Shown here: positions 1-64,000 of the stretch, one piece after another
How positions within the stretch are numbered: the first letter of the stretch is position 1
How the letters are laid out: each line of letters starts with the position of its first letter
Assembly (NCBI GenBank): GCA_001247695.2
Contig: LGRX02034578.1
Coordinates: 16,736-80,735, forward strand
Source of the DNA: Cymbomonas tetramitiformis
Taxonomy: Eukaryota; Chlorophyta; Pyramimonadophyceae; Pyramimonadales; Pyramimonadaceae
DNA length: 64,000 nucleotides
Direction: 5' to 3'
Notes under the pieces: model-generated
What the model was told of the DNA's origin: nothing
Databases searched by the model: none
Seen by the model: the letters and a program-made list of their open reading frames with translations, nothing else
Made by a program: the position numbers and the translations under genes

Positions 1-185
1 AGCACTACTCTCTAGCCCTAATACTAAACAGTCTTACTTATTGTCAGCGCTTCTACAACACCAGCTCGGTACTGCATATATTGTCTTAGGTGACTGCACA
101 GTTAACTTCCTACTGTAACCATACAAAATCTCAAAATTTTTGATATCTGCTTTTCTACAACTTATGCAAGCTCTTTTTCTCAACA
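1..185 (-). repeat. Second LTR copy, truncated by window start
   Basis: Positions 1-185 repeat 613-797 almost base for base at a constant offset of 612. The copy ends in ...CAACA at 185, exactly where the complete LTR (186-797) begins with TGTA, so two LTRs stand head to tail with no spacer and no target duplication. In minus-strand sense this copy begins TGTTGAG. The rest lies outside the window. Confidence 0.75.
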
Positions 186-797
186 TGTAAAAGACTGTAA
201 ATTGCAGTTCTGACGCTATAACACAAGAGCAAGTCCACCAAATGTACATCTTTACAAGCAAAAGAATGTCATACTGTGTACCATAAATCCGTATATCATA
301 ACACTGTTGTTTTCGCGGTCTGAGCGAGCACTTCCTATTTTCGGAATCGCTGTTACGCAGGCAAAACAAAAATGAGCGTCTGCCTCACCCTGCTACGCCG
401 CCCTACATATTCTCGCTATCTATAAACAAGTGTAACACCCATCCGTATTTCCGTATCTCGTCACTATCATAACTCCTCGCGTGTATCGTACTGCGCGTGT
501 CATACGTTCGTCACAAAGACTGCTACAGCAAGTGTCACAACCCGGCTAAGGTACACGATAAGCCGTGGTTTGTGACAGCTGTCGCGAACTTATGCACGAA
601 GCGTCCACACAAAGCACTACTCTCTAGCCCTAATACTAAACAGTCTTACTTATTGTCAGCGCTTCTACAACACCAGCTCGGTACTGCATATATTGTCTTA
701 GGTGACTGCACAGTTAACTTCCTACTGTAACCATACAAAATCTCAAAATTTTTGATATCTGCTTTTCTACAACTTATGCAAGCTCTTTTTCTCAACA
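186..797 (-). repeat. 612-bp 3' LTR of the methyltransferase retrotransposon
   Basis: The sequence begins TGTAAAAG at 186 and ends CTCAACA at 797, so it has the TG..CA ends expected of an LTR. A purine tract on the minus strand directly precedes it, and its last 185 bases recur at 1-185. Read on the minus strand it starts TGTTGAG and ends TTTTACA, with a short TGT/ACA inverted terminus. No matching 5' LTR is visible upstream of 4,955, so the element is 5'-truncated or its 5' half has moved elsewhere. Confidence 0.7.
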
Positions 798-809
798 TCC
801 CCCATCTGT
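798..809 (-). promoter_or_regulatory. Polypurine tract
   Basis: The minus strand reads CAGATGGGGGA immediately before the LTR start TGTTGAG. A purine run abutting a 3' LTR is the usual primer for plus-strand synthesis in LTR retrotransposons. Its position between the last ORF and the LTR fits this. Confidence 0.6.
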
Positions 810-832
810 AGCTGCCACTGGTAGCACAGACG

Positions 833-2692
833 TTAAATAAGAGCTTGTTCAGCATCTTCTGTCGTAACACCATCCAGCGCGAACTTGCCCATGCTGAAAG
901 TGAACATACCCACTCCAGAAGCTTCTCCTCCTCGTAGCATCCTTGCTCGTGTCAGGGGAGTTCGAAACACCATGACCCACATACATCTTCTTCCAATGGG
1001 CCCGTGCTCCAAGTGTCCAATCACGTGTAGGCGCCCAGCATGACACAACTTACGAAAGTACTGTGCCCTGCTCTCTGTCATATATGTCATATAGTGCGAT
1101 GGCACATGAATACAAGCCACCACTCTATTGGCCAGCACTGCCAATGGCAACGCAATGTCCAGCACTGCGAACCAAGGTGAGGTTATCACTGCATCACACA
1201 CCCCATACTTTTCCTTCCAGGCGCGATAGTTGCCCGGCTGTAATGCATTGAGGGCTTCGTGCCATTTCAACTGCGGGTTCCAATCGTTGTTCATGAACTT
1301 CAGATGAGGCCACTCCAGTGACATCACCTTGCCAATAACACCTGTACCAGCCCATGGGTCCCAGACCTGTGTGACCTTCTTCCAAGTCACCTCGTGCGCC
1401 AGACGTCTGACTTCCTGAGGAACTGTCATCACCAGTTCTAGGCCCCAGTTCAGTTGACTGGCAATCTTCACCTGGGCTCTGCTCAACTGCGTAACATCCC
1501 CCCTTTTCTGCACTTCCTCCGGGCTCATGGCCTGCACTGTAACCGCCTTCCGCAGGCTGCTCGCGCGAGTGTGTTGTTCTGCACACTTTCGGCTCAAGAT
1601 AGTGCGGTGACCCTCGTGCCAAAATCCTGGCATCACGTCTGTGATCACTCTGCTGAGCTCTTCCTGGTTTCCCCAAGCCACTCTGTCAGGGAGATTCCCC
1701 ATGCTCCCCTCCTTCCTGAGCATCTGTCGCGATGTGAGCGCCTGCCATGGGTGTTCGCGTCCCGGTCTTACGGCCCGATGCGGACCCACGTCTGCAGGCA
1801 ACAACACTACATCTGTACCCAGCTTCTCCCTCAGCTGCAGCTCCATAGCAGCCATCTTCTCCACAATAGACGTACTCACCTCGGCGGCAGCTGCCACTAC
1901 GGCCACGCCCAAGCATTTGGGGCATTGCCAGTCTCCTTCAGGCACTCCATCCAGCGCCGGCTCCAGACACCAAATGTGATAGCCACGATTGCAGGTGTCA
2001 CACAGCAGCATCGATGCCTCCCCATCTGTTCTCATGCACTCCTCGCACGCGAGATGTTTGCTGGGGATGGCTGCACTGCAGTCGTACTGATCCTTCACCT
2101 GTAGATGACACGGTGCAATGTTCTGTACTGTGCTCTTTTCCCGTAGCTTCGTGCTGTCCTCCAAGACTACCACTCCATCCCTCTGCACCTTGACCAACTT
2201 CAGAATGGCTGGCTTGGTGGCCACCTCCATGCCAGAGCGCGGCTGTTGCCTTATGTACACGAAATCACCTGCCTTGAACTGGTGCGGCTTCGGCTCGTAG
2301 CTGTCACTCCTCCTGTGCTCGTACAGCAAGGTGTCGCGGTGTTGAGCGATCTCCAGGTTGCACCCTGCGTGTACCATGAGCTTCTTCACGATGGCCGCTC
2401 GTTGCAACAAGTCCTCAGCCAGTGTCCTCTCATCTTGCTTCTCAAAGTCCAACTCGGGTCGAGCACGAAGATCTGGTGGCACAGTAGCTTCCTGAGCGAA
2501 CAGCAGCGTGAACGGCGCCACCCCAGTCGACTGCTGCTTGGCTGCGTTGTAACTGAGCACGAGCGACCAGAGCATCTCGTCCCATTCGAAGTCCAGGCCC
2601 TTGTCGAGGGCCATCTTCTTGAAGCAGAACTTGAGAGTGCGCACCACTCGTTCAGTCAAGCCATTGCTCTCTGGGGAACTAGGTGAAGTCAC
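833..2692 (-). pseudogene. Integrase C-terminus - PHD finger - AdoMet methyltransferase-like fusion
   Basis: An open frame of 619 codons whose first codon in this reading is GTG. The true frame continues upstream past a frameshift near 2,715, so this is the 3' part of a longer polyprotein. Residues 5-20 hold the end of the integrase core with the third catalytic residue (SNGLTERV, the Glu of DD35E). A GPY-like, SH3-like stretch follows (about 140-205). A complete C4HC3 PHD finger spans residues 216-260 with textbook spacing; PHD fingers commonly read histone H3 tails. From about residue 430 comes a Rossmann methyltransferase-like domain: motif I DPWAGTG at 445-451, an acidic NNDWNP segment, and a motif IV-like DAVITSPWF ending at 508. 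Amino-methyltransferases normally have (N/D/S)PP(Y/F), so SPWF is a variant or a decayed site. A DNA or RNA substrate is inferred only. The upstream integrase frame is broken in this copy. Confidence 0.75.
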
Positions 2693-3209
2693 CCTCCGGT
2701 CGATGAGACACTGTCTGCATACTGTAGTGCAGCGAACTCGCCCTCAAATTCCGTGCCCCCATCCACAAGGCATTCCGCTGGCGCCCCAAACACTGACAGG
2801 ACGTGATTGCGAAACGCGCTGGCGACGGTGGAGGCTTCCTTGTCGGGAATCGGAACACACACGATGAAACGCGTGTAGTGCTCAGTCATGACCAAGACAC
2901 GCCGGTTCCCAGCTTTCGTGATGGGGACCAGCGGTACATGAAGGATTTGATCTCCAGCGGCGTAAGCATTGCCTCCTCCCGTGCGTAGTGCGTCTTCACT
3001 CTCTGGCAGGTTTGGCATTGCGTGACCACTGCTCGCACATCTTGTTTCATGCCCACCCAGTAATGACGTTGCCACAACAGGTTCAGCGTTCGCCTGATGC
3101 CCCAATGGCCAGTCCTCTCGTGGTACACACGCACCAGCTGAATTCTGTCACAGGGCTTGGGCACTAGAAGCTCCTTGCCACTGACAGTGACCATGTACAG
3201 TTCGCCCAT
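2689..3209 (-). pseudogene. Frameshifted Ty3/gypsy-type integrase (zinc finger and core)
   Basis: The first frame (3,209-2,886) carries the HHCC zinc-binding domain: HERTGHWGIRRT, then CQTCQRVKTH. Near 2,937 the reading moves by one base to the frame of 3,105-2,689, which carries the core with TEHYTRFIVCVP and the second catalytic Asp in LVDGGTEFEG. Near 2,715 it moves again to the frame that contains SPESNGLTERV and the final Glu. The position expected for the first catalytic Asp reads VPLVP, so that residue is not seen. At least two indels plus the doubtful first Asp make this copy unlikely to encode a working integrase. The ORF begins 10 bp after the methyltransferase stop and could be translated in a linked way, but nothing proves it. 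Confidence 0.75.
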
Positions 3210-3218
3210 GAGCTCGTC

Positions 3219-4955
3219 TTAGCGGTGACGAGCTGCTCTCTTCCTTACTCTATGGTACTCCTCCTTGGGCACCTCCGAGCTTCCTCCGGTCTTTATCCAC
3301 GCGAGGCATAGCTCGTCCTCGTGTATGTCTGGGTATTTCTCCCGAAGTGACTCATGGTGGGTCACACTGGCTACCATAGCGACCATTCTCGTCGTGTCAG
3401 GCAGTTTAGGTAGCCTCACCTCTTTCTCCTTCACCACTGGTGCCCATTCTGGAGCTGAGCTTACCTCCACTGGCTTGTCTCCAGGTCCTGAAAAGGCTTG
3501 GCGATGACGTGCCTCGTAGCCCGCGAGCTTCATGGAGGCAAGCTTCCACTGTCTGCGACGTGGAACGGCGTCGGCTGTGCCGAGCCCCTGAGTGCCTTTC
3601 TGCCCTTGGCTGCACATGTGTTGCAGCCGCTCCTCCCAGTCCTGATGGCTAAGGCGTCGCGCGACTTGCTGAGTGTAGTCGTTGGAACTGGTGATCCACT
3701 CTGCCAGTTGTGCTCGCACTGGCTCCGTTGTGGCTCCAGAAGTGGTAGCCACCTTGGTGGACTTCACGATGGGGATGGCAGCTAACGCGTCATGCTCCTC
3801 CTCCTCGCTCTCCTGACTCTTTGGCAGCTTGGTCGTGCTGACCTCAGCAACCGCATACAACAGCTCCATTGCTCTGCGGTCCATGGCGAGACCGAGTACC
3901 CCTGTCAACTCTTCGTCTCTCATGCCATGCGCCATGCGTAGCTCACTCGCGCTGTACCCCATGGCAACAGCTTTCTCGTCCAGGTTGACCTCTCTGGTCT
4001 CCCCTTTCTCCTCAGCATCTTCTTTTCTTACCACCGTGCCTGCACGGGGTGCACGAAAGGCTCGGGAGTTCTGCGTTGCCAAGATGGTCGGCAGTACCCG
4101 CATAGGCTCCCCCACGACGTTGGCGGTGTAGTGCGGCTTCCTGTCTCCAGTGACTACTTTGCGTGGCTTCCAGCCTTGCTGCAGGATATCACACACATAT
4201 CTGTCTGGTGGTCTGTCCACCCCCTCCATCACCAGATTGAACTGATGGTTCTGAAACAGATTGCTCCAATATGCTCGTAGGCGATGCGCGTATGATCCCG
4301 CGCGCACTGCGTCGAAGGATACTGGCTGGCCCACCACACTATTGATGATGGGGAACACTTCCTTCCTGATCTTCGAGTTCTCCCGGTGCGATAACGGGGA
4401 GACGTTCTCTAGCACATATGCTGGCGGTCGCTGAGGCTGCAGCTGCTGCAGCGTCGAAAGGATTCGCACTGCCTGATAGAACAGCCTGCTGTGCTTGCCC
4501 TCCAAACCAGCTAGCTTGCCGGCTGGTGACAGGTCCTGACATGGATATCCACACACCATGACCCATTGTTCTCCGCTCAATGCCCCTGCATGCACGAGGT
4601 CAATGAGACTGGTGTCCTCGATGTTGCTGGGCAGCTGCTCCAGGTGAACCGCATCAGCGTGAAACAAGTCAGAATGGCGGCGACTGAGCGCCATGCACCT
4701 TGCCCTGGCTACCGCCTGGCTGGACTCCGAGATGTCCTGGTAGAGGTACTTGTTGACCTTGACGCCACAGCGCAAGAGCATCTCCAGCCCAGCACACAAG
4801 CCCCCACAGGGTTCATAGCAGACCACGCCTTCTTCTCTGGCCTCTCGAAAGAAGCTCTTGTCAATCACTCTCGTGTCGATCTTCTTAGGCACCTTGAGCT
4901 TGCCACCCTCCATGGTCTCGTCGCCGTAGATCGCTGGGGAGCCTCCAGAATGCAT
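3219..4955 (-). CDS. C5-cytosine DNA methyltransferase encoded by a retrotransposon
   Basis: A 578-aa intact ORF. It has the canonical, non-permuted order of C5-methyltransferase motifs: motif I YEPCGGLCAGLE near residue 47 (AdoMet binding), motif IV GYPCQDLSPAG with catalytic Cys139, motif VI YVLENV with Glu183, a motif VIII-like HRLRAYW, and a distal RVLPTILAT segment resembling motif IX. The predicted reaction is transfer of methyl from AdoMet to cytosine C5 in DNA. The last 200 residues are acidic then basic, with no recognised domain (EEEEHDAL, RKRAARHR at the end), and may bind nucleic acid. Start: the Met at 4,955 is the first in frame and lies just inside the first recognisable coding. 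The frame stays open while the neighbouring integrase is broken. The similarity to DNMT3/Dcm-type enzymes is from motifs; the exact clade is not determined. Confidence 0.9.
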   Translation of the reverse strand: MHSGGSPAIYGDETMEGGKLKVPKKIDTRVIDKSFFREAREEGVVCYEPCGGLCAGLEMLLRCGVKVNKYLYQDISESSQAVARARCMALSRRHSDLFHADAVHLEQLPSNIEDTSLIDLVHAGALSGEQWVMVCGYPCQDLSPAGKLAGLEGKHSRLFYQAVRILSTLQQLQPQRPPAYVLENVSPLSHRENSKIRKEVFPIINSVVGQPVSFDAVRAGSYAHRLRAYWSNLFQNHQFNLVMEGVDRPPDRYVCDILQQGWKPRKVVTGDRKPHYTANVVGEPMRVLPTILATQNSRAFRAPRAGTVVRKEDAEEKGETREVNLDEKAVAMGYSASELRMAHGMRDEELTGVLGLAMDRRAMELLYAVAEVSTTKLPKSQESEEEEHDALAAIPIVKSTKVATTSGATTEPVRAQLAEWITSSNDYTQQVARRLSHQDWEERLQHMCSQGQKGTQGLGTADAVPRRRQWKLASMKLAGYEARHRQAFSGPGDKPVEVSSAPEWAPVVKEKEVRLPKLPDTTRMVAMVASVTHHESLREKYPDIHEDELCLAWIKTGGSSEVPKEEYHRVRKRAARHR

Positions 4956-5782
4956 GCCCCTGACACTTCTGAAAGTATTTTCTTAAGTTTTCTTAAGTTT
5001 TCTTAAGTTTTCGATATAAACCCACACTATGCATATTTAAATCGGGGCAGTTAGCTATTGGCCGACAGTATACTTAAGAATTATACTTGAGAAAACTTAA
5101 GAAAATGTAAGTACGTGGAAGCTTCTTGGTAGGAGGATATTGTCCACATGGCTCAAGGATAACTTAAGAAAACTTAAGAATCTTATCCAAATATAAGCAC
5201 GTGATTGGCTGGAATGTAGGAGATATGCACACGTGTAAGAAAGCTATATGCTGGATATTTAAAGATTGTATACACATGCATGCACGTAATTGGTTGTTAA
5301 GAAGACACGTGTAGGCAGGACAATGCTTCCCATCGCACAGATATTTACAAATGTAACATTGTGACTGGTTCCATATTTAGGGACTAAACCCTAAACCCTA
5401 AAACCCTTCAATCAAGCAGTCAGCAGCTGGGTACGTACACTACTATGGGATGCTACCCATTCCATCCAGCTTCCAGTCTAACTATCTATCTATCTATCTA
5501 TCTATCTAGTATAACCCACGTGGCTTGGTGACATACACGTGCAGAGTGACAGGCGAATGATTCTGCTGCCGTAGATAGATCTGCAGCACCGTTGGGAACG
5601 TCGGGGACTGCTCGCTGTTGCAGTTGAGAGAAGGCCTGGAAGCTGCGCATCCCACCCCAGATTCTCAGTAACTTACACCCCTTGCCGCTTGTGACTTTTT
5701 CGAGCAGCCTATGAGAAAATGGCACGTACGACACCACAGGAAAGTTCACATTCTTATTACCTGAACGAAGCGCGGAAGGGGA
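4956..5782. other. Non-coding stretch: CTTAAG repeats, telomere-like DNA, (CTAT)n
   Basis: From 4,980 to 5,010 the 10-bp unit CTTAAGTTTT is repeated in tandem. The same motif recurs in inverted sense at 5,070-5,105 and 5,161-5,182. At about 5,383-5,407 there is an interstitial plant-type telomere-like run, ACCCTAAACCCTAAAACCC. A (CTAT)n microsatellite occupies 5,481-5,507. No convincing gene was seen. Confidence 0.6.
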
Positions 5783-6457
5783 TCAATGAATGCATTGGAT
5801 CTCACGCAGCAGGTGCACCGCATGGTAGAGGTTGTCGCCCGTGTCTTTATTCTTTGTTTCAACGAATAGTGCCTTCGTTCCGATGAGCGCGCATGGCAGT
5901 AGCAGCTCTACGTAATCATTTCTGGCGAGCACAGCGATTCCTTGGTTCTCCATATATGCATCTTCTACCTGACGGTACGCTCGCAAACTGGCCAAACGGC
6001 ACACCGTATGCTGGCTCTCGGTGTCTATCACCAGGTAGTATGCAAGGACCTTCGCATATGGGAATTCTGATAGGGAGTCCAGTCCAGTCGGGAGCATGTT
6101 CCCGAAGCCAGTGTCCGAGATGGAAACGTGGTAGGAGACTCGCTTCTCCGCCCTCGTGTACAAGGAAGACGTGAATTCCTCCAGATTCAGGGACATCCTC
6201 AAGTACACAATGATATCGCACGTGCATAATGCCTGTGCGACCTGCTGCCGGGGGTGCAGCATGCCAACCAAATGCTGCAGTTGTGCTAAGCAGCTTGCGA
6301 GGACGGGTGCGTCGTGAGCTACGCGCCTGCCGGTACCCATGAAATAGCAAGGAGATGTCTTAGCCTCCGCGGCTGGGTCCACAAGCCCAATGGCTACTGC
6401 CCCGCGCTCCAGTACTGTCACAAGTACTTTAGTAAAACCATTATGGGGCCTTTTCAA
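5783..6457 (-). CDS. Hypothetical protein, possibly a fragment
   Basis: An open frame of 224 codons with no family recognised. It has no signal peptide, membrane segment or repeat. Its composition is protein-like: it holds alternating hydrophobic and charged stretches such as YVELLLPCALIG and ALFVETKNKDTG near the C-terminus. The opposite strand is open only over shorter stretches. The start Met at 6,457 lies next to AGTACT-type palindromic repeats that also flank the decayed gene at 9,742, so the N-terminus may have been cut by an insertion. It could be an exon or remnant of a host or transposon gene. Confidence 0.3.
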   Translation of the reverse strand: MKRPHNGFTKVLVTVLERGAVAIGLVDPAAEAKTSPCYFMGTGRRVAHDAPVLASCLAQLQHLVGMLHPRQQVAQALCTCDIIVYLRMSLNLEEFTSSLYTRAEKRVSYHVSISDTGFGNMLPTGLDSLSEFPYAKVLAYYLVIDTESQHTVCRLASLRAYRQVEDAYMENQGIAVLARNDYVELLLPCALIGTKALFVETKNKDTGDNLYHAVHLLREIQCIH

Positions 6458-7279
6458 CAGGTTCCACGGGTCAAGTTACAGCTCAGAAAAATCATTTCGG
6501 ACCCTTTTGAATTATTTTGAATGATAGTGCACGCTACAAGCAACTTTAGGTGTGAGTAAATCGTGTGTGCTTTCATGCTATAAAACACCAGAAAATTAAT
6601 TAATTTCGAAAGTACTATCACAAGTACTTTGACTACGAAGGTGTTTTCGCTCGGTAGATGGCCATATATATTCGTATAGGGTGATAGGACTCTTCATTGG
6701 GATGTACTCGAACTGTGCAACATGCATTACCCCATGAGAATGCCGGTATCCTGCCATAACCATGGCAACTATCGCCGCATGTGAGAGAAACTGATTTTTT
6801 GGATGTTTTTCACTTATAAAATTTCGAGTTCCATCGTACCGCATCCCTGATTGTGATCCCATGGAGCGAAGGTCCGAGCACATTAAGGTCTCAAAAAATC
6901 AATATTGATATCTACTTTGATGTTTTACACACCCTAGTGCTACTTCCATCACACATCGAGCTCGCCGTGCCGTTTTCTTCTCGTGGGTATGCGCAGGCTG
7001 GAGCAAAGAAATAGCCCCCAAAATCAGGGTTTCCTTGTTGAAACCCAAAACGTCATAACCTCTTCGTTACTTAGAGTTATGTGAGTTATGACATGATATT
7101 TCATGCACATACACTCCACTTGACTAGGAAACCTTCACACATATGGATATATCATGCATCCACGACTCAAAATTGATGACTTTGATCATTACCCACTACT
7201 TTTGCAGGGTCACCATACTAGAAAAATCCCCAAAAAATCATTTATCATCAAAAGTCGTGAATGATGGGAAATTTTTATC

Positions 7280-8120
7280 CTTAACCCCTAAACAGATTTT
7301 TGGGTCAAATATGACCCAAAATCATTCGATGTTTTTTTAGTTTGTTGGTGTTAACGATGTTGCTCGCTGCTAGAATCGCTCTTGTGCCGTTTGGGGCCTT
7401 GCGCACATGTGTATTCTTGAAGGTGAAGTACTTGCTTTTAGGTATATCCATGTTATATATCTCACATAGTATTATTTTCATCCATGAAAAAGTGTCAAAT
7501 GATTGTGGAAAGCGATGTTTGAAAAGTAAGAAATCGAGGTGAAACGAGGATATTCGTCGCCCTAGACGGTGGCATGGGCCTGAAACACATTTCGGATGGT
7601 ATTTGACATCACCCACGTGATTATTCATCTCGTGATATATCATATATATCCAATATAGCAGTGAAAAACACCAAAATGTTGAAATCTGTGCTTAAGTATG
7701 GGAAAACATTGAAAATGTGTGTGTTTTTTTGTTTTTTGTTGTTTTTTCACACAATATTCGTCCAAACCGATATATAAGCGTGGTATCTATGCCCCAAGCA
7801 GCATACCAACATAAAACCCTTATCAAAGCCGATGCTTTGATGGTGTCCTGTGCGCCGAGGGATACCCATACCGTTTTTTATCAATGGTCAAATAAAAAGT
7901 TACGTTTGGAAATCCCCAAAATGGTGGTGGCAATTCGGATATATTGGCGGGTATAATGCGTCAAATTGCGCGTATAACCTATCGAAATGTTGGGTCAATC
8001 AATACCAAAAGCATGGTTGAGTTGGCTAGCGCGTGTATGCAACGGACATCATTCATATGTGGCGAAAATCGATATTGCCCCAAAAAGGCCCGAAATAGTT
8101 TCATCTGTTTAGGGGTTAAG
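7280..8120. repeat. 18-bp inverted repeat pair enclosing AT-rich DNA
   Basis: CTTAACCCCTAAACAGAT at 7,280-7,297 is found exactly inverted at 8,103-8,120. The enclosed 820 bp is AT-rich without a credible gene. It could be a small MITE-like insertion, but no target duplication was recognised. Confidence 0.4.
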
Positions 8121-8261
8121 ACCCTATAAGTGCACGAAAATCATTATAAGTTCATGAAATATATCAGATACTCGACTAATTGCGGCGCAATGTAGGGTTG
8201 CCCTCTGCTGCATAAACGTATATAATCATATATATTGCACATCCTGCTATGATACTTCGAT

Positions 8262-9290
8262 TAAAGTCCAAAAAAGGGCCTCGTAGTCCACAACATCGTT
8301 ACAAATCATCTCCGAGCGATACTCGGTACAAGGGTGACCATCGGGAGAATCCATGGCATGCTACTTGTGTATGCGTACTAGTACACTGTCTGCTAGGCCT
8401 CTGGCATCTCTTCATAACTCGAATATGCACCTTAGACATCGACCGGGGTCCCAAAAAATGGGTCTCGTAGTCCACAACATCGTTGTACATCATCACCGAG
8501 CGATACTCGGTACAAGGGTGCCCGTTGGGAGAATCCATGGTATGCTACTTGTGTATGCGTACTAGTACGCTGTCCGCTAGGCCCCGGCATCTCTTCAAAG
8601 CTCCAATATGCACCTTAGACGACATCGACCGGGGTCCCAAAAAATGGGTCTCGTAGTCCACAACATCGTTGTACATCATCACCGAGCGATACTCGGTACA
8701 AGGGTGACCATTGGGAGAATCCATGGCATGCTACTTGTGTATGCGTACTAGTACGCTGTCTGCTAGGCACTGGTATCTCTTCATAACTCGAATATGCACC
8801 TTAGACATCGACCGGGGTCCCCAAAAAATGGGTCTCGTAGTCCACAACATCGTTACAAATCATCTCCGAGCGATACTCGGTACAAGGGTGCCCGTTGGGA
8901 GAATCCATGGTATGCTACTTGTGTATGCGTACTAGTACGCTGTCCGCTAGGCCCTGGCATCTCTTCAAAGCTCCAATATGCACCTTAGACATCGACCGGG
9001 GTCCCAAAAAATGGGTCTCGTAGTCCACAACATCGTTGTGCATCATCTCCGAGCGATACTCGGTACAAGGGTGACTATTGGGAAAATCCATGGTATGCTA
9101 CTTGTGCATGCGTACTAGTACGATGTCTGCTAGGCTCTGGCATCTCTTCATAACTCAAATATGCACCTTAGACATCGACCGGGGTCCCCCAAAATGGGTC
9201 TCGTAGTCCGCAACATCGTTATACATCATCACCGAGCGATACTCGGTACAAGGGTGCCCGTTGGGAGAATCCATGCCATGCTTCTTGTGT
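8262..9290. repeat. 184-bp minisatellite, about six copies
   Basis: The marker GAGCGATACTCGGTACAAGG occurs at 8,314, 8,498, 8,684, 8,868, 9,051 and 9,234, giving spacings of 184, 186, 184, 183 and 183 bp. Each unit contains the palindrome GTACTAGTAC. Units differ by a few per cent. ORFs predicted here are the repeat read in different frames. From 9,291 to 9,681 a 126-codon frame starts inside the last unit; it resembles no known protein. Confidence 0.9.
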
Positions 9291-9681
9291 ACCCCAACCT
9301 ACCATGAGATTGATTTGTGTAAACACACTTGTAGGGTTGGGTTTAACCCGCAACTTATTACCACAAATGGCATCACGCCAACAGGCTCACACCCACAAAC
9401 ATCATTGGCCAACATATACCCCTTGGATATGTGTGGTCGCCCGGGCAATCTCACGCCAAGAGCTACTCCAAAAAAATTCGTAAAGATGGCCAACTGTTTG
9501 AACACCCAGTGCGGAAACCGCAATGTAACAAAAAATGCTACCCCCTCGGCAATATGCATCCAGTGGGAAGGCGACAAGTGGTTTAGAGGCCAATGGCACA
9601 AAAGACAATCATGTTTGGGTCACAAAGTCAACATAATATGAAGGGCAGTATGACCGTAGCCTTAAAAGACACCGAAAAAAA

Positions 9682-10735
9682 TTATGGCGTGAAAGTACTT
9701 GTCATAGTACTTTCGAGCTCGAAAGTACTATGACAAGTACTGTGGGGCAGTAGCCACCAACCGAGACCGCTGCTTGGCCGGGGTAAAGCTCGTTGGCTAA
9801 CTCCGGTAGGGAGCGCATTGTTGGATGCAAGCTTACATATGCCTCCAGGGCGAGCTTCTCGCACGTCCCATTCATTCATGATGGCCTCCACAGGCTTGTT
9901 CTTGACGTGAGAGTCTTTCACGATTCCTTTCGCCCGCTGAATACCTCGTTCCACCCAGAACTCCATGGCCGCACCCACATCCCCTAGATAGTATTCTTGC
10001 CGGAACAGGTGCACCACCGCCAGACGCATGTTGAATGTAAGCATCTTCGCCGGGCCCTTATCTTCCATGATCGCGGCGTGCTCCCACAAATGCTTCTTTG
10101 CCACCTCCCGCGCCCGCCGTACCTCCGTCTCCGTGAGGGGGCTATCTGCTGTTACCATCCCTCGCGTGTAATGCAACACCGCCCGCCGCAGGTGTTGCCA
10201 GGCAGCCTCCATGTCCATGTTCCAATGGACCAGCAGATCGCCAAACACCAAAGGTGAGTAGTATACCACGAAATTCAGGAAATCCTCCATGGTCCACATA
10301 CCTGCCCCCCCCAAACCCTGCCGTTGAGGGTGCAACCGACTCTGGTTGACGCGAAACCGCCGTCGCATTTTTTCGCCGGACCTAAAGGATTTGAGAACGT
10401 GACCATATTGTAGGAGACTTCACCCAGGTTGCAGTTCTGCGCCAGAGTGCGCGCGACATCCGGGCCGTAACGCCAGGCGGTTGTGCGTGGGTGACGACTG
10501 TTCTCGGACGTGAGCTGGGAGTAGTACTCCGAGCAACCACCCACGAATATGGGGAGCGGTGCTTGTGGAAGGGGTTTCTCCTCCTCGACCGAAGCTTCAA
10601 GTGCACTATGTGCCCTTTTCAACTTCACTATTTTTTTCTTAAGACGCTTGGACTTGTTGTTACGGCTGCGGGTTTTGCGTTTCTTGGTCTTGCAAAAGGT
10701 GCAGCAACCGCCCTCCTCTATCCGACCTAGTATTA
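9682..10735 (-). pseudogene. Decayed transposase-like gene (unassigned superfamily)
   Basis: The coding runs on the minus strand in two frames. The upstream frame (about 10,735-10,290) begins with Cys and basic residues (CTFCKTKKRKTR, then a Lys/Arg-rich coiled-coil-like stretch). The downstream frame (10,368-9,682) contains MEDFLNFVVYYSPLVFGDLL, a His-Tyr-Thr-Arg helix, a KMLTFNMRLAVVHLF segment and EFWVERGIQRAKG. The pattern of a long helical domain with TxNMHLxxH-like and FWVER-like segments recalls the C-terminal part of CMC/EnSpm-type or related transposase genes; this is a weak match from memory. The frames meet around a run of eight G (plus-strand C at 10,305-10,312), so a one-base slip, real or an assembly error, explains the break. 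The C-terminus runs into the AGTACT palindrome and may be truncated there. Confidence 0.4.
9694..9741. repeat. 48-bp perfect palindrome
   Basis: The sequence from 9,694 to 9,741 equals its own reverse complement over all 48 bases and is centred on GAGCTC at 9,715-9,720. Each half contains AGTACTTGTCATAGTACTTT, itself nearly palindromic. It marks the right border of the putative element at 6,609-9,715. Confidence 0.9.
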
Positions 10736-10749
10736 GGTTTAATGATGTT

Positions 10750-11360
10750 ACACACATACCACACGCAACAACCCACATGCGCCCACGGTCCGCCGCACCG
10801 GCCCGAAACAACCACATACCTCCTACCGGCCACACCCCCTGAATATGGTCGCGTGTCAGAGGAGCTGTCCTCACACCGCACCATATATATTCCGTGTGCC
10901 CAACCCACATGCGCCCACGGTCCACCGCACCGACCCAAAACAAACACATACATGCTACCGGCCACACCCCCTTGTTATGGTCGCGTGTCAGAGGAGCTGT
11001 CCTCACACCGCACCAAATATATTCCGTGTCCCCAACCCACATGCGCCCACGGTCCACCGCACCGCCCCAAAACACACACACATACATGCTACCGGCCACA
11101 CCCCCTTAATATGGTCGCGTGTCAGAGGATTTGTCCTCACACCGCACCATAGATATTCGGTGTGCCCAACCCACATGCGCCCACGGTCCACCGCACCGCC
11201 CCGAAACAAACACACACTTCTACATCCTACCGGCCACACCCCCTTGTTATGGTCGCGTGTCAGAGGAGTTGTCCTCACACCGCACCATAGATATTCGGTG
11301 TGCCCAACCCACATGCGCCCACGATCCACCGCACCAACCCGAAACAGCCACATAGACGTT
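10750..11360. repeat. 132-138-bp minisatellite, five copies
   Basis: The marker CAACCCACATGCGCCCACGG (CGAT in the last unit) starts at 10,769, 10,901, 11,033, 11,167 and 11,305, giving spacings of 132, 132, 134 and 138 bp. The units stay open in several frames, so long repetitive ORFs appear on both strands. I do not treat these as genes. The array sits immediately upstream of the decayed minus-strand gene. From 11,361 to 11,823 nothing further is seen beyond T- and A-rich runs. Confidence 0.9.
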
Positions 11361-11823
11361 TCTTGATAGTTTTTTGTCGTTTGGAACCTGGCCCCGAGAC
11401 CTGGGTCCTCATAGATCGCTACATTTTAAATTGGGATGGCCAACCGGCACGGCAGAGCAAAATTAGACAAATTTGAGCCCATCAGACTACATAGAAGGAA
11501 ACGGGAGCCCAGAAGGATAGTTTTCTATTTTTTTATATTCTTTGAAGGAAAAAAATAGTCTCCAACACTGGGACCTGGCCAATTAGTCTGGATTGCTCCG
11601 GGATGGCCGCCAAGAAATTAGCCAAACTGCCGATCAACACTCAATTTTTGAAATTTGGCCACCAAAACTGCATTGCACTCTGGAAAGCATATTTCTTTGT
11701 TCACCACGACTTCCACTGCTACGATGAAATGTTTTTCTGAGTGTTCTGGGGGAATTTGCCCAAATTGGACAGATTTGACTTCCCCAACGGTCAGGTTTAC
11801 ACTTTTCCACTCTTAATTTCAAC

Positions 11824-13599
11824 ATGATGCAAAACGCCAACACGGGACGCTCACCTCCAACGTCGCCTACGTCGACTCCCAGGCGTACAAGGGGACGACA
11901 GGCCAGCCAGCGCAGCACGAGAGGTGCTGCAGCCACTGGAACCATTGGCAAGGGGGCGAAGGGCACCTACAAGGCGCCCTCTCCGGGTCAGCCGCCACAG
12001 GCTGCGACAGCAGCAGGTGCGCCAAGCTTCCAGATACCCAAGAAGAAGTCGACCCTGTCAGCTGATGCTCCTGAGTTTAACAGCGTGACTCCTCTGGCTC
12101 TGGACTCTGGAACCGCTTGTGTGACACCTTCCCTGGAGGAGGCTGTAACGGTACTTAAACCGCGCCCTAATCCGCCCCTGCGTCATGCAAGAGCGGCGTC
12201 ACCAAGGGTGCTGACTGTTGACACCCCTGGTGCAGGGCGAAACATGAGGGCGACTCCCCAGCGGTATGTCAACTTGACCTCTCCTTCCCCTGGCATCCTG
12301 CGATTGCCAGGAAGCCGCGACCTGAGCCCTCCAGCTCCGCGCCAGCGAAGCCCGCCTCGGACTCGAGACCGGACCCCGCCACCGCCGCGCTGCAGGAGCC
12401 CACCACGGACGCGCGACATGAGTCCTCCAGCTCCAAGACCGCGAAGTCCTTTGAACTCCTACAGGACTCCACACACTTGGTCTGGAGCTACGGTGATGAC
12501 CTCCCCGCACGGCCAGCTGCCCACGCCATTCAGCGAGAACGCGCTTCAGGCTGAGTCCGCGGGAGCAGCCTCTGTGGGACAACCTCTACCGGCTGGCCGC
12601 CCACCTCGCGACCCGATCGCCGTGCGCGAAATGACCGAGGTCAAAATTGCAGCATGTGAGCAGGACATGCAGAATGAGGCGAATGAGCAGAAACCAGGAC
12701 TTCGCCAATTTCCCTCCCGCTCTGATGTGGCCAACTGGCGAAAGCGCCAGCAGCCGGGTGAGAATCTCGCCTGGACTCCGCGCCCTAACCAGGGGGGTGT
12801 GGGGGCAGCGGGGAGGTCAGAAGACACGCACCAAAGCATTGCTGGCGAACTCATGGCACACTCAATGCATCCAACTCCCTCCTCAACAAGCAACGGGGAG
12901 GTGGGGGCAGCGGGGAGGACAGGTGGCTCCGGCTTGACAGGTGGCCCACGCCACATAAGCATAGCATGTTCTGGGCATTCGCTGACCTCACCGATTACCG
13001 ATACCGTTACGGAACCTAAGGTGATCGGTGACTCTATGGCAAGGTTATCGGTGACTTTCGAGTCCGAGATAGACAGCGAGGCAACTTCACTGACGCCCTC
13101 ACTGACTCAGGCGACTACGGAGGCAGCTACGGTTACGGATATGCTCGAGTCCCTGTTGAACAGCGAGTCCAGACCTTAGACTACCTCGCTGACCTCAACA
13201 ACTACGGATATGCCCGAGTCCCTGTTGAACCGCGAGTCCAGACCTTTGACTACCTCGCTGACCTCAACAACTACGGATATGCCCGAGTCCCTGTTGAACC
13301 GCGAGTCCAGACCTTTGACTACCTCGCTGACCTCAACAACTACGGAGCAGCCAGTCAGCTCAGTCAGTTACGCAGACCTCGCACTCAGGCGTGGCGTTGG
13401 ACTCGCAGCCTACCAGCCGCATCTTAACCGCAACCTAACAGTCATCGAACCCCCTTCTCAAGCGGATGTCCTCAGCAGAATTCCAGTCAGAAACTTACCT
13501 CTGAACTCAGACTCAGTGAACCAGCTTTCTCGCCGGGAGAGGCGCCATCAGAGATGGGAACAGAACCAGCAGCGCCTGGCAGAACAGCGCAGAGCATGA
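11824..13599 (+). pseudogene. Pro/Ser/Thr/Arg-rich protein with one in-frame nonsense codon
   Basis: The frame starts with ATG at 11,824, meets TAG at 13,177-13,179, and continues open in the same frame to a TGA at 13,597-13,599, about 590 codons in all. Around the stop are three tandem 66-nt units (22 aa, core MPESLLNRESRPLTTSLTST). In the second and third units the codon is TTG, so TAG arose by a single T-to-A change. Residues about 165-210 are an Arg/Ser/Pro repeat (SPPRTRD, SPPAPRPRSP) like those of SR-rich or structural Gag-like proteins. There is no enzymatic domain. Loss of the stop would restore the frame, so it is either a recent pseudogene or a stop that is read through or spliced out. 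A Gag-like role is a guess. Confidence 0.5.
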
Positions 13600-13793
13600 C
13601 TCGTTATGCCGCTCTAGTTTGATCCTTGACCAAGGATCTACCATTGGGCAATAGACATTCTACTGCATAGCTTGTTTAATCTGAAATAACGTGAATTTCG
13701 AAACGAAGAGCCCATTCGAAAACGTTCGTATATGTCGTGTACTATAACTTCCAACAACACTGATGAAACCAAATATCAACTTGCAGGTACGCC

Positions 13794-14150
13794 ATGGTAG
13801 ATAGCATCTACAAGGTCCACTTGGCCGCGAAAGAGTACATTCTTGTGAAGGGAAAGTGGTTCCCTGAATTCAACCAAGCGACGACAAAACGGTTTGCCAA
13901 GCTAAACTCGAAGTACGGGCCGGACAATACCGCAAAGGTGGTGTACACATACGACCCGGATGATCCCGAGCCACCTTGGGACACTACTGATCCATTCATC
14001 CTGGCGGCTCAAATTGAGCACCAAGTTGTAATCAAGAAACATCCTGTGATGAAGACGGCGGTGGTATTTGGTTTAAAGGCTGACTTTTTCGAGTGCATCG
14101 ACGATGATGGTTCACGACCGAAAGGTGCAAGACGCAAGAGGCGATCATGA
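13794..14150 (+). CDS. Small basic-tailed hypothetical protein or 3' exon
   Basis: An open frame of 118 codons ending RPKGARRKRRS, a likely nuclear localisation or nucleic-acid-binding tail. It is preceded by CAACTTGCAG at about 13,775-13,784, a good intron acceptor just before GTACGCCATGG. It may therefore be the last exon of the upstream Pro/Ser-rich gene, with the 190 bp between as intron. The body (EYILVKGKWFPEF, YDPDDPEPPWDTTDP) has no recognised family. It is probably a component of a mobile element. Confidence 0.4.
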   Translation: MVDSIYKVHLAAKEYILVKGKWFPEFNQATTKRFAKLNSKYGPDNTAKVVYTYDPDDPEPPWDTTDPFILAAQIEHQVVIKKHPVMKTAVVFGLKADFFECIDDDGSRPKGARRKRRS

Positions 14151-14280
14151 TAATACGCCGGGCATCGTACTTAGTAGTGGTCTGTATGTTGAATAGATGC
14201 AATCGTACATGTATGTGTAGATAGACCTATCAATTAACTTAGCCGTATATTATGTATCATAGCAACAGAGCATGATGCCA

Positions 14281-14717
14281 ACCCTGAAGATGTTAGGAAG
14301 ATACCTGGAATGTCTTCCGCATGTCTTCCGTGCGCCTTCTGAATGTCTTCTGTGATTACGCGACTAGTGTACGTGTGGTATGAAGTAGCTATGTGGCCAA
14401 ATTGCATAATCATCACATATGTGTCGATAACACATGTCAGAATGTATTCTGGCCCAGAAGACATTCGGAACATCTTCCGTGTATCTTCCGGGAAGACTGC
14501 CCTTTGCATGTCTTCCGGGAAGATGTCTTCCGAAACCCGGAAGACATTCCGCACATCTTCGGCACGTCTTCCCCGAAGAGTGTCTTCTGGTTTCCAGAAG
14601 ACGTTTCCACCCCGAAGACGTCTTCTGGAAACCAGAAGACATCATGTTTACGAAGACGTCTATAAGACGTTCAGAAGACGTCTTCTAGACGTCTTCTGAT
14701 TTTCCCAGAATGTAGGG
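14281..14717. mobile_element. GAAGAC/GTCTTC-rich palindromic MITE-like element
   Basis: The ends CAACCCTGAAGA (from 14,279) and CAGAATGTAGGGTTG (to 14,717) contain the short inverted termini CAACCCT/AGGGTTG. Between them GAAGAC or GTCTTC, often as GAAGACGTCTTC, recurs more than fifteen times and yields many overlapping hairpins. All six frames give low-complexity ORFs. No target duplication could be assigned. Confidence 0.45.
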
Positions 14718-14953
14718 TTGCGTGTTATCGAGTCAACAAGCCACGCTGTAGATAACTGCAAGAAGGAAACGACGTTAAAACCACTCTTCCGTAATACGTG
14801 TTCAGGCTTTATCTAGCGTCCATCAAATCTCTGTCCAACATGTGGTCAGGCTCTGTCTAGCCTCCATCAAATCTCTGCCCTTGAAGCGGCTCTAACTAAT
14901 CGCTATCAAATCTCAACGAGCATCTGCCTCGCGAACCAATTATTGCCATAGCG

Positions 14954-14984
14954 GGGGACCCAGACTCTACACGTCTGGGTCCCC
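14954..14984. other. 12-bp perfect stem hairpin
   Basis: GGGGACCCAGAC at 14,954-14,965 pairs exactly with GTCTGGGTCCCC at 14,973-14,984 around a 7-nt loop. It lies in the otherwise featureless 14,718-15,268 interval, where a short phrase (CATCAAATCTCTG) is also repeated three times. Its function is unknown. Confidence 0.6.
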
Positions 14985-15270
14985 ACTCTAAAGTGAGTAA
15001 ACCTACGTATCTCTCATAACTTTGCGCGCGTTGCCTACAAATTGTTGCTTTCCAACGGGAACTTGAAAAAGTGCTACTGAAAACTGTTGTCTATGACCCA
15101 GCTATATTATATCTCTCGAGCATAGCCTCTGCGCACCGCGCTCCATCCGTATCGATCGAGTCCACCTGTCGCGCGACTGCCTCGTCACCTGGCATACCTT
15201 TGTCGCCAGATGTCCTCGGTCACCTTTGTGTCACCAGTAGTCCTCAATCACATCCGGATCACCCCAGATA

Positions 15271-15819
15271 CAGTAATCACTCACCGTTAAGGAAACCCGA
15301 CGTTAAGGAAACCGCCCCGTTTCGAGGGGGTGCCCAACTCGATGAGAAAAACTGGCTGGATTTTCCGAATTATGAGATGGCCTGAAATAAGGAAAATGGC
15401 CGCTGGCTGCCTAGCTGGAGAGGCATTTCTTAAACTAAGAAAAATTTGCTGGGAAAATTGACAAATATGGTATATTTGATGGGTTTTCATGATTCGTTTT
15501 CTTCACAAAACTGTCTTAACGGTTCGTTTAAGTTCCTGATAGTCTGTTTCGGAGATAATGTCGTCATCTAAATCTTGCTTTAAGCTTCTTTAAGCTGCGC
15601 ACGGCTCTCAGGGTCCATTTTCTCGGAAATTGAACACCTTAAGAAAACGGGCTGGCTAGGGACGGTGTCCACGTGAATGATTATGGAATTCGGGTGGCTC
15701 ACGAGATCGCGGTCCACTATCCATAGCGTTCTCATAGGCCAGCGGCGGGGAGGGGGTACATAACTCGATGAGAAAAATTTGGACCGGATTTTTGTTTTCT
15801 TAAAGGTGCGTGATTACTG
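15271..15819. mobile_element. Tc1/mariner-type MITE (549 bp)
   Basis: It begins CAGTAATCACTCACCGTTAA and ends in the inverted form TTAAAGGTGCGTGATTACTG, and is flanked by TA on both sides. TA target duplications and CAGT ends are typical of Tc1/mariner elements. Subterminal GTTAAGGAAAC units are repeated. It has no transposase. From 15,820 to 16,462 there is only A/T-rich DNA with AAAATTGATC repeats. Confidence 0.8.
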
Positions 15820-16462
15820 TATGGGTTATATCTGGGTCACCAGCTGTCCTCTGTCATATTTGTCACCAACGGAACTCTATCACTAACAGTTTGCCCCTTA
15901 CCTAGATTAAAAAAAAAATTGGGCTGATTTTCAATTTTCAAAATTTGATCAAAATTGATCAAAATTTAGGTGGAAAAATCAAAATATGTCAAAATTTGCA
16001 AATCTGCGTTTAAGACGACGGATGAGATCAGGTGACCCGAGCGCCGAGCGTGATGCGTGCGGCCTGACAATGACAGCGCAGCCCGCAGTGTGCATGCTGT
16101 TTTGAAAACACCTTCATGTCACAAAGCGAAAGCACAATAAGGGGGGGAAACCGCACGTGATTCATTAATTATGATTCTCGCTACCAGCCGCAAACATGGT
16201 ACATGTTGGGGGATTTGTCACTGGTTATTCCGTCATCGGACAGCAGTGATACCTTTGAGCCCGAATGTGAGGATGTGAATGTTGGCACGACTTTACGAAC
16301 AGTCCACCTCCACGAGACACAGACGCAAGATGACTCGGCAATCGATACCTCGCGCAGCCTGGCACTTGATACGGCCAATCAACCAAATTGAAGACCATGT
16401 TGAGGTCAAAGCACATCTCAGTACACCACCAGAGTGGTGCACTGCCAGAGCCAGAAGGAAAG

Positions 16463-17935
16463 CTACTCGGCGGGGTCAAAGTCCAGAAGGGCACCGTCAC
16501 CACAACGTCCACTGTTGTAGTAGCCTGCAGCACTGCTCACCAGTGGGTCAGGCGGCCGGTGAACCACCGTCGCAGTACCCAGGGAGTGCAGTACCGCATC
16601 CAGAGTGACGGGGTCCAGCTCGGCTATACCAGGGTAGATGCACAAATCACCTCTGCACAGCACAGGCTGCGGTGCAGCCCGACCCGATACCTGCACAGAG
16701 TCGATGTCATTGGCCGCCGTGTAGGCGGCAGCTCCCACCCCCATGATCGAGATCAAAAGAAAGAGAGAGACAAAGTAGTGAAACCCCCACGGGCCCGCGT
16801 GTGCGGGGAAGCCCCATGGCGGCTTGCCACATCCGTAGGTGCGGGAAGCACCACCAGACACAGGCACGTGGGTCGCGGACTCCGACGCATGATTTGCCGA
16901 ATCGACCGGAGTCCGCGGCTTCACGACGAAGCTGCCGTCGGCGAGGTCCTCGTAGTCGTCCGTGTCGTAACCCGTGAGATCAACCTGCCCGATGGCGGCG
17001 TGGTTCACGGTCTGAACGAACCCAGCAAACTCACCGTCCGCGTCCGCTGTGGCGGTCACCCGCGCCGATTGCAGTGGCGCGGGTCCCACATCCTTCCCCT
17101 GCGAGACAGGCATAGCAGGGGCCGGCACGGCGGATGCCGATGCCGCCGCACCACCTGCCGGAACCTGCTCCTCTGGCGTGGTCCCCGCCGCGGCGGGCCC
17201 GCACACCAGAGCCGAAGCCTGCTGCTCAATGCCGTCAGGAGGCGGGAAAGATGCGTGCGTGAAGTGCACCTGGTGATTGGCCGCGGAGTGGACCTCCGCG
17301 GCAAGATCGTCGAGCCGTCGGAGAATGTCGTCTCCTACGGGCTCGACGGAAGCCGACTGCTGCTCCACCGCGAAGCCGTAGGCGGACACGTCGATGCCGC
17401 CCACCGCTCCCGCACAAAGCACCGCAGGCGGTCCGTACGCGGTGGCCGCACGAGCAAAGGACTCCGCGCCATCGTCCGCTGCCTGCTGGAAGAGTGCACA
17501 CATGGCAAGTGCATGCACCCTCTCCGCGTCCTCCTCGTCGATAGGAATGCAGAATGCCACGGCGGAGGTGGGCGGGTGTTGGCGCCCGCCCAACGGGCAG
17601 TCGCGGTAGAAATGGTAGCTCTCACCTTTGCCCGCCTTCTTGCACCTGCCGCAGAACGGCTTCGCTCGCTGGTCTTCCCGGTCGAATCCCACGGGCGGCG
17701 CCTTGTGTTGCCCCATACGGAAGCCCTTCGGATGCTGCGCACGCTGCCGCTGCTGCTGCCGCTGCAATACCGGCTGTTGCCGCACCACCGGAGCGCCCTC
17801 CCCGTGCTGCCGCTGTACCAATTCCTTCAGCTCGGTGAATAATAATAATAATAATAATAATAAAACATTTACGCTAGCAAAGGGGACAAAGTCCTGAGAG
17901 TGCAGTATCCCTGCAAAGCAGGCTAATGAAAACAC
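16463..17935 (-). CDS. Gag-like ORF with CCHC-type motif and a membrane segment
   Basis: An open frame of 490 codons. Near residue 95 it has a zinc-knuckle-like motif FCGRCKKAGKGESYHFYRDC, spaced CX2CX9HX4C rather than the usual CX4H. A long Ala/Pro/Val-rich region follows, then one strong hydrophobic segment (FVSLFLLISIMGVGAAAYTA, near residue 390) and a Cys-containing tail. The first 35 residues include eight Leu encoded by an AAT microsatellite at 17,838-17,865, so the true start is probably further in, for example the Met before GQHKAPP. It lies in the same frame as the gag-like ORF at 18,035-18,976, separated by three stop codons within 100 bp, which could be an intron or decay. No protease or RT follows downstream. 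Confidence 0.45.
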   Translation of the reverse strand: MFSLACFAGILHSQDFVPFASVNVLLLLLLLLFTELKELVQRQHGEGAPVVRQQPVLQRQQQRQRAQHPKGFRMGQHKAPPVGFDREDQRAKPFCGRCKKAGKGESYHFYRDCPLGGRQHPPTSAVAFCIPIDEEDAERVHALAMCALFQQAADDGAESFARAATAYGPPAVLCAGAVGGIDVSAYGFAVEQQSASVEPVGDDILRRLDDLAAEVHSAANHQVHFTHASFPPPDGIEQQASALVCGPAAAGTTPEEQVPAGGAAASASAVPAPAMPVSQGKDVGPAPLQSARVTATADADGEFAGFVQTVNHAAIGQVDLTGYDTDDYEDLADGSFVVKPRTPVDSANHASESATHVPVSGGASRTYGCGKPPWGFPAHAGPWGFHYFVSLFLLISIMGVGAAAYTAANDIDSVQVSGRAAPQPVLCRGDLCIYPGIAELDPVTLDAVLHSLGTATVVHRPPDPLVSSAAGYYNSGRCGDGALLDFDPAE

Positions 17936-18034
17936 CAGGAGCTACTCCCTCTGCTACAGCGCGCCCACAAATAGGGACTCAGCCCGCTTGGCAGCGGGGT
18001 GACATCTAGAGAAAAAGCAAAGTGCTAAAAAACT

Positions 18035-18919
18035 CTAGAAGATGGAGAAGCAGCCATGGCCGGTGATCTTCACGAGGAGGGCGTCGTACTCGTTGCTGGA
18101 GAGGTGCGCGGAGATGCCGTCCGCGCCAGAAGCTGCCTTCCCCGTGTCAGTCTGAGCCCAAGCCTGGTAGATCTCTACCACCATGGAGCGGAGTGAGGCC
18201 AACGGCACATGGGCCAAGTCAGCAGCCATGGGGTAGCGCACCTTAACCGCAGCGTAGAACGCCGGGTCAAGCCTGGTGTACAGGCTCAGCTTACGCGTAG
18301 CCTCCGTAGGCGTCCAGTCGGAGGCCCTGTTGTCCCGCACCAAACGTTGCTCCCGCGCCAAGATCGGCTGCGGGTCCACGTTCGCGGGGTAACGCAAGGC
18401 CGCATGTTCTTCTTGCTGCGACTCCCGCAGCGCCACCGGTACGCAGCCCTTGATGATGTCGACCAAAGCTCGCCGGCCATCTCGGTCAGACGAAGCATCC
18501 GTACCAGTGAGCCAGACATACGCGTTGTTGTGCTTCTCCACCACGAGAGCCAGCACGTCGTATAGAAGGCCATTCACCCGGCTCACAACCGGGGTAAGGG
18601 GGTCGTCGAGATCAAAGGACTTCAGCTCCAGTCCAGCAGACTCGAACTCCGTACGTAGCTGCACCACCAGGTCGGACAGAAGGCCAGCGTCGTCCGTACC
18701 GCGGAAATGATGTTTCTTGTCACCAAGTACGTCCTCGCGGATGCTCTTGGCCCAGGCACGATGCAGACGTGCCTTGTAGATCTCGTCGGTCAGCCTCGCC
18801 TGCTCTTGCAAGTAACGCCTGATGGCCACGTCGGCGTCCTCGTTCGAAGCAGGGTTGGGGGTCGGAACAGTCGGTGTCCGCACCGTCGGGCTGTTCCGAA
18901 CCCCGTCTGTCAAGGTCAT
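18035..18919 (-). CDS. Gag-like protein adjoining an LTR
   Basis: The frame is open from 18,976, but the Met at 18,919 (MTLTDGVRN) is the likelier start; it lies in the last 12 bases of the LTR-like sequence. That gives about 294 aa. The protein is mostly helical with clusters such as AWAKSIREDVLGDKKHHF and LYDVLALVVEKHNNAYVWLTG, and resembles capsid-type Gag of LTR retrotransposons in size, position and composition. No sequence family was recognised with certainty. It probably forms particles with the downstream CCHC-bearing ORF. A conventional TGG primer-binding site is not seen between LTR and ORF. Confidence 0.45.
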   Translation of the reverse strand: MTLTDGVRNSPTVRTPTVPTPNPASNEDADVAIRRYLQEQARLTDEIYKARLHRAWAKSIREDVLGDKKHHFRGTDDAGLLSDLVVQLRTEFESAGLELKSFDLDDPLTPVVSRVNGLLYDVLALVVEKHNNAYVWLTGTDASSDRDGRRALVDIIKGCVPVALRESQQEEHAALRYPANVDPQPILAREQRLVRDNRASDWTPTEATRKLSLYTRLDPAFYAAVKVRYPMAADLAHVPLASLRSMVVEIYQAWAQTDTGKAASGADGISAHLSSNEYDALLVKITGHGCFSIF

Positions 18920-19475
18920 GACCGATGACATATGTGTCATACATGTCATACGTGTCATACCTGTCAGACATGTCATACCATGTCATGTCATATATTATGA
19001 CAGTCGGTCGCGTCATATATTATTATGACAGTCGGTCGCGTCATATATTATTATGACAGTCGACAGTATGGTCGACCATGACTGTACATGTCGAGTCGCG
19101 TCATATATTAATATGACAGTCGTCAGTACGGTCGACGATGACTGTACATGTCGCCAGATGATAATGTCATATCATCAGGCATCCCTGTCATCGAGAGTTA
19201 GTATGTCGAACTCGAAGATGGCAAAGCAAAGATACATCTTGAATACAAACAAGAACCATCTTGGCTTTCAGCATGCGCGGAACTCGCATGCGCAACATGA
19301 ACGAACTAGTCGTTATTACCATGTTGGTCGTTCAACCTACGTCTCGGGTTCACAACCCAATGGCGGTACCATCTAAGATGATGGGAGACGTATGGTACAA
19401 AAGTGAGGAAGCGTTGTGCTTCAACAGATCTTCTTACAGAGACTGCACTCACAAACCCGCTCATCCGTACACTTG
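18908..19475 (-). repeat. LTR-like sequence, diverged copy of the palindrome loop
   Basis: It begins TGTCAAGGTCATGACCGATG at 18,908 and follows, with moderate divergence, the reverse complement of 55,128 downward to about 54,600. Shared features include the TGTCATACATGTCATACGTG string, the GTCGACAGTATGGTCGA phrases and a GGGTTCACAACCCAAT palindrome. Similarity fades near 19,475. In minus-strand sense it sits directly before the gag-like ORF, as a 5' LTR would. Confidence 0.6.
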
Positions 19476-20431
19476 CATTGCTGTCCAACTTTGCAGTGTT
19501 TATTTGTATACTGATAATATATTCACGGCGCCTGTTTATCTCGCCGTATCTGATGGTATTCTAAAAGAAACTCGTCAAGGCACGATACTCGAGAACTCAA
19601 GTGGGTGCAGCGATAGACGTAGCATATCTCATATTGTTCGCAGGTTTGCAGGTGGGCGCATAAGCGACAGCGCTCGCAGTAATATTGAATATCTGCAGCT
19701 CGAATAATATACGCTCGCATATCGACAGCGCAGAGATTGCGCGAGGAGATTTTTCGCAGCGCACACGCAGAAACAGCTGATCGCACATATACGCGATAAG
19801 GTGTGCACATAGCATACATCGGCGCAGCAATGAAACGTATTCGCATAAATGGTTCGCAAATGTAGGCATGTTCGCAGATGCGATAAATCAGCGGCGAAAT
19901 CGTTTTCGCGCGGAAAATCATCAGCGCAGTATCACGATTTTCATAATCGCACTAAATTGCTTTTTGTACGGCTTCATACATGTTGATGCGCGATGGTCAC
20001 TAATTTGCAGATGGCAGCATGCGCGATGGTCGCATATTTTTACAGAAGTGAATCGCAGCATGCGCGCGCTTGTATGAATCACGTTCGAAAATTGTCCAGA
20101 ATGATATTTTACATAGTGGTCATCGACAGAATTTTGATTCGTATACATGTCAGCGCTCGTATCATGCGCTGATGAATGGCGACGACAATACATGTTTTTC
20201 ATCAGCAGCGCGCTCGCATTCGTATGCGACGTACATCAGCGATTTTTGCAAATAATTCCTTCGCACTGTTTACAATACCAGCGCGTACAATGATTTATGG
20301 CCTGTCAGCACGATATACGTTCATCTTCATGATTTCGTCACATGCGAAGAACGCTCGATTTTAGCGCGTACAATTTTTGATGTGTTTACATGCAGTGAGA
20401 AGCACATATGCATACGCGCGTCGAAATCATA
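19476..20431. other. Non-coding outer segment of the left palindrome arm
   Basis: A region rich in short CGCAGATGCG, ATGCGCGATGG and CAGCGATTTTTGCAAA phrases. Parts resemble, in inverted orientation, the end of the window (about 63,660-64,000), so it is probably the outermost visible part of the giant inverted repeat. No gene is supported; the ORFs present are short and unlike known proteins. Confidence 0.4.
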
Positions 20432-20588
20432 CAGTAATCACTCACCTTTAAGAAAACAGGAAATTCACGCCAGCGTACTTTTACATAGAGTTTTTAAATA
20501 TGGGGGTGATGTATTAAATATGACGGAGTTTGGAAAAACGCTGGCTGTTTCCTTAACGTCGAGTTTCCTTAACGGTGAGTGATTACTG
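20432..20588. mobile_element. Tc1/mariner-type MITE (157 bp)
   Basis: Ends CAGTAATCACTCACC and GGTGAGTGATTACTG, flanked by TA. It is the same family as 15,271-15,819, with the TTAAGAAAAC/GTTTCCTTAAC subterminal motif, but only 157 bp long. It interrupts the outer part of the left palindrome arm. Confidence 0.85.
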
Positions 20589-20959
20589 TATGCAGAATGA
20601 TTGTATACATGCAGGAATGCTGTGGACACATGATCGTTATGCTGTGGATACATACTGCTTTGGATACATTACCACTATGTTGTTGTGAATGTATTATTAT
20701 CATACTGCAGCAAATTCCAAAGTGTTCTGATGACTGCACAAATACTTTAATCATCAGCATTATGCTTATTAGCAGCACAATGATCTGTTCACGACATGTG
20801 TGTGCGGATCAGCACACACACACACATGCACTTATTTCACTCACAGCGATCATCAACATGCAGTGCATTCACTTTTATACCATGCACATATCTTATGCTG
20901 AATGATTGCATTAATTGTGAATTGTACATGCTTTATAATATATCCAGACCGAAGGTTGG
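20589..20959. repeat. Left-arm fragment mirrored at 63,119-63,440
   Basis: The sequence matches the reverse complement of about 63,119-63,440 with clear but imperfect similarity. Shared phrases include GTTCTGATGAC, TCATCAGCATTAT and the CA-rich GATCAGCACACACACACA. In the right arm this segment joins directly to the equivalent of 28,948, which shows that 20,960-28,947 is an insertion. Confidence 0.7.
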
Positions 20960-21114
20960 AGCCCCCCTCGCGAGGGCCCACGCATGGAATGGTGGGTTTA
21001 CTTATTGAAATGCGCACAGATGTATGAAGTTGAATACCCCACAATACGTAATGATCAGATTTACAAGTAGAAATGTTCTATTACAAGGTGTTCCAGCGGC
21101 GCTATTCCAGAAAC

Positions 21115-21245
21115 ACACAGATGCGAACAGTTGGGCATGCACAGCAGCAACACGAGTTGGGCATCCACAGCAGCATTGGGCGCACAGTTGGGCAGTCACA
21201 ACAACAACGCTTTTCCAGAAATAAACAGATGCGCACAAAAGGTGT
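21115..21245. repeat. Dispersed repeat with GCATTCACAGCAGCA-type units, copy 1
   Basis: It closely matches 25,672-25,800. Both read GTTGGGCATGCACAGCAGC..., TTGGGCATCCACAGCAGCAT, then a CGCTTTTCCAGA phrase and ATGCGCACAAAAGG. The unit TTGGGCATNCACAGC is itself repeated within each copy. Confidence 0.7.
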
Positions 21246-23336
21246 CGCGATTATGAACAGCGCTGTGTCGTGGCGGGTGTCAGGGTGGCCAGGCTGCTGA
21301 GGTTCCGGGTGTGAGGGTTGGCGGAGTTAGGGCGCGCGGGCTGTTACGGGGGAATTTTTTTGTATATATATGGAAAGTGAAAGGTTCAGGGAACAGGGCA
21401 AAATTGTGAAAAAGGCCCTATTCTGGGAGTTTCGAACGTGCACGGGGCTGGTGAGCATCCCCAAAGGTCCTGACGGGCAACCTGACGAAAAGGTGCCGGG
21501 TCAGAGTGGAGTCCTGAAGGGGAAGGCGAAAAGGGGCAACTCCGGCTCGGGGACCACGCAACGAAGGCCAAACGGGCTGCTGGGCCCGACTTCAAAAGGG
21601 ATACCAAGGCCCAGCAGCCAGCAGATACCAAATTCACAACTCGCTCGGGCTGGCTGAAAAGGTTGAATTCAGCCCCCGCGTTGGGCCAACCAGCCCGAGT
21701 GGGGATGCCCAAAGAAGGTAGCGGAAGTCGGCGCTGAATTCACGGGGTCGGCTCAGGCCACAACAGCGAAAGAACACAGTTGGGTAAGGTTTGAGAATTC
21801 ATGGTGTCCAAGCAGCGAAAGAGTGTGGTGGATCCACTCTGCAGTCATACAGCCGGAGCGCGCGTGAATGCACACTTGAAAACGGTCACCGCGGGGTCCG
21901 GAAAGAGGAGCCGTTGACTCTCGGGAGTCTGAAAAGTCGTCAGGAGTGTTGAGCGGTGACGTCGTCTGAAGTGGCCGAGCTTAGCCGAGCGTGCTGAATT
22001 TCCGAGCTTGTGCTGAATTCGGGTTTTTAAAACGGAAAGCCGCTGGCCGTCTCGGCGTCGCCGTGCACCTTCTCAACACTCTTGGGGTGGGAATTCACGG
22101 GAGTGCGAACTATCGCGCCTCACCTGAGAATTCCCTCGTGAACTTGGTAAAGAAAAGTAGTCGTAAACGACGAAGACGATGTCTTCGTGCGGACACGTAG
22201 AAGGAAGCAGCAGCGGCGTTAGTGAGTGAAGCTAAAGCTGAGCTGCGGCACGCACACATACCGCAAACGCACGCACGCATGAATTCAGGGTACACTTTTG
22301 CGCGCCTGTTTATTGTCGTGCGGTGAATTCAGAGGTGCTCCAGACTCCTTAGGTGCATATCGGGTCCCTGCACGACTGTCCGTTTCTTGCAAGAAAACAC
22401 GGAAAGCGTTCACTTAGCACACGGCGTCTCGGGCTTACCTCAACTGCGCGGAGCTGCGGCCTTTAGTGTGGCGGATTCGCCTTCCGTTATGCGAGTGTGG
22501 ATCTACGCCTAGCCGGTGTGGCCGCGCGAGCGGGGTTGCGAGTTCGGGGGCACTGAATTCAGGCTATGCGCTACGTGAGGAGCGCGTATCAGACAAACTG
22601 TCCCTGACTGATTCAAACAGGCGCTTAGTGCGTGGGGATTTGCAAAGTCGCTGTAAATTCAGCGAGGAAATGTATATATATTCGATACAAACTTACGCAA
22701 GGCCAAGATGATTTTGAAAGGTTCAGAGTTATCTGCAGAATGTTTTGAAATTGTCTCTATTCTCTTTAAGAGCTCTTTTCCTACAGCTGCAGCTAGGCGT
22801 TTTGTGTCTTCTCGGTTCGCGATGTTTCGCCTTCTCCAATCAGCGATCTGCTTCCTCATTTGAACTGTCGCCAAATGCTACATCCCGTTGGTGACTCTTG
22901 AGATACTACATTCTGACGCTGGCTGCTGTTGTGACGTGGTGTCACATGTGGTGCGTCCATGTCGAGTTACCGTGAACTTCCGCGCTTGGGGCGCGGCGCA
23001 GTGCTTCGCGTTTGTACTCGTTGGTGTTGCAGGTGCCAACGGTGATCCGGTGTGGCGAACCGGAGACTTCGTCCACGTGGCGCGGATGAGGCGCTGTGGT
23101 GCCTGTGATATTCCTTGATCTTCACGAGGCCGTGGATGGGCTCCGCCTGGCCCGGCGGATGTCGCGCCACGCCCGGTGGACTGTCGCCCCGGTCGTGCGA
23201 GCGGGAGCAGTTCAGAGAGAAAGCATGTTGTAGAACAGGAAATGGGTCAGGGCGAATGTAATTCGAGTTTGGCGTTGTTGTCGTACGTGGTGACGTGGCT
23301 GTCGTGCTGCTGAATAACTGACTGGGGTGTTTTGGG
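21246..23336. other. GC-rich non-coding stretch with a GAATTC cluster
   Basis: No convincing gene. GAATTC, mostly as TGAATTCA or GGAATTCAC, occurs at 21,665, 21,736, 21,795, 22,015, 22,091, 22,128, 22,281, 22,325 and 22,555, nine sites in 900 bp. Near-matches lie between them. A frame of 95 codons at 21,370 shows Pro/Gly-rich composition only. Confidence 0.5.
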
Positions 23337-23794
23337 CAAGGAGTGGTATCGATATTCAATATTTTCGATAGTATCGATTAATCGAAATATTGTTATTGAT
23401 TGATAGGTATTTTTTACATATCGAAATATTGAATATTGATTGATACCCTCAAGGGACCTATCGTTATTGATCGATACCCCCAAGTGACCTATCGTTATCG
23501 ATCGATACCCTGGAATGCACCTATCGATATTGATCAATGTATTCCAAATTGAAAGTGTAGCGGGTCAATATTGATTAATCGATTAATCGAAAATCGATCC
23601 CAAGACGCGCATTTTCCAGATTGCCATTGGCTCTTTGGCATTGATATGCGAGTTGTGACTTGTGAGATCGATCCTAGCACAACAGGTCATCAAAGTATCT
23701 TGTCACGAGCTCACGACACCATTTATTCGTAAACCCACGACCCTCTACTAGTCAAACCAAGTCTCTGAACATACACCGTCACTGCGCAGGCAAA

Positions 23795-24164
23795 ATGGGT
23801 GTTCGTGGGCGTGGCAAACGACCGCGCAAGCAGGAGGAGGTAGTGGTTCTGTTAGCGCAAGGAAAAGGGCCAGTGAAACGAAGCCAACAGAACCCATTTG
23901 ACGCTCTAGGCAGCGATGACGTAGAGTATGTCGTTGAGAAAGTTTTGGCCACTAGGACTCAATACGCCGAGCAGCAGTGGTTGATAAAATGGAAGGATTT
24001 ACCCGAAGGATCTGAGACTTGGGAGCCATTGGCGAACTTGCCTGGGCATGATATTGAGATCGAGGAGTTCAAAGCTCGCTCGGAACTCGAGCAAGAGGAG
24101 ATCGCCAAAAAAGCCGCCGCGAAGACAAGCAAGAAACGAAAGGAGCGGAGTGAAAATGAAGAAG
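23795..24164 (+). CDS. Chromodomain exon of a hAT-encoded protein
   Basis: ATG at 23,795 follows CAGGCAAA. Residues about 50-105 form a chromodomain: VEYVVEKVLATR, QWLIKWKDLPEGSETWEPL, then the C-terminal helix IEIEEFKA. The aromatic positions (Y, W, W) that cage methyl-lysine in HP1-like domains are present. The tail is Lys-rich. An exon end is predicted at 24,164, where GAAG is followed by GTATTC; the matching acceptor is ATATACAG ending at 24,390, and the phases fit (one base carried over). If unspliced the frame ends at 24,214. The chromodomain probably steers the element to marked chromatin. Confidence 0.75.
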
Positions 24165-24390
24165 GTATTCTAGTTGTTGACTTGCTTTCCTTGTCTCATT
24201 TTCGTTCGGTGTGATACCTCTTGCTCCAGTCTGGCACGACTGACACTCGTGCATGTAAGTATCGAGCTAACTAAAAACATAAGAAGGTCGATTATCAGTG
24301 AGGATTCATCTTAGCGATTTTGGCATCTTAGCGTTTTTTGCGGGGCGTGCTAAACGTATGTATTGGGGTATGTCACTTGTCCATATACAG

Positions 24391-24640
24391 GTGAAGATAG
24401 TTCCGGGTTCCAGAGGGCGCCACAAAACCTTCGGTCGCCTTATTGGCGGCATTTCAGCGTTCGTATGGAAGCTAAGAAAATTGTCGAGTACAAGTGCCTC
24501 CTATGTGGGAGCGATGCGGTCGCTAAAGAATACTGCGGTAACACTTCGTTCGAACCTGAGGACACACCTATCCCACTGCCACAAAAACGCTCTGGTCGAC
24601 CTCAAGGAGGCTGCGATATCGATATGTCATTGATATATCG
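24391..24640 (+). pseudogene. BED zinc-finger exon, frameshifted
   Basis: It follows the acceptor at 24,390 and reads GEDSSGFQRAPQNLRSPYWR, then HFSVRME and CLLCGSDA: the aromatic residues and first Cys pair of a BED finger. The expected His pair (LRTHLSHCH) occurs in a different frame from about 24,530, so one indel has broken the finger. DNA binding to the hAT ends would be its normal role. Subterminal repeats begin at about 24,615. Confidence 0.6.
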
Positions 24641-24874
24641 ATATCTGCTTCTAGGTAGTTATTTATTGATAGGCAATTTACACCTATTGTTATTGATTGA
24701 TATATTTTTTAAATCACTTCAACTTATCGTTATTGATCGATAGGGTTTTAATACCTATCGATATTGATTGATGTTGATTGATAGGTATTTGTACCTATTG
24801 AATATTGATTGATAATAAAATTGACCTATCGAAAAACTATCGATACGCCCTAAAACTTTCGATACCACTCCTTG

Positions 24875-26498
24875 GTTTTGGGTAGATGTAACGGCTGATA
24901 CGCCATGGGTGGCGCCCGTGGCTGCTGTGCGAGGGTGCTGTTGTCGTGACGCGTCGTACTGTACCGCGTTGGCGTGTTTTGGGTATAACTAAGATGCGTG
25001 ACAAGCGTCATCGGGCGAATAACTGATTATGAGGAAGGGGTCGTCTGGGGGGCGCCGTACTGATCGCGGGTTTCACGGAGTTTCGACTCGCGAAAGGGAA
25101 TGGGCCTGTGAGGTTTGCTCCTGTAAGGGTAGCGGTCAGGAAGGCTTGCCCTCGGACGTAGGTACTGGCATCTGCTTTCCTGGTGGTTTGCTGAAGCAAG
25201 ATTTACATCGGGCTGACGTGGATTGCTGGTGGTATCTGAGCGTGAAATCGGGGCGGTGGTGTGGCTGGTATAAATTGTACGTCGCCCGGTATAACTGGCA
25301 CACGGGCGCACTTGGGGAAAAGCGATGTTGCGGAGTGGGGGAAAATGGTGACAACTGAGCGCGGACGTGGGAATGACTGTCTGAGAGGTGGCAGGGAAGT
25401 GGCGAAGCTGAGAGCGCAAGGGGGGGGAAGGCCTTTGTCGGGGCTGCGAGGGGGTCCCCCCCCGGCCCCGGGGTTGGGCGTGTCTATAGTTGTGACAAAA
25501 GGGCATTCTACTGACAACTTTGAGTTGGGCATTCACAACGGCATTGGGCGCACGGTTGGGGCGATCACGGCGGCAACGCTTTTCCGAGAAATAAGCAGAT
25601 GCGCACGAAGGGCATTCACAAGCGGCAACACAGGGTTGGGCATTCACGGCAACATACTTGCTATTCAGCAAGCGGTGCGAACGGTTAGGCATGCACAGCG
25701 ACACGAGTTGGGCATCCACAGCAGCATTGGGCGCACAATTGGGAAGTCACAGCAGCAGCGCTTTTCCAGAGATAAGCATATGCGCACAAAAGGGCATTCA
25801 CAGCAGCAGCGCCCCGCGGTCTTCTTGATGCCGCCGCGGGGAAAGGGTACCCTGCAACTTTCAGTTAAGCATACAACAGAGGTTCTTAAGGCCGCTCCCA
25901 TGGGTTCTTAGGTCCCACTCCTTCACAAGCGTTTCACGGGACGGTGCCCGCCGGTTCTAGGGTCCGGATTCCCTTGTCGTTGAGGGGTTCGAGGTTGGCA
26001 TGCACTACATTCAAACAGGCGGGGTGCAAAAGTTGACAGAGCGTACCCTTATCCGTCGCGTTTGTTGAAGCGTAGGAACCTGCGAGTGCACAGAATTGCA
26101 TAAAAAATCTTACAGCGAGGCAGGGTTCGTTAACAAACACACGCAAAAAAGAAGGCATGCACGCTGCGCAGCCGGGGCGCACTTGGTCAGAATTATGTCG
26201 TAGTAGTTGTTGCTGCGGACTTTTGTGGCATGCTATCGTACCATGCGTAGGCCCACACGCGGCACGCCGCCATCGGTAGAGCTCTATCGTCGAATTCAAA
26301 ATGAGCGGGCAACCAGAACGGCATTTTGAACGAATACGTAGTATTGGCGTCGTCCGTGGGCCCACACGCGGCACGCCGCCATCGGTATCGTCGAATTCAA
26401 AATGAGCGGGCAACCAGAACGGCATTTTGAACGAATAGTATTGGCGCCGTCCGCTAATTCCACGAAACTGGGAACATATGACCTACAGTATGGCCAAT
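24875..26498. other. Non-coding stretch with dispersed and short tandem repeats
   Basis: 25,500-25,830 carries TTGGGCATTCACA-type units and the second copy of the 21,115 repeat (25,672-25,800). 26,245-26,450 is a duplication of a roughly 108-bp unit containing CACGCGGCACGCCGCCATCGG and GAATTCAAAATGAGCGGGC. No protein family is recognisable in the ORFs of up to 230 codons here; they are repeat-derived or Arg/Pro/Ser-rich. Confidence 0.5.
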
Positions 26499-28639
26499 GG
26501 TAAACGATAGCGATAGCGATATTGGACAGGAAGTGGGAACTGATTCCGCGCGATCGAGATGTCATCAGACCTGAGACAGGTCGTCATCGTCATTTCGCCG
26601 GATCCGAGGTTGCCACCGCTCCGTAGAGCTGCACAACTTAAACTGGTCCGTTCATTTTTAACAGTGGTAATTCTCCGAATCCGACAGTCCATATACGATT
26701 TCAGAGATCGAAGTACGATCCAGTCCTTTGTCGCTCCCCAGAAATCTCTTAGGACCTTCCGATGTTCCCAATCTAAAAACCTTGGACGGCTCAACTTTAG
26801 TTGGGCACCCCCACCGCTCCGAGGTCAGGTGCACATGGTAAAACTGCGAACGGAAGGTCAAACGTCCAAGGCAAAGGGAAAGAAGGCAAAGGGTTTAAGA
26901 TTTAGCGGCAGTAGGAATAGTTTTCAGAAGCATATGAAAAGTTTTCTAGTGCTTCTGAAAACTATTCCTACTTCTTCTATATCCTAAACCCTTTGCCTTG
27001 CCTTTTACCTCTGCACGCGACCGGCAAGCATCTTTGAAACTTCCGAGTTTCAAAGATGCGTTTTGTATTTTGGGTGCACCCTAATTTTACAAAACGGCCG
27101 AGCGCTTCCCGTTTGAGCGGGATATTCACAATTATTTCATGGAATATTTCATATGAATTACCACACATGCACACGCAGGGGAAACCCTCGGCTGCTTGGC
27201 ATCTTTGGGTTTGGGTTTGTGTTCGAACCCAAACCCAAACCCAATAAATCTGCCTTAGAAATAAATTGTGCGTTGGGCGCACAAGTAACTTGAAGCCTTG
27301 AGCTTCAATAACTCAAAGATATATCTCTTGGCAGTATTTGTGCCAAGTTTCGTGCTCTAGGACGCACGGGAAGCCCTCGGCTGTTTGGCATCTTTGGGTT
27401 TGGGTTCGAACCCAAACCCGAACCCAAAACATCTGCCTTAGAAATAAACTGCGCGTTTCGCGCACAAGTAACTTGAAGCTTTGATCTTCAGGTAAATTAA
27501 ATATATGTACCTTGGCAGTATGTGTGCCAAGTTTCGGGCTCTATGACGCACGGGAAACCCTCGGCTGTTTGGCATCTTTGGGTTTGGGTTCGAACCCAAA
27601 CCCAAACCCAAAACATCTGCCTTAGAAATAAACTGCGCGTTTCGCGCACAAGTAATTTGAAGCCTTGAGCTTCAGGTAACTTAAAGATATGTATCTTGGC
27701 AGTATGTGTGCCAAGTTTCGCGCTCTAGGACGCACGGGAAGCCCTCGGCTGTTTGGCATCTTTGGGTTTGGGTGTCACGTTCGAACCCAAACCCAAAACA
27801 TCTGCCTTAGAAATAAATTGCGCGTTGGGCGCACAAGTAACTTGAAGCTTTGAGCTTCAAGTAACTTAAAGATATATCTCTTGGCAGTATTTGTGCCAAG
27901 TTTCGTGCGCTAGGACGCACGGGAAGCCCTCGGCTGTTTGGCATCTTTGGGTTTGGGTACGTTCGAACCCAAAGGCAAAGGCATAGGACAGTTTCGTAGA
28001 TTCTGTCCCGATGCCTTTGCAACCTCGCATGCTAACTCATATTATAATGAATATTCAACATTCAAGCGTTGGATACCCCACGCCAACGGGAAGCGCTCGG
28101 CTGATTTGTTATTTGGGTATGCGTACCCAAATGACAAAAACGCATCTTTGAACCTCGTTAGTTTCAAAGATGCGTGGCCGATGCCTTCGTGCTTATGTGT
28201 ATATTTCATATGAAATATGCCATGGAATAAATGTGAATATCCCGCACAAACGGGAAGCGCTCGGCTGTTTTGTGATTTTAGGGTGCACCCAAAATACCAA
28301 ACGCATCTTTGAAACTTCCGAGTGTCAAAGATGCTTGCCGGTCGCGTGCAGCGGTAAAGGGCAAGGCAAAGGGTTCATGATATATAATAAGTAGGAATAG
28401 TTTTTAGAAGCAATAGAATATTTTTCATATGCTTCTGAAAACTATTCCCCAGCATGCAAGCGTGCAACCTGTCCTCCGCTCGGCAGCATGCAATTTCGTG
28501 TTGATGTGATTTCGCCTGAAATTTCCGGCGAAGAGACGATGACGACCTGTCTCAGGTCTGATGACCTCTCGATCGCGCGGAACCAGTTCCCACTTCGTGT
28601 CCAATCGTTTACCTGTATCGTTTACCTTTATCGTTTACC
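26499..28639. mobile_element. Foldback element with long terminal inverted repeats
   Basis: The outer ends GGTAAACGATA and TATCGTTTACC start inverted arms that stay similar for over 100 bp (including ATCAGACCTGAGACAGG). A second inverted block covers about 26,920-27,170 against 28,190-28,450 (CAAAGGGTTTAAGAT.., CATCTTTGAAACTTCCGAGT). TGGCCAAT flanks both ends (26,491-26,498 and 28,640-28,647), an 8-bp target duplication. The centre is a minisatellite; no transposase is present. Long arms with an 8-bp duplication suit a Mutator-like or hAT foldback element; the superfamily is undecided. Confidence 0.75.
27170..27975. repeat. 184-bp minisatellite with TTTGGG palindromes
   Basis: GACGCACGGGAAGCCCTCGG (or a one-base variant) starts at 27,361, 27,545, 27,729 and about 27,914, giving spacings of 184-185 bp, with a partial unit upstream at about 27,175. 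Each unit contains TTTGGGTTTGGG followed by its inverse CCCAAACCCAAA around TTCGAA, forming a strong hairpin. It lies at the centre of the foldback element. Confidence 0.85.
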
Positions 28640-28947
28640 TGGCCAATCATGCGCCCATCTACACGTTCAATGAACCTGCTACCTTAATTGTATGAAAAAG
28701 TGACGATTAGAGTCTAGGAAATATTCGGATCTGACGCCCACAGTATTCAATTTTCAATCGAACGACAACCTGATTTTTGATTAGACGTCTAGGAATCTTT
28801 CGAGAAATAGGTACCTATGTAGAGTTCAGTGATTCAGTCTGTCTTGTGTCTCAGCATTTAGTCGCGGTTTTTTCTTTGAACGTAGTTGCGGCCCCCCTCG
28901 CGCCTGGCAAAGCCTAACGTGAGCACGTCACCGGAGCGAGGGGGGCT

Positions 28948-31585
28948 ATTATACTGTACAGCTTGATCACGATACCAGCTGTAGTACATAGAGCATAAGC
29001 ATATTGCAGTGAATGCTAGTCTATATTCGAATCCATGTAGCAAAGGGTGCCTGAAAGTAGTCTTAACACCATAATTAGTTTGTCATGTCCTGGTGGAGCC
29101 GAGATGCTCTCCAGATCACATGTACATTCTATGGTGGATTACTGGATGGAATGCTCACCTGAGCTTCATGTAAAATCTATCCAGCAACTCATTTTGTAAT
29201 GAGATTAGCATGAAATTACAATGATCCCTAAACTTGATATATCATGTTAGATGTAATCGGTACATGGTATGCTGACTGTCTTGCATGATAAATTGTCTAG
29301 GATATTGTGATACCCAGAACATATCCTGCAAAGTGTGTACAAGTAAACACACACACACACTGGCATAAGTACTAATCAGCAGTACTACACACTGCACATA
29401 CACTAGCATTCATTATACATGTTGAGATTCACTGACTCAGAGTGAATAGATCAACTATATTATATATGGTAATATGGATACCACTTTCCAAACACATGTG
29501 CGTGGAAAGTGTCAATGATGGCGATACATAAGGGAACAGGATAAGACAACATGCTGTAGGGCTGGATGGAGTTATCTCCAGACCCGAAGGCAAAATACTG
29601 CACCCATAAAACAGCTGGTAACTATTGGGTGCAGTCCACTCGTCTCATCCCACATATCATCGCTGGAGCAACTACAACAACTACGTTGCATATTGACAGT
29701 TGAATCAGACTTGATCAGATCAATTGCATGCAACACACAGATCAGTATTTACATGATATCTGACAATAGTGTTAAGGACAATACACATATATAAATGTGA
29801 TGTGTCAAGTTGCTGTGATTATATCCAGCAAAGTCCAGATTTGTTCTAAATAAGATATATCACTTTGATAAATCTTAAGAGCACAGACCTATGCTCAGAA
29901 CAAATCATAGGTTGACAAATATCACTGAAGTGGATGTTCCCACTTAAGTTGATAAATCTATTCATAATCAGAAAAGTACATTTGCTGTGCATGGGTTTGA
30001 ATCAGTAAAACCCAGAATGCTGTCAACCATAAATGTTGATATACAGCACAACTCACTTATTTGCTATGAAATTTGTCATGTGCAAACGTGAAGTTCCTTC
30101 CAGTGATTCTGTACTTTACATTCCACATATACACTGAGATATGTCACCGAGGCAATATTTTAGATAGCTGAAAAAGTTGTAAAATGGGTAAAAATGCTCC
30201 ACGCATGATTTCAAAATGAAAAATGTGTGCCCATTTTATTTAAAATTATGATTTTATACCTATTGAGGCATCAGGAAATCATAATGACACATGTCATATC
30301 TTGTGTAACGCCCTAGATATTGGGTGTGGAATATGTAGGGGTATACATATCGCTGTAACAATAAATCGCTCAAAATGCTGTACGTAAAACACATTTTGAA
30401 AATTTCGGATTGATTTTTTTTGCTAAAATGAATATTTACCTATCAAATAACAATCCCTGATTTATGCAGCATGTGTAACGCCCTGTAACACCCTAAAAAT
30501 TAAATGTGTGTAACAGGGGTGTAACGTACCTCCTGAAAACCACCTTACATTCATGTAGGTATTAAATGCAGTTTTGCTTAAAAATCTTTGCAAAAACATT
30601 ATACTGCTTATTTTTTACCTATATTAGGGTTACTGATACCATGTAACACCCTAATCACATTATTAAGTATAAGGGCCACAGTAACCATATATGCCCTAAA
30701 GTGCCACTATAAATCCGATAAACTTCGTGTTTGGCATTAAAATATCATGCTGTTTTCAACACAGACATGATTATATATCGGGCAACAACCCAAGAACTGT
30801 GACAGATGCTTCCTACAAGGAATGCATGCTATTTATGAGGTATTGGCAATTGACAACTGCCACTATATCACACACTTCCTTGAGGGGGGAAGAAGGTGGA
30901 TAGGATTACACATATATCCATTTTATATTCCGATCTGATGATTTCTGATGGATTGCTTTTGATAAAACCACTGCATCCACAAGTAACGTTGAAATCTGTA
31001 CAACGTTAAATCCACCATCACTAATAAAGTGTAAACTCGGATGGGAAACTATATTCCAATGACTATAAGATGACTCTTGCTCAGCATTTACATTCTCGAG
31101 TAAGTTTGGAATGCTGAACTATATACATAACATATAACCTGATACCATGCTTAATTGCATTTCCTGGATCAGAAGATGATAGTTATATAATGTATATATG
31201 TATATATATGTCCCACCTGATACACTTTGGCACTATAGCCGTACATAAGAGTGGGAAGGACAAGTGCATCGCTGTAAGACTGGTTGATATAGTCCCAGTG
31301 CTGAAGGCAGAATTTGGCACCCGAATAACAGCTGATAACTGTTGGTGACCACCATGCAAGACCTTCCAAGCGTAACTCCTTTGTCCTGAGATGCAAGTGA
31401 ATTGTTCATAATATGTTGACATCACATAAAAGCATTCTGATAAAAACCCTATATATTCATATGAGTTGTCATCACTACAATGACATGGGTTTTTTAATCG
31501 TCGAAATAAGTAACTCCGATGAATTCATTAGTACAGAATAAGCTGTTGAGATTATTCCTCCGGCTGGATTGCAATCATTCACAAT
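28948..31585. repeat. Giant palindrome, left arm, outer block
   Basis: This block is the inverted counterpart of about 60,439-63,118. Matches can be followed from CAGCTTGATCACGATA at 28,960 through GGGTGCCTGA, the TGTAACACCCTA-rich 30,300-30,660 interval and CTTCCTTGAGGGGGGAAGAA, to GGATTGCAATCA at 31,566. Identity is high but with scattered substitutions and small indels. It stops at 31,585, where the 17.7-kb hAT is inserted. No gene is supported; a frame of 241 codons in the mirror block is broken here. Confidence 0.85.
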
Positions 31586-31987
31586 CAAGGATGGTAATTA
31601 GTTTGAAAATCGTAACCTATTACAAACTAATTAGCCGATTCTTCTAACTAATATGATTATAATTAGTTACAACCCCCAACCGATATGATTGTAATTATGC
31701 ACATTCTCCAAACCTATTAGGTTACCTATTAGTAGACTACTGCAACCTATTTGATTAGTATTCTTACAGATTTCAAACCTATTAGGTTAGATGCTTATTT
31801 CCAGTGAGAACCTATTTGATACTAATTAGTTCAGCTTGGCAACCTATTGTGTTAGTAATTTCGGAGCTGCACAACCTATATGATAACAGGTTTCAAGACT
31901 AATTAAACCGGTTTGAGACTACAACTAAGCAAATAAGGTAGGCAGGAAAACACATGCACTGTGGCAAGTCAAATTAATACTTAGCAC

Positions 31988-32767
31988 TCACTCGCAGCAA
32001 TCACTGATTCTAACCCTGAGCATATGCTCCAAAGTGTCCTCCTCAGTGTTTTTTCGCAGGTCGTCATGCATTCTGCCCGCTGCACTAAACGTCCGCTCAA
32101 CACCCGCAGTAGTTGCAGGGCATCCTAAAAACTGAAGAGCCATGCGGTAAACATCAGGCAGGTCTTTGGCTTTTGCGTTCCACCACACCATCACGTCAAA
32201 ACCGTCCTCGTTAGCTTCTTGGGGCAAGGAAAGATAGCTATCCAGCTGATCTTTCTTCACAACAGGTGTGCTAGCCCCCGTTTTTTTCCTCAAGAAAGAT
32301 GCCTCACCAAATGAACGGGGATCGGAGGCTTGCACAGCAGGTGAGCGGGCAGCCTCGGCAGCCACGGTGGGCTTGAAGTTGGTCCATGCAGTTCTCAAAA
32401 AGCTCATGGCCCGATCACGCGTCATGTTGCCACCGTCGTAGATGTTGCAGCCGTCGAAGTCCCAGTTTTTAAAGCGAGGATCCAGAAGCGTGGACACGAT
32501 GTAGTCCTCTAGGATGGACATGCTCAAGTCGTTCACCCACCGTTGGACGAACTCGTCGTGCATGGCCTCGCGACCAGTGCGCACAGCAGGTATTAGACTA
32601 GAATGTCGAAGTACCGATCCATCGGCCAACACCAAGTCCACAGTGGGATCCAGTTCGCACTCGATGAGGTAGGCGGTCATGGGTAACACCAACGACATTG
32701 TGACATACTTGGTGCCCTGGATGATCCTGGTGTAGTCATACACCGGCTGCAAAACTGGAAGCTGTAG
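31988..32767 (-). CDS. hAT transposase, C-terminal exon with dimerisation domain
   Basis: The exon reads DYTRIIQGTKYVTMSLVLPM and ends with the hallmark hAT C-terminal domain: VMVWWNAKAKDLPDVYRMAL, FLGCPATTAGVERTFSAAGR, then LEHMLRVRI. The acidic motif with Glu in GVERTFSAAG includes the last catalytic residue of the RNase H-like fold. An intron acceptor GATGCCTACAG near 32,767 and the donor GCG/GTACGT near 32,914 join it to the preceding exon, so the part of the frame upstream to 32,827 is probably intronic. The encoded enzyme would cut and paste elements with the CAAGGATGG ends. Confidence 0.8.
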   Translation of the reverse strand, partial: LQLPVLQPVYDYTRIIQGTKYVTMSLVLPMTAYLIECELDPTVDLVLADGSVLRHSSLIPAVRTGREAMHDEFVQRWVNDLSMSILEDYIVSTLLDPRFKNWDFDGCNIYDGGNMTRDRAMSFLRTAWTNFKPTVAAEAARSPAVQASDPRSFGEASFLRKKTGASTPVVKKDQLDSYLSLPQEANEDGFDVMVWWNAKAKDLPDVYRMALQFLGCPATTAGVERTFSAAGRMHDDLRKNTEEDTLEHMLRVRISDCCE

Positions 32768-32914
32768 GCATCCCCACGCGAACACTGAGCATTCGTTGTA
32801 GCTAATAAAAGATATAAAATATTTCACAACATGCTACCAGCCGTTTCACCCTTTACCTACACTGCACAACCACTGAAGTCAAGGCGGCTCAAACATGAAG
32901 AAACGTCAACGTAC

Positions 32915-33394
32915 CGCGTGCTGGATGGTCTGCCAATCCGTCAGGTCTAATTGGAAGTCACGATAAGTGGATCCGACGTCGTCAGTGCTCATCTTTAACC
33001 GAAGGGACTCCACGTCGAACATCTGCAATGCCGTTTGCTGGGGCGGAAACCACTCCCACTGGAGAAAGATGCTATTCCAGCGAATAGCTACGGAACGTGC
33101 TGGCTGAGTCGTTGGGAGCTGGTACTTTTTTTGGCAGCGATGGAGGCAAGACAGCCCAAGGGGAGATCGACGGAATAGGGCGGCTATCCCCTTGGTCTTG
33201 GTATGGACTTTGTCGATGGCAGGGACCTTCAGGAAGGCCAAGACGCATCTCTGTCCGACATGGCAAGGGCAAGGGGAGGTCTCAAACTCAGATAACCCCT
33301 TTTGAACATTGCTTGCCCCATCGGCGACAGCCTTGTGCAAACAGTCGCGAACTGTATCGACTGCCTGAGCAGCCTCTGACCCAGAAGAGGCAGT
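32915..33394 (-). CDS. hAT transposase, central exon
   Basis: It contains VADGASNVQKGLSEFE followed by CPCHVGQRCVLAFLKVP, the segment around the second catalytic Asp and the CxxH insertion region of hAT transposases, then RSVAIRWNSIFLQWEW. The coding continues upstream of the first Met as AAQAVDTVRDCLHKA. A possible acceptor (GGGTCAG, about 33,394) has the phase needed to join the BED exon. The block with the first catalytic Asp (roughly 150-200 residues) was not found between this exon and the BED exon, so this copy is probably defective. Confidence 0.7.
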
Positions 33395-33917
33395 GATGAA
33401 CTTGTAGGAGGCAGTACTAAACCTCTACTTGACAGTGACTGTGAAACTACTTGTGGATCATATATAGTGCAAGGTTCTATATTATGCACTATATAAGACT
33501 AATCAAGCTATGTCGATTCTTAGGAACTATGTCCAGACTCAGTGCATATATTTGCAGTAAGAATTAGGTATTATATTGACTTTTGCCATGCGGCTGTTTT
33601 ACTCTAGAAATCTCAACTGTTTCTTTGGCCTTGGCCATTACTTATTCACTCAGCTCTCTGAGGTAATCCTAGTCAGCATGGCCAAGTCTCATCAACCTAT
33701 CATATGCTTGTACTACATTATCATGCAGTATGATGTGCCAGTATTCTACATGTCACATTATTACACAGTACAGTGGTACTGTGTACTCCCATATAAGGGG
33801 GGTCTCTTCCTCAACAGGGGTCTCGGGCGCTAATGCTGTAAGGCGCGTATGACACTTCTGGCATGTATGACATTGCTGAGTCATCCGCGCATGACACCGT
33901 GTGTTGTCCTAGCACAA
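33395..33917. other. 3' flank of the gypsy element, LTR candidate unresolved
   Basis: The minus strand downstream of the purine tract starts TGTGCTAGGACAACACACGG, a plausible TG-starting 3' LTR, and continues AT-rich to the hAT exon. I could not find the same sequence next to the primer-binding site near 46,316, so the LTR pair is not demonstrated. It includes three TATGACA-like repeats at 33,848-33,893. Confidence 0.35.
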
Positions 33918-33931
33918 CTCCCCCCCCCCTT
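33918..33931 (-). promoter_or_regulatory. Polypurine tract of the gypsy element
   Basis: The minus strand reads AAGGGGGGGGGGAG between the end of the pol ORF (33,973) and TGTGCTAGG. Its position and all-purine composition match the plus-strand primer of LTR retrotransposons. Confidence 0.6.
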
Positions 33932-33972
33932 CAGGTGGGAAGCGTCCTCGCTTGTGCTTAGATGCACAGTCG

Positions 33973-36900
33973 TTAGGCTGATTCGGAGCCCATGGTGTCC
34001 CACTCGCTGTCGTCGGACATCACTGGTGGCGGCGTAGGGCTGTACTCCGGCATCAAGGTCACCGGCTCCTCGTCAGCTTCTTCCGGATTAGCGCAGACTC
34101 TTTCATCGTTGAGACCTGTCTCATTTTCATCTCTCCAAAGCAGCTCCGCTAGGTATTCACACACCGCTGCGATTGCCCCCACGGGTTGTTCCACCGGTAG
34201 AGAGCTGAATAATTGTTTAAGCAAGGCTGCGGGGATGCCATACACGTGCCATCCAGCTCCCATGCCTGGTCTAGGGTCGCCCGACACGCTGCTGGCGGAG
34301 CCGCTCTGCGCCATCTTCTCGTGCCGCCCATAACGGCGTTTGAAGTCGCAGGGGTTTTCGGGGTCGCAAGACTTCAGAGTGGCGATAGGCGCGTTGGTCC
34401 AGAAGTGGGTGGGCTTCTTGTAGGGCATACCATACTTACAATACGTAGCCAGATGCGGAGGTGGCAACCCTTGCATGCATCGGCGAGTGTGTAACCCATG
34501 AGGAGCTCGGCCACGCGGGTTCTCGATGAAGTAGAAGCTCGGCTGAAGGTACTTGATGATCTCCAGCGTTCTCCGCACTTGTCTGTCAGCACCACGCAAG
34601 TTTCGTATCCCTACCGTTTTGGCTTGGCTATACTCCGTGCATGGAGGGCTCGCCCAAATGACGTCAAAGTGCTTGGGCGAGAACTGCCGATAGTCCCAGT
34701 GCAGGACGTTTTCGCAGTGAGTGGGCTTCCATCGGTTCTGGATGTCCACCGAGACTACCTCACACCCAGGAAACTGCTTGCTGAACTGTCGTTCGACGGA
34801 GCCTGTGCCACAAAACAACACCAAGATCCGTATTGGGCGTCGAGACGGCTGTAGACGTGCCGCTCCTCGACCTGGTCCTTGGGATGGCATGAAACTGGTG
34901 GACGACACCGTCGCGAATGTGCCCACCTCGTCGTCAGCCCGTTCTTCCGGGATCCACGCCATTCCGCCCGCCTGTAACTCTTCAGGATCCGTCAACCATA
35001 TCGCTCCTGCTGACTCCTCGCGTTTGCGAGTGACTCTACTCTTTTCACGTTCTTGCCTCTTGGCCTCGACCTTCTCGAACTCCTGAAGAGCGCGGTTAGG
35101 TATCCCTTTTCGGCCAACTCCATCGAATTCGAGGTCCTCGCGAGTTTTCCATTCATTCTCGGAGCGCGGCATACCTACCCATTTGACCATGTACTCCGTC
35201 CATGTCCGCCCGCTACGTCTCCTCGTGCGTGACCTCTCAATGCACTCCACCGCCATCTCCTTACGACCGCTCACGTCCACAGGGGGAGGCGGAATCTCCG
35301 CACTCCTGTCCGCGAACTTGTCCTGGCCCGACTCCACTGGGGTGAGTCTATCCACGGTGAAGACGTCGTGCACCTTCCACTGTGGTGGTAGCTTCAGGCG
35401 GTAAGCCGCGGGGGCCCCTCGGTCCTCGGTGGCGAGCTCCATCTGCCGGTCGCTGTGGAAGGCCTCCAGCACCTCCATCGGACCCAGGCGCTTCTTCAGC
35501 AACTTCTTGTGTAGGCCCCGATCCCCGGGCTGGGTGAGATGCGTGGCGTCCACCCACACCATGTCACCTATTGCGTACCGGCGAGCGCGATGGCGAGCAT
35601 CATACTGGGCCACTTGCTGCTGCTGAGCTACCAGCAACCTATCGCGAGCAGTCTGCAACTGCTGAACAAACTGCCGGGCGGTCTCGTGGGCCGTGCCTTT
35701 CTTCACGACGTCCCCTCTCCCCCCCTTGGCGCGGCCCCTACGAGAGGCCAACGCAGCTTCTACGAAGAAGTCGAGCTGCGACGCTGGGGCATGCCCATAG
35801 CAAAGCTCGAAGGGTGTGAATCCAGTAACCGCGGACCTGGAGTCGTTAATGGCGTACTCCACCGGGGTGCACCACAAATCCCAGTCTGTCTGGTTTGCGT
35901 CAACGTAGGCGCGCAACATGCGCTCCACCGTGTGGTTTGTGTGCTCCGCTTGACCGTCTCCTTGTGGATGGTACGGCGTAGTGGAGGCCACCTGCACCCC
36001 CATAAGGCGATGCAACTCCATATGAAAGGCGTCACGGAAGCGAGAGTCCCTGTCACAAACGATCTTCATGGGAGCACCGTGCAGTCGCCAAACATGGTCG
36101 AAGTACATTCGTGCCACTTGCTCAGCGGAACTGTCAGAGTACAGCATGGGGACCACGTGCACCATCTTGGACAACTTGTCCGTGAACGTGGCGAAGGCGT
36201 CGTAGCCCCGCTCCGTGCGCGGCAGACCTGTGACGAAGTCAATGCTCACCACCTGCCACAGCCTGACCGGGACCTGGAGGGGGTTCAGCTGGCCATCCGG
36301 ATAGCTGTTCCTCGGGCGGGTCTGCTGGCATATCAAGCACGAGCGGGTCCAGTCGGTGACGTCTTTGTTCATGCGAGGCCACCAGAACCGCCGCACTATC
36401 CGAGCAAGAGTCTTATCTCGTCCGGTGTGTCCCGCCGCGGGAGACTCGTGCGCTTCACGCATGACTATCTCTCGAAGGGGAGAGTCGGATGACAACACCA
36501 GCTGGTAGCGTCCCTCCGCGATGCGCCAGATCATGTCGTCAACCATACGGAAGGTGTCCGTGCGCTGGTGCGGGGCGGCTAAAAGCTCTTCCTTTAACAT
36601 CGTGAGGTAAGGGCTACGTTCGTACTCCGCGCGTAGTGCTTTCACGAACTGGCATGCCTTCAGTGGTCCTTTGGTTGCGCGTGCCTTGGCCGCTGGCCCT
36701 GACGTGACCATAGGCTCGCTTGCACCTTGAGCGGCGGGCGCACGGGCACTCTTCGCTCGAGGCCGAGTCCGGCTGGCCGCTGGCGCCCACACCAACAGCA
36801 CGGGCCACCGCAGCGCTGGTCGGCCTCCATCTGGTGACTCAAACAAGCATGTAGGGTGACCCTTGGCATCCTTGAGGTCGAACACCTTGACCACGTGCAG

Positions 36901-39900
36901 GCCGTACTTGGGCTGGATAAGGGTGCGCCAGGACGCGTCATAGTCCGGCAGTAGGAACATCGCCGACGTGTTCTCTGGGTCGGCGCGCCACTCAGCCATA
37001 AAGTGGCGTAGGATCCTCTCAATGAGGTTGCTATCCTTGGTGTAGGGGGGATTGCACCAGACGTGCTTTCCCCGCCATTGCTGCTTGAGGCACTCCGTCC
37101 AATAGGTGTCCACCTGGCGGTTGACGCCCATGGAGTCACAACACGCGTCCACGTCGAACGGGCCGTACTGCGCTGAGATCTCTTCGAACTTCTCCTTTAC
37201 CAGTTTCCAGTCCTGCCGGTCTACCACGTTATCGTAGTGGGAGCTTGACGCGGGAGGGGAACTTTGTTTGCTGGGAGGGGAAGGACTAAGGGGAGTTGAG
37301 GGGGCTGGAGAGGGGGCTTGCTCCGGTTGCGAGCGAGAGCGAGTAGTGACGCCCGCAAGGGTGGCTTCATGCAAGGCGCGCTCCGCGGTGTGCAACGTCT
37401 CAGCTGCGTCTTCCCACAGGTCGGGGGTTTCCACCCAGGTGAGCCCATTCAGATGAGTGAGCTCCCCAACGACCAACGGGGGGCTGACCGGAGGTACAGA
37501 CTCGTCTTCAGAGTCGGAGTAATCAAACGTGGAGTCGAGCACCGAGATGGGGTCTTCAAGGGTCTTGACTTTAGCAGGCTTCTCGGACGGCTCTTCGTCG
37601 GTGTCGTCCTCGTCGATTGCACCGAATACTGAGGTGGGATCGGCGGGGGTTGAGCTCTCAGCCGACTCCCTTGGCACACTCTGACGAGGCTCGTCTGTGT
37701 CCCGGTCGACCACGCCCTTCTCCTTGAGCCCCTCTCTGGCGGATGATTGCTTGTAGTCCGGTCGTCTGGATTGGGCGTCCGGAACTACTAGGCATCGGCC
37801 AGGTACGTGCTCCATTTGGTGCACGCCCACTTCCACCAAGTCTTCATACCAGCGTGCCTGGCGTCGACTCAGCTCCCGAGCCGGCGCGAAGAGCCACTGC
37901 AAGGGTTTGTGGTCACCCATGAGTTTGAAGTCGGTGAATATAAGGTAATGCCTCCACGTCACTGTGGTGCAGTGGTGGATGGCGCACAGCTCCCGCTCCC
38001 CAGCGTGGTAGTTCTGCTCGGCCGAGGAGAATTGCCTGCTCTCGAAGGCCAACGGCTGAAGACCTCGTCCCAGGTCTTGCATCAGCACGCCTCCTAGTGC
38101 GACCGCACTCGCGTCGGTCTGCACGCAAAATGGGCGAGACCCATCGGCTGCTGAGCGCTGGTCCGGTAGGGCGAGGATTGGTGCTGAAATCAATGCTGAC
38201 TTCAATCGTTGGAAGGCTTCTTTCTCCTCCTTGCCCCAAGTCCATGGCACTCCCATCTTCGTGAGGCGAGTGAGAGGGTGGGCAATGTGAGCGAAGGACT
38301 GGATGTACCGCCGGTAAAAGCCACACATTCCAAGGAATTGGCGCACGTGGGTGACAGTCTCGAGCTCCGGCCAGTCGCGAACCGAGGCAACTTTGTCGCG
38401 TTGGGGGCGACAACCTTCCTTACTGCACACATGGCCAAGGAAGCGTACTGCTCGCATGCACAACTTCAACTTGCTCCGCTTGAGGTATACTTTGTGCTGG
38501 CGACAGGCCGCTAGTACAGCTCGTACATGGCCGACATGCTGCTCAGGTGTGTCACTGAAAATCATGATGTCGTCCACGAACACTCTGCAGAAGGGTAGGT
38601 GTCCGAGGTACTGCGTCATCATTCTTTGCCACGTGCTCGGTGAGTTGCTCAGTCCCATAGGCATGACCAGCCACTCATAAGCTCCGAAATGGGTGGTCAT
38701 GGCTGTCTTCTCGATGTCCTCCTGTTCCATGGGAACTTGCCAGAATCCCCACAAGGCGTCTGCTGTGGAGAAGACGGTTGCTCCTTGTAGGTCATCGAGG
38801 AGGGTTTGTACGTCAGGAAGAGGGTACTTGTCCTTGACCGTGATCTCATTTATCGACCTGTAGTCGATAACCAAGCGCAACTCCTTAGGGTTGCTCGGCT
38901 TCGGCACCATAAGTACCGGACAACCCCAGGGAGACGCCGATGGACGGATGTACCCCTTGGCCAACAGCTCGTCAAGTTGTGCACGAAGTTGCCGAAGCTC
39001 CTCTTGCGACAACTTGTAGTTACGCCGATGTAGCGGCTGCCCACTCCAGTCGGATCGCAAGCGAATGTTGTTCTTGTAGTCGCGGCTTTGGACGGAGTCA
39101 GGCAGCTCCGTACATATGACGTCCCTGAACTCCTCCTCAAGGTCGCGCAGCTGTTGCCATATCTCCGGGGACACTGTCTCGTCAATCTCGTCCGGCTCCT
39201 CCGCTTCCATGGCATGGGGCTTGGGCGGCGGTGTCGGTGACGGTGGTTCCTCGGCCACAGGAGCGGCCTGCTCTTGAGATAAACCTTCAGTATGGGGCTT
39301 CTCGTCGCTCCAGCGCACACGCTTGCGTCGCGGCCGACGTTCGCGGAGTAAGCGCCTTCCCTGCTCCAGCGCGGCTGCGGCTTCGGCATGCCAGGTGGGT
39401 GGTTTCCCTTGCGCGTGGTCGTCGATTGCTTGGGCACGTACGTGCTCAGGTAATAAAGCAAATGCTCCCAAAGCTTCGCGCTTGCTCTGGAAGAACCCCA
39501 GATGTAGGTTGTTGGATGGCGCATTGTCCGCCGGGGGGCCAACAGCACCCTCCAGCGCGACCACGTCAAAGTTTTGTGGGCGGGTGGACTCCACTGTTGC
39601 GTACACCTTATCCAAGTGGTCCTCGTCACTGGTGCCTGGGCTAGGCCGCACAGATTCCCGGAGGAGTAGAGCGTCCTCGGCTTCGGAGTCAGTGTCTGAC
39701 GCGGACATCAGCGCAGGCGCGTCCGTCTCACCCAGATCCGCTCGGGAGGAGTCCATGGCGCCCGCGACTTGGGCGTCTTGCTGCTCAGAGCTAGACGTGG
39801 CGCAACGCTCGGACGAAGCGTCCCTAGGCTTGGCGTTGGTCTCGGCGTCGGTCTCTTCATTACAGGCGACCGCCCCGAAGGTGCCGTCGGGTGCTAGGTA

Positions 39901-41727
39901 CACCACGAAGGCACACTCATCCTTAGATTGGAGGGCTCGAAGGTCCTTGCGTACCCTTTTGGGGTCCAACAAGACTCCTTGTACCAACGCCATGGCCTTA
40001 TCCTTGGGTCTTGAGGGGTCTGGCGTTCCCGGAGAGCAGCCTGTAATGACCACTCTCTTGCTTCCAGAACCAAACCGGATGGAACCCCATCGGGAGTAAT
40101 CCAGGGTGACTGGGGAGTGAGAGGCCAGCCAAGGTCCTCCAAGGATAATATCCACGCAAAGATCAATGGGCATCACTCTGAGCTCCAATTGCTTGACGTA
40201 CAACCCCTTGGTGGTCTCTGCTTGCAGTCGAGGACGGACGCACGTGTTGACATCGTACGACGCGCCGTCAGCTACTCGCACTCGCATGGGGTTTTCGTGA
40301 GGTCGAGGCGTCAGGGAGGGAATGCTGCGTACAGTCTTGTCCGAGATAATGTTGGTGGAGCACCCACTGTCCACCAGCACCTTTACGCGACGACCGTTCA
40401 CGTACGCCCAGAACAACAACAAGGTGGGGGCCTTGGAATTGTTGATCTGTCGAGGTGGCGCTCGCGATGTTGATACAGCCGCCAAGAGATCACTCCAACC
40501 AGGGCTCATGTCCCCACTGTCGATGATGCTGTTGAGCTGGCATATGAAGGGGTCGTCCTTGGCATGAGGGTCGCCTAGGTCAGGAGGGTCGTCCATGTCA
40601 GAGTCCCATGGTAACTCGTAGGTGCCTGCATCGGCCAAGAGCCCTTGAGCGGTGGCGGTCTGCACCAGGTCCCTGGGTGGGTGATCAGGTGGGTACAAGG
40701 CCACTTGGATGACCTTGTCCTTCGCTGCTCGCGCCATATCATTCGTCGCCAAGTCACTTGCGTACTGGAGGAGTCCATCTTCTACTTCCTCTTGCGCTTG
40801 TTCCTTGGCTAAGATGTGCAGTAGCTCTTCGTCTATAGGAGAGTCCCGCTCCAAATATGGGAGGCCACTGGCATAATCCCGCTTAAGCTTCTCTCGTTGG
40901 CGAACCTTCTCCAGCCCACTGAGCCACCTCCTCCTTGGTGCTCCTTCAGCTCGAGCTGCATGGGTCGGTGACAGCCATGGTCGGGGGCGGTCACTCCATG
41001 TGGTTGAGGTTGCCTCGGCAGTCGTGCTGCCGTTAGGTGAGGGCGTACGAGGTCGACGCCCAAGCTGGATGTCTTGACGTCGTCGTCGGTATTCTTGCAG
41101 CCTTTTAAGTTTGTTAAGGGCTGCGGGTAAGGGTGACCGAGCTCGAGCTTCTCGCTTGTTGGCGGTAACCGCGCTGTGCGTTGGTGACCGCGTGGGTCCT
41201 CGGCTGTTGCGTCGATGCCCGGCTCTCCAAAGCGGTGGGCTCGTGCTCCGCGGAGGTGTACGGGGCGGTGCAAGGTCCGTTTCCAGAGCCTTGATGGAGG
41301 ACCTCAAGCCCCGTGTGCCCACTTTGGAGCGTAAAGCGCTCGTCCCTTGCCCTCGGACAGCTCGAAATTGCCAACCTTGCAATGGTTGGCCCGTTGGCTC
41401 CAAGTGCACGCGGTAGCTCTCGGTCACCTTCAGGGTACGTCGGTGCCGTTTCTCAACGTGCTGGGAGTCGTCTGAGAGGTCCTCGCTCGTACACACTGGA
41501 GACTTGGCTTCCTTGCGAAGGCGAGCTTCGACCACTTGACGCTCCGGCGCGGGAGGAGGGCTAGTCATCGCCCGCGAGGGTAGCATGTTGAGCTCATCGG
41601 AGTCTAGGTATCCTGTGCAAGGAGCACTCCGCCTTTGACGTCGACGGGCTCTTCTCCACTTCTCCCGCAACTGCTGCTCCGAGAGGTAGGAGGGGGGCTC
41701 ATCGCGGGGATGTGGGCCCGAGCTCAT
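33973..41727 (-). CDS. pol: Gypsy Pol: PR-RT-RH-Dam MTase-IN-chromodomain-C5 MTase
   Basis: An intact 2,584-aa polyprotein. Residues 1-440 are basic and low-complexity. Aspartic protease: KVLVDSGCSTNIIS, Asp453. Reverse transcriptase about 880-1,070 with FSTADALWGF and FVDDIMIFS (Asp1052/1053). RNase H about 1,195-1,325 (TDAS, EREL, PDAQSRR). Then a Dam-like N6-adenine methyltransferase, about 1,505-1,640: DVDACCDS and WCNPPYTK (Asn1559-Tyr1562), followed by LLPDYDASW, as in phage-type Dam. Integrase: HHCC finger about 1,760-1,805, core with Asp1830, Asp1892 and Glu1928 (spacing of 35 between the last two). Chromodomain about 2,155-2,215 (YMVKWVGMPRSENEWKT). C5-cytosine methyltransferase at the C-terminus: FCGTGSV (2,305-2,311), SPPCTEYS with Cys2363, IENPRG, and CKYGMPYKKPTHFWTN, of the compact phage/virus-like type. 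The start ATG overlaps the Gag stop. Proteolytic release of separate enzymes is expected. Confidence 0.95.
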   Translation of the reverse strand: MSSGPHPRDEPPSYLSEQQLREKWRRARRRQRRSAPCTGYLDSDELNMLPSRAMTSPPPAPERQVVEARLRKEAKSPVCTSEDLSDDSQHVEKRHRRTLKVTESYRVHLEPTGQPLQGWQFRAVRGQGTSALRSKVGTRGLRSSIKALETDLAPPRTPPRSTSPPLWRAGHRRNSRGPTRSPTHSAVTANKREARARSPLPAALNKLKRLQEYRRRRQDIQLGRRPRTPSPNGSTTAEATSTTWSDRPRPWLSPTHAARAEGAPRRRWLSGLEKVRQREKLKRDYASGLPYLERDSPIDEELLHILAKEQAQEEVEDGLLQYASDLATNDMARAAKDKVIQVALYPPDHPPRDLVQTATAQGLLADAGTYELPWDSDMDDPPDLGDPHAKDDPFICQLNSIIDSGDMSPGWSDLLAAVSTSRAPPRQINNSKAPTLLLFWAYVNGRRVKVLVDSGCSTNIISDKTVRSIPSLTPRPHENPMRVRVADGASYDVNTCVRPRLQAETTKGLYVKQLELRVMPIDLCVDIILGGPWLASHSPVTLDYSRWGSIRFGSGSKRVVITGCSPGTPDPSRPKDKAMALVQGVLLDPKRVRKDLRALQSKDECAFVVYLAPDGTFGAVACNEETDAETNAKPRDASSERCATSSSEQQDAQVAGAMDSSRADLGETDAPALMSASDTDSEAEDALLLRESVRPSPGTSDEDHLDKVYATVESTRPQNFDVVALEGAVGPPADNAPSNNLHLGFFQSKREALGAFALLPEHVRAQAIDDHAQGKPPTWHAEAAAALEQGRRLLRERRPRRKRVRWSDEKPHTEGLSQEQAAPVAEEPPSPTPPPKPHAMEAEEPDEIDETVSPEIWQQLRDLEEEFRDVICTELPDSVQSRDYKNNIRLRSDWSGQPLHRRNYKLSQEELRQLRAQLDELLAKGYIRPSASPWGCPVLMVPKPSNPKELRLVIDYRSINEITVKDKYPLPDVQTLLDDLQGATVFSTADALWGFWQVPMEQEDIEKTAMTTHFGAYEWLVMPMGLSNSPSTWQRMMTQYLGHLPFCRVFVDDIMIFSDTPEQHVGHVRAVLAACRQHKVYLKRSKLKLCMRAVRFLGHVCSKEGCRPQRDKVASVRDWPELETVTHVRQFLGMCGFYRRYIQSFAHIAHPLTRLTKMGVPWTWGKEEKEAFQRLKSALISAPILALPDQRSAADGSRPFCVQTDASAVALGGVLMQDLGRGLQPLAFESRQFSSAEQNYHAGERELCAIHHCTTVTWRHYLIFTDFKLMGDHKPLQWLFAPARELSRRQARWYEDLVEVGVHQMEHVPGRCLVVPDAQSRRPDYKQSSAREGLKEKGVVDRDTDEPRQSVPRESAESSTPADPTSVFGAIDEDDTDEEPSEKPAKVKTLEDPISVLDSTFDYSDSEDESVPPVSPPLVVGELTHLNGLTWVETPDLWEDAAETLHTAERALHEATLAGVTTRSRSQPEQAPSPAPSTPLSPSPPSKQSSPPASSSHYDNVVDRQDWKLVKEKFEEISAQYGPFDVDACCDSMGVNRQVDTYWTECLKQQWRGKHVWCNPPYTKDSNLIERILRHFMAEWRADPENTSAMFLLPDYDASWRTLIQPKYGLHVVKVFDLKDAKGHPTCLFESPDGGRPALRWPVLLVWAPAASRTRPRAKSARAPAAQGASEPMVTSGPAAKARATKGPLKACQFVKALRAEYERSPYLTMLKEELLAAPHQRTDTFRMVDDMIWRIAEGRYQLVLSSDSPLREIVMREAHESPAAGHTGRDKTLARIVRRFWWPRMNKDVTDWTRSCLICQQTRPRNSYPDGQLNPLQVPVRLWQVVSIDFVTGLPRTERGYDAFATFTDKLSKMVHVVPMLYSDSSAEQVARMYFDHVWRLHGAPMKIVCDRDSRFRDAFHMELHRLMGVQVASTTPYHPQGDGQAEHTNHTVERMLRAYVDANQTDWDLWCTPVEYAINDSRSAVTGFTPFELCYGHAPASQLDFFVEAALASRRGRAKGGRGDVVKKGTAHETARQFVQQLQTARDRLLVAQQQQVAQYDARHRARRYAIGDMVWVDATHLTQPGDRGLHKKLLKKRLGPMEVLEAFHSDRQMELATEDRGAPAAYRLKLPPQWKVHDVFTVDRLTPVESGQDKFADRSAEIPPPPVDVSGRKEMAVECIERSRTRRRSGRTWTEYMVKWVGMPRSENEWKTREDLEFDGVGRKGIPNRALQEFEKVEAKRQEREKSRVTRKREESAGAIWLTDPEELQAGGMAWIPEERADDEVGTFATVSSTSFMPSQGPGRGAARLQPSRRPIRILVLFCGTGSVERQFSKQFPGCEVVSVDIQNRWKPTHCENVLHWDYRQFSPKHFDVIWASPPCTEYSQAKTVGIRNLRGADRQVRRTLEIIKYLQPSFYFIENPRGRAPHGLHTRRCMQGLPPPHLATYCKYGMPYKKPTHFWTNAPIATLKSCDPENPCDFKRRYGRHEKMAQSGSASSVSGDPRPGMGAGWHVYGIPAALLKQLFSSLPVEQPVGAIAAVCEYLAELLWRDENETGLNDERVCANPEEADEEPVTLMPEYSPTPPPVMSDDSEWDTMGSESA
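41724..41727 (-). promoter_or_regulatory. ATGA stop-start overlap between gag and pol
   Basis: The minus strand reads ATGA at 41,727-41,724: ATG starts pol and TGA ends gag. Such overlaps allow termination-reinitiation, as in some LINEs and mycoviruses. Gypsy elements more often use frameshifting or a single ORF. No other Met-independent path into pol is evident. Confidence 0.8.
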
Positions 41728-44700
41728 TGGGACTTGGAGGGTACTCCGAGCTCGAGGGAGTCCTCCGCGGCAAAATCCATTAGTTCCTTTGGCAACACCG
41801 CGTTGAGCACGTCGCAGTATTCATCCGTTTCCACTTCGTGCATGACCATGTCCAAAGTTTCAGCCAGAAGTGCTTTGGCCCACTCCTTCTTACGAAGAGC
41901 AGCCTGTGGGCACTCTCGAGCATAGTGCTCTTTGCTTTGGCACAACTTGCAACCAGTGTACTCCGGGGAGCCCAGACGTTGCCCAGTAGGAGTTACACCC
42001 GCGGGACGATCTTCGGCTAGAGCTAGTAGCTCCTCCGAGACCTCCACCGCTGCCAGTAGCTGCACTGGCGCTCTCCTACTCGTCGCGTTGTTCAAATGCA
42101 ACTCCGCCTCAATGGCGTATTCCAGCGCTAGGCGTCGACTGGCTGGAAGGGCGCGGTCGAGGAGGATCAAGGGGGTTCCCTTCCGCTCTGCAATCTCGAA
42201 CGCCTCCTTCCGTACCTCCGCGGATAAGCCCGAGAGGAAGACGTCCAGGAGGTCGGATTCCGGAACCGGTGTGGTGAGCTCGTGTGTCGCCAACATGGTC
42301 ACTACGCGATGGGCTAGATGCAGTCCATCCCAAAACTCGCGCACTTTGCGCGGTGTCGCCATGCGTCCTTGAGTTTGGCGTACTCGGCGTAGGAACGAGC
42401 CCAAGGTGGCCATTTCACTCTTCAGCGGCACGATCAGCTTCGCCAGCGGTACAATGACCTTCTCAAGGTTCAACGACTTGTCCGCCTCGGCATCCAGGAG
42501 AACCCCTCGCAGCTCCGTTCCTTCGGAGCTAGGCGTAGGGAAGCAATGCTGGGTGATCTCCTTCAACAAGATATGCACCGAGAGAATCGGCTCTCCGAGC
42601 TCGAACGCTCCGTTGGGCACGTTGCACGGGGTGTTCATCGCGAGGAGCACCACTGGAAGGGCTAAGCACCTGTCGAACTCGTCCACGAACCGCAACAGCG
42701 GGCCGAAGGGGTTCGTGGACCCTTCCAGCGGTGCTGAGTACAAGGACATGATGTCCTTCGCGGCCTTGAGGGCATATGAGTGCCTCGTGTACTCCTCCCT
42801 TTGCTGCCTGCCATCATTGTACGAGGACCTCCTACTCGAACCGAAGCTGTAGGACGTCTCATCGTCGGGTGGATCGTCACCGCCTCCGCCCCCGCCATGG
42901 CCGCGACGTCCATCTCCAAGATTCCGCGAGGGGTCGCTAGGCGCGTCAGAAGTGGGGTCGCCAGGCGGCTCATTCCCCCCCCCTTGATGGCCACCGGGTC
43001 CTCCCGGGTCGTCACCGTCGTCATCACCATCGCCTCCACCGTCGTCGCCTCCGCCGCCCCCATTGGTCCCACCAATTGCTGAGGATGGCCTCGGGGTCAC
43101 TGAAGGGAAGCGGTCAAAGGCTCCCGGCCAAACTCCGCGCGTGCAATATATACACAACGGCAGGAATTGAGTGGTTTCCGACAAGTCTGAAAGAGCTGTA
43201 AGCCCGCAATTCCATATGGCTACAGGGGGCTGCGGGCTACGAGCGCATCTCGAGCACGGAACGTTGGACGTGCTGGACGCGACTTCGTCGTACACGCAAC
43301 AAACGATCGCCGTTCCCGCCAGAGGTGGTGAAGGAAGTTGAGAGGCCGGGGCTTCGGAGACCGGCGGTCCACACCCAGACGCTAGGTCATGGTCTCGGTA
43401 CCTTCTTGCTACGTCACAGAACATGCGTTCCGCTTCCATCTTGCCCACGTGGCCAGGTAAGTGCTCCTCCACGTGTGCACGGATAGCGGTAACGGCTGGC
43501 ACACTAATGGACCTCCAATCCATTTTGGCTAGGCGGTCATGCACACTCGTGGGGGAAGATGCACGCTTGGAGGCGTCCTCCTCGAACGTCACGCCTTTGT
43601 GGCCCCGTACGTCCACAGTCGTGGCTGACGGGGGCACCATCAGAGCTTCGTGTTCAGCTTCTTGAGCGTCACTTGTGACGGTCGCATAGCTCGCGGGGGT
43701 ATTAGGTGGTTGTTCTGGCCGTGAGTGCGCTCGTCCGTCAGCGGCTTCAAGGGCGGCTTGCACCACTATCTTGCTCTCCGCCACTTGTTGCTCCAGCAGT
43801 CGTTGCTCTCGAGCTGCTTGGTCAAGTTGCTGGCGTTGCTCTTCCGCGGCGCGCTGCATTTCTCGAAGTTGTTGGTGATGACGTGCAGCTTCCTCCGCCT
43901 GCGATGCTACAGCTTGCTCATGCTGATGCGAGACAACGTCCGCGGCATGCTGCATGCGCGCTATCTGCTCCTCAGCAGATTCGAGAGCGGCCCGTCGCGC
44001 TTCTTGGCACACCGTGGTGCGGAGCTCCTGATGCATCCGGGTTGCTTCCTCCACGGCATTGTGCATGTCCATGCGCAACGCTGTGAGCTGCGCTTGGTGC
44101 GCAGTGGCCGCATCTAACGCGACTCGTTCGGACTCCTCTTGCAGCTCTCGTAGTTGCCGCTCGTGTCGCGTGACTTGAGCTTGGCGCCGCCGTTGGCGTC
44201 CACCCTTTCGCCGAGAGCTCCTTGATGAAGAGGTGTGCGAGGCGTCAGAGGAGAGCGCTTCAGAAGAAGATGTTTGACACGATGAAAGTGTGGACTTCTC
44301 CTCACTGGACGAAGAGGTGGAGTCGTACATCAGTTTACCTTCGTCACTGCGACGTCGAGCCTTGGCGAGCTTACGCTTGGCCAACTTCTGCCGCTTCCGC
44401 TCCTGCTTCGCCACCTCCTTCTCGTGGGCTAACTCCGTCAAAGCCTGGACACGTACAGCACGTTCTCGTTGTGTGGGTCGTGGGGCGGATGAAGCTTTTG
44501 ATCGAGGTGGTTGTGGGGCGGAGTCAGCGGAATGAACGTCTTCCTCATCGATCGTGGAGTCATCTTCAGACGACAAGACGCCATAGGGGTTGCGGCTAGG
44601 TACAGATTGTGCGCCATGCTGTTGAACACTTGCTCCCAAGGTGGTTGTACGCCTTAGAGTCTTTATCACCTCCTCGACGCTCACTCCCAACCGCACCAGC

Positions 44701-46064
44701 CTTGCAGGCCGGTTGGCTGGGATGGTCGTGACGAGTGGTCGTGCAGAGTGGAGGTGATGATAATGGTGGTTTGCTGAGGTAACATGCGACAGAAGGAGTC
44801 CACGAGATGGGATCACGCGTTGCTCTCCACTCTTCGTTCTCAGCTGCACCTCCCATGTGATTGCAGCGATGGAGTCTTCCTGGCCACACAGGCGGCGAAG
44901 ATGTCTACGCAAGGTCGCCCATTGCTTCGGGGTCACGTCAGGCGTGTCCGTCAGAGCTGACCACTCGTGGAGGACTTCGCGCTTCACATGTTGTTCACGC
45001 TGGACCGCAAAGGTGGTGCACTTGGAAGCGAAGTCCACGGTAGCCTTCCACGCTTTCATACACTTCCTCACGTAGAACTCGGACCGGGCTATGTTGCACG
45101 CCGTGATTTCGAGAGTGATCTCTTTTACACGACGTTGTTCTTCTCGCCATGCACTCAAGAGCCGGGACGCCAATCGTGAACTTGCGTGTCCAGCAAAATC
45201 TTGCTTTTTGCGTTGGACCTGGTTCTTGCGGTGAACTCGCTCGTGCCATGCTGTAAGGGAAACACGCATGCGCGCGAGACGGGCACGTAGGTGCCATGTC
45301 GTAAGTGCAGATGAAACACGCCCGCTGAGCACTCGTGCTGTCCAAGTACTCCACCAATTACGCAATGCACATACCGCTAGAATATCCACTGCTACAGCTT
45401 GGCGTGCCAGCCTGACGCTCCACTCGTTCACGCTTGACAAACCGCGCTCGCCACTTGGAGGAGCACTTTCACGCCTAGGCGTAAATATGTTGCTCTCATG
45501 GGTCTGGTTTCCAACGAGATGCTCTGGTGCCAAAGGCAAATGGTCAACTACAGCTTCGCTATGAGGAGATGATCTCAAATTATGAGCGGTGGCTATAGCG
45601 ACCGTGTTGAGCTCCTCGAGAGCTGGTTGGCTACGTTGTAGACCTGAGGCACCTGCACCCCCTGCACGCTGCTGGGGTGTAGAGTAGCACTCAAACGTGC
45701 GTACCATGGAAGATGCCAGCCCAGGAGAGTCACGCGAGCTGTCGGGGAAATTCGTGGGCGTGGCAGGCAGCGATGCTTGGGTGCGACGTTCCTCTTGAGG
45801 TAGAGGCGCGCTCGCCAGAAGCGCGTATTCGCCCTCCAGAGAGCGTTGTACTGCTCCCCCCCCCCTGCTGCCCCGCCGCGCCCCGGCCGGCGCCTCCCAT
45901 TCCGGGACAAAGTACGGGGTGGGCCCCAAAGCCCCAAGCCCATCCCGGAGCTGAAACACCCGGGCCGAGCTAGAGAGCCCGGAGGGCCCAGAAGCAGCCT
46001 CCGCCACCCCCGAGCGCCGCTGAGGCGGAACATACAGCGAAGAAGCTCGCCGTGAAGAGGACAT
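41724..46064 (-). CDS. gag: Large Gag-like protein with coiled coil and CCHC zinc knuckle
   Basis: An intact 1,446-aa ORF, far longer than usual Gag proteins. Residues 225-370 hold Trp-containing helical repeats (NWWSTWTARV, ALTTWHLRARL, SLTAWHERV, LLSAWREE, MKAWKATV) that resemble Sfi1-type repeats. A Ser-rich acidic segment (570-625) is followed by a long Gln/Ala/Glu coiled coil (about 630-775). Residues about 920-975 carry paired Cys (CSRC, CIYC) that could bind zinc. A Gly/Asp-rich linker (about 995-1,065) leads to a capsid-like helical part with LKSEMATLGSFLRRVRQ and VREFWDGLHLAHRV, and a canonical zinc knuckle CKLCQSKEHYAREC at 1,372-1,385 (CX2CX4HX4C). It probably forms the particle and binds the element RNA. 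The Met at 46,064 is the first in frame, 240 bp after the primer-binding site. Confidence 0.85.
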   Translation of the reverse strand: MSSSRRASSLYVPPQRRSGVAEAASGPSGLSSSARVFQLRDGLGALGPTPYFVPEWEAPAGARRGSRGGGAVQRSLEGEYALLASAPLPQEERRTQASLPATPTNFPDSSRDSPGLASSMVRTFECYSTPQQRAGGAGASGLQRSQPALEELNTVAIATAHNLRSSPHSEAVVDHLPLAPEHLVGNQTHESNIFTPRRESAPPSGERGLSSVNEWSVRLARQAVAVDILAVCALRNWWSTWTARVLSGRVSSALTTWHLRARLARMRVSLTAWHERVHRKNQVQRKKQDFAGHASSRLASRLLSAWREEQRRVKEITLEITACNIARSEFYVRKCMKAWKATVDFASKCTTFAVQREQHVKREVLHEWSALTDTPDVTPKQWATLRRHLRRLCGQEDSIAAITWEVQLRTKSGEQRVIPSRGLLLSHVTSANHHYHHLHSARPLVTTIPANRPARLVRLGVSVEEVIKTLRRTTTLGASVQQHGAQSVPSRNPYGVLSSEDDSTIDEEDVHSADSAPQPPRSKASSAPRPTQRERAVRVQALTELAHEKEVAKQERKRQKLAKRKLAKARRRSDEGKLMYDSTSSSSEEKSTLSSCQTSSSEALSSDASHTSSSRSSRRKGGRQRRRQAQVTRHERQLRELQEESERVALDAATAHQAQLTALRMDMHNAVEEATRMHQELRTTVCQEARRAALESAEEQIARMQHAADVVSHQHEQAVASQAEEAARHHQQLREMQRAAEEQRQQLDQAAREQRLLEQQVAESKIVVQAALEAADGRAHSRPEQPPNTPASYATVTSDAQEAEHEALMVPPSATTVDVRGHKGVTFEEDASKRASSPTSVHDRLAKMDWRSISVPAVTAIRAHVEEHLPGHVGKMEAERMFCDVARRYRDHDLASGCGPPVSEAPASQLPSPPLAGTAIVCCVYDEVASSTSNVPCSRCARSPQPPVAIWNCGLTALSDLSETTQFLPLCIYCTRGVWPGAFDRFPSVTPRPSSAIGGTNGGGGGDDGGGDGDDDGDDPGGPGGHQGGGNEPPGDPTSDAPSDPSRNLGDGRRGHGGGGGGDDPPDDETSYSFGSSRRSSYNDGRQQREEYTRHSYALKAAKDIMSLYSAPLEGSTNPFGPLLRFVDEFDRCLALPVVLLAMNTPCNVPNGAFELGEPILSVHILLKEITQHCFPTPSSEGTELRGVLLDAEADKSLNLEKVIVPLAKLIVPLKSEMATLGSFLRRVRQTQGRMATPRKVREFWDGLHLAHRVVTMLATHELTTPVPESDLLDVFLSGLSAEVRKEAFEIAERKGTPLILLDRALPASRRLALEYAIEAELHLNNATSRRAPVQLLAAVEVSEELLALAEDRPAGVTPTGQRLGSPEYTGCKLCQSKEHYARECPQAALRKKEWAKALLAETLDMVMHEVETDEYCDVLNAVLPKELMDFAAEDSLELGVPSKSQ

Positions 46065-46300
46065 TGAAAAAGTCGTTTAAGATGGTGGAGAAACGCAGCA
46101 ATCTGATTCTGAAAAATCTGCCAGCGCTTCCGCCGTACAGGCGTATAGTATTAAGTGCGAAGACGCAGGATCCCAACAGCAAATAAACAACTGCCGCTGC
46201 CAAATCTCAATCAAAGCTTTCCAGCAAACTCGAGGAGGTAAGATGAAAACAAATTGAGCCAAATTGGTTAACGATCGGCCCACGGAAGTCAAAGCAACGT

Positions 46301-46315
46301 CGCAGCGCGATACCA
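46301..46315 (-). promoter_or_regulatory. Primer-binding site, initiator-Met tRNA type
   Basis: The minus strand reads TGGTATCGCGCTGCG. Its first seven bases match the common plant retrotransposon site TGGTATCAGAGC, complementary to the 3' end of initiator tRNA-Met. It lies 237 bp upstream of the gag start. The preceding bases (CCCTGAG) do not show the CA end expected of a 5' LTR. Confidence 0.5.
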
Positions 46316-47526
46316 CTCAGGGCTAGCCCCCTGCCAAGAACGCCGAAGTCGCATCACGCCAATTCCGAGCCCAAGAAGAACATCGCGCACACATCTCAAT
46401 CGCAGAGGGTAGTGCAGACGAAGATCTCGCGGAAAACGCCGACTAACCGGTACAATTCTCGAGAAGAATTAACGGCGCAAAGCTGCCAGCGAGCAAGAAA
46501 AACGCTGAGGCGTTGACCAGTGCGTCAGAGCGCAAATATGCCCAGCAGCCAGAAGTAGATTCCCAAATCCCGCAAAGCCGGTCTCCAAGGAAGAATTACC
46601 ATTCCCGATACAATTCGCACCGTGAATTTGGCAGTCGCGCACGCCAATGGAACGCGGAAAGGATAACGCAACGAGGCCAAGGACTCAAACAGCTGTTACA
46701 CTGCACACTGGACAAGTCGCAATTCTCCAATCTCCACAGATCACGACGCCACGAAGAATTAAGTCTCCATTGACAATTGAAAGATAAGATACAACGTCAA
46801 AAAGCGCCACGGAGGCCAGCAAGAGAAAAAACGACTGCATTTTTGAGTTTGGGCGCTTTTAGGCCCTAAAAGCGCCCGATTTCGGGAATCCAGTGTAAGC
46901 CATCATTTCGCAACGCGCCGAAGAAGAAATTCAATCCAGAGTGGTCACAAAAGACAACTTATTTGAGCATCGAGCACCAACCAGCCGAAAGGGACTGAAG
47001 CGAAGCCGCTGGCCAGTGAGGCCCGGGGTACCCGTAACGCACTAGCAGTGCGAGAGCTCAAATATCATCCGAAGAATAGGAGAACACATAAATTCGCCCG
47101 AAAAGCCATAATTGTAAATCAGAAAAAGCACAGAACTTGCCAACACCGATGTGTGCAAGAGCCGATTTCGTCGCGGACTCTATCTCAGCGCCAGTGTGAG
47201 CCACCTCGCCGAAAGGTACAGCTCGAACCAACACCTCGGAAATGGACGTGTCACCAGCTCGCCAGAAATACAGCAAGATTCCAAGCAGCGCGATCCCATT
47301 CTCGGACCAAATATCAATCGCTGCGAGTGAACAAACAGAAAGTCAAACGTTGTTTGATGAAAAAAACAATCAACCATAGTAGGGTATAATATTCACGGCC
47401 GTACGAGAAAGATACACCGAGGTGAAAGATACTTATACAGTCAAACAGTAATATACTAACAGTCAACGACCCGCACAGGGTAAACTATTCACATCCGGAA
47501 AATGTGGAAGCAGCGGTTGACAGTAC
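46316..47526. other. 5' flank of the gypsy element: LTR candidate and intron remnant
   Basis: About 1.1 kb upstream of the primer-binding site. It is rich in GAAGAATT- and CGCAAC-like phrases and has no gene. It should contain the 5' LTR, but no copy of it was recognised at 33,4xx-33,9xx. The part nearest 47,526 begins with the hAT intron donor GTACTG. ORFs of 70-110 codons on both strands have no recognisable family. Confidence 0.35.
46851..46877. other. 13-bp perfect stem hairpin upstream of gag
   Basis: GGGCGCTTTTAGG and CCTAAAAGCGCCC flank a single central base. On the minus strand it is about 560 bp upstream of the primer-binding site, within the presumed 5' LTR or flank, and could affect transcription or RNA folding of the element. 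Confidence 0.5.
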
Positions 47527-48031
47527 CTGAAGAGGGGAGGACACCGCCTGCCACGTGTCGAGCCACTTTTTGCCGATCGTGAGCCAAGGCCCTGCCTGCT
47601 TTGACACAAAGCTGGCGCACAACATTGTTCTTCGTGGGCATGGAGTAGGCCCCTTCAGACGCGAACATCAAAACATCGGAGAGTTCAGTGTCACGTTCCG
47701 GGAGGCTCAGCGGACGTGCCCGCTTGCACAGCCAGTGCACGACTTTTCGGGTCAGCTGGTCCCGCTTGCCAGGCGGCCAAGAAGTAGAGCTCTTCGAGAT
47801 CACGCTCTGGACACGGGGATCATCGGATCCGCCCCGGGGATCGGCCCCATCAAGGAAAGCCTCAGCTTCCAGTTCAGCAAGGTGACTCTTGTGGACGTAG
47901 GAGAGGTGCTGTCGGGCATTGGTGGTGTTGGTGCAGGAGGCAAGCCGGGCATTGCAGTTCTGGACGGCGCATCTGAGACCGATGGGAACGTTGGTGGTGG
48001 GGCAGATAATCTCGTTGAACAGCGACCAAAC
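47527..48031 (-). CDS. hAT transposase, BED zinc-finger exon
   Basis: The exon is bounded by an acceptor CTTCCTTGCAG (intron ends at 48,032) and a donor TCTTCAG/GTACTG (exon ends at 47,527). It starts VWSLFNEIICPTTN and contains CAVQNCNARLAS, then ARQHLSYVHKSH: the aromatic, Cys2 and His2 positions of a BED finger that binds transposon ends. A helical N-terminal hAT region follows (QLTRKVVHWLCKRARPLSLP, then KNNVVRQLCVKAG). It joins the chromodomain exon in phase 0. The gypsy retrotransposon now lies in the sequence downstream of its donor. Confidence 0.75.
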
Positions 48032-48230
48032 CTGCAAGGAAGCCACCAACAGTACATGTTCGTTATTACTGTCAACGACGGAAGCAGACCAAATTAACAA
48101 ACAGATATCAAACTCGATGAAGTTTAACACAGCGCTCGCACGCTAATCTCGCCGAAAATCCTTTTGAGAATACTACTAAAAGAATTGAGAATTCCACAAC
48201 AGCACCGACACAAGCAAGTCAACAACGAAC
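48032..48230 (-). other. Intron between chromodomain and BED exons
   Basis: A 199-bp interval with GT (GTTCGT) at its minus-strand start and a pyrimidine-rich CTTCCTTGCAG end. Splicing joins Lys codon AAG to Val codon GTT without changing frame. The related small hAT at 23,337-24,874 has an intron at the equivalent point. Confidence 0.7.
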
Positions 48231-48755
48231 CTTTGCAGCCCTACGACCTCGCATGGCAGGTCGAAGGATCTCGTCCGGCTCATCATCATCATCTTCATCG
48301 CTACCGACGACATTGTTAGCGGACGGGTGGGTATTTTCAGGCGCAGCGCTACTGGCGGCAGCAGCAACTACAACAGGGGTGTGGTCGTTGACAGGGGTTT
48401 TGCGTTTGCGTTTGCCGAGCTTCAGTGGTTCCAGTTGAGAGCGCTCCTTTCTGAAGGTGGCTATGTCGTCCTCCAGACCGGCTAGGTTCTCGATGGGCTC
48501 CCAAGTATCATGCGCTTGACTGTACCCTTTCCACCGGATGAGCCACTCCTCAACCGTGCGATCGCCTACTTTAGACAATCGTTCCGCTAAAATACTCTCA
48601 ACATCGTAGATATCATCTGCGTTACCGCGATGGTCAAATTCGTGATTGGGCGTGCGCTTGATCGGCCCCTTGCCGATGGGTGGCAGCCTGCTACTATTGC
48701 TCGAAGGTTTGCTTTTCTTGGCTGCCCGCTTACCGTTACCGCCCATGATGAACAA
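48231..48755 (-). CDS. hAT transposase, N-terminal chromodomain exon
   Basis: 175 codons from the Met at 48,755 (a second Met, MGGNGK, is three residues on). It has a basic N-terminus, then a chromodomain at about 47-105: DDIYDVESILAERL, EEWLIRWKGYSQAHDTWEPI, ENLAGLEDDIATF. The Tyr/Trp/Trp cage positions are present, so methyl-lysine binding is plausible. A Lys-rich run, an Ala/Ser linker, an acidic stretch (DEDDDDEPDE) and a basic end follow, then the splice donor. The layout matches the other hAT in this window, so chromodomain, BED finger and catalytic domain probably form one transposase that reads histone marks. Confidence 0.85.
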
Positions 48756-49298
48756 CTAGAGCTTTGACTGGGGATGCTGGGTGCTTTATAGTCTTCAGCA
48801 TGGTGGTGCTGGTCGGTGGTGAAGCATTTCAACATTTCAAAATCTGACCATAATATCGGACGGCGCAATGTCAGGGCATGGGCATTCTACCAATCACCGT
48901 GCACCGTGCCGACCTAACCGATTTTTCGCTTTTTGCGGGCAACCAATCCGATTAATAGTGTATGCGATTTATTTGCTGTGGAATTTTGAAAACCGATTGT
49001 ATTGCCGATTATTGCCCACGATAACCGATTCGATTGCGGTATGCGATTTGCCACAACCTATCCGATTAGTAATTAGTCCACGCTGGTAATCGATTCGGTT
49101 CTAATTAGGCCACGCTCCAAACCTATACGGTTTATAATTAGTTCCGAGTAGAAACCTGTTCGATTGTAATTAGTCACGAATCGCAAACCTATTTGATTGG
49201 TAATTCTCGATCGGGGAAATCGATTCGATAGGTGTATACACTATTAAATCGATTAATCATAATTCCTCGACTAATCGATTACCATCCTTGTTCACAAT

Positions 49299-52200
49299 CC
49301 CTGTACATTCCGGTGACAAAATATTGCACTGGACTGATCACCACATTTGGTATAATCTATCACCAGAGAAAGCATTGCAATCAGCACAATGCTGTCTATA
49401 CTCACAAAGATGAGTAACATATATTCTCAGATGTAATAAATAGAGGCACAATGTGACCTATGCTAAAATCGCGTATGCTCGGGCACTGTATTGTGACCTG
49501 CGCTAAGATCACAGTGTATGCATGGACACAACATGATTCATGCCAATGACGTGGACATATTTTATGCTACGACATTGCATCTGAAATTAATAAATCACTC
49601 AGAGAGAAGGTGTTGACATCAGTATAGCACCATTATACATGTAGTCATGAGGATTTAAAGAAGACATAGTCTCTCCGATATTGACAAACATGGTACATAT
49701 ATATATATATATCCATGCTCTCTGATCATATATTGATATTCCACAGCATATGATGATGGTAATAGAAAGCCATATTATATATACAGCACATGCTTGGGCA
49801 CTATATGACCCACGCAGATGACGTAAATTCGGGCTGCATCCCAATAACTGCAATGCACCTTCGGTGCAATGGGCTGCAACCCGAGAACTGCTATCCAGCT
49901 TCATAGAAAGCTTCCACGTCATCACATAGAGGTCGGACCTCTGTTGTATTTGAACGGCGCTTGACAACCGCCTAGCAATACACTTCCTTGAGGGGGGAAG
50001 ATGATAAGCTAGAAATACAACTAAAAACCAAATAAATAATAAAGACAAATAATAAAACAAATAAGTTGCATCATTGTTTTTGTTTTGGTAAGCCTGATTG
50101 TATACAGTCAAACCATGCAGAATTCCATGAAGTTGACACATACATCAGCCATGACATACATATGAGCTTGATTTTGAAGACCTAGACATTGTATACATCT
50201 GGTCTAGCATGTATCCAGACTAGAATTGTATACTGACACGGTGCAAGCACTATAGCCTCTGCCACCGATGATCATTGAAAAGGGCAACCATTCTTGATAT
50301 TTCATACATATCATCTGATTGGATCATTAAAGGTGTCAAGATTACTCAATGCAATATGCAGGCCACGGCCTGAGTACAACACCTAGAAAGGTCAAAGCCA
50401 CTGAGCTGACCAATGCAGCATGAATGCTAGCTGCCTTGAAGGCTATACAATAAGCCTATTGTCCTTATGTCTTGATATGTATCCGTGTATTGGCATCTCT
50501 TTGAGGTAATTATGCCTACTGAATGAGCCATACCAACCATCTTGTCTTCATTGATCATTACATATCTGATCATTTCGCCATTGAGCAATGCCTATTATGT
50601 GAGATTATATATCACAAGGCATTTCATTAGTGCACATTAAACAATTGTAGTGCAACAAGGATCATCAGCTCTGAACCATACCAAAAGGTTGAGTTGTTGT
50701 CAATTGGTTTTTCAGACACCATTCCTCAGAGGTCTATTCATCATGAAAGACAGAGTCTGTGCTATTATGGCTATTCAGCCTCCGACATAGCTGCATAGCT
50801 ATTTAGCTTATGACCCAACCGTTGTTAAGCAGCCTCCACGCTATATGGCTGAAAAATGGCAAGCAATCTCTTCGGTCATTCTGGGGCATAGAGCAATCAA
50901 GCACAGCCAATCCAGGATGTTTATCCCAAAATTCTCCAAAAGTTATTCATGTTTTTCAGTGTCATATGAAAATAGCTAATATACCGCCCTATGATGGGAG
51001 TCATCTCCTTCGGCGAGGGAAAATGGTTATGGCGTTATGCTGTAAAGTTGACCAATCTGATCATCATAAAAGTGACAGACAGATTTGAAAAAATCGATTG
51101 AAACTTGTATTGAAAATGACTATTCCTTAAGATAAGGTATTGCACCTAAGGGAATAAAGGTTTCACCCTCTGAAATAGGAAAGGAGTTTTTCATTGACTC
51201 TAGTTCCTGAATCCAGAATCACATAGAAAATATATTCTATCCTGTACATATACAAGTACATTAGATTCAGATTCTGAGCATACAAGTGGATTTGAATGCA
51301 CTCAGGTATGTACTGAGTTGCAACTGTCCAAAGTTTTCATTCTGACATCCCTATCTTATTTGTGGAATAGCATATAATGGTATAAACCATCCACATATAG
51401 ATTGACATCATACTTGTGGTTCATATCATTCTGGCACATAAGACACGCATGCTTCATTGAGGAATCATGACTCTCTGAAAGTTCATTCTGGAATGTTTAG
51501 AAATTTGTTGTCTCGACCATTAGGCCACGAAGTCTTGGGAAAAGCCAGACCACCGCAATCTGCAGCTGGTTTCCAAGCGCAGCTCATCCTCATTCTGGAA
51601 AGTGACAGAAATTTTATAGTCATAAAACAAGTCACAACTCTGTCGGATTGAAATGACACATTCATCATTCATACTTCTTTATCATAACAAGTCTCTGAAT
51701 AAGTGTTTGCCCAAAAATAAAATGGGCACCATTGAGATAAGTGATCTGGTGCTGAAGAATATACACATATCACTAGGCAATGTCTTGTTCTATTCATAAT
51801 GAATGACATATCAGCCATCCATCAACTACGAAAATACAACTCGTAGTAAGTTGTTGTCATTACGGACACTTCTTGATTGACTCTCCATTAGCTTCGATAC
51901 CAAAGTTAACTTCGGTACCATCACTGATTTCTTTGTTCATCATGACAATCATTTTCCAGAACCATTGTCTAAGTTGGGTACACTATAGTGACCCTGAACT
52001 GACAAAGTATGTGGGCTACAATCCAGCGACTGCATTTGACATCATCTGGCATTTGCCACATTCAAAAACGTCAGGCATATTGCCAATATGACGTAGAGAG
52101 AATCAATGTTCAGATTAACATTGTTACCTCTAAAGCATTCGATGAGTAATCTCAGTCTGATTCTCTATCAAACCATTTTTTCACATAACATAATAATTGG

Positions 52201-54484
52201 ATAGCATTCTCCATCACCATCTGATTGGTTTGATGCACCTCTTTTTAAAAAAGGGGGAGGAAGGAGTATAGATTCATTCATTTTCATACAGCTGCCACAA
52301 ATTGATTTACATCATTGTGATTTTGCTTGGAAAATTAAAAATCTTATCAAAAGTTCCAGCATCTGTGTATAGCAGCCATAAAGTTCATGACACGGTACAT
52401 CATGCCGATTGAAACATCAAATGAAGTCTTATTTGACTTATTGACACATAAAGTTCATTATGAAGAAATCATAGATGCATATTTCTCCGGCTCTATCATA
52501 TTATATGAAGGGCACTGACACTGGAGAACGATGGTTTTTCAAATGTGAATAAGCTATATTGTAAGCTTACGACCATCACTTTGACGTCAACAGCCTGAGA
52601 TGCTGATTGTCGAAATTCAAGAGTTGAAGGATTCGATGAATCAACCTTGATACATGTGTTTTGATTGATGAATTGTTGATCCATGGTTTCTCCCCAAATC
52701 TAGAGAAGCTGGCACACAAGTTGTTGCCAATGTCTTAAGGAAAGCATCTGAGCAAAGGATTGCCAGTTGTGCCATCAGGCATCGAATTCCATAAACAGCA
52801 AAGCCGAGTGAGTAAATCTGCCATTCTAGCTATTTGCCCGTCATTCCTTCCAGGTTCATGACAAGAGACAATTCATCAAAGTCATACACCAATGCATAAA
52901 TCACATGCATGGTTGCAAAGTTTGTATCCGAATGCCATTCCATCAAGGTTAAGCATCTTGACAGTAACTCTGGCCAACCAAAAGCCTTCCTGTCTTCGGA
53001 TATCTTGAGCATTCTCATTTCCAGCTCCATTATGGACTAGGAAGCATCATGACTGTGCCTCGCCAGGACGCTAATCCTCAAAGCCGCACACTTGAGGCGA
53101 GCCTTATGAGACAGTGACCTTTGGCTTGTGGGGCGTCAACCCCTTATCAAATCCTGAACACTTGTTAACACCTGGATAAATTTATCATGATGCAACTTAA
53201 GTGGGATTATAAGTTCCATATAATCATATTGTCTACGTATGCTGAAGGCATAACTGCCGCATATGATCACAATAGGTCGCAGCTTCTATAACATTGTGGC
53301 TTCTGAGTCAAAAGCTGATAGCCAATGACTTTTGCCAATAAATTGCCGACCAAATAATAATCAGGCCGTGGAAACATGTACCCAAGAGGTTTTCATCCAT
53401 CGGTCACATATATATCAGGGCTGCATCCCAAGAACTGCAGGGCTGCATCCCAAGAACTGCAGGCTGGGCTGCATCCCAAGAACTGCAGGGCTGCATCCCA
53501 AGAACTGCAGGGCTGCATCCCAAGAACTGCAGGGTTATATCCCTAACATTTTTTACCCTGCATCAAGTTGATATGACAGGAGCAGGAATTGATCCTTCCT
53601 TGCTAAGGTGTAGTGAGCCTTGTATAAATCATACCCTTACACAGATACGCATATGCGGGTACCAATATCTATGAAAAACTGCTAATGCTACCTTTGCCAA
53701 AACCGTGGTTTGTCATCGGATTCTTGGCCGGTCATCCGAAGCTACCGGAGACATCGACTGAGGTAGACGGAGTTGTGATCCTAAGTTGTGCTTGACAAAC
53801 ATAACTAAATAAATTTCACATTAGTACGTGGCGAATCCATTCTCACTCATCGCGATAGATGTTCGTGAAAGCGTGCGTACTGGACAAAAACATTGAGGAT
53901 TTGAGCAGACCGGTTGAGGATTATAAGTCCAATTCCGTTAAGCAGGGCCACTCCGTTTGCATTAAAAACAAGGCCCAAAAATGGGGCTCCCCATCGCCAC
54001 CTATGATCCTCCAAAGTAGCTTAAGGAGGGGAGGAAGGGTTGGGTGCACTATATCAGGCCGAGAATCGTGCGATTATAAATCGTTAAATCGTGGGATCAT
54101 CGTTCGCTAAAGCGACGACGGCTAGCGCAAATAATCCGTAACGTACACTTCGGATGCTTTGAATCGTCACTCTGACGCACGATACGTATGGATCAATCAG
54201 TAATCCAGCGTCAATCTGCATCACGAAACGCAATTCATTGAACCTTGAAACGTCACTCTGAAATACGATACGATTTCCAGAAAGGTGGGCTACATCCTAA
54301 GAACTGTAAGGTGAGGGACTAAAGTGGACTCAGTTCCCCCCAATAACCTAAAAACACCATGAGGGACGCCTCAAATCGGTGTAAGAAGACTGGTACCAGC
54401 AAGAAGCGACAACAACAAAGACATCATAGACATATACAAAGGTATGCCCGTTGTGAGGTCACAACTCTTTTAAGAGGGGAGATC
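49299..54484. repeat. Giant palindrome, left arm, inner block
   Basis: The inverted counterpart of 55,129-60,430, traceable along its whole length, for example TGGTTCAAAATC-type single-copy words, CTTCCTTGAGGGGGGAAGAT at 49,982 and CCCAATAACCTAAAAACACC at 54,340. Substitutions, small indels and different tandem-repeat numbers separate the arms. Short frames shared by both arms (52,496-52,684 and 52,830-53,030 against 56,900-57,088 and 56,566-56,754) are 60-66 codons, unlike known proteins; one differs by an in-frame 9-bp indel. No gene can be asserted. Confidence 0.85.
53418..53534. repeat. 22-bp tandem repeat
   Basis: About five copies of GGGCTGCATCCCAAGAACTG plus two bases, with one 5-bp interruption. 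The mirror site (56,100-56,180) has only one or two degenerate copies, so expansion happened after the arms separated. Confidence 0.85.
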
Positions 54485-55128
54485 TGTCAGGGTCATGACC
54501 GATGACATATCTTAAGGGTTCGCTTGGAAGCGATATGATATATGATATATAGCGAGGCTATTATGGAACGTTAATAGCTCACGCAGCGTATGTGTGGATA
54601 TGAGTGCAGTGCTTCTTCAGAAGTGACTGCTGTAGCCCAACGCTACCTCATTTTACGCAATGCCCCGCATCTCATAGATGCCACCACAATTGGGTTGTGA
54701 ACCCAAGGCATTGGTTGAACAATCAGTATCGGCTGAACGAATAAGCCATATGATACTCGCATGCTTGTTCAGAACATGCTAGAAGCGAAGATGAGTTTTC
54801 TCCGAACACTTCCGGTTCTTCAAGACTTCATCTTGCTTTGTCATCTCGATGCCACAACCTGGCCTCTCAATGACAGGTGTCACTCAAGGTGAGTGAATGA
54901 CAAATGGTACGACTGTACATGTCATAGTCGACCGTACTGACGACTGTCATAAATGTATGACGCGACTCGACCTGTACAGTCATGATCGACCATACTGTCG
55001 ACTGTCATAATAATATATGACACGACCGACTGTCATAATAATATATGACATGACATGACATGACATGGATGACAGGTATGACACGTATGACATGTATGAC
55101 ACATATGTCATCGGTCATAACCCTGACA
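54485..55128. repeat. LTR-like loop at the palindrome centre
   Basis: A 644-bp sequence beginning TGTCAGGGTCATGACCGATG and ending in the inverted form CATCGGTCATAACCCTGACA, flanked by GATC on both sides. A purine run (AAGAGGGGAGATC) precedes it on the plus strand, and the same run precedes it on the minus strand from the other arm. Its middle is not palindromic and is homologous to the LTR-like sequence at 18,908-19,475. It contains many ATGACA/TGTCAT units. Confidence 0.7.
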
Positions 55129-57572
55129 GATCTCCCCTCTTAAGAGAGTTGTGTCCTCACAACGGGCATACCTTTGTATATGTCTTTAATGTCTTTGTTG
55201 TTGTCGCTTCTTGCTGGTACCAGTCTTCTTACACCGATTTGAGGCGTCCCTCATGGTGTTTTTAGGTTATTGGGGGGAACTGAGTCCACTTTAGTCCCTC
55301 ACCTTAGGCAGCCATACAGTCCTTAGGATGCAGCCCACCTTTCCGGAAATCGTATCGTTGAGTGACGTTCCAAGGTTCAATGAAGAGCGTTTTCGCGATA
55401 CAATCCTACGCTGGATTACTGATTGATCCACACGTTATCATGTATGTGCTAGACGATTCAAAGCATCCGAAGTCTACGTTACGGATTATTTGCGCCAGCC
55501 GTCGTCGCCTTTGCGCGATCGATGATCCCACGATTATAACGAATTATATTCGAACGATTCTCGGCCTGATATAGTGCACCCAACTCTTCCTCCCCTCCTT
55601 AAGCTACTTTGGAGGATCCTAGGCGGTGATGGGGAGCCCGATTTCGATAATAAACGAACAAAAGGGGCTTGTTTTAATGCAAACGGAGCGGCCCTGCTTA
55701 ACGGAATTGGACTTATAATCCTTTACCGGTCTGCTCAACTCCTCAATATTTTTGTCCAGTACGCACGCTTTGACGAACATCTATCGCGATGAGTGAGAAT
55801 GGATTCGCCACGTACTAATGTGAAATTTATTTAGTTATGTTTGTCAAGCACAACTTAGGATCACAACTCCTTCTACCTCAGTCATTATCTCCGGTAGCTT
55901 CGGATGACTGGCCAAGAATCCGATGACAAACCACGGTTTTGGCAAAGGTAGCATTTAGCAGTTTTTTCACAGATATTGGTACCCGCATATGCGTATCTGT
56001 GTAAGGGTATGATTTATACAAGGCTCACTACACCTTAGCAAGGAAGGATCAATTCCTGCTCCTGTCATATCAATTTGATGCAGGGTAAAAAATGTTAGGG
56101 ATATAACCCTGCAGTTCTCGGGTTGCAGCCCATTGCACCGAATGCATCGCAGCATCGCAGTTCTTGGGATGCAGCCCTGATATATTTATACGACCGATGG
56201 ATGAAAACCTCTTGGGTACATGTTTCCACGGCCTGATTATTTTTAGGTCGGCATTTATTGGCAAAAGTCATTGGCTATCAGCTTTTGACTCAGAAGCCAC
56301 AATGTTATAGAAGCCGCGACCTATTGTGATCATATGCGGCAGTTATGCCTTCAGCATACGTAGACAATATGATTATGTGGAAGTTATAATCCCACTTAAG
56401 TTGCATCATGATAAATTTATCCAGGTGTTAACAAGTGTTCAGGATTTGATAAGGGGTTGACGCCCCACAAGCCAAAGGTCACTGTCTCATAAGGCTCGCC
56501 TCAAGTGTGCGGCTTTGAGGATTAGTGTCCTGGCGAGGCACAGTCATGATGCTTCCTAGTCCATAATGGAGTTGGAAATGAGAATGCTCAAGATATCCGA
56601 AGACAGGAAGGCTTTTGGTTGGCCAGAGTTACTGTCAAGATGCTTAACCTTGATGGAATGGCATTCGGATACAAAATACACAACCATGCATGTGACTTAT
56701 GCATTGGTGTATGACTTTGATGAATTGTCTCTTGAAGGAATGACGGGCAAATAGCTAGAGTGGCGAATTTACTCACTCGGCTTTGCTGTTTATGGAATTC
56801 GATGCCTGATGGCACAACTGGCAATCCTTTGCTCAGATGCTTTCCTTAAGACATTGGCAACAACTTGTGTGCCAGCTTCTCTAGATTTGGGGAGAAACCA
56901 TGGATCAACAATTTATTAATCAAAACACATGTATCAAGGTTGATTCATCGAATCTTTCAACTTTTGAATTTCGACAATCAGCATCCCAGGCTGTTGACGT
57001 CAAAGTGATGGTCGTAAGCTTACAATATAGCTTATTCACATTTGAAAAACCATCGTTCTCCTATGTCAGTGCCCTTCATATAATATGATAGAGCCGGAGA
57101 AAAATGCATCTATGATTTCTTCATAATGAACTTTATGTGTCAATAAGTCAAATAAGACTTCATTTGATGTTTCAATCGGCATGATGTACCGTGTCATGAA
57201 CTTTATGGCTGCTATACACAGATGCTGGAACTTTTGATAGGATCTTTAATTTTCCAAGCAAAATCACAATGATGTAAGGTGTGGCAGCTGTATGAAAATG
57301 AATGAATCTATACTCTTCCTCCCCCTTGCAAAAAGAGATGTATCAAACCAATCAGATGGTGATGGAGGATGTTATTCAATCATTATGTTATGTGAATAAG
57401 ATTGAGATGCTTATCGAATGCTTTAGAGGCAACAATGTCAATCTGAACATTGATTCTCTCTACGTCATATTGGCAATATGCCTGACGTTTTTGAATGTGG
57501 CAAATGCCAGATGATGTCAAATGCAGTCGTTGGGTTGCAGCCCACATACATTGTCAGTTCAGGGTCACTATA

Positions 57573-57656
57573 GTGTGCCCAACTTAGACAATGGTGTGCC
57601 CAACTTAGACAATGGTGTGCCCAACTTAGACAATGGTGTGCCCAACTTAGACAATG
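57573..57656. repeat. 21-bp tandem repeat
   Basis: Four copies of GTGTGCCCAACTTAGACAAT(G). The left arm has a single copy near 51,965, so this array also arose after palindrome formation. Confidence 0.85.
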
Positions 57657-58450
57657 TTTCTGGATAATGATTGTCATAATGAACAACGGAATCAGTGATG
57701 GTACCGAAGTTAACTTTGGTATCGAAGCTAATGGAGAGTCAGTTAAGAAGTGTATGTAATGACAACAACTTACTACGAGTTGTATTTTCGTAGTTGAAAG
57801 ATGGCTGACATGTCGTTTCATTATGATTAGAACATGGCATTGCCTAGTGAAATATGTATCTTCTTCAGTAGATGATAACTTATCTCAATGATGCCCATTT
57901 TATTTTTGGGCAAACACCATTCAGAGACTTGTCATGGTAAAGAAGTATGAATGATGAATGTGTCATTTCAATCCGATAGAATTGTGACTAGTTGATGACT
58001 ATAAAACTTCTGTCACTTTCCAGAATGAGGATGAACTGCGCTTGGAAACCAGCTGCAGATTGGAAACCGCCATGGCTTTTCCCAAGACTTCGTGGCCTAA
58101 TGGTCGAGGCAACAAATTTCTAAACATTCCAGAATGAGCTTTCAGAGAGTCATAATTCCTCAATGAAGCATGCTTGTCTTATGTGACAAAATGATATGAA
58201 ATTTCAAATATGATGTCAATCTATATGTGGATGGCTTATACCATTGTATGCTATTCCACAAATAAATAGTGATGTCAGAATAAAACTTTGGACAATTGCA
58301 ACTTAGTACAAATTTGAGTGCATTCAAGTCCACTAAAATGTTCAGAATCTGAATCTAATGTACTTTTCTAGCTAAAGCTACCATTGACTGTCCAACATCC
58401 ACTCTGGACATTGTTTCTTACGTCTTTTGGCATCACGCTCAGCGTTTTTC

Positions 58451-58588
58451 TTATTCTGCAAGCGCCTCGCTCTTTGCTACTTTTTCATCCGGAACGTTGT
58501 ACCGGCTACGAAACTTGCTGGTAACTTCTTCTTCTGAGCTTTCTTCATCCAAAAGCAAAACTGGCTTCAACTTGTCTTGTTCTTTCAT
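58451..58588 (-). CDS. Exon-like small ORF, acidic
   Basis: 45 codons from ATG at 58,588, reading MKEQDKLKPVLLLDEESSEE and later SKFRSRYNVPDEKVAK. A good acceptor (TTCGTCCTAG) directly precedes the ATG, so this may be an internal exon rather than a whole gene. An adjacent frame continues as a basic stretch, NKKNAERDAKRRKKQ, suggesting one indel. The surrounding 300 bp or so is absent from the left arm, so it was inserted into the right arm. It looks like a captured gene fragment; the source is unknown. Confidence 0.3.
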   Translation of the reverse strand: MKEQDKLKPVLLLDEESSEEEVTSKFRSRYNVPDEKVAKSEALAE

Positions 58589-61500
58589 CTAGGACGAATC
58601 ACACAGGGATGCAGCAGACCTGCAGCATGAGAAGAAAATAAACAGCAAGAAAGTCATGATGCAAAATCACCACTGAAGGAGATGACTTTCATCATAGGGT
58701 GGTATATTGGTTGTTTCATATGACACATAGAAGATATGAATAATTCGTAGAGAATTTTGGGATAAACATCCTGGATTGGCTGTGCTTGATTGCTCTATGC
58801 CCAAGAATGACCGAAGAGATTGCTTGCCACTTTTCAGCCATAAAGCGTAGAGGCTGCTTAACAACGGTTGGGACCATAAGCTAAATAGCTATGCAGCTAT
58901 GTCGGAGGCTGAATAGCCATGATTGCACAGACTCAGTCTTTTATGATGAATAGACCTCTGAGAAATGGTGTCTAAAAAATCAATTGACAACAACTCAACC
59001 TTTTGGTATGATGCAGAGCTGATGATCTTTGTTGCACTTTAATTGTTTAATGTGCACTAATGAAATGTCTCGTGATATATAATCTCACAGAATAGGCTTT
59101 GCTCAATGGCGATATGATCAGATATGTAATGATCAATGAAGACAAGATGGTTGGTATGGCTCATTCAGTAGGCATAATTACCTCAAAGAGATGCCAATAC
59201 ACGGATACATATCAAGACATAAGGGCAATAGGCTTATTGTATAGCCTTCAAGGCAGCTAGCATTTATGCTGCATTGGTCAGCTCAGTGGCTTTGACCTTT
59301 CTAGCGGTGTTGTACTCAGGCCGTGGCCTGCATATTGCATTGAGTAATCTTGACACCTTTAATGATCCAATCAGATGATATGTATGAAGTATCAAGAATG
59401 GTTACCCTTTCCAATGATCATCGGTGGCAGAGGCTATATTGCTTGCACCGTGTCAGTATACAATTCTAGTCTGGATACATGCTAGACCAGATGTATACAA
59501 TGTCTAGGTCTTCAAAATCAAGCTCATATGAATGTCATGGCTGATGTATGTGTCAACTTTCATGGAGTTTTGCATGGTTTGACTGTATATAGTCAGGCTT
59601 ACCACAACAAAAACAATGATGCAACTTACTTGTTTTATTTTATTATTTGTCTTTATTATTTATTATTTATTTGGTTTTTAGTTGTATTTCTAGCTTATCA
59701 TCTTCCCCCCTCAAGGAAGTGTATTGCTAGGCGGTTGTCAAGCGCCGTTCAAATACAACAGAGGTCCGACCTCTTTGTGATGACGTGGAAGCTTTCTATG
59801 AAGCTGGATAGCAGTTGTCGGGATGCAGCCCCTTGCACCGAAGGTGCATCGCAGTCTTTGGGATGCAGCCCGAATCCACGTCATTAGCGTGGGTCATATA
59901 GTACCCAAGCATGTGCTGTGTATATACAACACTACCCTCCAGCGGCGAAGTGGCTTGCTATTACCATCATCGTATGCTGTGGGATATCAATATGTGATCA
60001 GAGAGCATGGATATATATATATGTACCATGTTTGTCAATATCGGAGAGACTATGTCTTCTTTAAAATCCTCATGACTATATATATAATGGTGGTATACTG
60101 ATGTCAACACCTTCTCTCTGAGTGATTCATTGATTTCAGATGTGATGTCGTGGCAAAAAATATATGTCCACGTCATTGGCACGAGTCATGGTGTGTCCAT
60201 GCATACACGATCTTAGCGCAGGTCACAATACAGTGCCCGAGCATACGTGATTTTAGTGTAGGTCACATTGTGCCTCTGTTTATTACATCTGAGAATATAT
60301 GTTACTCATCTTTGTGAGTCTAGACAGCATTGTGCTGATTGCAATGCTTTCTCTGGTGACTTATATATCACAGATTATACCAATGTGGTGATCAGTCCAG
60401 TGCAATATTTTGTCACCGGAATGTACAGGGATTGTGAATGATTGCAATCCAGCCGAAGGAATAATCTCAACAGCTTATTCTGTACTAATGAATTCATCGG
60501 AGTTATACTCATTTCGACGATTCAAAAACCCATGTCATTATAGTGATGACAACTCATGTGAATATATAGGGTTTTTATCAGAATGCTTTTATGTGATGTC
60601 AACATATTATGAACAATTCACTTGCATCTCAGGACAAAGGAGTTACGCTTGGAAGGTCTTGCATGGTGGTCTCCCAACAATTATCAGCTGTTATTCGGGT
60701 GCCACATTCTGCCTTCAGCACTGGGACTATATCAACCAGTCTTACAGCGATGCACTTGTCCTTCCCACTCTTATGTACGGCAATAGTGCCAAAGTGTATC
60801 AGGTGGGATATATATATATATATATACAATATAACTATCATCTTCTGATCCATGAAATGCAATTAAGCATGGTATTAGGTTATATATTATGTATATGGTT
60901 CAGCATTCCAAACTTACTCGAGAATGTAAATGCTGAGCAAGAGTCAACTTATAGTCATTGGGATATAGTTTCCCATCCGAGTTTACACTTTATTAGTGAT
61001 GGTGGATTCAACGTTGTACAGATTTCAACGTTATTTGTGGATGCAGTGATTTTATCAAAAGCAATCCATCAGAAATCACCAGATCGGAATATGAAATGGA
61101 TATGTGTGAATCCTATCCACCTTCTTCCCCCTTGAGGAAGTGTGAATACATAGGCAGTCAGTTGTTTATATACTTTATAGCTTATAGCTTATAGCTTGCA
61201 GTCCTTATAGAAAGCAGCTCATACAGTTTTAGGGTTGCAGCCCTACAGTCCTTGGGTTGTAGCCCTGCAGTTTTTGGGTTGTTGCCCTACAGTTTTAGGG
61301 TTGTTGCCCATAGTATTATCATGTCTATGATGATTTAGCATGATATAATAATGCCAAAAAAAAACGAAGTTTTTCCAAATAATGGCGGCATTTTAGGGCA
61401 TGTGTGGTTACAATGGCCCTATTACCCAATACAGTGTTTAGGGTGTTACTTGATATCAGTAACCCTAATACAGGTAAAAAATAAGCAGTATAACGATTTT

Positions 61501-63118
61501 GCCAAGATTTTTAAGCAAAACTGCATTCAATACCTAAGTGAATGTTAGGTAATTTTCAGAGGGTACGTTACACCCGTCACACACACATTCAAATATTAGG
61601 GTGTTACAGGGTGTTACACGTGTTATGTCTTTCAGGGATTGTTATTTGATAGATAAATATCTATTATAGCAAAAAAATCAATCCCGAATTTGCAAAAGAT
61701 TACACGTACAGCATTTTGACCGATTTAGTGTTACAGCCAATATGTTTACCCCTATATATTACACACCTAATATCTAGGGTGTTACACGAAATATGACATG
61801 TGTCATTATGATTTTCTCATACCTCAATAGGTATAAAATCATATTATCAAATAAAATAGGGTCCGATTTTCAATTTTCAAATCTATCGCAAACGGATTTT
61901 ACCTATTTTGGCCGTTTTGGCTATATGTATATATATATATATATATACATATCTCTGTGTGTGTGGACTGCAAAGTACAGAAGTACTGCAAATCACTTCA
62001 CTATTGCACATGACAAATTTCATGGGATAAAAGTGAATTATACTGCATATCAACATCTAAGGTTGATCACATTTCTGGGTTTTACTGATTGAAACCCATG
62101 GAGGCATATGCACTCTCTGGTGATATTTAAGATATATCAACTGTAATGAATTCACAGTTGTGTCAGATCCTAAGATATATTTGGATGTATACAACGAGTA
62201 TATCAAGTGATATCTCTATGTTCAAATACATCTGGACACTGCTAGATGTAATCTATGCAGTTTTTACACAACACATTGTTTGTGTATATGTATGTCCACA
62301 ACCACCTTTTGTCAATTCATGTATGGTTGCTGATCTGAGTTGGTACATGCATGTGAAGTGATCATCTGTATCAACTGTCAGAATGCAATGTAGATATTGA
62401 TGTTGCTCCAACGATGATATGTGAGTGAGACGCATGGACAGTGCTCAACAGTGACCAGCTGTTATTTGAGCACTGTATACTGCCTTCGGGTCTGGAGATA
62501 TCTCCATCCAGCCCTTCAGCATGTTGTTTAATCCTGTTCCCTTATGTATCGCCATCGCTGACACTTCCACGCACATGTGTTTGGAAGTGGGATCTATGTA
62601 TTATGTATTGATACAATACTTGATCATTACACTTGGAGTCAGTGTATTGTCAACATGAATGCTAGTGTTTGTGCAGTGTATAGTACTGCTGATTAGTACT
62701 ATTGTGTGTGTGTGTGTTTACTTACACACACTTTGCAAAATCTTTATGGATATCACAATATCCTAACAGCTTATCATGCAGATTGTCAGCATACCACGTA
62801 CTGATTATATCTAACATGATATATATAGTTTAGGGATTGTTGTAATTCCATGTTAATCTCATTACGATATGAGTTGCTGATAAATTTCACATGAAGCTCA
62901 GGTGAGCATTCCTTCAAGTAATCCACCATAGAATGTACATGTTACCTGGAGAGCATCTCGGCTCCACCAGGGCACGACAAACTAATTATGGTGTTATGAT
63001 TACTGTCAGGCACCCTTTGCAACATGGATTCTAATATAGTTTAGCATTCACTGCAATATGCTTATGCTCTATTTAATACAGCTGTTATCGTGATCAAGCT
63101 GTTCAATATAATAAAGTA

Positions 63119-64000
63119 TGTAACATTTACAACATTGCAATCATTCAGGATAAAATGTGTGCATGATATAGAAGTATATGCACTGTGTATTAATGATTGC
63201 TGTAAGTGAAATGAGTGTATGTGTGTGTGTGCTGATCTGCACACACATGTTGTGCACAGGTCACTGTGCTGCTGATAAGTATAATGCTGATGATCGAAAG
63301 TATTTGTGTGGTCATCAGAACATTGGAATATGCTGCATGGTATAGTTGCATAGTATAATAATGCATGGTACATATCGCTGCATGCGATGGATAGTATATG
63401 CTGCAAGTGTGCGTGTGTGTGTGTGATATCACAGATTCAGCTACACACACAACATATAGTACACAGACATGTGATTGCACAGCTTCCATATTTATCTGAT
63501 TTCATCTACTTATATGTGTGTGTGTGTGGCTACACACACAGCATATGATGCACACCCATGTGATTGCAAACTTGTATGTAAATCTGCCAGTAAATGGATA
63601 ACATCATCTCTTATGTGCAAGCATCACAGATTTTAAGTAGCATGCTGCATATATGTATACCATCATCACGCATCGTCTGTTCATGATGAATCTAGCAGTT
63701 GTATGTATATCCTGTCAAGCAAAATCATCATGCGCGCGTAGACTAGTGATTTTTGCAACCATTTGAAATGACAAGATTTTGATGCGTATACTGCACTGAA
63801 AATTAGTGCGAGTAGCGATTTATCAAAGTCGCTGATGTGCGCGCTGCAAATAGTGAACATATCTCTGTCGCAGGTTTGTATGGCATATGATATGAATGCC
63901 ATTTCGCGTACGGAACATACACTGATGATGATTTGTTCATCTGCGCGTCAGTATGTCGCATATCGTGCAATTTTGCGAATGATAGCAGCATATGTATGCG
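63119..64000. repeat. Outer right-arm sequence mirrored at about 19,500-20,959
   Basis: 63,119-63,440 matches 20,589-20,959 inverted. Further out, phrases such as TGATTTTTGCAA and GCGCGTAGACT are similar to 20,240-20,300. Several CACACA/TGTGTG microsatellites occur (63,215-63,250, 63,405-63,450, 63,515-63,540). No gene is seen. The window ends inside the repeat. Confidence 0.5.

Follow-up and report, generated by a model that had tools for sequence, protein, structure and literature searches.

The retrotransposon described here, from the marine green alga Cymbomonas tetramitiformis, is a chromodomain Ty3/Gypsy element whose Pol polyprotein carries a Dam-like and a C5-type methyltransferase domain. 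Both are predicted to methylate the DNA that the element newly makes of itself, a reading on which the evidence leaves us evenly divided. The presence of Dam-type and C5-type enzymes together in one polyprotein appears to be new, as the original prediction had supposed: no report of it was found in the literature searched, which consisted of open-licence PMC papers, with preprints outside its scope. DNA methylation normally targets retrotransposons. If the proposed reading is true, an element with both writers, the pair being kept in diverged relatives, inverts the picture of a host that silences its transposons, and provides a natural system in which to ask how 6mA and 5mC each serve a mobile element. 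The question is directly testable, given many near-identical copies, a published Nanopore-based assembly and domains compact enough for separate expression.

The stretch of DNA analysed, hereafter the window, is 64 kb long. Its relevant features are the following.

31586..49290, minus strand: hAT DNA transposon hosting the retroelement, with a dimerisation domain (PF05699) and a chromodomain ORF (Pfam and by eye)
41724..46064, minus strand: Gag-like ORF, 1446 aa, with a weak CCHC zinc knuckle near its end (below the Pfam cut-off)
33973..41727, minus strand: Pol ORF of 2584 aa, which contains both methyltransferase domains (ORF list and Pfam)
40132..40407, minus strand: aspartic protease domain, residues 441-532 (Pfam)
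38428..38907, minus strand: reverse transcriptase (RT), residues 941-1100 (Pfam RVT_1 and PDB sequence matches)
37834..38139, minus strand: RNase H, residues 1197-1298 (Pfam)
36772..37224, minus strand: predicted Dam-like N6-adenine methyltransferase domain, residues 1502-1652, with low-confidence linkers on either side (profile and model)
37042..37053, minus strand: NPPY motif, residues 1559-1562 (motif read)
35773..36486, minus strand: integrase (IN), zinc-binding and core domains (Pfam and PDB sequence matches)
35119..35292, minus strand: chromodomain, C-terminal of the integrase, Pfam Chromo being residues 2159-2201 (Pfam)
34207..34839, minus strand: predicted C5-cytosine methyltransferase domain, about 211 aa (Pfam, PHROGs and model)
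34639..34647, minus strand: PPC motif with Cys2363 (motif read)
34516..34524, minus strand: ENP motif, residues 2402-2404 (motif read)
33918..33932, minus strand: polypurine tract adjoining the 3' LTR (read by eye)
33403..33916, minus strand: 3' LTR, 514 bp, TG...CA (boundary from other copies and from hAT copies without the element)

According to Pfam, the domains of the window Pol follow the order aspartic protease, RT, RNase H, Dam, integrase, chromodomain and C5 methylase, and the arrangement of protease, RT, RNase H and integrase identifies the element as a Ty3/Gypsy LTR retrotransposon. Ty3 Gag-Pol was the top PDB match. Integrase_H2C2 was found by Pfam; the rve integrase core scored 21.3 bits, below the cut-off of 32.6, but solved retroviral integrases were nonetheless matched among PDB sequences. 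A DIRS identity was considered and rejected, as Pol has H2C2 and a retroviral-type integrase and not a tyrosine recombinase. The element is chromovirus-like by one trait, the chromodomain C-terminal of the integrase, its class being read from domain order. A second integrase-like stretch lies elsewhere in the window (2477-3155, minus strand, E 4e-15).

The original prediction of one Gypsy-type polyprotein with both enzymes held: the frame is exactly 33973-41727 and both regions pass the Pfam cut-offs, PF05869 (Dam) at residues 1503-1572 with 38.3 bits against 28.1 and PF00145 (DNA_methylase) at residues 2300-2405 with 23.5 bits against 22. The residue numbers it gave for the NPPY and PPC motifs were correct on motif reading, and structure prediction, another check it had proposed, modelled both regions as methyltransferase folds. 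PHROGs matched phrog_757 to the C5 region (E 7e-17) and phrog_111 to the Dam region (E 5e-12), while NCBIfam matched both below its cut-offs only. By PF05869 score and NPPY motif, the Dam-like domain is a predicted N6-adenine methyltransferase; by PF00145 score, PPC, ENP and fold, the C5 domain is a predicted cytosine methyltransferase, with Cys2363 presumably, from what is known of the family, the catalytic cysteine.

The retroelement runs on the minus strand from 33403 to beyond 46064, so that the Pol to which the original prediction was confined is joined by the Gag-like ORF, whose stop shares ATGA with the Pol start, and by the 3' LTR, which ends at 33403. The element is intact in its Gag-like and Pol ORFs, both open, but not in its ends, as no 5' LTR was found in the 64-kb window. 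The window copy is incomplete at its 5' end, as far as the assembly shows, and, because no 5' LTR was found, is probably not self-sufficient. Self-comparison of the window gave no LTR, which emerged through other copies only. For the family, an LTR at both ends is seen on contig C25323 (28686-29201 and 42622-43137), where the two lie 13.9 kb apart and flank a C5-bearing copy. Six tRNA primer-site strings had no match on the upstream side of Gag, the side that lacks its LTR, and a pattern of one LTR place per contig (533-bp query, 40 of 1469 candidates scored) was set aside since 5' and 3' LTRs were indistinguishable.

The retroelement sits inside a hAT transposon, whose inverted ends measure 13 bp and whose 8-bp duplications, TTCACAAT, lie at 31578-31585 and 49291-49298 (read by eye). 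Around 60430-60438 the window has a related stretch in inverted orientation, which shows this site free of the hAT. This belongs to a large inverted repeat, in which 28947-31586 and 49291-54510 correspond to 55103-63113 with 79-92% identity, the right half showing the hAT-free site. The chromodomain-encoding ORF of the hAT lies at 48219-48755, upstream of the hAT transposase ORFs. A composite in which the hAT carries the retroelement was rejected: in a junction search with 40 of 1561 candidates scored, 15 places held the hAT without the element, 24 held only the LTR part, halting at the junction, and the window alone spanned both.

The assembly searched for further copies comprised 851.7 Mb in 25745 contigs; a published Nanopore-based long-read assembly of Cymbomonas is given as 914.3 Mb in the available text of its report (PMC10675990). 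A PF05869 profile search of the contigs, with the best 150 of 7257 candidates scored, found all 150 over the cut-off. Within the family of the window copy, 97-100% identity in C5 is shared by all of the best 150 of 7939 candidates, a set that counts the window itself, and the genome holds at least 150 near-identical copies of this domain; three of the 150 places have an internal stop in C5 and 30 lie in open frames of 2599-2623 aa. Young copies searched for a CpG mutation footprint had no C>T excess: of the singletons, 14 fell on the 399 CG sites and 44 on the 1293 remaining C positions.

The search for other dual copies, which had also been proposed, was productive both in the genome, where a second dual family was found, and among database relatives. 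Twenty places of the second family were sampled from about 25 listed ones with open frames above 2000 aa. Every one of them has Dam; of C5, 17 hold a nearly complete domain and two (L166 and L167) a partial one, and in L164 it was not found. In comparison with the window, Dam is 55% and C5 about 50% identical. Per-site pN/pS, for which copies of differing length were dropped, was 0.14 for RT (n=20), 0.07 for RNase H (n=19), 0.07 for Dam (n=20), 0.21 for IN (n=17) and 0.17 for C5 (n=16), values which are biased down, Dam most, because the 20 copies were chosen by Dam score and open-frame length. One member, C17946, has LTRs of about 1.35-1.4 kb that are 92.8% identical, in an alignment that takes in some flank and a tandem array. 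Arrays of this kind, with units of about 21 bp of the GGTTGCATGCTACAGAGGCCA type, were observed in the LTRs of L172 and L173 (C17946).

Among relatives elsewhere, a query with C5 alone returned 27 proteins, the Gypsy ones down to 36% identity. Dam was present by profile in 23 of the 24 Gypsy polyproteins, P0023 being the single exception. The same query returned a fragment (P0029) and two Copia-type polyproteins (P0027 and P0028, PF07727), members of another element class with the C5 methyltransferase mid-protein and no Dam. The reciprocal Dam query returned 20 proteins, including one from Cymbomonas tetramitiformis (P0030) that is 100% identical over the 171-residue query. C5 is present in 13 (as fragments in P0037 and P0043), and the seven without it end short of the C5 place or are rearranged there. 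A PHD finger (PF00628) is listed for the dual-methyltransferase Gypsy proteins P0009, P0012 and P0013.

Trees were built from the 26 of 44 sequences, window included, with near full-length RT, RNase H, Dam, IN and C5, the other 18 being excluded. The window's domain order is found in 23 of these; C5 is N-terminal in P0014, P0024 and P0025, the latter two also having Dam after IN. Tree distances of the RT-RNase H-IN core, Dam and C5 correlate pairwise (Spearman 0.816, 0.826 and 0.870, with none of 2000 permutations as high in each case), and most groups are common to the three trees. P0014 shifts position between trees, and the core and C5 trees put P0006/P0007 in the group of the window, the Dam tree in that of P0008; long branches are those of P0014, P0015, P0016, P0024 and P0025. 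As the three trees largely match, both enzymes were most simply in place before most of this Gypsy clade diverged.

Whether catalysis still matters is a separate question, since both domains might be structural leftovers that aid folding or nucleic-acid binding, an alternative to which we give very little credence. Four of the 26 proteins (P0011, P0015, P0016 and P0024) do keep the Dam domain without its NPP[YF] motif, as leftovers would, and this loss indicates that the adenine activity can be lost. The motif nonetheless persists in 22 of the 26, PPC and ENP in all 26, SPPC and ENP are invariant across 76 C5 sequences, and NPP is invariant in 24 aligned Dam rows, from which the four motif-decayed sequences were excluded. 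The claim that selection had kept both enzymes is thus borne out in part: largely congruent trees, low pN/pS in the sister family and the universal PPC and ENP speak for it, while the incomplete retention of NPP[YF] does not. A domain that is always decayed was not encountered, the Dam motif being decayed in those four proteins only.

The substrate of the Dam-like domain has to be weighed as well. Its model has the RNA-cap adenosine methyltransferase PCIF1 as top fold match, which would suit an enzyme that methylates RNA, its target being an adenosine close to the cap or at an internal position of the element's genomic RNA, leaving only C5 to mark DNA. PCIF1 may, however, be merely the nearest solved fold, because a profile of 10 Dam members found nothing significant among PDB sequences. 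Moreover, each of these 10 sequences matches PF05869 Dam, at best with E 7.5e-12, and the annotated phage proteins among the matches listed (20 rows) are all named DNA or N6-adenine methyltransferases. RNA methylation is for these reasons considered unlikely, and methylation of the element's DNA is retained as the preferred reading.

Related counterparts of the Dam module lie in the same genome. In the DIRS-like loci L001-L006, which are the top-scoring PF05869 matches of the genome, Dam stands next to sequence resembling RT or RNase H and to an ORF resembling a tyrosine recombinase, whose GHSFRRG motif we take as a sign of such an enzyme; a further locus, L186, was grouped with them by Dam alone. 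Pfam on three pieces of these elements gave 52 bits for Dam, with RVT_1 at 23 and 26 bits (below 29.6) and Phage_integrase at 12.9 (below 27.1). In an unrooted Dam tree of 32 rows, the DIRS-like and Gypsy domains share one side of a branch with support 100/99, opposite four phage Dam genes. The AU test gave p 0.483 for the Gypsy Dam domains, including the C-terminal ones, as one clade. No relative of the Dam domain was found in viral contigs.

The C5 domain is modelled as a methyltransferase fold with DNMT3 among its fold matches; at about 211 aa it is small, its C-terminal part being short with conserved Cys and His. In the 76 C5 sequences Cys141 and Cys165 (numbering of a 221-aa piece) are invariant, Cys171 and His180 nearly so, and these residues could possibly form a small metal site that replaces the large target-recognition domain. 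The nearest non-retroelement sequences among the matches listed are small standalone enzymes of about 200-210 aa with 38-49% identity (best 120 of 1546). Relatives were also found in phages (12 records, 27-35% identity) and in viral contigs (583 of 600 stretches, among the matches listed). A tree, built without eukaryotic Dnmt3 sequences, combined the 26 retroelement C5s with 30 standalone proteins out of the 120 listed, 10 viral loci out of 130 and four prokaryote loci out of 13. In it a branch (SH-aLRT 97) separates all 26 retroelement C5s, among which standalone rows and L139 are mixed, from the 10 viral ones. Together with the standalone and viral relatives, this tree suggests a small viral or microbial enzyme as donor of the module. 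L139, a Verrucomicrobiaceae MAG contig, was not counted as a bacterial donor because its C5 falls inside the retroelement clade, and it looks like a mis-binned algal contig.

By analogy with Gypsy biology, both enzymes would be packaged with RT and integrase, because both sit in Pol. The Dam part would travel with RT-RNase H in the particle and methylate adenines of the nascent cDNA, and the C5 part, tied to integrase and chromodomain, would methylate, at insertion, cytosines in both the cDNA and the DNA that flanks it. New insertions would begin in the host's own methylation state, and marked copies could escape nucleases and recognition as unmarked DNA and settle into tolerated chromatin. 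Counting against methylation of the element's own copy are the four NPP[YF] losses, the Dam-less P0023, the PCIF1 fold match and the missing CpG C>T excess. De Mendoza and colleagues are said to have found de novo CpG methylation by the DNMTs of retrotransposons. The available part of their paper discusses the methylation of copies that have just been retrotranscribed (de Mendoza 2018, PMC5890265).

Alternatively, the two enzymes could shield the cell or the element from DNA viruses and nucleases, a form of modification as immunity on which Morozov 2019 speculates in the accessible text (PMC6338049). Phage relatives of both domains, viral-contig relatives of C5 and the many integrated viral elements described for the Cymbomonas genome in the available text of PMC10675990 would fit such a role. 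A benefit to the host would, on the other hand, hardly maintain genes in a selfish element over such divergence, and the location of both enzymes inside the replication polyprotein points to action in cis; we regard this immunity as very unlikely.

The preferred reading, methylation of the element's own new copy, can be extended to a picture which is tentative and, taken whole, rather doubtful. An old and widespread Gypsy clade would be a self-contained dual epigenetic writer, in which one polyprotein reads chromatin (by chromodomain or PHD), inserts DNA, and writes 6mA, so that the copy stays expressible, and 5mC, so that it stays hidden. The adenine module would have been exchanged with DIRS at the RNase H junction, the cytosine module would derive from a small viral or microbial enzyme, and a large share of the methylation in this algal genome of nearly a gigabase would thus have been written by retroelements. 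In the prasinophytes Micromonas and Ostreococcus, 6mA replaces 5mC in the first nucleosomes of active genes, according to the available text of Romero Charria 2025.

Single enzymes in retrotransposons are in print: DIRS elements are described with Dam, and Gypsy, DIRS and LINE elements with C5 (PMC5890265 and PMC6338049, available text). The original prediction had rightly pointed to captured C5 enzymes but left the Dam-type enzymes of DIRS (PMC5890265, same portion) unmentioned. In those elements (PMC5890265, PMC6338049, accessible parts) PF05869 follows RT-RNase H, as in the window element; they are, however, of the tyrosine-recombinase type, and the DIRS-like loci of this genome had no C5 within about 3 kb downstream of Dam in five of five loci looked at. 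Morozov 2019 mentions DAM- and DCM-encoding Ty3/Gypsy and DIRS elements, and the accessible text does not describe both enzymes in one polyprotein (PMC6338049).

Within Cymbomonas itself, Burns 2015 reported that repeats covered more than 10,000x carry a chromodomain, an RNase H and a cytosine DNA methyltransferase (PMC5741210, available text); these repeats are very probably the present elements. They are not presented there as one polyprotein, and 'adenine' has 0 occurrences in the main text. The main text of the 2023 genome paper, as available, mentions a chromodomain Ty3/Gypsy element and lacks the word 'methyltransferase' (PMC10675990).

Among the closest described systems is KnitGypsy-Dnmt3 of Klebsormidium nitens, which likewise combines Gypsy-type domains with a captured C5 methyltransferase, under purifying selection (Ka/Ks < 0.2). 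According to the available text, its enzyme is of the Dnmt3 type, its repeats have a DIRS-like layout and no adenine enzyme is named (PMC5890265), whereas in the window element the C5 enzyme has 211 aa and is most similar to small C5 proteins of the standalone and of the phage or viral kind, a Dam domain is present as well, and the LTRs are ordinary. SymbioDIRS-Dnmt3 and SymbioLINE-Dnmt of Symbiodinium also hold the methyltransferase within a retroelement ORF, but belong to other element classes and, in the same available text, have a cytosine enzyme only (PMC5890265). Finally, the small phage and viral C5 enzymes (phrog_757; Bacillus phage BM15, Haloferax tailed virus 1, Inoviridae) share the same minimal C5 core at 33-35% identity and are standalone genes, unlike the C5 of the window, which is embedded in Pol.
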